64,000 nt of DNA. Origin: Cucumis sativus. Its lineage: Eukaryota > Streptophyta > Magnoliopsida > Cucurbitales > Cucurbitaceae. Made by a program: the position numbers and the translations under genes. Below are positions 1 to 64,000 of the stretch, in pieces (the stretch's first letter is position 1; the number at the start of each line of letters is the position of its first letter). A model generated the notes under the pieces. The model saw only the letters and a program-made list of their open reading frames with translations. It was not told where the DNA came from and made no database searches. The stretch is from assembly GCF_000004075.3 (NCBI RefSeq), contig NC_026661.2, positions 13,110,307-13,174,306 of the forward strand, given 5' to 3'.

Positions 1-725
1 TCTATTGACTATCGTACTTTTATTCATATCGTATTTTGTTCTAATGTTATTTGTGAATCTTACCAAAGTCCACATCGATTAGATAACTAAAGACAACTAT
101 ATTTATGGATACGAAATCTTTTAGAATGATACCAAAAACAAAACCATGATGATGATATTGGAGGAGTTTGTTTTCCTAACATTATTAACTTAATTTTGTA
201 TGGATTTAGTGGATTACCTTTAGCATACTTATGTTAAAGCAAAAAAAAGAAAAAATGTATCATCACTAACTATACAATATGATAATTAATTCCATTAATT
301 TTGAAGAATTCTTAGCCAAAGTTAAGAAAGAAAACTACTTGTTCTTAATTTTTAAAATTCAAGAAGAGAATGAAAAATGAAGTCCAACCATGAAAATGGA
401 ATGATGAATGAAAGAAGGCGTAAATAGTTACTAGACTTAATTTATGCATTTCAATTCATTTTTAGATATACATTAGAAAGTATGGTATACATGTAGTAAC
501 AAAAAGTCCATACAAAGATCATCCATTGTCCACATTTCTATGAACATTTACCTCTTTTACAAGAAATGAAGAATAATAATTTGGAGTGAAATTTTTTGAA
601 GTATTTCCAATGTTAGAAGAACAAAAAAAAAAAAAACCTGTAATCAATTGTAGTCTCTTTTTAATTTATACATTTTCATTTTCTCAGTTTATTTTCCCCC
701 TCCAAAAAAAAATCCTCTGTATTTA
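1..725. other. AT-rich intergenic DNA
   Basis: I see no gene, RNA gene or clear repeat here. The part next to position 725 is the likely 3' untranslated/downstream flank of the minus-strand gene at 726-1256. Short homopolymer A runs (about 240-255 and 620-637) are the only structure. Confidence 0.5.
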
Positions 726-1256
726 TCACCGTGATCGAGTTTGCAGATTCCGGCGGGAATTATTATGCATCAAGAAAAGCTTCTTCAAAACCTTAACAAA
801 CGCCGTCTTCCCCATCGTCTTCCTCCTCGTCGCCATCGCGCCGGAAGTCTCCGATAGGTTAAATTCCGCCATCCGCCGTCGCGCCTTCACGGTCTCATTC
901 TCCTCCGTTTCTGCCGTTTTCATCAACCTAGATCTCCGACTCCTCGACAACTCCTCATTGAAATTCTCCCAAAGCACGTCCATCTTCTCCGCCGCCTCCG
1001 CCTCCTCCTCCTCCTCGCAGTTCACTGCCGCATCGCTCAAAAACCTCCTCCTCCTCTGCAACGACGCCGATGGGAACCGATTACTAATCTCACCGTCCGA
1101 CGCCGTATCTCTGAAATTCCAATCGCAAGATGTTTGTTGAGGGTAGGAAATCGGAGATGCGGACGGAGATAGATGCCAGAGAGGCGGCGAATCGATGCCG
1201 CAGCGGTTGAAAGGCTCCAAGGCGGTGGGGAAACTGAAATCTTCTTCAACCGCCAT
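726..1256 (-). CDS. Plant-specific short protein of unknown function
   Basis: An intronless 176-residue reading frame starts at the ATG ending at 1256. I do not recognise an assigned function. The protein begins MAVEEDFSFPT, has an acidic stretch (a run of Glu at about residues 80-86) followed by MDVLWENFNEEL (about 91-102), then Arg/Lys-rich segments and a basic C-terminus. The combination of an N-terminal motif, an acidic-plus-WENFNEEL core and a basic tail is typical of small plant proteins annotated only as hypothetical; no membrane segment or signal peptide is visible. The segment is richer in C/G than its flanks, as expected for real coding sequence. A plus-strand frame over the same DNA (586-1140) is taken to be its shadow, because the minus frame has the more protein-like composition and a clean ATG. 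Confidence 0.6.
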   Translation of the reverse strand: MAVEEDFSFPTALEPFNRCGIDSPPLWHLSPSASPISYPQQTSCDWNFRDTASDGEISNRFPSASLQRRRRFLSDAAVNCEEEEEAEAAEKMDVLWENFNEELSRSRRSRLMKTAETEENETVKARRRMAEFNLSETSGAMATRRKTMGKTAFVKVLKKLFLMHNNSRRNLQTRSR

Positions 1257-1381
1257 GGATTTTTTTTGGATGGAATTGAGAATTTTGATTTTGGGAAATT
1301 TGAAATTAATTTGAGAGAAGAATTTTGGATTTGGTAATGCTGAATTTGTGTGTGGAATTTGCAGTTCAACTGCTTCAACAA

Positions 1382-3570
1382 GCTGCTATAATTTCTCTCT
1401 ATTTCTTATTTGTACTTAAAAAAAAAAAAAGGAGAAAGTTTTCAAATTTCACTTTCTTTATTTTTAGTATATCTTATCATCCTTGCAATCTTATTGTTAT
1501 TTATTAATTTAAGTCTCATCTATATTTATTACATCATCATATTCCATGCGACTCAACTCTGTAACCAACTTTAGAAACCTAATTTTAGACCAATTCAAAC
1601 GTTAAAAATTTTATTTTGAAAAAATGAGAATGACTCATACTCCTTATAAAGATAGATAGTCTATTTTTTTACCATCAATTATGTGATTGCATGTGTTGTA
1701 TCGTTCTTGTCTCTCCGTTTAATACTTATTTCTACTTGTTTAGCATACTTAAGCTTCAAGGTGATTGATGATTTAAGAGTAGATATGACACACTTAATTT
1801 ATGTTCTTTTTTAGTTTCTAAATGCTAATTGTATTCTATCTTTCATGGAATAATGATTCTATTATTATTTTTCACGTTTAAGATTGTATTTATTCATATT
1901 TTTTTAATACAAGTTATCACAAGGTTTAGATATCTTTTATTTTTGATATACACATATAACTATTTTATATGTTAGGGTTAGTTGTTATTAGCTTTTCTTT
2001 TTCTCCCATCTTATTACCCAAAAAAATGTAGGTTCTAAAATGAATTTGGATTAAATATCTGTAATTAATTTACATGATTAATTTCTCTTATCCAATAATT
2101 CTTTTTTAGATTATGTATAGTGAATTGTGAATAGAATCGTGTAAAATACAGCTGGAGTATAATGTTATCCAAACACAATTTAAATTTTGAATTTTTTTTT
2201 ACATTAAATTTTAAAAAAAAATATTTGATCAAATATTCTATATTAAACTACTTATTTAAATTCTTTCGCTATTTTCGAGTTTTGGATTTTGGTTTGTCTA
2301 AATTTACCCATAACAAAAATAATATACATTAAGGTAATAATTTTCCAATTAAACCTATAATAATCCAAACAATTTCAAATTTGAGAAAAAGATGAAGAAG
2401 CATTATTAATGAGTGTAAAGAAAAAAAAAAGCAAATATTATTTATATTTTTGTAGATCATCCATGATCAAATAACAAATTTAGTTTGTATTTTGAACTTT
2501 TGTTTCCTTTTATTTTGATTGTTTCACCTTCCTATTTATTTATAAGTGAAATAGTATAGTTTTAAAAAAGAAATGGACAAATAGATCCAAGTTGAGTTGT
2601 AATTTTAGTGAAGTAAATAGAAATGAGAATATAATATAAAGAAAGTAGAGTAGGTAGAGATGCAAAGAGAGGGAGAGAAGAAAAGAAAAGAAAGAAAAAT
2701 GAGGAAGGTGGTTTGGTTTAGAGTTTGAAGTGACTGATGTGGCGCCGGATTGGGTGCAATAATTTGGATGACGTGGCATCTAAAGTCTTCACTTGGAACG
2801 CGCTTCTTCCTCTCTATCACTTCCTCCGTTTTACCAATAAGGAAATGTCAGTTGTCAATCTCACTTTCCAACTCTCAAAGTTTTCGCATTTATTTTTGGG
2901 ACGGATCTCTTGTGTCTTTCACATCAACTTCTTCAACTTCTCTTTCTGCCTTTTACCCTCAACTATATATATACCATTTAAATCCTACCACGCCTATTTG
3001 GATAGTCAAATTTGGACTTCCACCCTGCAACCAATTACTAAACTATAAAATTAAATGTTTTTTTTTTTAGCTATGACACACACAACTCTTGCTTTTACAA
3101 CTTTTTAACCTAAACACTCAATCAACTTGTAATAGAAAAGAGAAATTACGTCGAATGACATAAGTAATATTTTAAAAAAAATAGCTTATGACACTTATTT
3201 TTTTGTACATTAAGCATATGGAAAAATTAGTGATATTAAACGGCTATCAAATGGTAATTATAGAGCTATCGAATGACTGTTAAATTGTCATTATAGGGTT
3301 ATCGAATTTAAATTTGCTATTTTGGAATTCAAAAAATGTAGTGACATGGACCCTTTTATCATAGTTTTTTTTTTGTTGCTATTTTTGTAGGAGTCTCATA
3401 GAAAAACGTATAGTTAAAAAAGTACAATGTCACTTTTCTTTTGCTAAAAAAAAAAGAATATTATTTAAAACAATGAAAAACAGATTTGAGAGATGAAGAT
3501 TTGTTTGTCTTACATGTGTGTATGAAGTGTTTCAACGTAAAACAATTTTTTTATTTCAAACAAAATGTAG
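1382..3570. other. AT-rich intergenic DNA, no gene recognised
   Basis: No coding exon is convincing. There is a purine-rich stretch at about 2640-2710 (mainly G and A) and a short less AT-rich patch at 2735-2830. Short open frames on both strands at 2540-3070 lack protein-like composition. The stretch may hold old degraded repeats, but I could not assign any. Confidence 0.4.
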
Positions 3571-3589
3571 GAGAAAAAATCATTTGCAA

Positions 3590-3972
3590 AATTAGTTGTA
3601 ACTAATTCTTTTAAATTTCCACTATAAATATAGTAATAGAGGTAGAAGAAAACTAACTTGTAATTCATTTACTAAAAAGTATTTCAAGCACAGTGGATGT
3701 AGGTTTCTTTAAACCAAACCACTATAAAATTCTTGTGTTGATTATTCTTCATCACTTAATTAACATCGTCTTCTTCGTCTTTTTCGTAAACATGCATAAG
3801 CATCAAACTTCCATAGCCAAAGAAATGAGAGGAACTTTGAGAAGCATTACAAAGAAAACAACTTAAGAGTTAATCACTTTACAAATTTCTCTATTTGAGA
3901 AAGAAATATGAAAAAGTAAAGATAATTCTCTACCTGGTGGCGCCCCTTGACCATACAAATAGAAAATAACAA
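3590..3972 (+). repeat. Probable 5' LTR of a Ty1/copia element
   Basis: The stretch lies directly upstream of a primer-binding site and a copia gag remnant. It contains a TATA-like region (ctataaatatagtaatagag near 3622) and the sequence around 3695-3740 (a GGATGTAGGT-like block, then accaaaccac and tcttgtgt), which resembles the R/U5 part of plant copia LTRs. The exact 5' end is not visible, and the 3' end is placed just before the primer-binding site. It is inferred from position and remembered LTR layout. Confidence 0.5.
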
Positions 3973-3973
3973 G

Positions 3974-3986
3974 TTGGTATCAGAGC
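3974..3986 (+). other. Retrotransposon primer-binding site (initiator tRNA-Met)
   Basis: The sequence ttggtatcagagc contains TGGTATCAGAGC, the standard complement of the 3' end of plant initiator methionine tRNA that primes reverse transcription in many copia and gypsy elements. It is followed about 60 bases later by a gag-like reading frame, which supports a real element start. Confidence 0.85.
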
Positions 3987-4048
3987 ATGTAGAAATTCTC
4001 GAGAAAGATCCAAGATTTACATTCTTGATCAATCAAGAAACTCAAGGT

Positions 4049-4600
4049 GGCAGTAGCAAGATACAATATTGAGAAGTTTGATGGTAAGAAAGATTTTACC
4101 TTGTGAAAAGCAAAGATCAAAGTTATCATCAACCAACAAAAAACATTGAAAGCTTTTATAGATCAAGAAAAGCGACATGCAACAATGACTGAAGAAGACA
4201 AATAAATTATAGAAAATGCAGCTTATGGTTCTATAGTTCTAAACCTAAGTGACAATGTTTTTAGGAAGGTCATTAATAAAGAAACAACTAATGGAATGTG
4301 GAAGAGGAATGATGAACTTTATTAGTCAAAAGACTTAACAAACTGTGCATACGTGAGGAAAAGGTTCTTTACCTTCAAGATGGATAACAACAAGTCATGG
4401 GTAGAAAATCTTGGCGAGTTCAAGAAGCTGTCGACTGATTCAAGGACTTGGAAAACAAGATTGGTGATGAAAATAAATCGTTTATTTTGCTTTAACTCAC
4501 TTCCAAATGCATACAAAGTAGTCAAAATGGATCTGATCAATATGGCAAAACATCACCATTGATGATGTCATTTCAGCAATAAAAACTAGATAACTTTTAA
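4049..4600 (+). pseudogene. Copia gag (UBN2-type) remnant
   Basis: Reading the plus strand with frame changes gives a recognisable copia Gag N-terminus: KFDG, then KDFTL and KAKIKVII, IENAAYGSIVLNLSDNV, and an intact stretch at 4353-4562 with WVENLGEFKKLS, SLPNAYK and, just after it, DDVISAI. These match the order of the UBN2/gag-polypeptide region of plant copia elements. In-frame stops (for example after TEEDK near 4202 and around 4323) and the loss of everything downstream (zinc knuckle, protease, integrase, RT) show it is a dead fragment. No 3' LTR is seen nearby. Confidence 0.75.
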
Positions 4601-5390
4601 GGCTAGAATAGATCGATAATATTACGCTTAATTCTACCCCATGCATGCTTATACTCATTATATTCACATTTTTATACGAATTACGATAATAGACTCTGAT
4701 ACAAGAACAATGCAATGAAAAACAATTAAAATGTAGCTTAAACGAAGGAAAACGAGTAATTTAAAAATCAATGACAAAATTATAAATAATTAGAAATTTT
4801 AAAATTTTTGTGCACACAATTCTCTTCAAGGTCACAATTTTGAACCTTAGTTATGTGCAATTTTCTTAAAAAATTACGATGTATAGCCTATTGAGAATAT
4901 GATATAGCAAATATATCATCATACTATTTTAAAATTTTGCAAATATGACAAAATTTTCACTTCTTAAAATACTCTACATTTTAAATTTGTTATTATTCCA
5001 AAAGTACCCTTCAATAATTTATTTGTTTTCCCTCTTTTAATGTCCTAATTATTCATTATTTCTTCTCCCATTTTTTAAGGCCCTAATAATTTTTTCTTAT
5101 ACGGAAAAAACGAATTGTTCTTCCTGTGTTAATTTTGATTCTAGGATATCAATGGTATATTAATTGGAATATGAAATATAATGTTTGTGGATAAAAGTAA
5201 TTTAACTTTGTAATTTTTCTTTACTTTTTTGGATGTGTATTTTGAGTTGAATTTGATTTCAAATAACTATGTTTTATTTTTTTTATATTGGTTTAATTTT
5301 GGTTTTACTTTGTATTAGTTTTATATATTAGTGATGTGATGTACTTATATTCTATGTATTAATTGGTTTATATACTTACTAAGTAATTTT
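4600..5390. other. AT-rich intergenic DNA
   Basis: No gene or clear repeat is recognised. It may contain the decayed remainder of the copia element upstream, but no pol-like reading frame can be followed. Confidence 0.4.
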
Positions 5391-5399
5391 TATTTTTTC

Positions 5400-5745
5400 A
5401 AATTATATTGAGTGAATGATATACTCAGTGCATAATTATCAAGTATACCAACAATATATTATTTAAGGTATATCAACATATCGGTAAAGTGAATTAATAT
5501 CAAGTTTAACAAGTGTATATCAATAGTGTATCAAGATATATAAGTAGGACTTCAAGCATATACTGAAGAATACTAAGAGTATTTGCAGTACTTTAGGTGT
5601 ACCAAAAATATCACGTGCATCAAGTGTACCAAATTTGTTGAATGTACCAATGAAGCATAGCAAGTTTATTAGCAATGTATCAAGTGTATCAAACTCATTA
5701 GTGAAGCCTTTAAGTGTTTCAAGGCTTGTAGGGTAAGTATGTTAA
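5400..5745 (+). repeat. Degenerate short-period repeat (caagtgtatcaa-like)
   Basis: Variants of a 10-14 base motif (aagtgtatcaa, aagtgtacca, agtataccaa, aggtatatcaa) recur roughly every 15-30 bases across about 340 bases. The spacing is irregular, so this is not a clean satellite. Similar short-motif stretches occur in LTRs and untranslated regions of plant retrotransposons, but I cannot tie this one to a particular element. Confidence 0.55.
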
Positions 5746-6039
5746 AAAGAATCAAGTGTAATAAAGAGTATTAGGTGTATTGTTGAAAAACAAACTAGGG
5801 CTAGATGCAACGGAATTAACATTTAAAAAATTCTCTAACCCTTAGAATGTAAACAGACTGTGCATAACCAATTAAATCACGAATAAACTTACCTCTGTGT
5901 CGATGTTCCAAATTCAAATTGTCTTTTTCTGATAAAGATGATCCTTCAAATTTGTATCACCAGAACTGGGAATTCGACTCCTTGAATTCAAGTCTGCTAG
6001 AACCTCACACAATAATTCTCTTTTTATGTAGAACAAATT

Positions 6040-6300
6040 TTATTTCTTTGCTTGTATGTCTTGTTTATAAGTATTTTTTGGAGCTTCCTAATAAAACCAC
6101 TAAGGTCTTGTTTATTTCTTTGCTTGTATGTAAAATAAAACCACTAGGATTCCTATGAGCTTCCAATTCTCCAATTGAGCTTATTAATTATATCTCCTAA
6201 TAAGTTTCCAATTCTCCGATTGGACTTACTAATTACATTTTCTAAGAGGATTTCAATTTTTCAATTGGATTTATTAATTATCCAACCTAAAAACGAATTC
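6040..6300 (+). repeat. Local degenerate tandem repeats
   Basis: Two nested patterns are visible. The phrase tttatttctttgcttgtatg with an aataaaaccacta flank appears twice (about 6049 and 6112). Then a unit of about 50-60 bases built on ttccaattctccaattg, a cttactaattac-like phrase and cctaa appears about three times between 6158 and 6295 with substitutions. No coding potential is seen. Confidence 0.55.
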
Positions 6301-7135
6301 AACCTAGTTCTTTTATGTGCAACTTGTTAGGTTAATTTAATATGGTAATGAGCCCATAACTCGTTTTATGGCCCATTAGTCATAATTAGTCTCCTAGCAA
6401 GACATTATGACTATCCATATTAAATTAATAAAGATTTAAACAAAAGACATTAATTGAATAAAAAATTTCACAAATGTCCTAATTTGAAAATTATTTTCTT
6501 AAATAGAAAAGATAATATTTTATGGACATTTCTAACCTTTCAATAATTATTAATTAGATATTTTATTCATAATATTATTTGAAATATTTTCTTATTGAAA
6601 ATGATAATTTAATAAGAATTCCATAACTTTCTTAATTTAATGTGATTAATTAATATGATATTAAATTTTAAGTATCTTTTCAAATAACTATAAATCAAAA
6701 TATATTATAATATATGTAATTTTGTTCTAATTTGTAATAACCTATTTATATCTTCTTTCCAAGATTATATTTTTACCTATTAATCTCTATTGCCGGCAAC
6801 CATTATTGTCCATCACTGAAGCTTCTAGAAATTAAATCATAAATTTCTAAATTCTTATTACATTGTTTTATCAATTTTTCGACATCCATATTTGTATTCA
6901 ATTTTGTAATAACCGTAAGCTACATCTTCTTTACAAGTCGTCCACATATTCAATTCTCCATCACCTGAAGCTAAGATAATATCTATAGTAAGTCATTTGT
7001 TCTTTTACCCGTTTAAAATTAAATAGTTAAACACCATAACTACATTATTAGATCATTTAGAGTATATCATCTACGTATATTTCGTATATTTTAACGTTAT
7101 ACCCCCCATTTTAATAGTTTTCTGATGTGATTTAG
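6300..7135. other. AT-rich DNA without recognised gene
   Basis: No reading frame of interest. It is very AT-rich and may be the 5' flank of the MULE-related region that follows. Confidence 0.4.
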
Positions 7136-7466
7136 TAAATATATACCACATATTATTTATAATTATACTAGTTTTATAATATTATCGCAATATATAATAG
7201 TTTGTATATGTGCTTTATTATATATATATCACAGTTTGTTTACATTTATATTTGTTTTATAAATTACCCGTAAGATATAATACTTTTTAGTTGATGTTTT
7301 ATAATATATATACCATATATTATTTACCATTATACTAATTTTATAATATTATCGTAATATATAATACTTTGCATATGTGATTTATTATTTATATTTATAT
7401 TAGTTTTATATATTACCCGTGAGATATATTACTTTTAGTTGATGTTTTATATAATATATACCATAT
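7135..7466 (+). repeat. Tandem repeat, about 170-180 bp unit, upstream of MULE transposase
   Basis: The series tatataccatatattattta / cattatactaattttataatattatcg / aatatataatactttg / tattacccgtgagatat / gttgatgtttta occurs as two nearly full units (about 7135-7305 and 7310-7458). A third unit starts at 7456 and is interrupted by the element at 7467-7926, resuming after it as gttatttacaactatac. Lying just before the transposase start, it may be terminal or subterminal DNA of the MULE. Confidence 0.6.
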
Positions 7467-7926
7467 TAGAGGTGTACAAATATGGGTTGAATCCGAATAA
7501 CCCGGACTACCCAACCCATATTATAAGGGTTGGGTTGGGTTAGGTTAAAATATGGTTTGGGTTGGGTAAAAAAAAATTCATTTTTTCGGGTTGGGTTGGG
7601 TTGGGTCTCGGGTTGGAGGGTTGATAAGGGTTGGGTTGGGTTAAAGGTATATAAATCTTCAATTTATTGAAAGAAAGTTTGAATTATGTATGTTTGAAAT
7701 TTAAATGTATCGATTTCAAACTTTTATATCTTAGAAACTAGAAAATGAGAATTTTTTTTTTTTTTAAAAAATTATATACACAACCCGACAACCCAACCCA
7801 TATTTTACGGGTTGGGTTAGAAACTAAATTCGGGTTATTCGGGTTGCCAACCCAAATAACCCGAAAATATGGGTTGGGTTGAGAGACATTCTCAACCCAA
7901 TCCAACCCAACCTGATTTCACCCCTA
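7467..7926. mobile_element. hAT-type non-autonomous element with 8-bp target site duplication
   Basis: The 460-bp element begins TAGAGGTG and ends CACCCCTA, which are imperfect inverted ends of the TAGGGGTG type common in plant hAT derivatives. It is flanked on both sides by the exact 8-base duplication taccatat (7459-7466 and 7927-7934), the target-site length of hAT elements. Inside are many copies of gggttgggtt near the left end and its complement aacccaaccc near the right end, so it can fold back on itself. It encodes no transposase. It inserted into a unit of the surrounding tandem repeat and so is younger than that repeat. Confidence 0.85.
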
Positions 7927-7989
7927 TACCATATGTTATTTACAACTATACTTTATAATAACCTATAGTTGTAATATTTGTGTGTTAGG

Positions 7990-10262
7990 ATGACCAATAT
8001 TGCAGTCTATTTCGATGGTTTTTTCAACGAAACTAACAATTACGTTAGTTACAGTGTGTCTGAAATAGTAGCTGATGAACATATGTCATATACTGAATTG
8101 TCCAATGTTCTTAGATCCAAGTTAGGTAGTTTCATTGACATGAACAATTTTGAGATATACATTTGCTTAGGTCCTATAGAATGTCTTAATAAAGATATGA
8201 GAATAAAGAATGACAACAATGTTAAATGAGTTTACCATATAATAACATCGAACGTTGAACAACATATTGCCCTTATTGTTCATTGTGTTGGTGTTTTAGC
8301 TATTTCTTTGGGTTCATCGTCCTCAAGTTCATTTCAAACTGAAATTCATTCAGATGGGGGCCGTTTTTTTGAAACCATAGATATGTCTAAGATAGCTTCC
8401 AACTTTTCACTAAAAAACCAATACATGTTTTCAACCAAATCTTTATTGAAACAGCCTGTTCAAGCCATTGCCCTTAGAGATAACTCTCAATACGTCACAG
8501 TCAAATCAAACAAGCAGGTCTTGATTCTATATTGTCAATGGTCATTGCGTGCTTCTTGTTGCTATCATGGTGATAGGACATTATGGGTTCTTACTAGGTT
8601 CGATTTTGAGCATACATGTTCAGTCGATGTTCCACTTACAGACCATAGACAAGCTACCTTTACGGTTATTAAGGACTTGATAAAGAACAAAATAAGTTTA
8701 GCTGGTTCAGAATTGTCCATTCCTAAAGATATAGTTCATTATGTTCGTGTTGAACATGACTTAAGCATATCTTACCAAAAAGCACGATGTGCACGTGAGG
8801 CTGCATTGGATGATATTAGAGGTTCTCCGAAGGATTCCTACAAGATGGTCGCCAAATTTGCATACATGTTGAATCTTAACAATCCAGGTATATTAATAAT
8901 ATACCTAACAACCTATGTAATATATTTGTCATTAACAGATTGTTGTTCCTTAATGTCAATATTTGTTATGTTCATAGGTTCTATTATTGAATACCGAGTT
9001 GATGTGGATGGTAGATTTCTATATTTCTTCATGACATTATATGTTTCTATTGCTGCTTGGCAACATTGTCGTTCAGTCATATCTATTGATCGAACAAGCA
9101 TGAAGACTTAGTATGAGGTACTCTTTTAACTACTTCAAGTCTTGATGCCAACGATCAAATTTTACCATTATCATTTTGTGTTATCGATTCTGAAAATGAT
9201 GCCTCTTGGACGTGGTTTTGCAATCAACTGAAGCGAGTCATTGGTTGTAGGAATGACATTGTGATAGTATCTGACCGACATAAAAGTATATGCAAAGCGA
9301 TAAAGGTAATATTTCCCAATGTTCTACATTGCATGTGTATGGTTTATTTACTTAGGAACTTGAAGTTGAAGTATAAATCAATAGTCAATACCGTGTTCCA
9401 TGCATGTGGCAAAACTTACAATGTTGTTGATTTTGAACAAGAAATGCGTTTGTTGAAATCTAATGCACCTGGTATACGTGAGGAGTTACAATCAATTGGA
9501 TTTTTAAGGTGGTCCCGTGCCTACTTACCCCTTAGTAGATATAATGTCATGACTACCAACATATCTGAGAGTTTGAATAATGCAATTATCAAGGCTAGGG
9601 AGTTGCCCATATGTTCAATGCTTGAGGTATTGAGAATGATGTTGAATAGGTGGTGTTTTGAACATAGAAATGAAACAGCCTATCAAGTTACAGATTTTAC
9701 AAAAACTGTTGAAGGTATTATAAGGGAACAAATTGAAAATAGTCGATCTATGTAGGTATATTTAACTTATAATCTAAATTGAATGTTAATAGATACATCT
9801 TATTATCTAATATATACCTAATTATCTTCTACATGTAATTATCTATGTAGGTCAATCCAGTCAACAATATGAAATACCAGGTCATCCATGGCACATCTCA
9901 ATATGTTAGTGTACTTGCCTTCGAAGATTTGTACTTGTAGGATGTTGGATATATTGCAAATACCTTGTGCCCATACATGTGTTGTTCTTACCATGAAGCA
10001 TTTGTCAATAAAACCATTTGTTTCACATTATTATTTGAACAGCACACTAAGTTCAATTTATAGAGAATTAATAAACCCTTTAGGTGATCATCGACAATGA
10101 CAAGTACCTGATGATGTTTTATCCATTGACATTCTGCCACCTAATGTAAAACGTCCCGTTGGTAGACCCAAGAAGATTAGAATCTCTTCTAAAATGAAGT
10201 TCAAGAGATGGATAAAATGTGGACGTTGTGAGCGTTATGGGCATAACAGAAAGCGATGTAAG
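7990..10262 (+). pseudogene. MULE (Mutator-like) transposase, degraded
   Basis: A MuDR-type transposase can be followed through several pieces. An N-terminal part starts at ATG 7990 and is cut by an in-frame TGA at 8227-8229; the same frame then continues through FSLKNQYMF and SIPKDIVHYVRVEH. A likely intron lies at 8888-8977 (NNPG joined to SIIEYRVD). The transposase core follows, with SIDRTSMK (first acidic residue), a stop and frame change at 9109-9140, SENDASWTWF, IVSDRHKSI (second Asp) and ISESLNNAI at 9261-9755. After another intron-like gap comes a SWIM zinc finger (CTCRMLDILQIPCAH, about 9931-9975) and a zinc knuckle (CGRCERYGHNRKRC, about 10218-10260). Stops and frame changes make it inactive. 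Domain order and motifs match plant MULE transposases. Confidence 0.85.
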
Positions 10263-10428
10263 TTTTCCTTATCTAGTTAGTTTTTCATTGTATTTTATAT
10301 TAGATTTTTTTATTGTTGTTTAAAACTAATTTTACATTTATTATTCAATTTGTTTTAACTTTACGTTTATTTAAGTTTTAATTTAATTATTTCTATTTTT
10401 TATTAGAATTTTTTATTATTTTCATATG

Positions 10429-10456
10429 CACTACCACTACCACTACCACTACCATT
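10429..10456 (+). repeat. (CTACCA)n-like microsatellite
   Basis: About four copies of the hexamer ccacta in a row lie downstream of the zinc-knuckle end of the MULE transposase. Confidence 0.8.
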
Positions 10457-10584
10457 TATTCGTTTTACTAATTACATTTATTATATATATACATCATTAA
10501 TATACTTCCTATTATATAATATATCGATTAAAAAATACAAATAATATTGTTATAACACTGTTATAATATTTAAATAAATATAAA

Positions 10585-11200
10585 TAACATACTATCACAT
10601 ACAAGAATTACAATTTGTTCCAAATATACTTATAAGATTTATATTGAACATTTTATTTTAATTCAAACAATAATTCCATGAACAATGAACACCATATAAC
10701 AATATACTACATGGTATAAATAATATATGACTTTTATGTCTTAGTGATTGCATTATACATACAGTACACCAATTAATCAGAATGAAAAGAACATGTAAAT
10801 GATTACAAAAATTGATTTTTTTTCTTCATTACATAACCTTCAACATTAGCTATATCATATTCAACTGAAAATTACTAAATTATTTGTGATAATAGAAACC
10901 AAATTATTATGTTCTCTAATCTTACACTTTCCCATACAAATAAAATACTTTATATAACTTCATCAAATTGCTATAACATTGGATTGAATATAAAAAACCT
11001 ACCATCACTTATAAGAATTACAACTTGTTCCAAATATACTTTTAAGATTCATATTGAACGAAAATTATAACAATTAATCTTACCAAAAATTACAAGTAAA
11101 TGAATTCAGAAATTGAAGTTTCTCTTCATCACATAACCTTGAACATTAACTCTATCCTATTCAACTTAAAATTACTGAAGTCATTGAGATAATAATTTGA
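10585..11200 (+). repeat. Two diverged direct copies of a roughly 300-bp repeat
   Basis: The block containing ataagaattacaa / ttgttccaaatatactt / aagatt / atattgaac and then ttcttca / acataacctt / aacatta / tattcaact / aaaattact is present at about 10585-10890 and again at about 11000-11185, with many substitutions and some length changes. It sits between the MULE transposase and the minus-strand gene at 11752-12358 and may be internal non-coding DNA of the same element. Confidence 0.6.
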
Positions 11201-11751
11201 AACTTGGACCTTCAAACCCTTGACTAGTGATCTCTAACTTTTCCTTCTTTGGCTCGGCTGATCCAAATTTGGTTGTGAACGGTGACCTAAATATTTTTTA
11301 TGGATGATTTTCTCTCCTTAGGCTCCTCCTCACCGATTGCTTGTAAGCAAAAATCTCTCTCTCTTTCCTAATTAATCATTTAAAAAATATCATGATATAT
11401 AGTTAATAGTATGTCATATATTTTGAACATTTTTCTTATACATACCTTTAGTGTTTATTTTTCACAGCTCCTCTTTGATTAATATGCTTTTCTCCCAATT
11501 TCTTGGTTTGTAACAAACATTATAAACTTCATTTTCAGTTTATGTTTTAATTCATAAAATTACTAATACATAAATGATTTAAGAAATGTAATAACCTTCA
11601 TTTTCAGTGCTTCTTTTTCTATTTGTTCTACTTCCTTTAGTAGAGTTGTGATGTATACCGTGTCATCTAAGCTCTAGTTCTGTCCATCCTGTCAATCAAG
11701 AATACATACACAGTACTAAATACATACACAAGACCTATACTAATCATAACA

Positions 11752-12358
11752 TCATACCCTTGCAGCTTCATTTTCACTATTTACTATTGTAGTTTTGTCC
11801 CCTTCTTCATCCATATTTATATTTTCTGTATTACAATCTTCTCCATCGTCCACCAATCCGTCATCTCTTTCACCGTTTCCTCCATCACGATCCTCATCCC
11901 TATTTTCACAATTTTCTTCTTCAGTCATTGAACTACTTATATTAGTCAATTTATTTTTGATCTCTTCAACCTCCCAACTAGTTTGTCCAACATCTTATTT
12001 AATTCTTCATTGTTTGCCAACATAATTTCCTGGAATGTTAGGAAATACTCATGAATCTGAGTGTTAATACGCGCAGATTCTTTAGAGTATTCTCCTTTTT
12101 CAAAATTTTTGGTTTCAGTCCCATGGAACATATTTCCTTCCATGACATCTTCATCAGGAAACAACCCCTTGAACACAAACTAAAATTTCAAAAGTAGTGT
12201 ACATAAGTATATTTTCGTATATAGTATATATACAGATTTAATTTGAATATATTTCAATTTACTTCGTTTATTACCTGATTAGTGTCAAAGACCCTTTCAG
12301 CCAATTCCTTCCACTCTTGATGTGTGTCAACAATCCAGTTTAGCATGCATAAATTGCT
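11752..12358 (-). CDS. DUF1985/Ulp1-associated transposon gene fragment
   Basis: On the minus strand an exon ending around 12275 reads CMLNWIVDTHQEWKELAERV, ending FDTNQ. Across a probable intron it joins a frame from about 12180 reading FVFKGLFPDEDVMEGN, then a helical stretch (NTQIHEYFLTFQEIMLANN and NKMLDKLVGRLK), and an acidic tail encoded at 11752-11949. The pattern resembles the segment that follows the DUF1985 domain in Ulp1-like proteins carried by Kaonashi-type MULEs; no peptidase residues are seen here. It lies behind the MULE transposase in opposite orientation, which fits a shared element. Family assignment is inference. Confidence 0.45.
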
Positions 12359-12539
12359 ATCATCAACTCTTTTATCACAGAACATGGAAGGTCCACTCGA
12401 TAGTGGTATGCATTGGTATGCTCATACTAAAAATGAAAAGAGAAAAAGGACAATAGAAAATTGCAGAAAAACGAATAAAGGAACGAAGAAGGAAGTAGAC
12501 CATTTAAGATACGATGATGGTAAATTCATGCAATGCTGA

Positions 12540-13027
12540 CATAAAAAAAGGAACAAAACTCGTTGATTTTCAAACTTGAGCTTAATTTTAGTTTGAGTCT
12601 CTAGAAAGGGCAGGTCTATGCAATTTTCTCAACTCACATAACCGTTTTTGTACACAGTTTGTTGGAGAAGAGGATCCACTTATGGACGCCTTTGGTGACA
12701 TATCAGCAAAGATCACTCCAATTTCCACGCGGATTTGAACAACAATACCCCACAAATTCAAAAGTTGAAGCGGAGACTTGGAATTCCAAAGGAGACTCCC
12801 CTGTATGACGCATTCAAATCCCTCAAACATGTTCAACCAAATCCATGTTTTCACTCAAGTCCTCGTCCTCGTCTTCGTCTTCGCCTTCCTTTTCAATCCA
12901 TCACTCACTCTTTTCTTCATTTCACACCATTTTCTTTCCCCCTTAAATTCCAAGCCCATTTCCCACATTCCCCCTTCTTTGTTTCCTTCTCAATCGTCTT
13001 CCACCATTTGCCCCATTATCACTGGAA
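12540..13027 (+). other. Upstream region of the LRR receptor gene
   Basis: No gene is recognised. Pyrimidine-rich DNA (cctcgtcctcgtcttcg, cactctttt and others, 12845-13020) runs into the ATG at 13028. This composition is typical of plant 5' untranslated leaders, and the open frames here (12735-13083) look like chance translations of that leader. No clear TATA box can be assigned. Confidence 0.5.
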
Positions 13028-15563
13028 ATGAGGCGTTTAGTGCAAATTTTGTATACCCTTTTCTCTTTCTTCTTCATTTCTAACTTCCCCATTGTGAAAT
13101 CTGAGCTCTCCACCACTCAATATGCTACCATGGTGGAGCTTTCTCGGCTTCTCGGTTTTTGGGGTGTTAACAAGGAGCCGAATCCGTGTTTGTGGAAGTG
13201 GATTGGATGCAATTCTGATAATTCCTCTGTTACTCAAATTTTGCTTTCTGGGTCTTCTCTTTCTTCCGACAACTTTTTGCCTGTTGTTTGCCAGATTGAT
13301 ACTCTACTGGAACTTGATGTCTCACAGAACAAATTGAATCGTATTCCGGAGCAGTTCATCAAAGATTGTGGAGGAATTTCTGGGCTTTCAAAGCTGAATT
13401 TTAGCAACAACGGGTTAGATGGTTCTTTGCCTAGATTTGTTGGTTTTAAAAGGTTGGAAATCTTGGATTTATCTATCAATTTCATGAATGGAACTGTTGG
13501 TTTGCAGTTGGATGAACTGGTTAATCTTAAATGTTTGAACCTTAGTTCAAATAGTTTCAGTGGCCCTGTTCCCACTAAAATTGGAAAAAACAATTCTTTA
13601 GAACAGCTTCAGCTTTCTAAGAATAAATTTCAGGGGACAATCTCAGAAGTTATCACCAATTATACGAACTTGACTTTTATTGATCTCAGTGCAAATGATC
13701 TTTCCGGGTCTCTTCCTTTGCAAATTGGGAGACTCTCCAAGTTGGAGTTTCTGATTCTATCTGCAAACGATTTTCATGGAGAAATTCCAGAAAGTGTTTC
13801 AAGAATTAGCTCTCTTGTGAGGTTAGCAGCTCACCAAAATAGTTTTACTGGTAACATTCCTAATGGGATTACAAATTATGTCAAGAATTTAGATCTTAGT
13901 TACAATAATATGACTGGCTCCATTCCAGTAGGCCTCTTATCCAAACCACAATTAGAGACAGTAGATTTGTCTCAGAATAAGTTAGTGGGGCCTATTCCTG
14001 GAGATTTCTCTTCTAGTTCTAACTTGGTAAGGTTGAGATTGGGAAGCAATATGTTGGATGGGACAATCCCTAAAACATTTGGAAATCTTCAGAAACTGAT
14101 GTACATGGAATTGGACAATAATAAGCTAACTGGTGTAATACCTGATGAGTTGGGAGCTTGTAAGAGTCTTTTGCTGTTGAATTTAGCCCACAATAACTTA
14201 TGGGGCAGACTTCCAACGCAGTTTGGGCATCTTCAAGGTCTTCAAGCCTTGATACTTGAATCCAACAACCTGTCTGGAGAATTTCCATTAGAAATTATGC
14301 AACTAAAAAATTTGACTGTTTTAAATATTGGTTGGAACTCTCTCAATGGTTCGATACCTTCTTCAATATCAGTCTTACAGAAGCTTGTTAAGATGAATTT
14401 ACAGGGTAACTATTTCTCTGGTGTGATACCTGATACGATTGGCAGCATGAGTTCATTATTGGAACTCCAACTGGGTAGAAACCAACTAGCTAGTCCAATT
14501 CCAAAAATGCCTGAGAATTTGGATATTGCTTTGAACCTAAGCAACAATCATTTTGAAGGCCTGATTCCAAACTCTTTTCGTGGACTTATTAAATTGGTAG
14601 TGTTGGACCTCTCAAACAACCGGTTTTCAGGTAAGATTCCTTCGTTTCTGGTTCAGTTGTTATCCTTGACTGAACTGAATCTCTCTAACAATCAGCTCTC
14701 TGGCGTTATTCCACCATTTAGGAATTGGGTTTCGCTTGGCATAAAAGGAAACCCAAATCTTATTAATGAGTCGACATTTGACACTCCTTCATTTGAAAAG
14801 AAGGTAAAACCGAGAAAACCGATCGTTGTGTCCATCATCGTTGTGGTTGTAGCTTTCTTTATTTCATCTGCATTGGTATTTTTTATTATCTTCATGTGGC
14901 GACGTAATTGGAAGGGTAATACCAATGAATCTCAAGTAGAAGATGCTCCTATGACAACGGTTATTCAGGGTAAACTATTGTCTCTTAGCGTCATCCACCG
15001 CTCAAATATTGACTTTGCTGAAGCCATGAAGGCAGTTTCTGAGCCATCTAACATTAGTGTGAAAACTCGGTTTTCTGCTTACTACAAAGTTGTCATGCCG
15101 TGCGAATCAATCTATTTTGTCAAGAAGCTCAAGTGGAGTGACAAAATATGTCAGCCAGAAAGTCATGATAAGTTTGGAAAACAACTGGAGGTCCTTGGGA
15201 GACTTAGTAATTCAAATATCATGACACCTCTAGCTTACGCTTTGACTACTGAAAGTGCTTACCTTTTCTTTGAATATGCTCCCAAAGGCACTCTTTTTGA
15301 TGTTCTTCATGGTTGCCCGGGAAACATCCTTGATTGGTCTGCTCGATACAGCATAGCCATTGGAGCAGCTCAAGGTCTCACGTTTCTGCACGGGTGTGCA
15401 TCTGGCCCTGTACTTCTCCTTGATTTATCAAGTAAAAGCATTTTTCTCAAGTCCCTCAAGGAGCCTCAAATTGGTGACATTGAGCTTTGCAAGGTGATCG
15501 ATCCCTTGAAGAGCACTGGCAGTGTTTCAATGGTAGCTGGTTCTGTTGGGTATATTCCTCCAG
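13028..15563 (+). CDS. LRR receptor-like protein with atypical kinase domain, exon 1
   Basis: Exon 1 encodes about 845 residues of a 949-residue protein. A signal peptide (MRRLVQILYTLFSFFFI, to about residue 25) is followed by an N-terminal cap with NPCLWKWIGC, some 20 leucine-rich repeats of the plant type (LxxLxLxxNxLxGxIP, about 65-570), one membrane span (about 597-623, IVVSIIVVVVAFFI core) and a kinase-like domain from about 660. In that domain the nucleotide-loop glycines are absent, the ATP-binding Lys may be kept in YFVKKLKW, the HRD loop reads LLLD (about 796-799) and DFG reads DIE (about 817-819). Subclass XI/PXC3-like receptors have similar tails (VAGSVGYIPPEYAYTM). It most likely acts at the plasma membrane as a ligand-binding co-receptor or scaffold. 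The exon ends at a gtaag donor. Confidence 0.9.
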
Positions 15564-15695
15564 GTAAGAAACCTGTCGCCTTATTTTCAAAAGCAAAAAC
15601 TTCAGTTAGCAAATCTAATCTACCCCCATCATGTACTATGCAAGACTGTAGGTATAGTTTGTGACACGTTTTCTCTTTTTTGGATGTGATTGCAG

Positions 15696-16009
15696 AGTAT
15701 GCTTACACAATGAAAGTATCATCAGCTGGCAACGTCTACAGTTTCGGTGTGGTTTTACTTGAGTTACTATCAGGAAAGACAGCAGTGAGTGAGGGAGCGG
15801 AGTTGGCAAAAACTGTGCTAAGTTACCACTCCAAGCAACATCAGAAATGGGAGCTGCAAATTCTGGATAATAGTATCAGCAAAACATCATCTTACGTTCA
15901 AAGCCAGATGGGAGCAGTCCTTAAAGTAGCTGTTTCATGCGTATCACCTTCACCCGAAGACAGGCCGAAAATGAAGACGGTACTTAGAATGCTCCTTAAT
16001 GCAAGATAA
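15696..16009 (+). CDS. LRR receptor-like protein with atypical kinase domain, exon 2
   Basis: The second exon follows a 132-base intron (15564-15695) with a tgattgcag acceptor. Codon phase is preserved: the split Glu codon restores the conserved phrase GYIPPEYAY. It encodes kinase subdomains VIII-XI (GNVYSFGVVLLELLSGK, then CVSPSPEDRPKMKTVLRMLL) and stops TAA at 16007-16009. Reading through the intron would end at 15664 and lose this lobe, so the spliced form is the intended one. Total coding length is 2850 bases. Confidence 0.88.
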
Positions 16010-18325
16010 TCCAAGATTGTTCCTTCCTACTATCAAATATGGACTGGAAAGTAGCTGCAGCGTCTTCCATGTATGAGGTGATGATCTTAATTCTTACCTC
16101 TACTTATTTGTTTTGTGATATTAAGAATTGACGTACTGCTAGGTCTGAGCATCTATTTCATGTAAGATGTGAACCGATAGAACAGAAATATGATGAATCT
16201 TATGTTGTAATATGATAGAGTTTGTTTACGTATAGATCAAAAAATAAGTATAAGTATATAAATAAGTGTTTGAAGGCATATCCTTCTTTTCTATCCTTAA
16301 CTTGGTGTGTTCTGCTAATTCATGGATGGTTTGTTCATCCTCATTTGTTATTGTATCTTAACCGTTCGCTCCCCATCCTTCTAAGAACTAAGGATGATTT
16401 TTGGATGCAAGTGAAAAATAATGTTCTTAGTTTGTTGTTTAGTAGAATGGCTTTTAAGAGCTGTGATATGGTGATTTGTAAAGGTTGTAATGAATATCCT
16501 CTGATTTTTAGAAGACTTCTAAAATATGCCAACAAGAATAATAAAGAATATACCATTTATACCCAAAATTTTGGAAGGGTTTCAATTAAAATTCACAATT
16601 ATCGATTATATTAATTTAAACTTTGAACTTTTGTCATTGTATCAATTTACACCTTCATTTAGATTTATCCGAAAACATGTTGTGAAACTTGTAATTATAT
16701 CAATTGAACTGTGAATTAATTTAAATAATTTATTATGATTAATAAAAATAGTTTATGCATAAATTCTTACACGTTTGTAAATTTTTTCAAATATCAAATT
16801 AGAGTTGATTGAGGACATTTTTTTTCCAATCAAATATGATTTACTTTCAAAAGTTTAGAGTTTAATATATAATATTATAACTCCCAACTAATATTTATTT
16901 AAACAAAATATAATGAATTGTATAGAGTGATATAATTACAAAATTTACAGATTAAATGGATGCAACCATTTAATTGATAAATTTTTTAAAATTTTTAGGT
17001 ATAAATTAATATTTTCTCAAAGAATACTATATTATATCATATAATTTTTAAGACATTTTCCCTTAAATATGTAAAACCATTTTTAAAGTTGTACGGATCC
17101 TAGCAATTTACCTATGGTTATGAATACTTAAAAAAGACTTTAGGGGTCATTTGGGTCATTGGGTGGACTCGTTAAATTTGTGTTTATCATGCATAGTTAT
17201 TCTTGATAAACGTGAAAAGCAAAGAGAAGAGAAGATGAAATTTCTCTATGAATGTAAAAAGTTTAATAACGTTGGCTATTAAAGTTGAATTGTTTATATG
17301 TCAAATGGCTTGTTAGTTTATGAATAATTTTGTAGTATTTGTTGCCGTTAAACTGTACATTTTATACCATTTTCCTACTTATTCCAGAATTTTCATACCT
17401 ACAAAATTTGGCAATATTGTTAGGATAAAGGTATGTTGTGCTAAATTCTTTTACGCATAACCGATGGCAGAATCTCATAAATAAATCACAAGCATAAAGT
17501 AAAAGGTAAGCTTCATTTAGTTAGGTAATTGGAATATACCAAAGTTCAAAAGTGTCATTCATTATGGGTTTGACGCTAGTAATCAATATAACTAGTTATC
17601 TTATAAGAAGATGATATAACAAAAAAAATTATAGTATGAGCTTAAAGAAGTGTCAATGACGACCAATAATGAAACATGCTGCTGATTTGATAGTAGCTAC
17701 TATCTTTGTTGGTAAATTGAAAGCAAAAGAAGAAAGAGAAGTGGCTTGGGATCTGTCAACTTAGGGACTATTAGTCGGGTATCGATAGTAGCTTAAAAAA
17801 ATTGTTAGGTTAAAGTTATATTCAAGTTGATTGAATATTGAGTTAATATATGTGAAAGTGCCCTAATATTGAATTTTTGATAATTAATATCTGAGTATTG
17901 AGAGTTGTGATGATTATGGTAATTAACTTACGTATTACTGTTCAAACTTCATGATGGTGGAACATGAGATCTATTATAGTTCATCAATGAATCAATCCAA
18001 TAATATAGTGAAGAACTTTGTCCACATTTCCAACATGAAGAAAATAAATATATGAATACCACGTGAAAATAAGTTCTAAATACAACTCAATTAGAAAGAA
18101 AAACAAAAACACAAATAATAGTTCATCCTTCAAAATTCTGCTTTTGTTCTTCTCTGAACATGAGCAACAACAGATATTGAGAACAATTTCTTACTTTAAA
18201 GTTTCTACCACATTTTATGGAGATCACATCTGACTCAAATATGTGTGGGAAAAAAGAACATCAAATCATAAGAAGAAAACTAAAGAGAGAAGAAAAGAAA
18301 ATTGGGGGTTAAAATGCAAGTAAAA
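16010..18325. other. Intergenic region between converging genes
   Basis: It holds the 3' flank of the LRR receptor gene (likely to about 16215) and of the minus-strand E2 gene (from 18325 downward). In between I see AT-rich DNA with no supported gene. The open frame at 16222-16614 has no protein-like pattern. Confidence 0.5.
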
Positions 18326-18430
18326 CTATAGTGTTAGGTCTTTAGGGTCCTCAATTATTTTTGCCAAGGTTTGCAAGAAAGTGGCAAGATCTGCACCGTA
18401 GATTACTCGATGATCCGCTGTTACATTTAC
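18326..18430 (-). CDS. LTA2-like: Plastid pyruvate dehydrogenase E2, exon 6 (C-terminus)
   Basis: Thirty-four residues plus stop (TAG at 18326-18328): VNVTADHRVIYGADLATF, then LQTLAKIIEDPKDLTL. It carries the catalytic His (about residue 437) of the acetyltransferase active site. The usual HxxxDG reads HRVIYG, with Tyr for Asp, as I recall for plastid E2 proteins generally. The acceptor is at 18431-18432. Confidence 0.92.
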   Translation of the reverse strand, partial: VNVTADHRVIYGADLATFLQTLAKIIEDPKDLTL

Positions 18431-18518
18431 CTACAAATATTCAAGATCCATAAAATAAAGGATACAGAAGCTTACTCTCCAAAATGTACAGTACCAATAA
18501 TCCGAGTTGAATTGTTAC

Positions 18519-18602
18519 CTGCATTTGGTTTTTCTTGCCAATTCGACCATCTTTAGTACCCACAACCGTAGGGATAGATGCTCCAACAGCCATGATTGCT
18601 CC
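18519..18602 (-). CDS. LTA2-like: Plastid pyruvate dehydrogenase E2, exon 5
   Basis: Twenty-eight codons reading GAIMAVGASIPTVVG, then TKDGRIGKKNQMQ, part of the catalytic acyltransferase domain. It is flanked by a tacag acceptor and a gtaac donor, and the frame is continuous with exons 4 and 6. Confidence 0.92.
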
Positions 18603-18721
18603 CTGTATTAATTAGGTTCCAATATTAATAACTAGGCTGAAAGAAGTGAGGTATATGCGAGAAAGGTACTCCAACTGAGAACAAAATGGGGAGAGAAAAG
18701 TAGAAGAGTAACAATACTAAC

Positions 18722-18792
18722 AGTTCCGGGAGGCAGAATTGCATCAAATCGATCCACACCAAACATTCCAAGGTTAGAGAGAGTGAATGTAC
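18722..18792 (-). CDS. LTA2-like: Plastid pyruvate dehydrogenase E2, exon 4
   Basis: Seventy-one bases that complete the split Gly codon of exon 3 and read GTFTLSNLGMFGVDRF then DAILPPGT. The donor is gttagt. This is a conserved segment of the E2 catalytic core. Confidence 0.92.
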
Positions 18793-19289
18793 CTGCTCAA
18801 GGAAGAGGCAGAGGGGAGACTCTTATGAACTAGGAAAGAAACAAGGAAATGTTCAGGTAAAAATGAAATTTAACCAAGCTACTGCACAGTATGATACTGT
18901 ACTACTGTGAACTGTGTAACTAAACTACACGTATGGTGTATTGTACTAAATTAGTCAGAGAGCTCTTCCAATATGTTTTGTTTTCAGTTTCCCATTTCTA
19001 AAAGTCATATCTTTTTAATCCAGAGCTCGGAGATGGTAAGAGGACTAGATTTTGGGAGGACACTGGATGAGTTCTTGTCCACTTGAAGGTTATTGCGCTT
19101 CTATTATTTATTCACGAGACTTGAAATAATCTCAGGGGTTGATAGTTGGAAAAATAGTCTAGCCTAGTTAGATGTGATCCAAGATATTTCCCTAAGAAAT
19201 ATTAAAAATATAATTAACGATGTACCAAACTTTACCAGGACATTTTATGTGGAATCGGGGACCATTATCTCTCCCAAGGCCCTAACTTT

Positions 19290-20305
19290 CAAGACCAGAA
19301 TCCTAGTAAGATCAATTGGAAAGGGACTAGTCCTAAGAAAACTAAATTCTTTATATGGTCCTTTGCTTGCGGTGAAGTACTTAGAAATTTGTATCCAATT
19401 CAAAATGGTTAATCCGCACAACTCCACCATGGATCACAAGATCACCTTTTTCTCTCCCGTTCTTTGGCTAAGCAACGGTTGGATCTATCGGCAATCTTTT
19501 CAACGAGATGATTGCGGCTGGTGGCTTTGCGTAAAAGCCAAGGTACTATTGGTCTAATGGTATAAGTGTTTTTTTTTCCTTTTTTTTTGGTCTGTTGTTT
19601 GCTCCTAGAAAGGAGTTTCAAAATCTTGATAATTTAAAAAACCAAGTACAGTATACAACCTCTAATTGGCGTCATGCAGACTTGATAATTTAGTCTTCAG
19701 AAAGAGTTGAAACAACCCTAAAGGAGGCATTCTTAGGATGTTTCAATGGTTTTCCCAAAATGAGATGGTCAAAACTAGTACGATGAATGTGCTAGGGTCA
19801 AGACCAGAATCCTAGTAAGATCAATTGGAAAGGGACTAGTCCTAAGAAAACTAAATTCTTTATATGGTCCTTTGCTTGCGGTGAAGTACTTAGAAATTTG
19901 TATCCAATTCAAAATGGTTAATCCGCACAACTCCACCATGGATCACAAGATCACCTTTTTCTCTCCCGTTCTTTGGCTAAGCAACGGTTGGATCTATCGG
20001 CAATCTTTTCAACGAGATGATTGCGGCTGGTGGCTTTGCGTAAAAGCCAAGGTACTATTGGTCTAATGGTATAAGTGTTTTTTTTTCCTTTTTTTTTGGT
20101 CTGTTGTTTGCTCCTAGAAAGGAGTTTCAAAATCTTGATAATTTAAAAAACCAAGTACAGTATACAACCTCTAATTGGCGTCATGCAGACTTGATAATTT
20201 AGTCTTCAGAAAGAGTTGAAACAACCCTAAAGGAGGCATTCTTAGGATGTTTCAATGGTTTTCCCAAAATGAGATGGTCAAAACTAGTACGATGAATGTG
20301 CTAGG
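19290..20305 (+). repeat. 508-bp tandem duplication inside E2 intron 3
   Basis: The segment 19290-19797 is followed immediately by a second copy at 19798-20305; by eye I find no difference between them, and the same 64-residue frame ending VKAKVLLV recurs in each. Both begin tcaagaccagaatcc and end gtgctagggt. Inside, one frame reads KKTKFFIWSFACGEVLRN, which resembles the zinc-binding region after reverse transcriptase in plant LINE elements, so the sequence probably derives from a dead non-LTR retrotransposon. It lies in the 2.2-kb intron between exons 3 and 4. Confidence 0.85.
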
Positions 20306-21012
20306 GTTCTTTCACACTACACTAAATATGGAAAGGAGAAGGCATGAAGTTGAAACCTCTCAAGTCTCCACAAAGGCCTCTCCAGCTACTGCCTCTTCTC
20401 CCTTTCCTGGGCTTATAGCCTTAACTGTATTAAAGGAGAGAGAGCCCACTCAGAGACCACTAATCCGCACATTTACACTCTCAATCTTCATCACTCTCTC
20501 ACTTTCCCTTCTTAACTCGCACTTATTCTTCTTAGCATATGTATGGACAACTTTCTACTCCCATCATATTAGTCAACTCATGAACAATCCAAAAGAACAT
20601 ACAAAATCAATCTACCACATACTTGAGTACCTCAGAGTAATACCTCCGGAGAAGATTTGAACTTACAGAAAATTAAAAAATGAAATGTTCCATGTCTTTT
20701 GTGACACTCCATGAGCCACAACGCACTTATCATGATATAAAAGCAATGGTGATTCATTATCCTTCTTTACCATTTTGATTTATTCATTTTCTCAAGTTTA
20801 CCTTGACTATAGAATGTTAAGTTCTTTTTCCTTTGACAAGCTTTATTTTTCAGAACTCTTCTCAAGCTTTCTTGGAATTTCCCTCATCATATTTCTTTCT
20901 TCCTTCTCAAAAAACTGAATAAAATAAACTAACTTCCTCCGTAGATACGAATGCAAATGAACTACTAATCTCCTTGTTGAAACGAGGTTGAAAAAGAACC
21001 AACGAAAAGTAC

Positions 21013-21100
21013 CAGTATTGTATTCCTGAGGTTGCAGCTGCTTGGCTCTAGCTTTTTCGACTAACTCTTTCCACTTTCGAGACAGAGAATAAATATCCAC
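21013..21100 (-). CDS. LTA2-like: Plastid pyruvate dehydrogenase E2, exon 3
   Basis: Eighty-eight bases reading VDIYSLSRKWKELVEKA then RAKQLQPQEYNTG. The acceptor is ctttag and the donor gtactt. The exon ends after the first base of a Gly codon that exon 4 completes. Confidence 0.92.
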
Positions 21101-21192
21101 CTAAAGCACAGATCAAGCATAAGCAATCCATGATTAAATAATTAACATATCATTTGAACAATAGCAGAACAACTTAAGGAAACTAAAATAAC

Positions 21193-21384
21193 CTTATCCG
21201 CATCTTGAAGAACTGGTGTGATCAAGCCACCATCAATGGCCACGGCAACTGCAATATTGATGCTACTATTATAAGTAAAGCTCTTACCATCCCTACAACT
21301 TGAATTTACTACAGGATGTTTAGCCAAAGCCAGAGCCGTAGCCTTGGCAAGCAACGCTGTCATGGTCACTCCCTTTGATTTAAT
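21193..21384 (-). CDS. LTA2-like: Plastid pyruvate dehydrogenase E2, exon 2
   Basis: Sixty-four codons from IKSKGVTMTALLAKA through HPVVNSSCRDGKSF to GGLITPVLQDADK, in the acyltransferase domain. The flanking splice sites are tcttag and gttatt, both in phase 0. Confidence 0.93.
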
Positions 21385-21588
21385 CTAAGAAACATAAATC
21401 ACTACCAATTAGTAGCAGAGCAGAAGACAAGTTCTAATTCTATCCTTTCAAAAAGAAAGTTGCTTCAATTTATTCAAACCATGAAATAATTCTAACTAAT
21501 AACATGTCCAACATAAGTTTGAAAGGCAGTTTCAAAGAAAGGAAGAAGGCAACGAATCAATGATCGTTTCCAAATCTTTTAAATGTAC

Positions 21589-22443
21589 CTTTTTGTAAAG
21601 AGCATCAAGTGCATCTGTTGTAATGGTATACCCCACTCTGAAAGTGGGCACCGCGAGACTCTCAACCATGTTTCTACTCACCGCCCCTTGCATTGTGGTA
21701 AACGGCACAGTGGTGCCCAACTCCAGGGATGGGGCGGGCTTCACACCGCCTCCCGGAGCCGAAACTGCGCTAGCAGCAGCAGAAGTCGCCGCAGCTTCAA
21801 CATCCTTAGCCACAATTCGCCCCAATGGCCCAGTCCCCACCACCGTCGCCAGCTCCACATTCAACTCCTTAGCCAGTTTCTTGGCATACGGAGACGCCAC
21901 AATTCTCTTCCCCCCTTCAGATGCAGGGTGAGTGGAAGCCACAACAACCGGAGCAGCGGCCGCCTTCGCCACCATAACCGGTGCCGCAGGGGTAGCAACT
22001 ACATTTTCAGGACTCTTGTCCGGCGGAGGTGCCGAAGCCGGAGAAGCAGAAGGGTTGGCAGCTCTAGACTTAGCCTCAGAAATCTCATCCTGAGTCTCAG
22101 CCAAAAGAGCGATTGCAGATCCAACAGGGGCAACGCCACCTTCATCGACCATAATGGCAGCGAGATAGCCATCATAGAAGGTTTCAACGTCCATATCGGC
22201 CTTATCGGACTCGACAACGACAACACTCTCACCCTTGGCGAGCTTGTCGCCCTCAGTCTTGATCCAAGATACAATCTTGCCCTCAGTCATGGTGGAGCTG
22301 AGAGCAGGCATGAAGATCTCGCGGATCTTGGCTTGGACCTGGAGAGGGCGGCGTATAGAGTGAAACGAGGGTGGGAGAAAAGGCGTTGGGCGGAGAGAAG
22401 GGGAGGAGGCGGGGAGGAAGGAGGTGTTGAGAAGATGAGCCAT
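21589..22443 (-). CDS. LTA2-like: Plastid pyruvate dehydrogenase E2 (dihydrolipoamide acetyltransferase), exon 1
   Basis: This first exon (285 codons of a 464-residue protein) starts MAHLLNTSFLPAS with a Ser/Pro-rich plastid transit peptide (about residues 1-38). The lipoyl domain follows (about 41-117; lipoylated Lys 81 in ESDKADMDVE), then an Ala/Pro linker, an E1/E3-binding domain (about 181-216, VASPYAKKLAKE to GPLGRIVAKDV) and the start of the catalytic domain. The enzyme transfers acetyl groups from lipoamide to CoA in the chloroplast pyruvate dehydrogenase complex, supplying acetyl-CoA for fatty acid synthesis. All six exons keep frame and look intact. Arabidopsis LTA2 is the closest remembered relative. 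The exon is markedly richer in GC than its flanks. Confidence 0.94.
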
Positions 22444-22600
22444 TGGAATGAAGAGAGAAATGGGAATGGGAATGGAGAGTTGAGCGAGTTTGTTCTAAGA
22501 AAGGATTTGTATGAAGGAAGAAATTCTCGAACTCATCGAAATTGGACGGAGGTCTCAACGACCTTACCTGTTGAAAATCAATGTACCTTTTTCTCATTCC
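22444..22600 (-). promoter_or_regulatory. 5' leader and promoter-proximal region of E2
   Basis: Read on the minus strand, the stretch before the ATG is C/T-rich (ctcaactctccattcccattcc), typical of plant 5' leaders. A (TA)n run at about 22632-22648 lies about 190 bases upstream and could supply a TATA element, though a simple AT repeat cannot be told from a functional one by eye. Confidence 0.35.
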
Positions 22601-22799
22601 CTCTTTCTTCCCTACTAATAATTCTGCTTTTATATATATATATATATTTCAAGTTAAACAAAATTTGTTAAATGTTAATACATTTTTCCTATATTTCTAT
22701 CATTTGAGAATTTGGTTTTAATAATGTTTATATATAGTTCTCAAGATGGTTTATGCATATTGTCATATTTAGGACCTTAATTATACCATTTTGGAATAA

Positions 22800-23175
22800 T
22801 TGTCACCAACCCCTTCCACACCTTCTCTAACCCTACGAGTCTTAAGCCAACAAGTACCGCTCTCTTCTTACTCTATTTCCCCATAACTTACTAAATTTAT
22901 TGACTCACATGCATAGTGCTTCTATAAACATACTTACCGTAACCGTACAATATGTAACAAACACATGATAAAAGTTTAGTAACCAAAATAACCTATACAC
23001 ACTTGTTCACTTAAACACTCACATTTCAAATAGTCTTAGATGCATGATCAAAATACATGGTGACAAAAGAAACTTAAAACTGGATGACAAACAAGTAGAA
23101 GAGGGTCGGCCCTGGAATCACCATCTCTAGGGAAAGTGGAAAACATTTGAAATCATGAGCTAAATTCGACCATGA
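22800..23175 (-). repeat. Fragment of a gypsy-like LTR family (third copy)
   Basis: The start (tgtcaccaaccccttccac, then ccttctctaaccc) and a later block (ctagggaaagtggaaaacatttgaaatcatgagct) resemble in order and spacing the repeats at 24745 and 26147. The family is probably an LTR read on the plus strand from its end. The fragment is truncated, and strand is inferred from the related copies. Confidence 0.4.
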
Positions 23176-23985
23176 AATTTCTTATTTTGTGTTTAAAATT
23201 CTAATTAAATGTTATTATGCAATTACCAAAATACCTTTTTTTTTCATCCAACGATTCATATTCACTTTTGTGAAACTATGTGCTCATTTCGACCAAGTTT
23301 GAACTTCTTTGCTGTCAAAATCTCTGGGATTTACTAATTTTTGCATGGACAAACTTATTTAATGTATCATCAAGCTTAAATTTGTAGAGGTATTTTGTTT
23401 TAAATGATTTAATAGTTTAGGACTTTGTTTTAAGTTTTGTTATAAGATTTTTTTTTGAAATCCAAGGCAGTTGGGATATAAGTAGTTGGATGTATGCATA
23501 TATGGTTTTCAATTTCATTTGATGAATGTAAGCAATTTCATCAATCTGGGTTCGTTTAGATTATGAATCTCAGCCGAGATTGTTGAAATTGCACTAACAT
23601 TTGTTGAATGAATCCGAAGATTGGTCTAAGTTTGTATTTCATATGCATTGTGTTGGTTCTTAGGGTAGATTTGCTCGAGATTAACCTGAGATACATCACA
23701 TAATGCATATAAAACCCTAATCTCGTGACATTCCAATGTAAATGGCTCGAGTACCATAATGAATTTATGCTATTCGCAACCGAGGTTGAACTGAAATTGC
23801 CCCAAGTTTTTAAGACAAATTACTCATTTTCTTCTGTTATGTTTGTTTTCTATTTGGTAGACGCCTCTTGTCACCAAAGTGTATAGTTCAAACTTTTTCC
23901 TTGCAAATTTGACATGTTCTCACTTAGCCAAGACCGTCTCCAATATTAAAAATAAGTTAACTTCTAAGTAGTATATATTTAGGAA
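23176..23985. other. AT-rich DNA, no gene recognised
   Basis: No reading frame or repeat stands out before the DUF1985 fragment that begins near 23990. Confidence 0.4.
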
Positions 23986-23989
23986 AACT

Positions 23990-24608
23990 ACGTTTGTCCA
24001 TTTGTTGGACGTCAATTTGGTGTTCAATGGACCTCTATGCCATTATATTTTGTTGAGATAGGTTGAGGATGATCAATATCAGTTTTAAATTACTCAGTGA
24101 AAAGGTCTCCTTCGGGCGGGAAGATTTTCACATTATTACAGGTTGTGGTATAGGCCAAGACGTGCTGTTAAGTTTGATCGAACACGATCAAGCCATTAGA
24201 TTAAGACAATTATATTTAAGTGGTACGACAAACATGAATGGGTATGAGTTGGATAAAGATTACTCAAATCCTTAGTTTGAGAGTGACGAGGATGTGGTGA
24301 AGATATTCATATTCTATTTCATCAAGTTAGCTATGATGGGAAGGGAGACGAGACAACATATGGAATGGACCACGATGGGCCTCATAAATGATTTGAAGGA
24401 CTTCATTAGCTACGACTAGTGTAACTTGCTGATATGCGTTAAGATGCTCTTTAGTTTAAAAAGGCCACTAAATGGAAAAGTTATCTTGCACAAGAAGAAA
24501 CTTGTGAATAACAAGTCTCTAGAGTCATATAGTCTATACAAATTCTCATTCACATTTCAAGTTACTAATTTTATGCATATTATGGTTTTTTTGTTTCAAT
24601 ACTTGTAA
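23990..24608 (+). pseudogene. DUF1985 domain fragment (Ulp1-type transposon protein)
   Basis: The plus strand reads HLLDVNLVFNGPLCHYILLR, a stop, then (24063-24275) SEKVSFGREDFHIITG and LRQLYLSG, a stop, SDEDVVKIFIFYFIKLAMMG with MGLINDLKDF, a stop, and (24426-24608) LFSLKRPLNGK and YSLYKFSFTFQV. This order (LLD...FNG, F.REDF.IITGL, a Y.G block, ALKI..LYF..., then a final Y.L.GFP.AFQ) matches the DUF1985 domain at the N-terminus of Ulp1-like genes found in plant MULEs. At least three in-frame stops and frame changes mark it as dead. No Ulp1 peptidase domain follows. Confidence 0.7.
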
Positions 24609-24744
24609 TTTTTTTTGTTATTCTTTTATTTACATAATTGTTGCATTTGTAAGTTTCAACATATGAGATAGTGGAACATTAGTAGTCAGGTTGCCAATAG
24701 AGCTTTCACTGATGCAATACCACACATCATGCAATGGAGTTACA

Positions 24745-26146
24745 CGTACTCACTAGGTTGAAGGGGTCACCCCCTTCTCCTAGCACCTAACCTGACCCCA
24801 AAAGAGGGTGCAAGGGCTAGCAAACATCAACATACTTTGACAACACTCGTAAACCGTCTAACGTAATCTATCTAACTCAACCAGCAGTCACAACGTAGAT
24901 GCATGCTTTTAAAGAAACAAACAACACAAGGTAAATGCTTTGCTAACAACTTGGACTACTTGCTAGTAAGCTACAACCTTTGATAGAAACTCAGAGGAAA
25001 CATAGACTACTTGATAACAACTTACAAACTAGGCCCACATCTTGTAACCCATGCTAAAACATAAAACATGTTGACTATGGAAATATAATGACCTCAACTC
25101 ACAAATAGCATATAGCAGTTGTAAGACAGACTCGGTGCATGGTGATCACTACCTGAAAACTAAAAAAACATTTGAAAGAATAAGTCGAAAGGCTTAGTGA
25201 GTGAGTTTTTATAAAACATGCGTTTCTAAACAGTTGTGCATAAGCCTTTGCCTTTAGAAACATTAAAGTAGTTGAATAACATGTCACAGACATGTGCTTT
25301 GAACTTATAAAAATTTGAAGCACATATCATAAACTTTACTTGCCCTTTACACTATAACCCATTCTTAGCATGAAATATGGGTGTTGGTACACTGCACCGT
25401 CTGTGACGTAATTTTCTCAACATAGGTATAGTTCTAACTGTATCATTTTCCACGCAGGCACATGAAATTGCACCTTCACTGATGTACAAGGAACATAGGC
25501 TCGTCAATTTTCACATCAGTAACGGAAAAGTACTATGTGCACATAACTGGTCATAGAAAGTAACATAGAACATACATATGTAGATTTATGAAAAACATGC
25601 TTGAGAACTTAGCTTGAAACACATGCTTTTAAACTTACACTTTCAAACTTATACATAAAATCACGCTTTGCAAATCATTTATCAAATCAATGAAGAAATA
25701 TCATTAAAAAATCTCAAACATGCTTAGTAGCATTTAGCTTTAAACTCATAAACATTGAAAATAATTTTGTCACTCATAAACTCGTGGCTGAACTCTTTAG
25801 CTTGAAAATCCTTCAAATTGCTCTTGTTCTAAAATAATTATATTTAACCTCTTTTCCTTAGAAAATATCCAAACTTTACTCAAAAGTGGCAAAAATATAA
25901 AAAACACGTAAAAATTCCCTTTTGGTATGGTTTACGTGTACGACATAGATAGCTACTTGTTTCAGTAATTTGCATTACAAAATTGATTCGTGAATATGTC
26001 ATGATGTGTTTTCATATTATGTGACTTAAATAGGCGTATAGGTTAAGACTATGTGATAAAAGGGGCACATCCTACCTATGCATTGCTAATTTCATAATGT
26101 TTAACGTTTAGCACAAGTTTTTCTCTCTCTTGCCCAAGTGTAAGTG
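24745..26146 (-). repeat. Gypsy-like LTR copy, diverged
   Basis: It begins with ggggtcacccccttctcctagc, includes ctacctgaaaactaaaaaaacatttgaaa with gcttagtgagtgag, and ends with a pyrimidine-rich ttttctctctcttgcccaagtg. The same landmarks in the same order recur at 26147-26939 plus 29120-30215, with many substitutions. No coding region or paired element is visible. The minus orientation is guessed from the tcactcactaagc phrase usual on the sense strand of gypsy LTRs. Confidence 0.45.
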
Positions 26147-26939
26147 TCACACCCCCTCTCAAATTTCACCTACTCTAGATCCAAAGAGATGACGTGAAGT
26201 CAACCGACATCGCTCCCCTTCTGAACAACACCAATTGACCCTTAACCCCAAACCTTTATATGATAAGCAAACTGAAGCAAAATACTCAACGAATATACAA
26301 AACTGTAGTGCAACCCATTGACCAAACAAACTTTACATACAGACACTTAGCAAAATCCATAATTACAAGAAAACAGACTCTAACTCCAACCAACCCTAAC
26401 CTAAGTCTAGCATAATTAAAAGACCAAGTATACATTATTTGAAAATCAACAAGACACAAACACAAAAAAGAACAAAATCCTTCATTAGGCAGACAACAGC
26501 GAATCAGGCTTCTACAATACGACCTCTACCTGGAAAGTGGAAAATAGTTTTGAAAGTATGAGCTAAACAAGCCTAGTGAATGATTAGGTTTCAAATAGCA
26601 TTTCATAAACATTTAAACAATAACCATAACGATAACTTAAATACGATAGTTTGACAAACATTTTCGACACTTGTACGAAAGTACTTATTTTTCTTCGTCT
26701 AGGACCAATAATCTAATCCTCAGGAGATGATAGAGCTAATCAGTACCAAATCTATACCTCGAAGAAGGGCATCCCCCAACTCTGTTCCTCAAAGCTAGGC
26801 ATTCCTAACTTCAAACCTCAAAACTAGGCGACTCCAACTCTGTTCGTCAAAGATAAGTGTCCTTACCTCCATGACACTCGATGATATACCCGTAGGTTTA
26901 ATTTTGAGATAACTTGGACTAGAAAAAATATTTATAAAC

Positions 26940-29119
26940 TGTAACGACCCAACTCTTTATACTAAGTTAATGTCATAAAAAGATAAATAACTATTTTGAC
27001 AAATTCTTGAAAAGATAAAAACTAAATTTTCATTAAAAATACCATGAAGACATGTTGCAACTGTTTTTACAAATTTTAAAGATAATAAAAATAAATAAAT
27101 AAAAATGTTTAAGATCCAAACACTAAAAACAAACCATGAAAAGCCGAAGCAAAATTGTGTCCCCATATGACATGTCATGGATCCTTTTTGTCGCTTGTCA
27201 TCTTTCCTCTATCTTTACCTTTGCCTGAAATGTTAAACATAGAAAATGATGAGTATAAACATATACTCAGTAAAGAACCCACTACTAGTCCTGCTACGTG
27301 TCTCTTAACTTTCTATTAGGGTTCCATAAGGAAGTACCCGAAAACTATCATGCTCCCAAACACATGCTATCCAATGATCACATAGGAATACACATCTAGA
27401 TTGTGATGAACCTAAAGGGAACACCTAAGAGAATCGGGTTGTAAGTGACCACATCGACCACTCGTAAAATATAACATAATAGCCTAGTGGTCCCATCAGA
27501 CTCACTTAGTCATAAAAAGAAATATAACATGACAGACAAGTGGTCCCGTCGAACTCACATCAGTCATAAAAAGAAACATAACATGACAGGCTAGTGGTCC
27601 TGTCAAACTAACGTCAATCATAAAAAGGTGGTGATCCTGAGGGACATCCATATGGTGCGACCCTAATAGACAAAGTTAACTAAACTCCCATCCATACCAT
27701 GTAGCATATCATAAACATCATAAAACTGACAAGAATATCAATCATAATGTCCTTATCATGTGATTAATATTTCGTGCATCATAACATAGTCATATCAATC
27801 ATAACATATCGATCATAACATCTCAGTCATCCATATTAATCACATTATGCATCTTCGCTACATCAATGCATAATGAAAAATACATGCAAATTCTTAATTT
27901 TATTTTCAAAGGTCTAGTAATAGAATCACTTACCTGAGAGATTAGCTAACAATTTACAATTCCTCGGTTGACAGTCAAAATCCAAAAGAACCATTCCAAC
28001 AAAAGAGGTTTAACCCAATTCAACCTTGATTGGAAAAAATTCACAGCTCAAAACCTCCAACTAAAATTTAGCCAAACGAATCAAAAAGTGGCTCAAATGA
28101 TAGCAAAATTGGCTTGGCATGGGAAAGAGACCAAATGGCTTAGGCAACTCAGGTGGGTAGAAGAAATGACTTTAACGTTTAGAGGAACTCATGCATGGCT
28201 GGAGGATCAGGAAGGATATTGGCTTGAGTTGGGGGGAGGGGATTCAGCTAGGACCTAATAGACGACTCAGACTAAGACAGAGATGGACAGTCAGTGGAAC
28301 GATGACCCTTCAACTTCACCTGATGTAGATAGAGAGCAGACAGACAAAGGAGGAGACGACTCACACGCAGACAAATCGACGCACACAAGACGGAGTTGTC
28401 TTTGACTTAGAGAGGCTCAGTAGGGAGAGATGACGAATATGGAATGCTTTGGCTAGGCTTGCAACGATGCATGGGGTTGTCTGACTAACGTGGAGCGGCG
28501 AACATCAACGATGGTGTGCTTTGCAGTGTGATGCACGGTGGCCAACTATGGCAAACGGAGAAGAGGAAGAGTTTCTTTTCTCTTTTTCTTTTTATTACAT
28601 GCAGAACGAGATCTAATATAGTTATAATAATAATAATTAATAATATTGTTATTATTTTTTTTCCTTTTTACCTAATCATTTTATTTCCAAAATAAATCCA
28701 ATCTTTCTCTTTCCTCGTTTAATTCTAATCCAATCAACTTTTACCATTTTCCTAAAAGTAAATATATTTTTCACAATATAATTATTTTTCTTTTTCTCTA
28801 AATATCTTTCCTTCAAATAGTTATCCTTCACAAATATTTATTTTTAATCTTCTTCTTTTCAAAATAAAATATATTTTTCTTAAATAATTATATTTTAACA
28901 AATATAATTATTTTCTTTTCCATAATTATATAATTATCAAATCTTCAACAAAATTTTTAAATTCTCTAATTAACTAAATATTCATCCAACAAATATTTAA
29001 TTAATTTCAATGACCACAAAATCAAATTATTCTCATTTTGTGAAATCAAAATAATGCTCAACAAGTTAATTCGAATTAAATAACATTAAGATAATTATCT
29101 TAATTTTCGGGGCGTTACA
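26940..29119. mobile_element. Solo LTR (2180 bp) with 5-bp target duplication
   Basis: The element begins TGTAACGACCC and ends GGGGCGTTACA, a TG...CA LTR whose ends are near-perfect short inverted repeats. The exact 5-base duplication taaac lies on both sides (26935-26939 and 29120-29124), as expected for LTR retrotransposon integration followed by LTR-LTR recombination. The sequence contains tandem-like blocks around 27480-27640 (gtggtcc...tcagactcac...cataaaaagaaa repeated about three times). The only sizeable frame (27968-28258) is not protein-like. TGTAACG...CGTTACA ends are usual in plant gypsy LTRs. Confidence 0.85.
27455..27635 (+). repeat. Short tandem repeat inside the solo LTR
   Basis: A unit of about 55-60 bases built on ataacatgacaggctagtggtcc / gtcaaactaacgtcaatcataaaaag is present about three times with substitutions. 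It is internal to the LTR. Confidence 0.6.
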
Positions 29120-30215
29120 TAAACCATAAGCTTTGTAAACAATATTTTAATACATTAAAGATTCTTGTGCAAGAAGCAAACTATAAGGCATAACATTGTC
29201 TTAACAATCTTTTTTCTCTTTGAAAGCCAAAAACATTTTTCCGCATCCATGCTTGATCAAATACTTTAAGGAAATCACATGTTTTGGAAATCATCCATAA
29301 ACCAGGTAATTCAAACATTTAGTTCAAAACATACTTTAAATAATAGTTTTGAGAAACATGATTCGAGATCACTTTATAAATTCATTTTTCACTCACAAAT
29401 AAAAGCTTTGGGTCATTTGTCTATAAATTTTTCGATATCTTCTTGACTTGAAATACTGGTAAATAAGTCCATTTAATTCCCTTTGATCATGAAAATACAA
29501 AAAATAAACTTAGAAATTCTAAAAAACATAAAAATGGCCCAAAAACACCCATTGACATAGGCTGGCATGCAGACATGGACAACAAGGGGGATTGGCATGA
29601 CTCAAAGCTTGCCCAACCTTGTTGCATGCTAACCTCATGCACAAGGCGTATCGCACTCCCAACACTCTGTGCGTGTCCTTGCGGGTAGGGTTGTCGCGTA
29701 TCATAAACATGTTTGTCGAAGGCGTTGTTTGTTGGACTCAGTGTTGTATGTAGTGTTCTATATATCTCAATCTAATTCTACGTGATAAGTCATTGATCAT
29801 GGTCATCACATATTAGATAGAGTTTTACTTCTAATATTCAACTTTAAGTTTGTCTCCCTTCGCATAATTTCTTAACTTTCCACCCTTTGGGCTACTTTCA
29901 TCATTCGAGCCAACCCAACAGGTTCCTAATACTCAACCTCCAACTTAATTCGCAGATGAAGCCCGTTCATAAAAGTTTCTTCTAAGACTTCTTTCAGTAA
30001 TTTTCTGATGTTAGATTGTTAGATTATATATATATGCATGCAAAGTAGTCATGGATATGACAATATAAGTTCTAATTAAAGAGTTGATTATTAGGCGGCA
30101 TAATAGGATCATGCGGTAAAAGGTGCAATCTTATCTCTACATAGTTATATCGCAAAATGTAATCGTTATTCATAAAAGATTTTCTCTCATTCGCCAAAGT
30201 GCAAGGAAAGAGAGG

Positions 30216-31080
30216 TTTCCTTAGTAAGTCCAGGGTCGAACATAGGAAGCTTAAGTTCCTATTTTACCTTATTATACTACCAAAATTACGCGAAATATTT
30301 CAACTATCTAAGCGCTCTAGGTTGCACTTGAAGGTCTGAAGCGATATAAAGCATACTTCAACTTGAAATTAAGGTGAGATGCCTCTCGACACTCTACCAT
30401 ACTTGCTCTTCTTTTGAGATTCAAATACATAGAGTTGACTTATGATTTATGTCTTATCATGCTGTAAATATTTTAAATTGCTTTTCCTTGATTAAGACCG
30501 ACAACCTGTCAGTGCTTTCGCCACACACATTGTCATTTCTGCAATGTATGTAAAGGATGAACTTGACAATCAAAATATATTACTACACTATTTTTGCCAA
30601 ACACTCAGTTAAATGTATGTTTTCATTTGTCAGATGATCACGAACAAAGACATCGTTTCTCTTTTGAATATATAACATCTTTGACACTCACATTTAACTC
30701 AACAAAACTTAAAATAAAAACATCATGACCTTCAATGACTTCAAAAACACATTTTATCAGCACAAGCTAGTTAAACATAGCAGAGAAGAATAGAAATAAG
30801 AATATAGGTGAGTGAAATATAAAATATAATATATTGAAAACAATAATTGTAGGCCTTTTGGTCATCCAATACATACTACAAAACAATAATAAAAAAAAGT
30901 GAAAAAGAATAGAAAGGGAAACACCTCATAGTACGATTTCTTATCTTCTTTGGCTTTGATTTATGCCTAATATTGAGGAGGAAGTGAATGGTATGAACTC
31001 TCTTCTTCTATTTTGATCCAGGCTCTCACCTAGAAACCTTAGAGATAGAGAAATGAAGATGCTTGAGCTTGCTCTCCAAC
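30216..31080. other. Repeat-derived DNA without gene
   Basis: No supported coding region. The minus-strand frame around 30941-31153 is not protein-like and overlaps a promoter-like stretch at 31116. Confidence 0.35.
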
Positions 31081-31115
31081 TAGAAATTACACGTTGAGGT
31101 TTGAAGTAAAATGCT

Positions 31116-31124
31116 CTATTTATA
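31116..31124 (-). promoter_or_regulatory. TATA-box-like motif, minus strand
   Basis: The minus strand reads ccccTATAAATAGagc, a strong match to the plant TATA consensus, followed downstream by a purine/pyrimidine leader. Given the surrounding LTR-like DNA it is more likely an LTR promoter than that of a host gene. Confidence 0.4.
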
Positions 31125-31379
31125 GGGGAAAGTTGATGTTGACAAGGTGTCACGCGTCATTTAATGCTCTGAAAAGCTGCAGTGGCGCTTCATAGACTAT
31201 CTTTTCATCCTTTTAGTCATTGAAACAAGATAAAACAGGGATAAGACTCTTTCACGCCATGTTATTTACAAGTTAGCCAAATCACTCACATTTTTCTTCG
31301 TTTTCTTTTATTCGTATGCGTTTCGACCTCATTATTTTACATAAAAGCAATAACGTGTATTTCTACAAGTTATTAGTAA

Positions 31380-32016
31380 TTGCAGCAATGGTGCTACTAA
31401 TTTATCTTAGAGGTTGCAATAGACTTCCACAATTGTTTCCTGCTTGATTGCTAAGAATCGTCCATAGATAGATCCTTCCCTCATTGATCGGAAACGAACT
31501 AACAGCCTCCATCAATCGATACCAATCTAATGTGACTCCATCGATACTAATGATTGGAATGATCAATTTCTCAAAATCAGCCAGTTTGTGTATTTGGAAA
31601 TATCAATCGGCCCCAAATAACCACGAATTAGAATCCTTGCCGCTAAATACTGGCATCTCTACTTTCTTGAACTTGTTTCGATCGCTCACATTCTCTTCAA
31701 TTTCTATTTTCTTCGTTCACCCTTCGTTCTCGGTTTCTTTCATCGGCGTACTTCCTCCTTCGACTGTGCTCTCCATCATCGACATTTGACTCATTGATGC
31801 TGTGATTCCTCCTCTCATTGCCAATTTTTCCTTTTCGTTATGCTTTCGACGCACTTTAACGATAATTATTGTTGTTTCTCTGCTTGAACCTCTAACCTCT
31901 AACTGCTCAATGCTCTTTGCTAAGGACATCGGATTTTCTGCAATTGCCAGAAGTTTGGGTAATTCCACACAGCTTTCTGAAATTTCTTGATCGAACATCT
32001 CTAGCTTTTCTTCCAC
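31380..32016 (-). pseudogene. Gypsy gag N-terminus, minus strand
   Basis: From the ATG ending at 32016 the minus strand reads MEEKLEMFDQEISESC, LAIAENPMSLAKSIEQL, then STPMKETENEG, and with a frame change RNKFKKVEMPVF, WYFQIHKLADFEKLI and GVTLDWYRLMEAV. This order (coiled start, linker, then a MPVF..D...WL...YF.IH.L...EKL..A...G.ALDWY block) is the gag of plant Ty3/gypsy elements. Stops and frame changes, and the lack of any protease or pol downstream (below 31380), show a truncated dead copy. Confidence 0.75.
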
Positions 32017-32058
32017 GTGTTTTTACACCATTTTCCTTTGATTTTCCAAAGAATGAGT

Positions 32059-32071
32059 GCTCTAATACCAA
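32059..32071 (-). other. Gypsy primer-binding site, minus strand
   Basis: The plus strand gctctaataccaa is the complement of ttggtattagagc, one base different from the initiator tRNA-Met binding site. It lies between the gag start and the LTR, where it should be. Confidence 0.75.
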
Positions 32072-32073
32072 TT

Positions 32074-32400
32074 TGATAGAACACCAATAAATGTGTTTGT
32101 ATATATTGATATAGTATGAAAATTATAAAAAGGAATTAATAAACTCAATCCTTCAACAACAATTACAAATAGATTAATGAACTAGAAATTAAGAACAATA
32201 AAAAAGGAAACCTGCCTCTCTACCTATCCTTTCTTTCAGGGAAGTTTGCAGGCTTCTTCACTACAAATGAACTCCCCTTCTTCATTTTCCATTTGCTCTC
32301 TTATAACAAATGTATTTCTAACTAACTCGTCCCCTTTCCACACATGCTTCCCCTTTCTTATCCCTTCTACTACATCGTAGAATATTAGGTCTGTCTGACA
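32074..32400 (-). repeat. 5' LTR of the truncated gypsy element
   Basis: Read on the minus strand, the stretch begins TGTCAGACAG and ends TGTTCTATCA, three bases before the primer-binding site. Length is 327 bp. No second LTR is found below the gag fragment, so no target duplication can be tested. Confidence 0.6.
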
Positions 32401-33015
32401 ATGTTCAAATGAACTTTAAAAACTTTCATCGAAACATAGATGTTTAGAGGAACTCAAAACCATGAAAGACAATACTCAAAGGAACTTTAAAAATGGAAGA
32501 TGATGTTGATAGTAACTCTAAATAGTTGAAATTCCTCACGTCTTGAGTCTTAAAAGAAAATTGTTCTTAAAGAAACCTTAATGTATGGTTTTCATATATA
32601 CGAAAACCTCTTTAAAGGACCATGTGTATAATTTAGCTCGCCGTTTAAAATAGAATCTCGATATTATGTGCTAAAACTCGTAATTTGTTACTACATGTTT
32701 TAACCAACCAAGGTTTTTTAGTTCATTTTTATTTATTACTACATGTTTTTTAGTTCAACCAGGGTGTAAAATTATGGTTTAACCAAAAGTCTTACTATTC
32801 ATGTGCATTTATGAACCTTTTTAAAATACATATATCTACAAGTATTTTAGAAAACAAAGCTACTCATTCACTTTTTTTTTTCTTTTTTGTAGTTACCATA
32901 CACAACATCATGATACCTTCTATCCATAGCTCTAAGATACTCATCTCTAATACATTAATAAATGGAAATCCTCATTTTCAACAAAATCAGTAGAAAAGCT
33001 ACCGGGCCATGATCA
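32401..33015. other. Intergenic DNA downstream of PYG7
   Basis: No gene recognised. The portion next to 33015 will include the 3' untranslated region of the minus-strand PYG7 gene. Confidence 0.45.
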
Positions 33016-33297
33016 TTATCTGTTTTTAGATTTCACTGGAACGCCCTTGTACATATCCACACGCTCCTTTAATGCATCTCGTCTTGGCCGAGCAAGCTTG
33101 TTGTTCGGATCGAAAAGAAGAACTTCTTCAAAAGCTTTCAAAGCTGACTTGTATTCTTTCTTTTTCTCATATGCATCTCCAAGATTGTTCCAAGCTGTAA
33201 CATATCCAGGTTGAAGCTTCACGGCAGTTTCGAACTGGGCAATTCCCTTGTCAAGCTTATCATCTCTCACGTAACTAACACCGAGCGCATTGTACAC
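33016..33297 (-). CDS. PYG7: PYG7-like TPR protein, last exon
   Basis: Ninety-three residues plus stop: [18 protein letters not shown], then [18 protein letters not shown] and [16 protein letters not shown], ending VPVKSKNR. This covers two to three tetratricopeptide repeats (alanine/glycine pattern ...A..NLG.AY...Y..AL..F..AL..DP). The acceptor ttgcag is at 33298-33300 and phase is 0. The sequence matches plant PYG7 (Ycf37 relative). Confidence 0.93.
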
Positions 33298-33718
33298 CTG
33301 CAAACATCGAATAAAGATAAGAACATTAAATATCAACCCTCGATCTACTCAACATGTCAACTAATGCTTGGCTCCCATTTGTCTTCATGGAATTTTGCTC
33401 AATGAATTGCGATAGAGAACACAGAATTCAGTTCGTTAGTGGAAAAGATTACTAGTTTCCAAGTAGAACACACCTGAAAATATGGAACATGATGAACAGA
33501 ACAACGGATTTTGGAATCCTAGACACGAGGAATTGTTTTCTTGATTCATTTACATGTTAATCACTCATCCAGTTTGGATTAAAATCAAAGATGAGAATAA
33601 AATTTTATACTATATGATAGGATGCTCTTGATATTCATATTATAAGATTCAGAAATCAGTGAGCTAGAGATATTCATACTATAAGATTCAGAAGTCAGTG
33701 AGCTAGACAGTTTCAAAC

Positions 33719-33865
33719 CTGCGCAAGATCTTGATCATCCCCATCCCACTTATCGATTGCCTGAAGCAAAAACTTAGTGGCAGCAGGATAAAACTTCCTC
33801 CTCAGCATAACTGCACCAAGTTCAAAATATTCCATAGCACTGGCATCACCACTTCTCACTTGTTC
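33719..33865 (-). CDS. PYG7: PYG7-like TPR protein, penultimate exon
   Basis: Forty-nine codons: [19 protein letters not shown], then [15 protein letters not shown] and [11 protein letters not shown]. It is the first TPR unit, in phase 0 on both sides, with ggacag acceptor and gtttga donor. Confidence 0.93.
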
Positions 33866-34067
33866 CTGTCCAAATAATACGGAGGGAAATTGCGTTAGCA
33901 AAGCTAGACAATCGATGTCCTCTAATCACCTGCTTCAATGGGGATTTCAAATTCAGATATTTAAAAGCTCAGTAGAAGTTCATGGGGCTTTCAGAGACTT
34001 AGTATATCCAAATTTGAACTAACAGTTTACCCATCAAATTACATTATCTGTAAATGTGGACTCTTAC

Positions 34068-34330
34068 TTGCAGTTCTTTAGCAGAAAGATCGAGTTCTCT
34101 ACGAACAAGAACTTGACGTATGACGAAGAAGGTACCAACCCCAAGAAGACCTAATAGTAATAATAGATAAGATAGCTGTATTCCTAGTTCAAATAACTCT
34201 CCAATCTCGTAAACTGTATTCGTTTTCATGTCTTCCCCAGCCAATGCTGCTTCAGCAGAAACTAGCCATAAAGATTGCCCTGATGAGAAAGCAGATAAAA
34301 ATAATGCTAGGCCTTTTTGTGGTTGACAAT
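34068..34330 (-). CDS. PYG7: PYG7-like TPR protein, membrane-anchor exon
   Basis: The exon reads [15 protein letters not shown] (first Asp codon split with the previous exon), then [18 protein letters not shown], a hydrophobic span ([18 protein letters not shown]) and [13 protein letters not shown]. The span is the thylakoid membrane anchor; the TPR part that follows works in assembly and stability of photosystem I in PYG7/Ycf37 proteins. The acceptor is tttgcag. The exon needs one base from the preceding exon to keep frame, which the exon predicted at 37344-37430 does not supply. Confidence 0.9.
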
Positions 34331-34882
34331 CTGCAAAAATGAAAATTTTCCTTCAAACATTCACCATAAAAGATATTATACTAATAACTTAAGAGCTAAT
34401 TATTTTATATATGTATTTATCATTCTTTCAATTGAATTACAACGGATGTTCACAAGCAGAAGGAAATTCAAATTCATAAATTCTGGATAGTTTCAGGGAA
34501 GACAAAGTGCAATGTGGATGGCAAGCGGAAGGTTAAAAACTGTGGATGAATTTTGTTGATTACATGAGTGAGGTCAACATTTAGGAGTGCCATTATGATA
34601 GAGGTAAGAAATATTATCAAAGTGTTAAAAGTATATTAGTCATTATTCCAAGTAAGGAAGATGAGACATTGGCTTAGTTGGTTTGGGTTCGAAATACTTT
34701 GAGAGTTACGATATTGCTTTACCTTATCTTTCACTTAAATTTCAGCCCTTTGTTCTTATTACTGAGTTACCCAATTAAATGAGGTATGTGTTGAATCTAG
34801 TTTGACATATCTTGCACCATATATATGAGTATTGTTTAAATGATCTATGAATGAAGTCTAATTTAAAAAAGTATTGATTAAA

Positions 34883-35053
34883 TTGTGAATCAACATGTCT
34901 ATTTTGAACTTCAATCATAACCTACAGATCACTTGAAAGATATGAGCCACAAAATTAATGGAAATAATTGTGAATCAACATGTCTATCTTTGAACTTCAA
35001 TCATAACCTACAGACCACTTGAAAGATATGAGCCACAAACTTAATGGAAATAA
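34883..35053 (+). repeat. 85-bp tandem duplication in PYG7 intron
   Basis: The block ttgtgaatcaacatgtctat...tggaaataa is present twice in a row (34883-34967 and 34968-35053) with four visible differences, one of them a single-base insertion. Both lie in the long intron before the membrane-anchor exon. Confidence 0.85.
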
Positions 35054-35159
35054 TTTGCTTATAAAGAATGTTGAATCAGAGAACAAAATACTCTCAAACA
35101 TTGCCGATGATTGAGATTCCATTGCCAATTCCCTTTGAAACATCTGCCTTCATCCAGTG

Positions 35160-36690
35160 TAGGAAAAAAAGAAGTTAATAACGAGACAATTTGAAGAATT
35201 TTCAATTCAATGGAGGAAAATACGTCACCTTATGAAACATATAAGTTTAAGTACATATAGAAAAATGGAAAAATTTTGTACATAAATCCTTAAACATAGC
35301 CCATTTTGTACAGTAACAAAGTTAGCAAATTACAGTTAGGATTCCAATATTTATTAAGGATTTCAAAAGTGAGGAATATGACAGGATGTTACCAAGTTCG
35401 GAAGGGTGGATAAAAGTGAGAGTTTCATCAAAACGCATGGGGAAGGAGAAAGTTCTAGGATTCAATGAAGATGAATGTGGGAGACTCTTACAGTGGGCAT
35501 AGAAGACATAAGATTAAGAAGATTGTTTGGAAGCTTGTATTCAAGTAGAATTTCTGTAAATTCATTCCTCGTGATATTGTGATTATGCAAGGTGGCAGCA
35601 AGTGCTCAAGAACATTTACCGTCTAGAAAAGGGTGGAAGGTTCATGGCATGTAAAAGAAGGAAACTTCAATATTATATGATAAAATCAAAGGACCCCATC
35701 CATTGAACACCAAGAGAATGGGGTGGGTTTCAAAGTATTTCAGCAGGATGACGGCTACGAATAATTTGGATAAGGATACTAAAAGGATTACGAATACTGA
35801 TATTGTAGAGGAAATGCAAAGAGATATGTCTTTTATTTATTTATTTTTTCTTTTTTCCCAAAGAGGTGTCTAATAAAGGTGAATTATACACGGTCGAGGA
35901 AGAAAAAAATGTCAAATCTCTAGGGAGTGAATGGCTATTTAGAGGAGAAACCCCAGTAGAAAAGGTGTTAATGTCGAAAGTGTAGGCCTGAAGGGCCTAG
36001 AGGACTTCAATGAAAGAAAAAAGGAGTAACTAGTAGGAAAATGTTGGTGATATATAATTAAATTTTCCTTCAACCACTAGCTTAAGCTTTTGGGTAAATT
36101 GGTGGTTTAATAGAAAGAAAGTGTTGGACCATGTTTTGTGTTGAAATAGGAAGGTGGGGGTCCAAATGAGAAAAGGCATTGTCTAATTAAGGGGTATATT
36201 TTTTCAAATAATGAAGGCAAATAATATGGAGGTAAGTATAAGTGGTAGTGAGAAAACTATTTGAGGACCCAAGTTGGCTTTAACGGAGAAGAAGGCGGGT
36301 TTGGAGAAGTGCTTAGTGAAGGGGCGTGGAATGTCTTCAAAACCATCTTGAAAGAAAGAAAGAAAGAAAGAAAGAGACGTTAGGTTATGATGAAAAGTGA
36401 GATGACGTTTGTCCATATGTTGAGATTTGAGTGAGACATTAATAGCACTGAAAGAATAGAAGAAGAGGAGATCTTATCTGTTTTGGAGAGGAGCAGAAAG
36501 TTTTGAATGAGAAAAAATTTCTAGAGCTGCGATGCAAGAGAGGGAAAAATGTTTGCTAGCAGAAAAACGTTTGCTAGTGGGCAAGTTATCCTAGATTAAC
36601 GAAGGGTTAAAAATACAGGAGTTTAAAAAATATTTGGCTATTAACTGTGAAAGGTTAAAGAAACAATAAGTAAATGATATTTTTAAGGTT
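35160..36690 (+). repeat. Transposon-derived insertion in PYG7 intron, family uncertain
   Basis: The stretch has a different, more G/A-rich composition than the rest of the intron and shows short plus-strand coding-like phrases broken by stops (for example GSEWLFRGETPVEKVL at about 35926-35975), reminiscent of LINE-type ORF1 proteins. A (gaaa)n microsatellite lies at about 36351-36377. I could not fix its ends. Confidence 0.4.
36351..36377 (+). repeat. (GAAA)n microsatellite
   Basis: Six uninterrupted copies of gaaa or its register shifts, ending in gagacg. Confidence 0.85.
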
Positions 36691-37090
36691 TAATTACCAG
36701 TTTAGTCTCTAAACTTCAGTTGTGTTGAATAGATCGTTATATTTTAAAAAATGTCTGGTAGATCCTTAAGGTTTTAGTTTTGTACTGAATATGTTTAACC
36801 TTTAAAAGTATCTAATAAGTAGATAGCTTGACTGTTGGACATTGTTTAAAATTACATGACTTAACATAAGATTGAAAGGCAAGGGTCTTTATTGAACACA
36901 AAATTCAATTTCGTGCCTAGCAAGTCTAAACTTTCAAAAATGTTAAAATGATTTCAAATATAGTAGACATAAAATTGAAAATTTAGGGATCTACTAGATA
37001 ATTTTCAAATTTAGGGATCTATTAGACACAAAATTAAAAGTATAAGAATCTAGTAGACACAAAATTAGTAGTTTAAATTGTTGTGTAACA
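36690..37090 (+). repeat. Dispersed repeat with tagggatct-type short units
   Basis: The region starts with ccagtttagtctctaaactt and contains the phrase aaatttagggatctactagac and variants (tagacacaaaattaaaag and others) four to five times at about 30-50 base spacing between 36940 and 37070. It resembles the abundant plant repeats built on ttagtccctaaactt-like ends. No coding region. Confidence 0.45.
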
Positions 37091-37343
37091 ACCCAACCAT
37101 CATTTAGAAAATCATGAAAACCCAATGCCCCAGGAGTCTATAGTCAAGAGTCAAAAAGTCAGATAAATTTTCCACCTGAAGAACTACAGAACCCTTAAAA
37201 AAAAATTATTCAAATATGATAACTGGTTGGTTGTTCTATAATAATCGATAATTCTAGTGACAAGAAATACCTTAACAAACATAGTTTTATAAGTTACAGA
37301 AATATGAACTCAATAAGTCTATGCTTTTTGAACAAATGCATAC

Positions 37344-37430
37344 CTGAAGTTTAGAAAACCTCCTAACATTAAGTCTACATCCCTTTCTAACAGTCTGTAA
37401 AATTGGTACGTCAAAATGATGCACAATTTC
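37344..37430 (-). CDS. PYG7: Probable PYG7 transit-peptide exon 2
   Basis: A stretch of 87 bases flanked by tatgtag acceptor and cag/gtatgc donor, read in phase 0 after exon 1, gives EIVHHFDVPILQTVRKG, then CRLNVRRFSKLQ. Its basic, Ser/Arg-containing composition fits a plastid transit region. The reading frame continues cleanly from exon 1, but the next exon (34068-34330) needs one extra base, so either a small exon lies between or one boundary here is wrong. Confidence 0.55.
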
Positions 37431-38389
37431 CTACATAAAAACAACATCATTCAAAGCCATTAAAATGGTGAAAGTGTCCATTAGAGAACAGTCTTGAAGA
37501 AACAGATAGGAAATTACTTGGAATCTGATACTATGATAAAAATGAGTTCAACAAAGAAACAAATAATGAAATAACTTTCAGGCTCTTACTGAAATGAAAC
37601 AGATGAAGTGTTGAACAAACAATTAAATACCAAACCTGTCCGGACAAAATGATTTCAGAAATTGGACGTTTACAAAATGCACACTTAACTTGACGGATTG
37701 TGTAGAATCAGAACAATGTTCACTAAAATATGAAACATGTCAAGACCAAAAGAGAAGTTTTATACTTAAATGAACACAAACAAACACAGTCATGTTCAAG
37801 ACCCAACAAATTCTTAAAAGTTCCAACCGTTTGTAAGGTGAGATTTTTAGAACCGTGAATTTTATTTTTGACCAATTAAAAACACTTGTCAAGATTTATA
37901 ATTTTATACAATCAGAAGTAACTTTGAAAATCCTAAAGAAACTTCCAAGCACATTCAGTGGAAATAGTTTAAAGAAAACGCTACCATATAAAGTGCTTTT
38001 CACAAAATCAAAACTCTGAAACAATCATTTCAAACCCCCTCAAAGATTGATCATCTTTACCAACTTATAGAGAACCAGCAGATTTCATTTCATCTTCAAT
38101 AAATTGGGAGTCCAGGGTAGAAATCTACAAAGGGCTGGTCTCAACTCTCAAGAACAACTTATGATTGAAATCCAGGAATAAAACGAAATTCCCCAGCTGA
38201 CGTACTATCCAAAATACGAGAGTTCAAAAATAGAATCCGAATTTCCAGCCACCACCTTCCTCAATTTCTCAAATTTCAACCAGATTTCAACAAGTGAAGC
38301 TCACAACCACATACTTAGAATTCTAAAGTAAACAGAAGGATCCATGAGAAAAATATAGTCACCCATAATAAGAAAACATGAAATCTCAC

Positions 38390-38500
38390 CTGAAGAAGGA
38401 GATTGTGAGGCTTGAGCTGGAGAGACCCAAATGGAAGGAAGGAATGAGAAGGAGAAAAAGGTGGTGAACGATGAAGAGACAAACTCGTCTGTAAAGCCAT
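38390..38500 (-). CDS. PYG7: PYG7-like TPR protein, first exon
   Basis: The start ATG is at 38498-38500 and the exon encodes 37 residues rich in Ser, Pro and Leu without acidic residues (MALQTSLSLHRSPPFSP, then GSLQLKPHNLLLQ), a typical chloroplast transit peptide. The donor is cag/gtgaga. It is assigned to PYG7 because it lies upstream on the same strand with no other gene in between and because PYG7 requires a transit peptide. Confidence 0.75.
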
Positions 38501-39050
38501 TTTGAGGGATTTTAGGGACTCAATTCAATAATCTGGGTGGTTCTCAGAATTGAAGACGGGATGCTCCTCCAGACTCCAATTTTGTTGGGTGTGGTTTTGG
38601 AAGAGAGAGGCAGGTACTACACTGACCAGAAGATAATGGTAAAAATCAAATGCATAGAAGGAAATACGAAAGGCTGATTTTTCCCCTTTTTAGCCGTTTA
38701 TTTTATCTGATAAAATCTGGGCCGTTCATACATCATCCGCATACGAAAAGGCAATGAAAAATAAATATCACATTTTGAATGTAAAAACATTAAGTTATCA
38801 TTTTCCTTTTATAAAAATGATGCCTCAACTTTACACTTGGTCTAAAATACTCATAAATTTTCCAAAAAAAACGTGGCTATGACGTACACAAACAAGCTCT
38901 TTTTTTTCATAATACAAATTTATTGTTGCCTTGTGAACGTTTGGCTTCATCCAAATTTGACATCAAAGGATAAAAAAAAAAAAAATGATTCAATTGCACA
39001 AGTGAATTAGTGATGCCCAAAAACAATATCATGCAATAGCAAAAGAAAAA
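38501..39050. other. Upstream region of PYG7
   Basis: It holds the 5' leader (about 38501-38600) and promoter-side DNA. A poly(A) run lies near 38973. No other gene is recognised. Confidence 0.45.
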
Positions 39051-39400
39051 ATGCAATTCAAAGAATCTAATTCAAAAGATTTTGTGGATAGGCTATGCAA
39101 ATCAAGAAGTAAAAAAATGTTAGAAAAGATTTCAAGAATCAAGTAATTGTATGATATGGGGCCCGAGAGGATTTTGGTGACAAACAAGAAAAGTAAACAA
39201 AGCAATAAAATGTTTTTGTGGTATTTTCAAGATTTAGACCAGCACAACTTAAAGATATTGGTTCTCTCCCATAGTAAAAGATGAGAATTGGATGTTTTAG
39301 CAAGATTCTATCGTTGAACGAAAAGAAACATAGCAATTTTGATCAATCCTCGACCAATCGGTATCCTAGATTAATGAACTAAGAAATTCATCCTAATTCA
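39050..39400 (+). repeat. Dispersed repeat, copy 1
   Basis: The order of landmarks (tttcaagaatcaagtaattgtatga, aacaagaaaagtaaacaaag, gaattggatgttttagcaag, caattttgatcaat, aatgaactaagaa) is shared with 42690-42970, with many substitutions. Family unknown; possibly an LTR or its internal flank. Confidence 0.5.
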
Positions 39401-40100
39401 TCCTAATCATAACGAACAAGTTTTCATCTTAGCAGTTTCCACATGTTGGATTAAAGTCGCATAAGCGGGAATGCCTTAATCTAAAGGAAGATTGTTTTCG
39501 GAATCTCAAATTGACAAATAAATACAATTTAATAGGATACTTTCATGTTAAAAAATCCATCTAAATTTATGAACAATCATATTTTAACTTTGTGCTTATT
39601 GCATCTAAAATTAAGGTTAAATTCATGCTTTCTTTCATAGCTAATTCAATCAAACAAGAATTCTTTATTAATCAATTTAGCCATACGTTCCTAAAGAATT
39701 CTACTAAAAACACCAAATTTCCAAGAAGATTGCCTTTAGTTCTTTATGATCTTTAAAGTAGCCTCAAAGATTGGAAGAAAGAATATAGTCATTCTTGAAG
39801 AATCTTGAGAGAGAATTATTGAATTTTAAAAGAGTTTGATTTGAGAGAATTTTGAGTGCAAATTGAAAAATGAAGTGCTTAATTGAGTTTACAAAGTGAT
39901 TTTTGGCTTAAATAAGTCATTAGGTCTCTTTGAGGGCAAAAATATACCAAAAAATGAGCATTTAACGCACTTTTGAGCATTTGACGGCCGCAATGCCAGC
40001 TTTCCGTATATATACAAAACTGCCACTAATCTTGTTTTTGTTTGTTTTCGTTTGTTTTAGCTCTAATTTAAGCGATTTTCATTGCGTTGGACTCGTTTTG
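39400..40100. other. AT-rich DNA without recognised gene
   Basis: No coding region or clear repeat beyond possible continuation of the dispersed repeat at 39050-39400. Confidence 0.35.
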
Positions 40101-40199
40101 ATATCTGGATTATTATTTTCTACAAAATTTAAATTTAATGAATAAATGTTGTGATGTGGGGAGAGTTAAACTACAAAATTATGTCAAATATAGTTCTAA

Positions 40200-40740
40200 C
40201 AATATCGTCGGTGCGGAAGAATACTCAATGGAAAGTTTGTGAGACCTTCTTTGAAATATGAGTAGGAAGGTAACAAACATGAATCTCAGTGATGAAGAAT
40301 GAGATCAAGAGTGCCATCATCCACGAATCCTATAAGAAGAGGTTATTTAACCTCAGCTAGAGAACCGACCTTCAGAAGATAGATATGAAGAACTGGAAGC
40401 CAAAGTAGATGGAACAGGACAATATGTGGCATGCTTGCTCAATGTAATTGACCAACAAGAAAGTAAACCCAAGAAAGGGAAAGAAGTTGAACTTATATGA
40501 GACCCAACAAAAGGTAAGACACATTAAGTAGAAGGCATGGGGGAATCACACTACTATCAGTCAAGAGCAGAAAAATCAAAGGAGTAATCCAAAGGACTGA
40601 TGGTGGAGGAAGAGATTTATCCCTAAAATCGGAAGTATTGAGATAAAAGAAAATTTGTCATATCAGAAAAACATGCAAGAAATAAAGGGGTTGTAAAGAA
40701 GGAAGTTATAAAAATAACTAAGTATTAGGCATTTTAAGGA
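40200..40740 (+). pseudogene. Possible gypsy internal remnant
   Basis: Plus-strand phrases of coding-like character appear, broken by stops: EELEAKVDGTGQYVACLL (about 40385-40440), ESKPKKGKEVELI and GMGESHYYQSRAEKSKE. The region ends in a purine tract (ttttaaggaggag, about 40733-40745) that looks like a polypurine tract just before an LTR-type start. It is too eroded to name a domain. Confidence 0.35.
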
Positions 40741-40744
40741 GGAG

Positions 40745-41955
40745 TGTACGTTACGGGTAGGCATCACAAGGAAGGACAATATATGTTTTGATCTAGGCAA
40801 TGATTAGCTAGGTGAGGAAAAAAAGTTGAAAAGGGAAGGCAACAACGAACGCTAACCAATTATCGGGTGACGAGCTAAGGAGGAATCGATTAAGTGTTAA
40901 ACCTGAATGGTTAGTTAGCTAAACATGTGTTATGCTTAGGTTAAGCATGGATTAACAAGGATACTAAACTACCATATGTAAAGCACTAAGTAAGAGCTGA
41001 CAAGCTAAGATGAGTTTAAGGATGACTAATCCAGTTTGAGATTAGTATAAATAGCTCATGAGTTCAAAAAGAAAGCTACAAATTAATTTTGAAAAGTGTT
41101 TAAGCTTTGCCAAGAGAACCTTGACGATAAGAGGAATAAGTTAGGCATTAAGAAGGGGGGTTAGGAGGAAACGTATTTGTGAATAGGCCTTTCAAAGAAA
41201 AGAGAAAGATTTTAAAGTTTTTCTTTTAAAGTCATTTTATGTTATGCATAGTGTAATGCATGTTATGGTCTTGTTCATAATTTATATGACAAGCATGGTT
41301 GTTCGAAAGTATATTTATGAGTTAAAGTATGCGTCCTTATGATGCTTGAATGCTAGTAAACCATTAACTTTCTTCCTATCAAGAGCTAGTTGTTATGTGC
41401 ACATAAGAGTAATGGCAACCATGCGTTAAGTGGTTTGCATGGTGAGAAGTTGGCTAGATGCGTGAGAGGTTCGCATTCGAGCTGATCGCTTGGGCAATTG
41501 GAATTGAACAAGGTTCCACAAAGATACTGGTGGTGAAATGAGAATCATCACAATAGTTTTAGCGTTGAGGAAATGTCTAGGCGAAATGAATAAGTAGAGG
41601 CTAATGTGGTGTTTCACATTCTCAGCACGTGTTAAGGCGATGAGGAGTTGATCTTGTTAAAATGACTTTATACATGTACGTGTATTCCTCAAAAGGTTTT
41701 CCTAAATGTCACTCACTAAGCATTAGACTTACGTTTTAAGTTTTCCTTCCTTAGGTAAGCAAAGCAAAAGGGTCGATAAGAGAAGACATGATGTTGCACC
41801 AGACATTAAGAGCTGTCGCAAGACATTAGAATTTAGGAGTTTAGTTTCAGTTTTTGTTAAAGTATTACCTTGTATTTGTATCAAGTTTGTTAAGAGGAAA
41901 TAAGATGTGAAGTATTTCCAAGTTTTGGAAATGTTGCATTTTCTTATCACTAAGC
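40745..41955 (+). repeat. Possible 3' LTR of a degraded gypsy element
   Basis: It begins TGTACGTTACGGG right after a polypurine-like tract and contains the phrase gtcactcactaagcattag (about 41708) typical of the sense strand of gypsy LTRs. The right end is uncertain, and no partner LTR was found upstream, so this is tentative. Confidence 0.35.
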
Positions 41956-42690
41956 TTGATTCTTTTAACTTTAAGGGCCATTTGGGGGAAGGGTTGAGTT
42001 ATGAAAGGGTTGATGTTGTAATAAAACTAGTGTTATGATAAAATGTGTTTGGGAGAAACATTATGAAAAGGGGGAAAATATAGACAACTACCTCTAAATA
42101 ATAGATTTGTTGAAATTACAACCCCCACTAAATTTTAATTTAATTAAATAGTCCTTATAATTTGCTAATTGTTGTAATTGATTTGAGATCGATAAATAAT
42201 TGATTTGAGATTGATAAATAATTTGAGATTGTTAAGACTTGTGAGGTTATATTGAATTGAGGGGAGTTGTTTATTGAATTTGAGATTGTTGTATATAAAT
42301 ACATGTTATTATAGCCTCTTTTATTAGAATAATGTGGCCAAAACGCATAAGAAGATGACTATAATGCGTAACTTATAATGTAAATTCATAAGTATTTAGA
42401 AATACATCTTACATGAGCATCATGCCTATTTTACGTGATTACAATGTCACTCGATTACAAAGTCTAAACACATGATAAGTTGATAAGAAGATGATAAGTT
42501 GATAAGAAGAAGCTAATGAATGGCAACTCAAATAGTGAACTGGGTAAAAATAATATTCCACAGCCAAAGAAACTCTTCAACAAAAATACCCAACTTACTA
42601 ATAAAAACTTTTGGTAGTATAGAGTAAGAAGGGTTCGAATTTCAAGAGAATTCGAGGATAAGATGCACAAGAGATGAGAGAATGTTAAAA
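41956..42690. other. Repeat-like AT-rich DNA
   Basis: A block starting gggccatttgggggaaggg (about 41975) looks like the end of a small transposon, but no matching second end was found. A twelve-base direct repeat occurs at about 42475-42505 (gataagttgataagaa). No gene. Confidence 0.3.
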
Positions 42691-42970
42691 GAATTCAAGA
42701 ATCAAGTAGTAGTATAACATTGGGGAGTGTTTGATGATAGGCAAGAAAGTAGAGAAAGAAAATCAAATGTTTTTTCTTTAATTGTTTTTAACCAAGAATT
42801 GCAACAACAACATAAGAATATAGATTCAAGAAGGGAATGGGGTGTTTTAGTATAATTACCATCATTGAATCAAAAGGATAATTGCTAACATGATCAATTC
42901 TCAATCAATTGGCCTTAAAGGACCAATTTCCCTAAGCTAATGAACTAAGAACATGCATCAAGATTCACAC
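42690..42970 (+). repeat. Dispersed repeat, copy 2
   Basis: This shares the landmark order of 39050-39400 (gaattcaagaatcaagtag, ggcaagaaagtagag, ggtgttttagta, tgatcaattctcaatcaattgg, taatgaactaagaac). It ends where the duplicated PDR/MLO unit A begins (about 42977). Confidence 0.5.
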
Positions 42971-43395
42971 TAAAAAACTTGCAGTCTCATCCCATACATT
43001 AAGCCAATCCTTATCCTTATATTCTTAATTTTTTCCAATTTATCAACTCTTCAACCAATATTGTACTCTTCATAAAAAATTATCTTATCCTTTCTAATCT
43101 TCGTCGTGAAATAGATAACTATCAACCCTAATTTGTCTTTTTCTTCCTCCAATATATCGTCCATAGCCTTATAAGTACCTTTACTCTCCCATTTCTTAGC
43201 TTCACATCCAATTATCTACAATTTAATGCAAAGAACGACTTGGTGTCTTCCATAAAAAAAAAAAAAATCAAAGATATAATAGAAAAGTAAACATTTATAA
43301 GATATGAGAAATCTTTATAGAAAATTATATAAAAACTAGGGAGAAGGAAGGCTAACCTTATTTTGAAGAGAAGAGTATAGTAAACTATATATTAC

Positions 43396-43484
43396 CTCAC
43401 TCCCACAATTATTTTGAAGCCATCTTCTAAATACCTTTTAATATGTTTTTTAACATCAAATTTACATCCTCGAGCAAGGTTAAC
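43396..43484 (-). pseudogene. MLO exon b, copy A
   Basis: Read on the minus strand: VNLARGCKFDVKKHIKRY, then LEDGFKIIVGV. It matches the MLO-family cytosolic-loop pattern HLaP...FdF.kYIkRsLEdDFK.VVGIS. The acceptor is ctttag and the donor gtaata. In copy A a Pro of the LAPG phrase is changed to Arg. MLO proteins are seven-span membrane proteins, several of which condition powdery mildew susceptibility. Only two exons of the gene are present, so it is a fragment. Confidence 0.8.
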
Positions 43485-43563
43485 CTAAAGATAAAGAGCA
43501 CCATCATAAAAGGAACAAATAACTGGTTTATGATCAGTAGATAGTTGGAAATTGGAAACTCAC

Positions 43564-43638
43564 CTCGATGAATCCATGACATAATGCCAAGTAGTCAGCC
43601 TTGCCAACGAACTTGAAAAATTGTCGAAAGAAGCACCG
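43564..43638 (-). pseudogene. MLO exon a, copy A
   Basis: Twenty-five codons reading CFFRQFFKFVGKADYLALCH then GFIE, in phase 0 with exon b. The pattern FFRQF...V.K.DY..LR.GFI is diagnostic of MLO proteins. It is flanked by tttcag acceptor and gtgagt donor. The exons before and after in a full MLO gene are absent. Confidence 0.85.
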
Positions 43639-44347
43639 CTGAAACGAAACAACATACTTTAGGTGTTTCAAATCTCTATAGGAAATCGATTGTAAGTATT
43701 ATAAGTTTGAACCAAACAATATCCATATCTCCATATTCTTCAAAACCATTTTTATTCTCAAATATGCTGCATAATATGTATAGTAGTGTGCTATGTATGT
43801 TGCAGTTTTTTACTATGCACATGCAATTTCATGTTTTTCATTAATGTAATCGTCAATTTTTCCCACACAATTTACAGTATGAGCTCTTATGTTGAGGTGA
43901 GAAATATGTGATGCAAGTGTTGAAAGAGTCGTCTGTGTCACATTAGTTAATTCTACTTGATGATGATCTCTTTACATTCAGGATCTTGTTTACTAACTCA
44001 TTTTTTATTATTATATTTTAGTTTATTTTAAACTGCAAGTGATAAAATCATAATAAAACATCATAGCTGTAAGAGTTGATGCATCTGGAGCGACAAAACG
44101 GTTCAGTTTGGAGGTTAGGAACCTTCACCTTACATCCAAAGATGAAAACTTGAAAAAAGAAGGTGAAGAAATAATCCAGCTTTGATAAAGGGAGAACTTC
44201 GCTTCATGTCTGTGTGTGGAAAATAAGAGAAGAGAAGAGAGAAAATTTCAAAAAATTTCTTAAACAGAAAGGTTAAGTACCAATTTCTACTTAGAGTGAA
44301 AAAGATCATCAATTTTCTCCTTTTTGTTTTTTTTTTTTTTTTCTCAC

Positions 44348-44601
44348 CTTATTAGTTCCCAAGAGAATTCATATGCAACTATGATATTTCGCACGGTACG
44401 CATAACAATGGCAGCAGATCTAGCATCAATACCAGAAGTTGGTTCGTCCATGAAGATAGTCGACGGATTAGCAACCAACTCCACTGCTATTGTCAATCTC
44501 TTCCTTTGTTCTGTTGAAAGACCATCAATTCCTGGTAGCCCCACTAAAGCATCTCTCAATTTATCTAGTTCTATTAGTTCCGTAACTTCTTCCACAAACA
44601 T
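44348..44601 (-). pseudogene. PDR/ABCG transporter NBD2 exon (Walker B), copy A
   Basis: Reading [35 protein letters not shown] (signature region), then [15 protein letters not shown] (Walker B and D-loop; Ile for the usual Leu). After VMRTVRN the frame reads [13 protein letters not shown] instead of the expected segment that leads to the H-loop His (family phrase TVVCTIHQPS), so the catalytic domain is cut off. It is part of a PDR-type full-size ABCG pump gene on the minus strand. Confidence 0.88.
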
Positions 44602-44695
44602 CTACATCAATGTAGAATAGCTATTCAATAAAACTTCAACCATATTCTACATTAACTGGAAGCATAAAGCAGCAAGCATTTCTAGTGGGAAATAC

Positions 44696-45028
44696 CTTTC
44701 TTGTTTTGGTATCAACATTGGAGGAAAGGCGGAGCCAAGTAGAAAATAGGAGCGACTCACAGACAGTGACATGAGGCGAATGAATGTCAATTTGTTCACA
44801 GTAACCACTTACTCTAGCAAAGGTTGATTGCTTCTTGGGATAAGTAGAGATGTATATACTTCCTTCAATATAACCACTGGTCTTTCGTCCAGCTAATACA
44901 TCCAAGAGAGTAGTTTTCCCAGCCCCACTAACACCCACAAGAGCTGTTAATATCCCTGGTCGAAAAGGTCCGCTAACATCTTCTAAAAGTCGAAGACGAT
45001 CTTTCTCGACCCCATGCATCTTCATTTC
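44696..45028 (-). pseudogene. PDR/ABCG transporter NBD2 exon (Walker A), copy A
   Basis: Reading [20 protein letters not shown], then [16 protein letters not shown] (intact Walker A), [17 protein letters not shown] and [16 protein letters not shown]. Splice sites are aatttag and gtattt. This copy is intact over 333 bases. In PDR pumps this domain binds ATP for export of hydrophobic compounds at the plasma membrane. Confidence 0.9.
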
Positions 45029-45182
45029 CTAAATTAATTGGAAAACATTGATATAGTTTCAGTGCCTTCAAAACGACATTCATTAAAAAAATAAAAATTA
45101 CAGCCTATTTAGAATGGCTTTCTAAGTGCAAACACCCAGAAAGCAAATCCAAATAGGTTATTTCAAACTTGAGTTAACTTAC

Positions 45183-45271
45183 AGCAGGCATATCCACATA
45201 ATAGTTCACATGGTTGAATGCAAGTGAAAGTGGCTGGAAAGGCAAAATCATTCCTCTTCTTTGCAATTGAT
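45183..45271 (-). pseudogene. PDR/ABCG linker exon, copy A
   Basis: Reading [19 protein letters not shown], then [11 protein letters not shown], the conserved stretch just before the second nucleotide-binding domain of PDR pumps. Acceptor tttag, donor gtaagt. Eighty-nine bases, identical in length to copies B and C. Confidence 0.88.
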
Positions 45272-45409
45272 CTAAATAAAGATTTGACAATTTTGATCGT
45301 TAGCCTATGATTTTTCTCTAATAAATATCAAAGCTCTAATTAAATGAAATATTACTAGAAATCCAAAAGAATTTGGATTAAGCAAATTCTTCCTTACGAA
45401 ACTTAAACC

Positions 45410-45500
45410 TTGTGCATTGACCGTATTATTTTTTCTTTTCTTCTTGTCTTCATCCGTGGTAATGAGAGCCTTTGCATCAGCAAGTGCTGAAAATAGCTTC
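45410..45500 (-). pseudogene. PDR/ABCG charged linker exon, copy A
   Basis: Reading ADAKALITTDEDKKKRKNN then TVNAQG in an open frame of 80 codons (45305-45547). It is the variable charged linker between the membrane part and the second ATP-binding domain. The exon boundaries are approximate; the poly-Ile/Val start of the frame is likely intron. Confidence 0.6.
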
Positions 45501-45606
45501 AAAAGGTTCAGTACAGTTACGACAATGATAATGACAATAATCATCATTACTTAAATGGTCAATTCAATTTATATTCTTGAATAAATGAAGGGTTGAGATG
45601 ACTTAC

Positions 45607-45769
45607 GATTCAAGTAAGTCAAAGCTATTGTAAATAGAACGTTGAAAAGAAGGTTAAAGCCAAAAAGTGCTGCAACGCAAATCCAGTACCAACGTTCTTC
45701 CTTAAAGAAACCCCTACTAGCAAGCACTTTCTCAACTGTAGGTTCATTAATTCTACTATATGTATTTTT
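45607..45769 (-). pseudogene. PDR/ABCG transmembrane exon, copy A
   Basis: Reading NTYSRINEPTVEKVLASRGF, then ERWYWICVAALFGFN and LFTIALTYLN: the conserved VLxxRGxFxxxxWYWIGVGALxGxxxLFN stretch of plant PDR pumps. It is intact here and in copy B; copy C has a stop in it. Confidence 0.88.
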
Positions 45770-45871
45770 CTGCATTAGGCAAAATATGCTTTTATAATGA
45801 AAAAAATAACAAATGACTAAATGTAATATTAGTTTTCAATTTATCCAAATCATTATTGAATTGAGATTTAC

Positions 45872-45975
45872 CTTGCTCCATCTATCATCTAGGAACTCAT
45901 TGATGACAATGGCGTTTTGTCCATACATCATGGGAGACAAATAGAAGCCCCAAATCATCCATCGCTCAACATTAT
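45872..45975 (-). pseudogene. PDR/ABCG exon (NVERWMIWGFY), copy A
   Basis: Reading NVERWMIWGFYLSPMMYG, then QNAIVINEFLDDRWSK, a conserved membrane-proximal segment of PDR proteins. It is 104 bases with ttag acceptor and gtaaat donor. Confidence 0.88.
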
Positions 45976-46389
45976 CTAATGTGCACAAAAGGAAAACCAA
46001 AAGTTGGCAAACAAAAATACTGGAATCTACTAAAGTAACATGCTCAAGAGTTAAAATTTGTGTTCTGGAATAAACAAATAAAGAAAACAAAAAAAAAAAA
46101 AAAAAAAACAATAGAGCGTTGGCACACATCTATGTGTTATATCTACGAACAAACGGAGAGGACAATTTTATCAGAGAGAAAATTCAAAATACATATCAAT
46201 TATCAAATGCACCACTCAAGGGTAAAGAGTTTTATAGTGCATTTCTTTAGACTCTAAGGTCAGAATTATAAATAATGTAAAATTAGAAAATACAAATTTA
46301 AAAGCAAGACTCTATACTTGGTTGTTCCATGCGTCAGATTTCAGATGCAAGACATTCCAACGATAAGGAAAGGGAGAACAATCACTTAC

Positions 46390-46554
46390 CTCTGTCAATA
46401 AGGAAACCTCCAAGCAATAAAACTATTAAAAGAACAAAGGTTCCCAAAGTACTTGTCACATACAACTAGCATTCTTCCAGTTGCAGCCACGAGTCGAAAT
46501 AGCGATAGAGCTGTTTGATAAGTGGCAAAGAAGGCCAAAAATTGCTTGAAGAAC
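46390..46554 (-). pseudogene. PDR/ABCG transmembrane exon with frameshift, copy A
   Basis: Reading FFKQFLAFFATYQTALSLFR and VAATGRMLVV, then out of frame; the continuation TSTLGTFVLLIVLLLGGFLI is found only after skipping four extra bases near 46460. The four-base insertion breaks the gene. This exon has no counterpart in copies B and C within the window. Confidence 0.75.
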
Positions 46555-46634
46555 CTAGAGTATGAATAGACAGGTAATTAAGTAAAGCTTGTTTTTGTTA
46601 ACAAATGAAAAAGAAGGAAAGGAAATATATATAC

Positions 46635-47541
46635 CTACTAAGAGCAGGAGCAAACCCGATCGTGTAATAAGTTAGAAGAGTCCATATTGCTGATTCTATG
46701 AAAGAGAGGAATTCTGAGGATAAACATAGGCAAACTGAATGCCCAAGCAGGATAGAACAAGAAATCCCTCTGTCTAAAGAACACTGGAAACCTGAAAATA
46801 GTGAGGGCCAATTCTGCTATTCCATTAAACATGACATTTATGAGACTGAAAAACAAGGCTCCAAGGAACTTGCTTCCACCAATGACAGTGCCCACTTTCA
46901 TTTCAGTCCTAAAAAACACAGTCATAGCAATGACAGACATGATGGTGATCTGGACCGTTTTAAAAACATAGACAAATGAATGTCGTTTCATTATCAGTAC
47001 TTCTCTTGAATAGCATGCCCTGAATAGCTCCCAGTTTGATAAACCATATTTCTCTTTGACTAATGCAGCTGGGTGAGCTTTAGATTTGTCATAAGGAACT
47101 TGGAGATCAGAGGTAAGTTGTTGACCAATGGTAAAAGATTTGAATGCGACAAAACTTGGAAACATAAATGAATCTATATGGTTTGTTTTTTTTGAACCAG
47201 TATTGTTCTTGGTCCTCCTTTGATGTCACTTCTTGTAAGAAATCAGCAACTCCTTTCCACTCCTTTCCTTTCTGGGCATCGAAACCCCATAAATTTAAAG
47301 AAGTCAAAGATTTTTTCTCTTGGACCTTGGTACACGATTTGACCTTCGGAAAGAAGAATGATATCATCAAATAGATTAAAAGTTTCAGGAGCTGGTTGTA
47401 GAAGAAAAATGACCATTGTTACATCCATTATATGAACCATTTGCCTCATGAACTTCCATATCTGAAATGTGGTAGAACTGTCTAAGCCTGTTGATATTTC
47501 ATCCATAAAAAAAGCCTTTGCTGGTCCTACTAGCATCTCCC
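46635..47541 (-). pseudogene. PDR/ABCG NBD1 end and first transmembrane segment, copy A
   Basis: Starting after a tgcag acceptor at 47542, the minus strand reads [20 protein letters not shown] (Walker B and D-loop of NBD1), [20 protein letters not shown], then after a duplicated ggaaaggagt (near 47256) shifts frame to [19 protein letters not shown] later frame gives [38 protein letters not shown] and FVYVFKTVQITIMSVIAMTV. A two-base deletion near 46694 (CTCTTTC for CTCTCTTTC) shifts the end of the segment. The NBD1 Walker A and the N-terminus are missing: the array begins directly beyond the exon. At least three lesions show it is non-functional. Confidence 0.85.
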
Positions 47542-50500
47542 CTGCACAAGTACCTTCACTCTCCCATTTCTTAGCTTCACTACCAATAATCTAAAATCCA
47601 ATGCAAAGAACAACTTGAGGACTTCCGTAAGAAACCTATAGTCCCATCTCATACTTTAAACCAATCTCTATTCTTGTACTCTAAATTTTTTCAAATTTCT
47701 CATATCTTCAACAAATTTTGAACTATTCAATCTTAGATCGAGTTATCTTCGGTCACTCTTAATTTGTTCATTTCCAAACTCTTCAACCAAATTTATACTC
47801 TTCAACCTCAAACCTTAATCCAAATCTTGAAGTCCAATCTACACCCTTAAATCAAATTTCTCTAATCTTTAGTCTCTTTTAATTTGTTCATTTTTCGAAC
47901 TCTTCAACTTTCAACCTTAATGAAAAAAAATGTTGAAGTCAAATCAAATACTTTAATCCACAATTCTCTTGTCCTTTCTTATCTTCGTCTTTATCATGAA
48001 ATAGATAACTATCAACTAATGAATTTTTCGTTTTCCTCGTTCAATATATCGTCCATGAGTCATATAAGTACCTTCACTCTCCCATTTCTTAGCTTCACTA
48101 CCCATAATTTACAATTTAATGCAAAGAACAGCTTGGGCAGTTCCGTACAAAACTTGTAGTCCCATCTATTACTTTAAACCATTAGCTATTTTTGTAATCT
48201 AAATTTTTTCCAATTTCTCATATCTTCAACCAATTTTGAACTTTTCAACATTATCGAGTTATCTCAAGTGACTCTTAATTTGTTCATTTTCAAACTCTTC
48301 AACCAAATTTATACTCTTCAACCTCAAACCTTAATCCAAATCTTGAAGTCCAATCTCCACACTTAAATCAAATTTCTCTTATCTTTAGTCTCTCTAAATT
48401 TGTTCATTTTTTAACTCTTCAACGTCCAACCTTGATAAAAAAAAAAAAAAAGTTGAAGTCCAATCAAATGCTTTTAACCACAATTCTCTTATCATTTCTT
48501 ATCCTCATCGTGAAATAGAGAACTATCAACAACTCATTTGTCCTTCCCTCTTTCAATATAAAGTCCATGAGTCATATAAGTACCTTCACTCTCCAATTTC
48601 TAAGTTTCACATCCAATAAGCTACAATTTAATTGCAAAAAACAACTTGAGGACTTCCATAAAAAAACATGTAGTCTCATCTCGTACTTTAAACCATTCTC
48701 TATTCTTGTACTATTAATATTTTTTCAACTTATCAACTCTTCAAACAATTTTGTACACCTCAACCTCAAACCAACTTATCTCAAGTGACTCTTAATTTAT
48801 TCATTTCCAAACTCTTCAACCTCAAACCTTAATCCAAATCTTGAAGTCCAATTTCCATCTTTAAATCAAATTTCTCTAATATTTAGTCTCTTAATTTGTT
48901 CATTTCTTGAACTCTTCAAACGTCCAACCTTAATAAAAAATAAAAAAAGTTGAAATCCAATCACATACTTTAATCCAAAATTCTCTTCTCCTTTCTATCT
49001 TCATCCTAAAATAGATAACTTTCAACAACTAATTTGTAATTTTTCTCTTCCAATATATAGTCCATGAGCCTTACTCTCTCACTCCTTAGCTTTATTACAA
49101 TTGAATGCAAAGTACGACTTGGTGTCTTCCATTAAAAACTTGTAGTCCCATCTCATACTTTAAACCAATATGTATTCTTGTACTCTAAATTTTTTCCAAT
49201 TTCACTTATCTTCAACCAATTTTGAACTTTTCAACCTTAGATCGAGTTATCTTAAGCGACTCTTGATTTGTTCATTTCCAAACTCTTCAACCTCAAACCT
49301 TAAACCAAATCTTGAAGAACAATTTTCATCCTTCATCAAATTGCTCTAGTATTTAGTCTCTTAATTTGTTCATTTCTTGAACTCTTCAAATCAAATACTT
49401 TTATCCACAATTCTCTTATCCTTTTCTTATCTTCGTCTTTATCGTGAAATAGATAACTATCAACAAACTAATTTGTCATTTTCATCATTCAATATATCGT
49501 CCATGGGTCATATAAGTACCTTCACTCTCCCATTTCTTAGCTTCACTACTAATAATCTACAATTTAATGCAAAGAACAGCTTAGGGACTTCCGTAAAAAA
49601 CTTGTAGTCCCATCTCATACTTTAAACCATTATCTATTTTGTACTCTAAATTATTTCAAATTTCTCATATCTTCAACCAATTTTGAACTTTTCACCCATA
49701 GATCGAGTTATCTTAAGTGACTCTTAATTTGTTCATTTCCAAATTCTTCACTCAAATTTATACTCTTCAACCTCAAACCTTAATCCAAATCTGGAAGTCC
49801 AATCTCCAAACTTAAATTAAATTTCTCAAATCTTTAGTCTCTAAATTTGTTCAAAATCTGGAAGTCCAATCTCCACACTTAAATTAAATTTCTCAAATCT
49901 TTAGTCTCTCTAAATTTGTTCATTTTTTAACTCTTCAACGTCCCACCTTGATAAAAAATAAAAAGTTAAAGTCCAATCAAAAGCTTTTAACCACAATTCT
50001 CTTCTCATTTCTTATCGTTATCGTGAAATAGAGAACTATCAACAACTAATTTGTCATTTCCTCTTTCAATATAAAGTCCATGAGTCATACAACAATTTCT
50101 AAGCTTCATATCCAATAAGCTACAATTTAATTGCAAAGAACATCACGAGGACTTCCATAAAAAAACATGTAGTCTCGATCTCATACTTTAAACAATTCTC
50201 TATTATTGTACTATTAATATTTTTTCAATTTATCAACTCTTCAAACAATTTTGTACACCTCAACCTCAAACCAACTTATCTTAAGTGACTCTTAATTTAT
50301 TCATTTAAAAATTCTTCAACCTCAAACCTTAATCAAAATCTTGAAGTCCAATTTCTATAGTATTTAGTCTCTTAATTTGTTCATTTCTTGAACTCTTCAA
50401 ACGTCCAACTTTAATAAAAAAAAAAACTGAAATCCAATCACATACTTTAATCCAAAATTCCCTTATCCTTTCTTATCTTCATCCTAAAATAGATAACTTT

Positions 50501-53090
50501 CAACAACTAATTTGTAATTTTTCTCTTTCAATATATCGTCCATGAGCCTTACTCTCCCATTCCTTAGCTTCACTACAATTTAATGCAAAGTACGACTTGG
50601 TGTCCTCCATTAAAAACTTGTAGTCCCATCTCATACTTTAAACCGATCTTTATTCTTGTATTATTAATATTTTTCCAATTTATCAACTCCTCACACTTAT
50701 TAGTTCATTTCCAAACTCTTCAACCAAATTTATACTCTTCAACCTCCAACCTTAATCCAAATCTTTGAACTCCAATTTCCAACCATAAATCAAATTTCTC
50801 TAATCTTTAGTGTCTTAATTTGTTCATTAACGTTCAACCTTAATCAATGAGTTGTAGTCCCGTCTCATACGTTAAACCAACAATTTATAATCTTGTGTAT
50901 CTCGTATCTCTTAGGACGTGTTTGGGGTGGACTTGAGGGGAGTAGAGTGGAGTATTTAAGCCCACTCCACGTTTGGGGCATAGATCAAGCAAAAGGGGAT
51001 TAGGGTTATTTTACTCCTCGTCACACACTGTTCCACTCTCTCAACCGGGTGTAACTCGAGACCACCATTAATTTTGTTTTCTCATATTCGATCTCGACCG
51101 AGATCGACCCCAAAATATCTTCCCAAATTTAAATAACTCTTTGAAGAAAATTTCTCGATCTCCCTCAAAGACATCTCTGGCAACCTTAGACCGAGATCAT
51201 ACTAATTAGTCGACGTTCTTTAGCTCGGGACAACTTAGACCCAGGATCATACTACATTATGCATATGTTCTTTAGCTCGTGGCTATCTCAGGCCGAAGCC
51301 CCGAGCTAAAGAAGATCATAAAGTAATGTAGTACGATTTCGGGCCAAAGTTGGCCTGAGATATAGCCCCGAGCTAAAGAACATAAGGAAATGTAGTATGA
51401 TCTCGAGCAAAAGTAGGCCCGAAATAGCCCCAAGAGAGACCAAGAAATTTCCGTCAAATAGTTTTATAATTTTGGAAAGAATCTCGAGGTCAATCTTGCC
51501 CGAGTTCGACCACGAGAAAAACAAAATTTTCAGTTGTCCTAAGATGCACTCGATCGAAGGAATGAGACAGTGTGCGGCAAGGAGTGGAACACAAAATAAG
51601 GGGGTAAAATAGCACTAATCCCCCTTTTGCTTAATTCATGCCCCAAACGTGGAGTGGGCTTAAATACTCCACTCTACTCCCCACGAATGCATACTATTAT
51701 AAAATCCATACTATTATAAGTCACTTCTCGCCCCAAACGCCCCCATAATTTTTCCAATTTATGAGCTCTTCAACCAATTTTGTACTTTGGTGTAATCCAA
51801 ATATTGATTAGGTCCCTTGAATTCAAATGTTGAAGTCCAATCTCCAACCTTAAACCAAATTATTTGAAGTGACTCGTAATTTGTTCAATTTTCGAACTCA
51901 TCAACCAATTTTATACTTTTCGACCTTCAACCTTAATCCAAATCTTGAAGTATCTCCAACCTCAAATCAAATTTCTCTAATCTTCAATGTCTATTAATTT
52001 GTTAATTTTTTGAACTCTTCAATCGAACATCAACGACCGATCCTCTTTAATCAAAAAGTTGAAGTCAAATCACATTCTTTAATCCAAAATTTCCTTATCT
52101 TTATTTATTTGCCTTCATCATGAAATAAATAACTACCAACAAATTTTTGTTTTCCCATTTTCAAAATATAATCTCAAACATATTATGTTCCAAACACAAT
52201 TACTTAAAAGTCAATTTTATTCACTTCCCATCCAACAATCACCACCTTCATCCAAACAATGACATGTTGCCTTTCATTCCTTCATCCAAACAATGACATG
52301 TTGCCTTTCATACAAAAAGTTGTATTCCAATCTCATACTTCAAACCTAATTTTACCAACTTATGAACTCTCCAACCAATATTGTACTTTGTATACCAAAG
52401 TTTGGCTAGCCCCCTTAAATCCAAATGTCCAAGTCCATTCTCCAACCTTAAACAAAAATTCCTTCAACTTTTTGCCAAAATTACTTTATCCTTTGTATCT
52501 TGTAATTTGCAAATTTTCTAAACTCTTCTACTAAACAGTTCCTTTTAATTCAAATAATGGTTGGACCACTGCCATCAAATAGCATAAATAAAAGCGCATA
52601 CTTTAATCTAAAATTCTCTTATCCTTACTTATCTATATCTTCATCGTGAAATGGATAACTATCAACGACTAATTTGTCTTTTTCCTCTTTCAATATATCG
52701 TCCATGAGTCCTATATATACCTTTACTCTCCTATTTCTTAGCTTCACGTCATATTATCTACAATTTAATGCAAAGAACGGTTTGGTATCTTTCATAAAAA
52801 ACTTGCAGTCTCATCCCATACATTAAGCCAATCCTTATTCTTATATTCTTAATATTTTCCAATTTATCAACTCTTCAACCAATATTGTACTCTTCATAAA
52901 AAATTATCTTATCCTTTCTAATTTTCGTCGTGAAGTAGATAACTATCAACCCTAATTTGTCTTTTTCCTCTTCCAATATATCGTCCGTAGTCTTATAAGT
53001 ACCTTTACTCTCCCATTTCTTAGCTTCACATCCAGTTATCTACAATTTATTGCAAAGACTGACTTGGTGTCTTCCATAAAAAAAAAAAAA
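47542..53090 (-). repeat. Degenerate tandem array, left arm (about 480-bp unit)
   Basis: The block agtaccttcactctcccatt / cttagcttcac / caatttaatgcaaagaac / gacttccgtaa / cttgtagtcccatctc / tcaaccaattttgaac / cttaatccaaatcttgaagtcc / atcgtgaaatagataactatcaac / tcaatatatcgtccatgagt returns about every 450-520 bases, with starts near 47550, 48070, 48580, 49065, 49515, 50545, 52720 and 52995. Copies vary by substitution and deletion. It begins exactly next to the NBD1 exon, in what is intron of the PDR gene, and no protein-coding sense is seen. It is interrupted at about 50915-51745 by an inserted element. Confidence 0.85.
50915..51748. mobile_element. Foldback element of about 830 bp in the left-arm array
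   Basis: The element opens gtttggggtggacttgaggg / gagtagagtggagtatttaa and closes with the near-complement (ctccactctactccccacgaa ... gccccaaacgccccc), so its ends are long imperfect inverted repeats containing ccactccacgtttggggc. The interior carries smaller inverted pieces (gagctaaagaacat ... atgtagtatgatct and their complements). No transposase frame is credible. A clean target duplication could not be fixed, and the superfamily (PIF/Harbinger, hAT or MULE-like) is undecided. Related copies lie in the right arm at 60166 and 61557. Confidence 0.7.
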
Positions 53091-53220
53091 ACTCAAAGAT
53101 ATAATAGAAAAGTAAACATTTATAAGATATGAGAAATGTTTATAGAAAATTATATAAAAACTAGGGAGAAGGAAGGCTAACCTTATTTTGAAGAGAAGAG
53201 TATAGTAAACTATATATTAC

Positions 53221-53309
53221 CTCACTCCCACAATTATTTTGAAGCCATCTTCTAAATACCTTTAAATATGCTTCTTAACATCAAATTTACATCCTGGAGC
53301 AAGGATAAC
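53221..53309 (-). pseudogene. MLO exon b, copy B
   Basis: The minus strand reads VILAPGCKFDVKKHIK followed by the same C-terminal phrase as copy A. The Pro of LAPG is kept, and the second residue is Ile instead of Asn. Exon length 89 bases. Confidence 0.8.
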
Positions 53310-53388
53310 CTAAAGATAAAGAGCACTATCATAAAAGGAACAAATAACTGGTTTATGATCAGTAGATAGTTGGAAATTGGAAACTCAC

Positions 53389-53463
53389 CTCGATGAATCC
53401 ATTACATAATGCCAAGTAGTCAGCCTTGCCAACGAAATTGAAAAATTGTCGAAAGAAGCACCG
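53389..53463 (-). pseudogene. MLO exon a, copy B
   Basis: Seventy-five bases encoding the MLO pattern CFFRQFFNFVGKADYLAL then CNGFIE, in phase with exon b. The splice sites match copy A (tttcag and gtgagt). Confidence 0.83.
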
Positions 53464-54159
53464 CTGAAACGAAACAACATACTTTAGGTGTTTCAAATCT
53501 CTATAGGAAATCGATTGTAAGTATTATAAGTTTGAACCAAACAATATCCATATCTCCATATTCTTCAAAACCATTTTTATTCTCAAATATGCTGCATAAT
53601 ATGTATAGTAGTGTGCGATGTATGTTGCAGTTTTTTAGTATGCACATGCAATTTCATGTTTTTCATTAATGTAATCGTCAATTTTTCCCACACAATTTAC
53701 AGTATGAGCTCTTATGTTGAGGTGAGAAATATGTGATGCAAGTGTTGAAAGAGTGGTCTGTGTCACATTAGTTAATTCTACTTGATGAAGATCTCTTTAT
53801 ATTCAGAATCTTGTTTATTAACTTATTTTTTAGTTTATTTTAAACTGCAAGTGATAAAATCATAATAAAACATCATAGCTGTAAGAGTTGATGCATTTGG
53901 AGCGACAAAACGGTTCAGTTTGGAGGTTAGGAACCTTCACCTTACACCCAAAGATGAAAACTTGAAAAAAGAAGGTGAAGAAATAATCCAGCTTTGATAA
54001 AGGGAGAACTTCGCTTCATGTCTGTGTGTGGAAAATAAGAGAAGAGAAGAGAAAAAATTTCAAAACTTTTCTCAAACAGAAAGGTTAAGTACCAATTTCT
54101 CATCAAAATAAACTTAGAGTGAAAAAGATCATCAATTTTCTCCTTTTTTTTTTTCTCAC

Positions 54160-54413
54160 CTTGTTAGTTCCCAAGAGAATTCATATGCAACTATGATATT
54201 TCTCATGGTACGCATAACAATGGCAGCAGATCTAGCATCAAGACCAGAAGTTGGTTCGTCCATTAAGATAGTCGACGGATTAGCAACCAACTCCACTGCT
54301 ATTTTCAATCTCTTCCTTTGTTCTGTTGAAAGACCATCAATTCCTGGTAGCCCCACTAAAGCATCTCTCAATTTATCTAGTTCTATTAGTTCCGTAACTT
54401 CTTCCACAAACAT
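54160..54413 (-). pseudogene. PDR/ABCG NBD2 exon (Walker B), copy B
   Basis: Same as copy A with [14 protein letters not shown] (usual Leu kept) and changes STILMDE and RMKIAVEL-type (KRLKIAVEL). The same non-PDR tail ([14 protein letters not shown]) replaces the H-loop region, so the truncation predates the duplication of A and B. Confidence 0.86.
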
Positions 54414-54507
54414 CTACATCAATGTAGAATAGCTATTCAATAAAACTTCAATCATATTCTGCATTAACTGGAAGCATAAAGCAGCAAGCGTTTCTAGTGG
54501 GAAATAC

Positions 54508-54840
54508 CTTTCTTGTTTTGGTATCAACATTGGAGGAAAGGCGGAGCCAAGTAGAAAGTATGAGCGACTCACAGACAGTGACATGAGGCGAATGAATGTC
54601 AATTTGTTCACAGTAAGCACTTACTCTAGCAAAGGTTGATTGCTTCTTGGGATAAGCAGAGATGTATATACTTCCTTCAATGTAACCACTGGTCTTTCGT
54701 CCAGCTAATACATCCAAGAGAGTAGTTTTCCCAGACCCACTAACACCCACAAGAGCTGTTAATATCCCTGGTCGAAAAGGTCCGCTAACATCTTCTAAAA
54801 GTCGAAGATGATGTTTCTCGACCCCATGCATCTTCATTTC
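54508..54840 (-). pseudogene. PDR/ABCG NBD2 exon (Walker A), copy B
   Basis: Three hundred and thirty-three bases with intact Walker [17 protein letters not shown], and [20 protein letters not shown]. It differs from copy A by a handful of substitutions. Confidence 0.88.
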
Positions 54841-54993
54841 CTAAATTAATTGGAAAACATTGATATAGTTTCAGTGCCTTCAAAACGACATTCATTAAAA
54901 AATAAAAATTACAGCCTATTTAGAATGGCTTTCTAAGTGCAAACACCCAGAAAGCAAATGCAAATAGGTTATTTCAAACTTGAGTTAACTTAC

Positions 54994-55082
54994 AGCAGGC
55001 ATATCCACATAATAGTTCACATGGTTGAATGCAAGTGAAAGTGGCTGGAAAGGCAAAATCATTCCTCTTCTTTGCAGTTGAT
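54994..55082 (-). pseudogene. PDR/ABCG linker exon, copy B
   Basis: Same 89-base exon as in copy A ([18 protein letters not shown] then NYYVDMPA). The charged linker exon that precedes it in the gene lies at about 55221-55311 within an 80-codon open frame (55116-55358). Confidence 0.85.
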
Positions 55083-55417
55083 CTAAATAAAGATTTGACA
55101 ATTTTGATCGTTAGCCTATGATTTTTCTCTAATAAATATCAAAGCTCTAATTAAAGGAAAGATTACTAGAAATCCAAAAGAATTTGGATTAAGCAAATTC
55201 TTCCTTACGAAACTTAAACCTTGTGCATTGACCGTATTATTTTTTCTTTTCTTCTTGTCTTCATCCGTGGTAATGAGAGCCTTTGCATCAGCAAGTGCTG
55301 AAAATAGCTTCAAAAGGTTCAGTACAGTTACGACAATGATAATGACAATAATCATCATTACTTAAATGGTCAATTCAATTTATATTCTTGAATAAATGAA
55401 GGGTTGAGATGACTTAC

Positions 55418-55580
55418 GATTCAAGTAAGTCAAAGCTATTGTAAATAGAACGTTGAAAAGAAGGTTAAAGCCAAAAAGTGCTGCAACGCAAATCCAATAC
55501 CAACGTTCTTCCTTAAAGAAACCCCTACTAGCAAGCACTTTCCCAACTGTAGGTTCATTAATTCTACTATCTGTATTTTT
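55418..55580 (-). pseudogene. PDR/ABCG transmembrane exon, copy B
   Basis: Reading NTDSRINEPTVGKVLASRGF, then WYWICVAALFGFN. Intact 163-base exon, splice sites as in copy A. Confidence 0.87.
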
Positions 55581-55682
55581 CTGCATTAGGCAAAATATGC
55601 TTTTATAATGAAAAAAATAACAAATGACTAAATTTAATATTAGTTTTCAATTTATCCAAATCATTATTGAGTTGAGATTTAC

Positions 55683-55786
55683 CTTGCTCCATCTATCATC
55701 TAGGAGCTCATTGATGACAATGGTGTTTTGTCCATACATCATGGGAGACAAATAGAAGCCCCAAATCATCCATCGCTCAACATTAT
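55683..55786 (-). pseudogene. PDR/ABCG exon (NVERWMIWGFY), copy B
   Basis: Reading NVERWMIWGFYLSPMMYG, then QNTIVINELLDDRWSK (104 bases). It is the last exon before the palindrome centre; the exons further upstream in the gene (46390-47541 in unit A) are missing from unit B. Confidence 0.87.
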
Positions 55787-55906
55787 CTAATGTGCACAAA
55801 AGGAAAACCAAAAGTTGGCAAACAAAAATACTGGAATCTACTAAAGTAACATGCTCAAGAGTTAAAATTTGTGTTCTGGAATCAACAAATAAAGAAAAAA
55901 AGAAAA

Positions 55907-55993
55907 CAATAGAGCGTTGGCACACATCTATGCGTTGGCACACATCCCTTTGTTCGTAGATATAACACATAGATGTGTGCCAACGCTCTATTG
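55907..55993. repeat. Apex of the large inverted repeat
   Basis: Bases 55907-55932 (caatagagcgttggcacaca then tctatg) pair perfectly with 55968-55993 over 26 positions. The loop of about 35 bases holds a second copy of gcgttggcacacatc (55932-55946), which also stands at 55914-55928. Beyond the stem both arms continue into the PDR exons in mirror order. Comparison with unit A at 46115-46160 shows the uninterrupted ancestral order, so the apex is a rearrangement joint. Confidence 0.9.
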
Positions 55994-56114
55994 TTTTTTT
56001 TTTTTTCTTTATTTGTTGATTCCAGAACACAAATTTTAACTCTTGAGCATGTTACTTTAGTAGATTCCAGTATTTTTGTTTGCCAACTTTTGGTTTTCCT
56101 TTTGTGCACATTAG

Positions 56115-56218
56115 ATAATGTTGAGCGATGGATGATTTGGGGCTTCTATTTGTCTCCCTTGATGTATGGACAAAACACCATTGTCATCAATGATTTCCTA
56201 GATGATAGATGGAGCAAG
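56115..56218 (+). pseudogene. PDR/ABCG exon (NVERWMIWGFY), copy C
   Basis: Plus-strand mirror of 55683-55786, reading NVERWMIWGFYLSPLMYG then QNTIVINDFLDDRWSK. Length 104 bases, ttag acceptor, gtaaat donor. It differs by a few bases from copy B. Confidence 0.87.
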
Positions 56219-56321
56219 GTAAATCTCAACTCAATAATGATTTGGATAAATTGAAAACTAATATTAAATTTAGTCATTTGTTATTTTTTTCATTTATAAA
56301 AGCATATTTTGCCTAATGCAG

Positions 56322-56484
56322 AAAAATACAGATAGTAGAATTAATGAACCTACAGTTGGGAAAGTGCTTGCTAGTAGGGGTTTCTTTAAGGAAGAACGTT
56401 GGTACTGAATTTGCGTTCCAGCACTTTTTGGCTTTAACCTTCTTTTCAACGTTCTATTTACAATAGCTTTGACTTACTTGAATC
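56322..56484 (+). pseudogene. PDR/ABCG transmembrane exon with stop, copy C
   Basis: Mirror of 55418-55580, but the conserved WYWI codon for the second Trp reads TGA (56406-56408), giving ERWY then stop. The rest (VPALFGFNLLFN) is recognisable. This change is absent from copies A and B, so it arose after the inverted duplication. Confidence 0.88.
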
Positions 56485-56599
56485 GTAAGTCATCTCAACG
56501 CTTCATTTATTCAAGAATATAAATTGAATTGACCATTTAAGTAATGATGATTATTGTCATTATCATTGTCGTAACTGTACTGAACCTTTTGAAGCTATT

Positions 56600-56690
56600 T
56601 TCAGCACTTGTTGATGCAAAGGCTCTCATTACCACGGATGAAGACAAGAAGAAAAGAAAAAATAATACGGTCAATGCACAAGGTTTAAGT
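56600..56690 (+). pseudogene. PDR/ABCG charged linker exon, copy C
   Basis: Mirror of the linker in copies A and B, reading VDAKALITTDEDKKKRKNN then TVNAQG; one Ala is changed to Val at the start. The exon boundaries are approximate. Confidence 0.6.
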
Positions 56691-56820
56691 TTCGTAAGGA
56701 AGAATTTGCTTAATCCAAATTCTTTTGGATTTCTAGTAATCTTTCCTTTAATTAGAGCTTTGATATTTATTAGAGAAAAATTCATAGGCTAACGATCAAA
56801 ATTGTCAAATCTTTATTTAG

Positions 56821-56909
56821 ATCAACTGCAAAGAAGAGGAATGATTTTGCCTTTCCAGCCACTTTCACTTGCATTCAACCATGTGAACTATTATGTGGAT
56901 ATGCCTGCT
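56821..56909 (+). pseudogene. PDR/ABCG linker exon, copy C
   Basis: Mirror of 54994-55082: 89 bases encoding [16 protein letters not shown] then [11 protein letters not shown]. Acceptor tttag, donor gtaagt. Confidence 0.85.
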
Positions 56910-57063
56910 GTAAGTTAACTCAAGTTTGAAATAACCTATTTGGATTTGCTTTCTGGGTGTTTGCACTTAGAAAGCCATTCTAAATAGGCTGTAATTTTTT
57001 ATTTTTTAATGAATGTCGTTTTGAAGGCACTGAAACTATATCAATGTTTTCCAATTAATTTAG

Positions 57064-57392
57064 GAAATGAAGATGCATGGGGTCGAGAAAGATCGTCTTC
57101 GACTTTTAGAAGATGTTAGCGGACCTTTTCGACCAGGGATATTAACAGCTCTTGTGGGTGTTAGTGGGGCTTGGAAAACTACTCTCTTGGATGTATTAGC
57201 TGGACGAAAGACCAGTGGTTATAAGGAAGTATATACATCTCTGCTTATGCCAAGAAGCAATCAACCTTTGCTAGAGTAAGTGGTTACTGTGAACAAACTG
57301 ACATTCATTCGCCTCATGTCACTGTCTGTGAGTCGCTCCTATTTTCTACTTGGCTCCGCCTTTCCTCCAATGTTGATACCAAAACAAGAAAG
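57064..57392 (+). pseudogene. PDR/ABCG NBD2 exon (Walker A), copy C, broken
   Basis: At 329 bases it is four shorter than A and B. The loss of attg near 57225 (after the codons for TSGY) shifts the frame and leads to a stop at 57277-57279. In addition the Walker A motif reads GVSGAWKTT, with Trp in place of the invariant Gly before Lys, which would abolish ATP binding. The two lesions are unique to copy C. Confidence 0.9.
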
Positions 57393-57486
57393 GTATTTCC
57401 CACTAGAAACGCTTGCTGCTTTATGCTTCCAGTTAATGCAGAATATGATTGAAGTTTTATTGAATAGCTATTCTACATTGATGTAG

Positions 57487-57740
57487 ATGTTTGTGGAAGA
57501 AGTTATGGAACTAATAAAACTAGATAAACTGAGAGATGCTTTAATGGGGCTACCAGGAATTGATGGTCTTTCAACAGAACAAAGGAAGAGATTGAAAATA
57601 GCAGTGGAGTTGGTTGCTAATCCGTCGACTATCTTCATGGACGAACCAACTTCTGGTCTTGATGCTAGATCTGCTGCCATTGTTATGCGTACCGTGCGAA
57701 ATATCATAGTTGCATATGAATTCTCTTGGGAACTAATAAG
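57487..57740 (+). pseudogene. PDR/ABCG NBD2 exon (Walker B), copy C
   Basis: Mirror of 54160-54413, 254 bases, with [14 protein letters not shown] kept and the same abnormal tail [14 protein letters not shown]. Small differences from A and B (for example [16 protein letters not shown]). Confidence 0.86.
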
Positions 57741-58444
57741 GTGAGAAAAAAAAAACAAAAAGGAGAAAATTGATGATCTTTTTCACTCTAAGTAGAAATT
57801 GGTACTTAACCTTTCTGTTTAAGAATTTTTTTGAAATTTTCTCTCTTCTCTTCTCTTATTTTGCACACACAGACATGAAGCGAAGTTCTCCCTTTATCAA
57901 AGCTGGATTATTTCTTCACCTTCTTTTTTCAAGTTTTCATCTTTGGGTGTAAGGTGAAGGTTCCTAACCTCCAAACTGAACCGTTTTGTCGCTCCAGATG
58001 CATCAACTCTTACAGCTATGATGTTTTATTTATGATTTTATCACTTGCAGTTTAAAAATAAACTAAAATATAATAATAAAAATGAGTTAGTAAACAAGAT
58101 CTTGAATGTAAAGAGATCATCATCAAGTAGAATTAACTAATGTGACACAGACGACTCTTTCAACACTTGCATCACATATTTCTCACCTCAACATAAGAGC
58201 TCATACTGTAAATTGTGTGGGAAAAATTGACGACTACATTAATGAAAAACATGAAATTGCATGTGCATAGTAAAAAACTGCAACATACGTAGCACACTCC
58301 TGTACATATTATGCTGCATATTTGAGAATAAAAAAGGTTTTGAAGAATATGGAGATATGGATATTGTGTGGTTCAAACTTATAATACTTACAATCGATTT
58401 CCTATAGAGATTTGAAACACCTAATGTATGTTGTTTCGTTTCAG

Positions 58445-58519
58445 CGGTGCTTCTTTCGACAATTTTTCAAGTTCGTTGGCAAGGCTGACTACTTGGCATT
58501 ATGTAATGGATTCATCGAG
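58445..58519 (+). pseudogene. MLO exon a, copy C
   Basis: Seventy-five bases, CFFRQFFKFVGKADYLAL then CNGFIE; the MLO motif is fully kept. Acceptor tttcag, donor gtgagt. Confidence 0.84.
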
Positions 58520-58598
58520 GTGAGTTTCCAATTTCCAACTATCTAGTGATCATAAACCAATTATTTGTTCCTTTTATGATAGTGCTCTTTATCTTTAG

Positions 58599-58687
58599 GT
58601 TAACCTTGCTCCAGGATGTAAATTTGATGTTAAAAAACATATTAAAAGGTATTTAGAAGATGGCTTCAAAATAATTGTGGGAGTGAG
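58599..58687 (+). pseudogene. MLO exon b, copy C
   Basis: Eighty-nine bases reading VNLAPGCKFDVKKHIKRY then LEDGFKIIVGV; this copy keeps both the Asn and Pro that differ in B and A, so it looks closest to the ancestral fragment. The donor is gtaata. Confidence 0.82.
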
Positions 58688-60165
58688 GTAATATATAGTT
58701 TACTATACTCTTCTCTTCAAAATAAGGTTAGCCTTCCTTCTCCCTAGTTTTTATATAATTTTCTATAAACATTTCTCATATCTTATAAATGTTTACTTTT
58801 CTATTATATCTTTGAGTTTTTTTTTTTTTTATGGAAGACACCAAGTCAGTCTTTGCAATAAATTGTAGATAACTGGATGTGAAGCTAAGAAATGGGAGAG
58901 TAAAGGTACTTATAAGACTACGGACGATATATTGGAAGAGGAAAAAGACAAATTAGGGTTGATAGTTATCTACTTCACGACGAAAATTAGAAAAGGATAA
59001 GATAATTTTTTATGAAGAGTACAATATTGGTTGAAAGAGTTGATAAATTGGAAAATATTAAGAATATAAGAATAAGGATTGGCTTAATGTATGGGATGAG
59101 ACTGCAAGTTTTTTATGAAAGATACCAAACCGTTCTTTGCATTAAATTGTAGATAATATGACGTGAAAGCTAAGAAATAGGAGAGTAAAGGTATATATAG
59201 GACTCATGGACGATATATTGAAAGAGGAAAAAGACAAATTAGTCGTTGATAGTTATCCATTTCACGATGAAGATATAGATAAGTAAGGATAAGAGAATTT
59301 TGGATTAAAGTATGCGCTTTTATTTATGCTATTTGATGGCAGTGGTCCAACCATTATTTGAATTAAAAAGGAACTGTTTAGTAGAAGAGTTTAGAAAATT
59401 TGCAAATTACAAGATACAAAGGATAAAGTAATTTTGGCAAAAAGTTGAAGGAATTTTTGTTTAAGGTTGGAGAATGGACTTGGACATTTGGATTTAAGGG
59501 GGCTAGCCAAACTTTGGTATACAAAGTACAATATTGGTTGGAGAGTTCATAAGTTGGTAAAATTATGTTTGAAATATGAGATTGGAATACAACTTTTTTA
59601 ATGAAAGGTAACATGTCATTGTTTGGATGAAGGAGTGAAAGACAACATGTCATTGTTTGGATGAAGGTGGTGATTGTTGGATGGGAAGTGAATAAAATTG
59701 ACTTTTAAGTAATTGTGTTTGGAACATAATATGTTAGAGACTATATTTTGAAAATGGGAAAACAAAAGTTTGTTGGTAGTTAATTATTTCACGATGAAGG
59801 CAAATAAATAAAGATAAGGAAATTTTGGATTAAAGAATGTGATTTGACTTCAACTTTTTGATTAAAGAGGATCGGTCGTTAATGTTCGATTGAAGAGTTC
59901 GAAAAATAAACAAATTAAGAGACGCTAAAGATTAGAGAAATTTGATTTGAGGTTGGAGATACTTCAAGATTTGGATTAAGGTTGAAGGTCGAAAAGTATA
60001 AAATTGGTTGATGACTTCGAAAATTGAACAAATTACGAGTCACTTCAAATAATTTGGTTTAAGGTTGGAGATTGGACTTCAACATTTGAATTCAAGGGAC
60101 CTAATCAATATTTGGATTACACCAAAGTACAAAATTGGTTCAAGAGCTCATAAATTGGAAAAATT

Positions 60166-60998
60166 ATGGGGCGTTTGGGGCGAGAAAGTGACTTATAATA
60201 GTATGGATTTTATAATAGTATGCATTCGTGGGGAGTAGAGTGGAGTATTTAAGCCCACTCCACGTTTGGGGCATGAATTAAACAAAAGGGGGATTAGTGC
60301 TATTTTACCCCCTTATTTTGTGTTCCACTCCTTGCCGCACACTGTCTCATTCCTTGGATCGAGTGCATCTTAGGACAACTGAAAATTTTGTTTTTCTCGT
60401 GGTCGAACTCGGGCGAGATTGACCTCGAGATTCTTTCCAAAATTATAAAACTATTTGACGGAAATTTCTTGGTCTCTCTTGGGGCTATTTCGGGCCTACT
60501 TTTGCTCGAGATCATACTACATTTCCTTATGTTCTTTAGCTCGGGGCTATATCTCAGGCCAACTTTGGCCCGAAATCGTACTACATTACTTTATCTTCTT
60601 TAGCTCGGGGCTTCGGCCTGAGATAACCACGAGCTAAAGAACATATGCGTAATGTAGTATGATCCTGGGTCAAAGTTGTCCCGAGCTAAAGAACGTAGAC
60701 TAATTAGTATGATCTTGGTCTAAGGTTGCCAGAGATGTCTTTGAGGGAGATCGAGAAATTTTCTTCAAAGAGTTATTTAAATTTGGGAAGATATTTTGGG
60801 GTCGATCTCGGTCGAGATCGAATATGAGAAAACAAAATTAATGGTGGTCTAGAGTTACACCCGGTTGAGAGAGCGGAACAGTGTGTGGCAGGGAGTAAAA
60901 TAACCCTAATCCCCCTTTTGCTTGATCCATGCCCCAAACGTGGAGTGAGCTAAAATAGTCCATTCTACTCCCCTCAAGTCCACCCCAAACACACCCTA
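60166..60998. mobile_element. Foldback element, right-arm copy 1
   Basis: Mirror of the element at 50915-51748: begins ggggcgtttggggcgagaaa and includes ttataatagtatgg repeats and ggggagtagagtggagtatt, ending ctcccctcaagtccacccca. Inner inverted pieces as in the left-arm copy. Confidence 0.72.
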
Positions 60999-61556
60999 AG
61001 AGATACGAGATACACAAGATTATAAATTATTGGTTTAACGTATGAGATGAGACTACAACTTTTTGATTAAGGTTGAACGTTAATGAACAAATTAAGAGAC
61101 ACTAAAGATTAGAGAAATTTGAATTATGGGTGAAAATTGGAGTTCAAGATTTGGATTAAGGTTGGATCGGTCGTTGATGTTCGATTGAAGAGTTCGAAAA
61201 ATAAACAAATTAAGAGACACTGAAGATTAGAGAAATTTGATTTGAGGTTGGAGATACTTCAAGACTTGGATTAAAGTTGAAGGTCGAAGAGTTCGAAAAA
61301 TAAACAAATTAAGAGACCATGAAGATTAGAGAAATTTGATTTGAGGTTGGAGATACTTCAAGATTTGGATTAAGGTTGAAGGTCGAAGAGTATAAAATTG
61401 GTTGATGAGTTCGAAAATTGAACAAATTACGAGTCACTTCAAATAATTTGGTTTAAGGTTGGAGATTGGATTTCAACATTTGAATTCAAGGGACCTAAAC
61501 AATATTTGGATTACACCAAAGTACAAAATTGGTTGAAGAGCTCATAAATTGGAAAA

Positions 61557-62346
61557 ATTATGGGGGCGTTTGGGGCGAGAAGAGTGGAGTATTTAAGCCC
61601 ACTCCACGTTTGGGGCATGAATTAAGCAAAAGGGGGATTAGTGCTATTTTACCCCCTTATTTTGTGTTCCATTCCTTGCCGCACACTGTCTCATTCCTTC
61701 GATCGAGTGAATCTTAGGACAACTGAAAATTTTGTTTTTCTTGTGGTCGAACTCGGGCGAGATCGAGCTCAAGATTCTTTCCAAAATTATAAAACTATTT
61801 AACGGAAATTTCTTGGTCTCTCTTGGGCTTATTTCGGGCCTACTTTTGCTCGAGATCATACTACATTTTCTTATGTTCTTTAGCTCGGGGCTATATCTCA
61901 GGCCAACTTTGACCCGAAATCATACTACATTACTTTATCTTCTTTAGCTCGGGGCTTCGGCCTGAGATTGCCTGGAGCTAAATAACATATGCATAATGTA
62001 GTATGATCCTGGGTTAAAGTTGTCCCGAGCTAAAGAACATTGACATTATGTAGTATGATCTCGGTCTAAGGTTGCCAAAGATGTCTTTGAGGGAGATCGA
62101 GAAATTTTCTTCAAAGAGTTATTTAAATTTGGGAAGAGATCTTAGGGTCGATCTCGGTCGAGATTGACTATGAGAAAACAAAATTAATGGTGGTCTCGAG
62201 TTGCACCCGGTTGAGAGAGTGGAGGAACATTGTGTGGCAAAGAGTAAAATAACCCTAATCCCCCTTTTGCTTGATCCATGCCCCAAACGTGGAGTGAGCT
62301 AAAATAGTCCATTCTACTCCCCTCAAGTCCACCCCAAACACGCCCT
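61557..62346. mobile_element. Foldback element, right-arm copy 2
   Basis: Nearly the same element, without the ttataatagtatgg stretch near its left end (ggggcgagaagagtggagta follows directly), which accounts for the roughly 40-base difference in length. It was copied together with its flanks. Confidence 0.72.
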
Positions 62347-63358
62347 AAGAGATACGAGATACACAAGATTATAAATTATTGGTTTAACGTATGAGATGAG
62401 ACTACAACTTTTTGATTAAGGTTGAACGTTAATGAACAAATTAAGAGACACTAAAGATTAGAGAAATTTGAATTATGGGTGAAAATTGGAGTTCAAGATT
62501 TGGATTAAGGTTGGAGGTTGAAGAATATAAATTTGGTTGAAGAGTTTGGAAATGAACTAATTAAGAGCGAGAAGTTGATAAATTGAAAAAATATTAATAA
62601 TACAAGAATAAAGATTGGTTTAAAGTATGAGATCGGACTACAAGTTTTTAATGGAAGACACCAAGTTGTAGTTTGCATTAAATTCTAGTGAAGCTAAGGA
62701 ATGGGAGAGTAAGGCTCATGGACGATATGTTGAAAGAGAAAAATTACAAATTAGTTGTTGAAAGTTATCTATTTTAGGATGAAGATAAGAAAGGAGAAGA
62801 GAATTTTGGATTAAAGTATGTGATTGGATTTCAACTTTTTTTTTTATTAAGGTTGGACGTTTGAAGAGTTCAAGAAAAGAACAAATTAAGAGACTAAATA
62901 TTAGAGAAATTTGATTTAAAGATGGAAATTGGACTTCAAGATTTGGATTAAGGTTTAAGGTTGAAGAGTTTGGAAATGAATAAATTAAGAGTCACTTGAG
63001 ATAAGTTGGTTTGAGGTTGAGGTGTACAAAATTGTTTGAAGAGTTGATAAGTTGAAAAAATATTAATAGTACAAGAATAGAGAATGGTTTAAAGTACGAG
63101 ATGAGACTACATGTTTTTTTTTTGAAATGAACAAATTAAGAGTGACCGAAGATAACTCGATCTAAGATTGAATAGTTCAAAATTGGTTGTAGATATGAGA
63201 AATTGGAAAAAATTTAAAGTACAAGAATAGAGATTGGTTTAAAGTATGAGATGGGACTATAGGTTTCTTACGGAAGTCCTCAAGTTGTTCTTTGCATTGG
63301 ATTTTAGATTATTGGTAGTGAAGCTAAGAAATGGGAGAGTGAAGGTACTTATGTGTAG

Positions 63359-64000
63359 GGGAGATGCTAGTAGGACCAGCAAAGGCTTTTTTTATGGATG
63401 ATATATCAACAGGCTTAGACAGTTCTACCACATTTCAGATATGGAAGTTCATGAGGCAAATGGTTCATATATTGGATGTAACAATGGTCATTTCTCTTCT
63501 ACAACCAGCTCCTGAAACTTTTAATCTATTTGATGATATCATTCTTCTTTCCGAAGGTCAAATCGTGTACCAAGGTCCAAGAGAAAAAATCCTTGACTTC
63601 TTCAAATTTATGGGGTTTCGATGCCCAGAAAGGAAAGGAGTGGAAAGGAGTTGCTGATTTCTTACAAGAAGTGACATCAAAGGAGGACCAAGAACAATAC
63701 TGGTTCAAAAAAAACAAACCATATAGATTCATTTCTGTTTCCAAGTTTTGTCGCATTTAAATCTTTTACTATTGATCAACAACTTACCTTTGATCTCCAG
63801 GTTCCTTATGACAAATCTAAAGCTCACTCAGCTGCATTAGTCAAAGAGAAATATGGTTTATCAAACTGGGAGCTATTCAGGGCATGCTATTCAAGAGAAG
63901 TACTGATAATGAAACGACATTCATTTGTCTATGTTTTTAAAACGGTCCAGATCACCATCATGTCCGTTATTGCTATGACTGTGTTTTTTAGGACTGAAAT
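63359..64000 (+). pseudogene. PDR/ABCG NBD1 end, copy D (runs off window)
   Basis: Plus-strand mirror of 46900-47541: [20 protein letters not shown] (Asp in place of the usual catalytic Glu after Walker B Asp), [20 protein letters not shown], then the same ggaaaggagt duplication and frame shift as in copy A, followed by [18 protein letters not shown] and later VPYDKSKAHSAALVKEK, LSNWELFRACYSREVLIMKR. Sharing the duplication lesion with A shows the lesion preceded the inversion. The rest of the unit lies beyond the window. Confidence 0.87.

Follow-up and report, generated by a model that had tools for sequence, protein, structure and literature searches.

We have characterized an imperfect palindrome of about 20.3 kb in the cucumber genome (45308 to 65581, from comparison of the window with its flanks), where the window is the whole stretch of 64,000 nucleotides that was analysed (C7:13110307-13174306 of a 226.6-Mb genome in 88 contigs) and coordinates count from its first letter. 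This palindrome is very probably a fold-back inverted duplication, a reading drawn from an apex that has a single-copy loop, a 14-nt templated insertion and microhomologies of 1-2 bp. Characteristic of such duplications, inverted copies surround a single-copy spacer, both arms appear to come from one parent segment, and the junction carries a templated insertion and microhomology, the latter read by eye.

Self-comparison of the window gave one inverted match, and adding the flanks takes the symmetry out to 45308 and 65581. The match lies at 50745-61166 and is 96.8% identical over 10,475 columns including gaps (self-BLAST); the inner arms paired in this way differ by 110 substitutions at 5,172 aligned sites (97.9% identity). 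Beyond an uneven repeat array, the outer pairing of 45308 with 65581 has 97.5% identity and ends about 1.6 kb outside the window. The initial annotation had recognised PDR and MLO fragments arranged as a very large, imperfect palindrome, and this is borne out by self-BLAST, Pfam and DNA matches. Its centre, placed near 55950, falls at 55933-55967, and a proposed mirror pair near the centre (55683 with 56218) was verified; coordinates sum to 111900 at the apex (55932+55968) and to 111911 for the whole inverted self-match. The symmetry does reach the window edge, as had been claimed, but does not stop there, and the array and foldback element are indeed present on both arms but differ in copy number. 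Pairing is incomplete, the left array at about 47778-50159 having no single register on the right arm. PDR sequence meets array at the right-arm outer junction (65581) with about 1 bp matching, and the left limit of homology to C3 (42957-42971) is marked by a short A-rich match. The features of the locus are as follows.

42957-46157, plus strand: inner unit (MLO exon, NBD2, PDR_assoc) in a third copy, which is not inverted and holds the uninverted apex site
44385-47548, minus strand: PDR-B fragment from mid NBD1 exon to mid NBD2 exon, corresponding to C3:30673688-30676832
45308-55932, plus strand: left arm of the palindrome, its outer limit being the partner of the junction at 65581
47548-50828, plus strand: diverged array of units of about 500 bp, left arm
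50937-51682, plus strand: TIR (foldback) element, left arm, with inverted ends of about 79 bp
53359-53523, minus strand: MLO exon fragment, left arm
54197-55932, minus strand: inner PDR fragment, left arm (TMD1 end, PDR_assoc and NBD2 pieces)
55933-55946, plus strand: 14-nt templated insertion CGTTGGCACACATC, copied from the stem 18 bp upstream
55947-55967, minus strand: asymmetric single-copy remainder of the loop, native sequence, reversed
55968-64000, minus strand: right arm within the window, running on to window coordinate 65581 (C7:13175887)
55968-57703, plus strand: inner PDR fragment, right arm, with one stop within the PDR_assoc match
60230-60973, minus strand: TIR (foldback) element, right arm, the same element as at 50937-51682
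61082-63350, minus strand: array, right arm, of other copy number and interrupted by the TIR element at 61573-62322
61573-62322, minus strand: TIR element, second copy, confined to the right arm
63350-64000, plus strand: right-arm copy of the PDR-B fragment, running on to 65581 and then truncated

Two further repeats were observed in the region. At 19289-20307 the sequence is duplicated head to tail without a mismatch (509-bp period, 100% identical), which is either a very recent duplication or an assembly stutter. A separate foldback of about 666 bp, 84.5% self-complementary, lies 8.8 kb to the right of the palindrome end (C7:13184648-13185313, window coordinate 74342-75007).

The arms appear to contain gene fragments only, with no sign of function. 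A Pfam profile search of ten frames matched Mlo (PF03094; 35 residues, E 3e-7 and 8e-8) in two frames, ABC_tran in two, one exactly at the cut-off, and PDR_assoc, ABC2_membrane and ABC2_membrane_7 in one each. Left-arm frames carry PDR domains (PF00005, PF08370, PF01061 and PF19055) and the MLO exon; on the right arm, PF08370 and PF01061 were located by genome searches and the MLO exon by DNA match (within 58248-58668). The right-arm frame at 55973-56254 has a weak ABC2_membrane match below the cut-off (E 0.014), which we counted because the frame mirrors the left arm. Each right-arm PDR_assoc match contains one stop. No Pfam match was found for the array frame, and the TIR-element frame gave a chance-level match only. 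Another copy of the MLO exon (43534-43698) lies within the third inner unit, which is in tandem with 52795-55936 at an offset of 9824.

The scar at the apex was read against its uninverted homologues, which occur at 46070-46180 in the same window, at C7 64690-64800 and on C3. The sequence at C7 64690-64800 reads ...GTTGGCACACATCTATGTGTTATATCTACGAACAAAGGGAGAGG..., with single-base differences in the other two copies. The left arm ends at the apex with CACATCTATG (55932), followed by CGTTGGCACACATC and then by the reverse strand starting CCTTTGTTCGTAG; a second copy of the 14-nt insert was not found in any of these uninverted homologues. The resulting loop is asymmetric and 35 nt long, and on each arm the mirror point falls no more than 35 nt from one shared native position. 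The 30 bases adjoining the loop are identical on both sides and are paired in the predicted single-strand DNA fold of 55850-56050 (201 nt, -90.5 kcal/mol), a stability reached by 0 of 200 dinucleotide shuffles (z -25). The apex microhomologies, of 2 bp and 1 bp, were read by eye and are too short for significance alone. The native site also has a hairpin with a 6-bp stem, but of a kind that is frequent in the window (269 examples, 4.2 per kb). By comparison with the uninverted homologues, the footprint of a fold-back template switch is the most likely interpretation of the apex.

Under this proposal, a 3' end that had broken or stalled within a PDR fragment would have formed a fold-back of about 30-35 nt and used the 2-bp match to prime synthesis on its own strand. 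After copying 14 nt it would have slipped back by 18 bp and resumed, and synthesis would have run on for some 10 kb or more until the end was joined at another place. We infer this mechanism from the apex scar. The PDR/MLO units would already have been tandem, and already pseudogenes, before the fold-back, giving a putative order of interchromosomal copy, decay, tandem duplication and fold-back, after which the array and TIR parts may have drifted by unequal exchange.

The earlier steps of this order concern the relationship with C3. Comparison of C7:13070307-13224306 with C3:30580001-30720000 matched C7 42957-72587 (window coordinates) to parts of C3 30.626-30.677 Mb; among the matches listed there was one other between C7 and C3, of 536 bp at 75%. 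The C3 cluster has fuller PDR genes in one orientation, with two PDR_assoc and nine ABC2_membrane matches, all on the minus strand, in genome profile searches. By eye, its upstream frames include a Walker-A for both PDR-A and PDR-B and an N-terminal frame for PDR-A. These frames are absent from the C7 copies in the C3 comparison, and because the C7 copies begin within the NBD1 region, C7 would be the derived copy of a C3-type cluster. Read backwards, the right arm and right flank are colinear with C3 as far as PDR-A (67885-72587; 97.7% identical to C3 over the first 2 kb and 84% at the far end), and the left arm has the opposite orientation to the right arm relative to C3.

Two features of the C3 cluster itself were observed. 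The frames of PDR-A (C3:30626390-30634950, minus strand) overlap near 30631709-30631722, as after a frameshift, so that the intactness of this gene is not established by frames; the published cucumber table in PMC10211247 gives, roughly where PDR-A would be expected, two adjacent minus-strand half-size genes, Csa3G751990 and Csa3G752490, of 8.4 kb together, which, by position only, are probably a single PDR-A gene split in annotation. Once a shift of about 1 Mb or more is allowed for, several ABCG genes here match this table in position and strand, as compared by eye. At C3:30649628-30657947 there are about 55 copies, about 99.7% alike, of a 151-bp unit that derives from the PDR NBD2 exon, from the same piece as window 54414-54571, and has no open frame of more than 56 codons on the gene strand.

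A common parent for the two arms is indicated by shared lesions. The outer copies of the exon block at 46600-47548 share three indels relative to C3 PDR-B (one of 10 bp and two of 2 bp), neither outer copy has private indels within the compared PDR-B block, and this block is open in C3 for 314 codons. Because both arms share these disruptive indels and the C3 copy is open, we infer that both came from one already broken parent segment. A site-pattern test on outer left, inner left, inner right and C3 (114 variable gap-free columns) gave 12:2:0 for pairing of the two inner arms, of the two left copies, and of inner right with outer left (p 8e-5, tested against equal chance). Later conversion may account for part of this signal, because 8 of the 12 inner-arm sites fall in one 480-bp cluster (43099-43578) where the inner arms are near-identical; outside it, 4 of 6 sites support the inner arms (p 0.10). 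The four-copy segment has two sites in agreement and one in conflict, and the MLO-NBD2 segment speaks against fold-back, with 98.0% identity between outer left and inner right vs 97.8% between the inner arms.

The module formed by array, TIR element and MLO exon appears older than the palindrome, because the same order and orientation recur in three tandem copies on C6 (C6:23025083-23039016) and on C3 (31.648-31.652 Mb), the individual parts being about 68-89% identical. On C7, PDR fragments flank the module on both sides, giving a tandem unit of 9.8 kb, and the module edge near 54189 is also found on C6. A mobile origin of the module was considered, but no diagnostic ends were established. 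The left arm has one TIR element and the right arm two.

Identity between the arms ranges by segment from 96.5 to 99.0%, compared with 95.0-98.0% between an arm and its closest C3 copy, and is the higher in 4 of 5 compared segments by roughly 1-3 points; in the TIR segment the left arm is 97.8-98.0% identical to C3 vs 96.5% to the right arm. Substitution divergence is 2.1% for the inner arms, 1.9% for the outer arms and 2.7% for outer left vs C3 PDR-B. At plant substitution rates of 5e-9 to 1.5e-8 per site per year, the divergence suggests an age of about 0.6-2.2 million years for the palindrome, which would not be very recent, and of about 0.9-2.8 million years for the C3-C7 split. Differences between the arms are patchy (chi2 57.6, 12 df, p 6e-8), with identity per 400 bp varying from 95 to 100% (0 to 20 differences) and only 2 differences in 800 sites at 52345-53144, next to 400-bp windows with up to 20. 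That the palindrome is recent or under special maintenance, as first proposed, finds no support in that form, given 2.1% substitutions and patchy differences between the arms. Homogenisation of whole arms was set aside as not indicated, on the same patchiness and on identities of 97.9% overall and 96.5-99.0% by segment; since the differences are patchy and include a near-identical stretch, a local arm-to-arm conversion tract is possible, as is divergence brought in close to the arrays. Private changes in 50745-53642 number 54 on the right arm and 18 on the left, an excess suggestive of ectopic exchange between parts of the right arm and array units. No clear excess of methylation-driven C-to-T decay was found among arm-private changes in 50745-53642 (C>T plus G>A in 16 of 54 on the right and 4 of 18 on the left; reverse changes, T>C plus A>G, 14 and 5) or in 54197-55936 (4 of 12 and 3 of 16; reverse changes 2 and 6).

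These patterns bear on the alternatives to a fold-back origin. An assembly artefact, whether a hairpin read due to a missed adapter or a head-to-head join of two paralogous contigs at 55930-55950, is very improbable: paralogues of about 97% identity do exist on C3 and C7, but a hairpin read would give identical arms, whereas 110 of 5,172 sites differ here, plus indels. Each arm has changes private to it relative to C3, the arms have in common lesions absent from C3, and the junction has both the templated insertion and the asymmetric loop. Differences spread over most of the arm length also make a simple assembly flip very unlikely. A functional hairpin locus, whose read-through transcripts would form long double-stranded RNA and small RNAs that silence relatives of PDR or MLO, is likewise very improbable. 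Other plants have endogenous inverted repeats that act in this way, and exact 21-mers from the left-arm PDR parts cover 1,905 positions out of 13,081 in the C3 PDR-B region and 53 out of 8,541 in the PDR-A counterpart, but the PDR fragments point away from the apex (minus on the left, plus on the right), so that sense transcription would not cross it. We consider it very improbable that the palindrome acts as a hairpin or methylation trigger silencing PDR-B on C3; if true, a fold-back repair accident would have become a trans-acting regulator between chromosomes. Two independent, opposite insertions of a C3-type unit, abutting by chance, are very improbable: parts of the units do occur in several places and one left-arm segment resembles C3 more closely than it does the right arm, but the shared disruptive indels, the 12:2:0 grouping of the inner arms (8 of 12 sites clustered) and a mirror point no more than 35 nt from one native position on each arm all argue against them. 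An origin of the whole palindrome as one DNA transposon was rejected, as the left arm is unbroken beyond 45308 and so has no end there, the right arm ends in array sequence at 65581, and the one of 29 matches to a 2-kb apex query that spans the apex is the locus itself.

Judged from its sequence, the cucumber palindrome is a well-resolved new case within a known class, the fold-back inverted duplications; a published description of it was not found among titles in the open-licence literature. To our knowledge, few old fold-back duplications have been resolved to the base. Here, uninverted apex homologues survive kilobases away and on another chromosome, making the junction readable and an order of events proposable. 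The locus also provides a plant test case for the persistence of a palindrome of roughly 20 kb, and the 35-nt loop at its apex is relevant to how palindromes of this kind escape deletion. The likeness to silencing inverted repeats of plants, such as the soybean chalcone synthase cluster, lies in the inverted gene copies; neither transcription nor silencing is indicated for the locus here. Human inverted duplications, as described in PMC3907307, have a single-copy spacer with inverted microhomology of 2-8 bp at 13 of 21 junctions and insertions at 5 of 21, and the cucumber apex resembles them in its single-copy spacer, short inverted microhomology and junction insertion. The human cases described there are of megabase scale and come from patients, whereas the palindrome here is about 20 kb and inherited in the assembly, and their spacers of 766-70,466 bp, set against a loop of 35 nt, count against the fold-back reading. 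In yeast, foldback inversions and short inverted insertions copied from a template, as described in PMC11724301 and PMC7467729, share fold-back or single-strand hairpin priming and very short templated copies but, unlike the palindrome here, come from experimental systems. The willow W palindromes, according to PMC7023750, have four main arms more than 99% alike on average, with reported gene conversion, and, like the cucumber locus, form a large plant palindrome on a segment with genes transposed from other chromosomes, one arm pair being 96-99% alike, as here. The willow palindromes differ in having a 2.6-kb spacer, expressed genes and sex linkage, in contrast to the 35-nt loop, gene fragments and no known sex linkage of the palindrome in cucumber.
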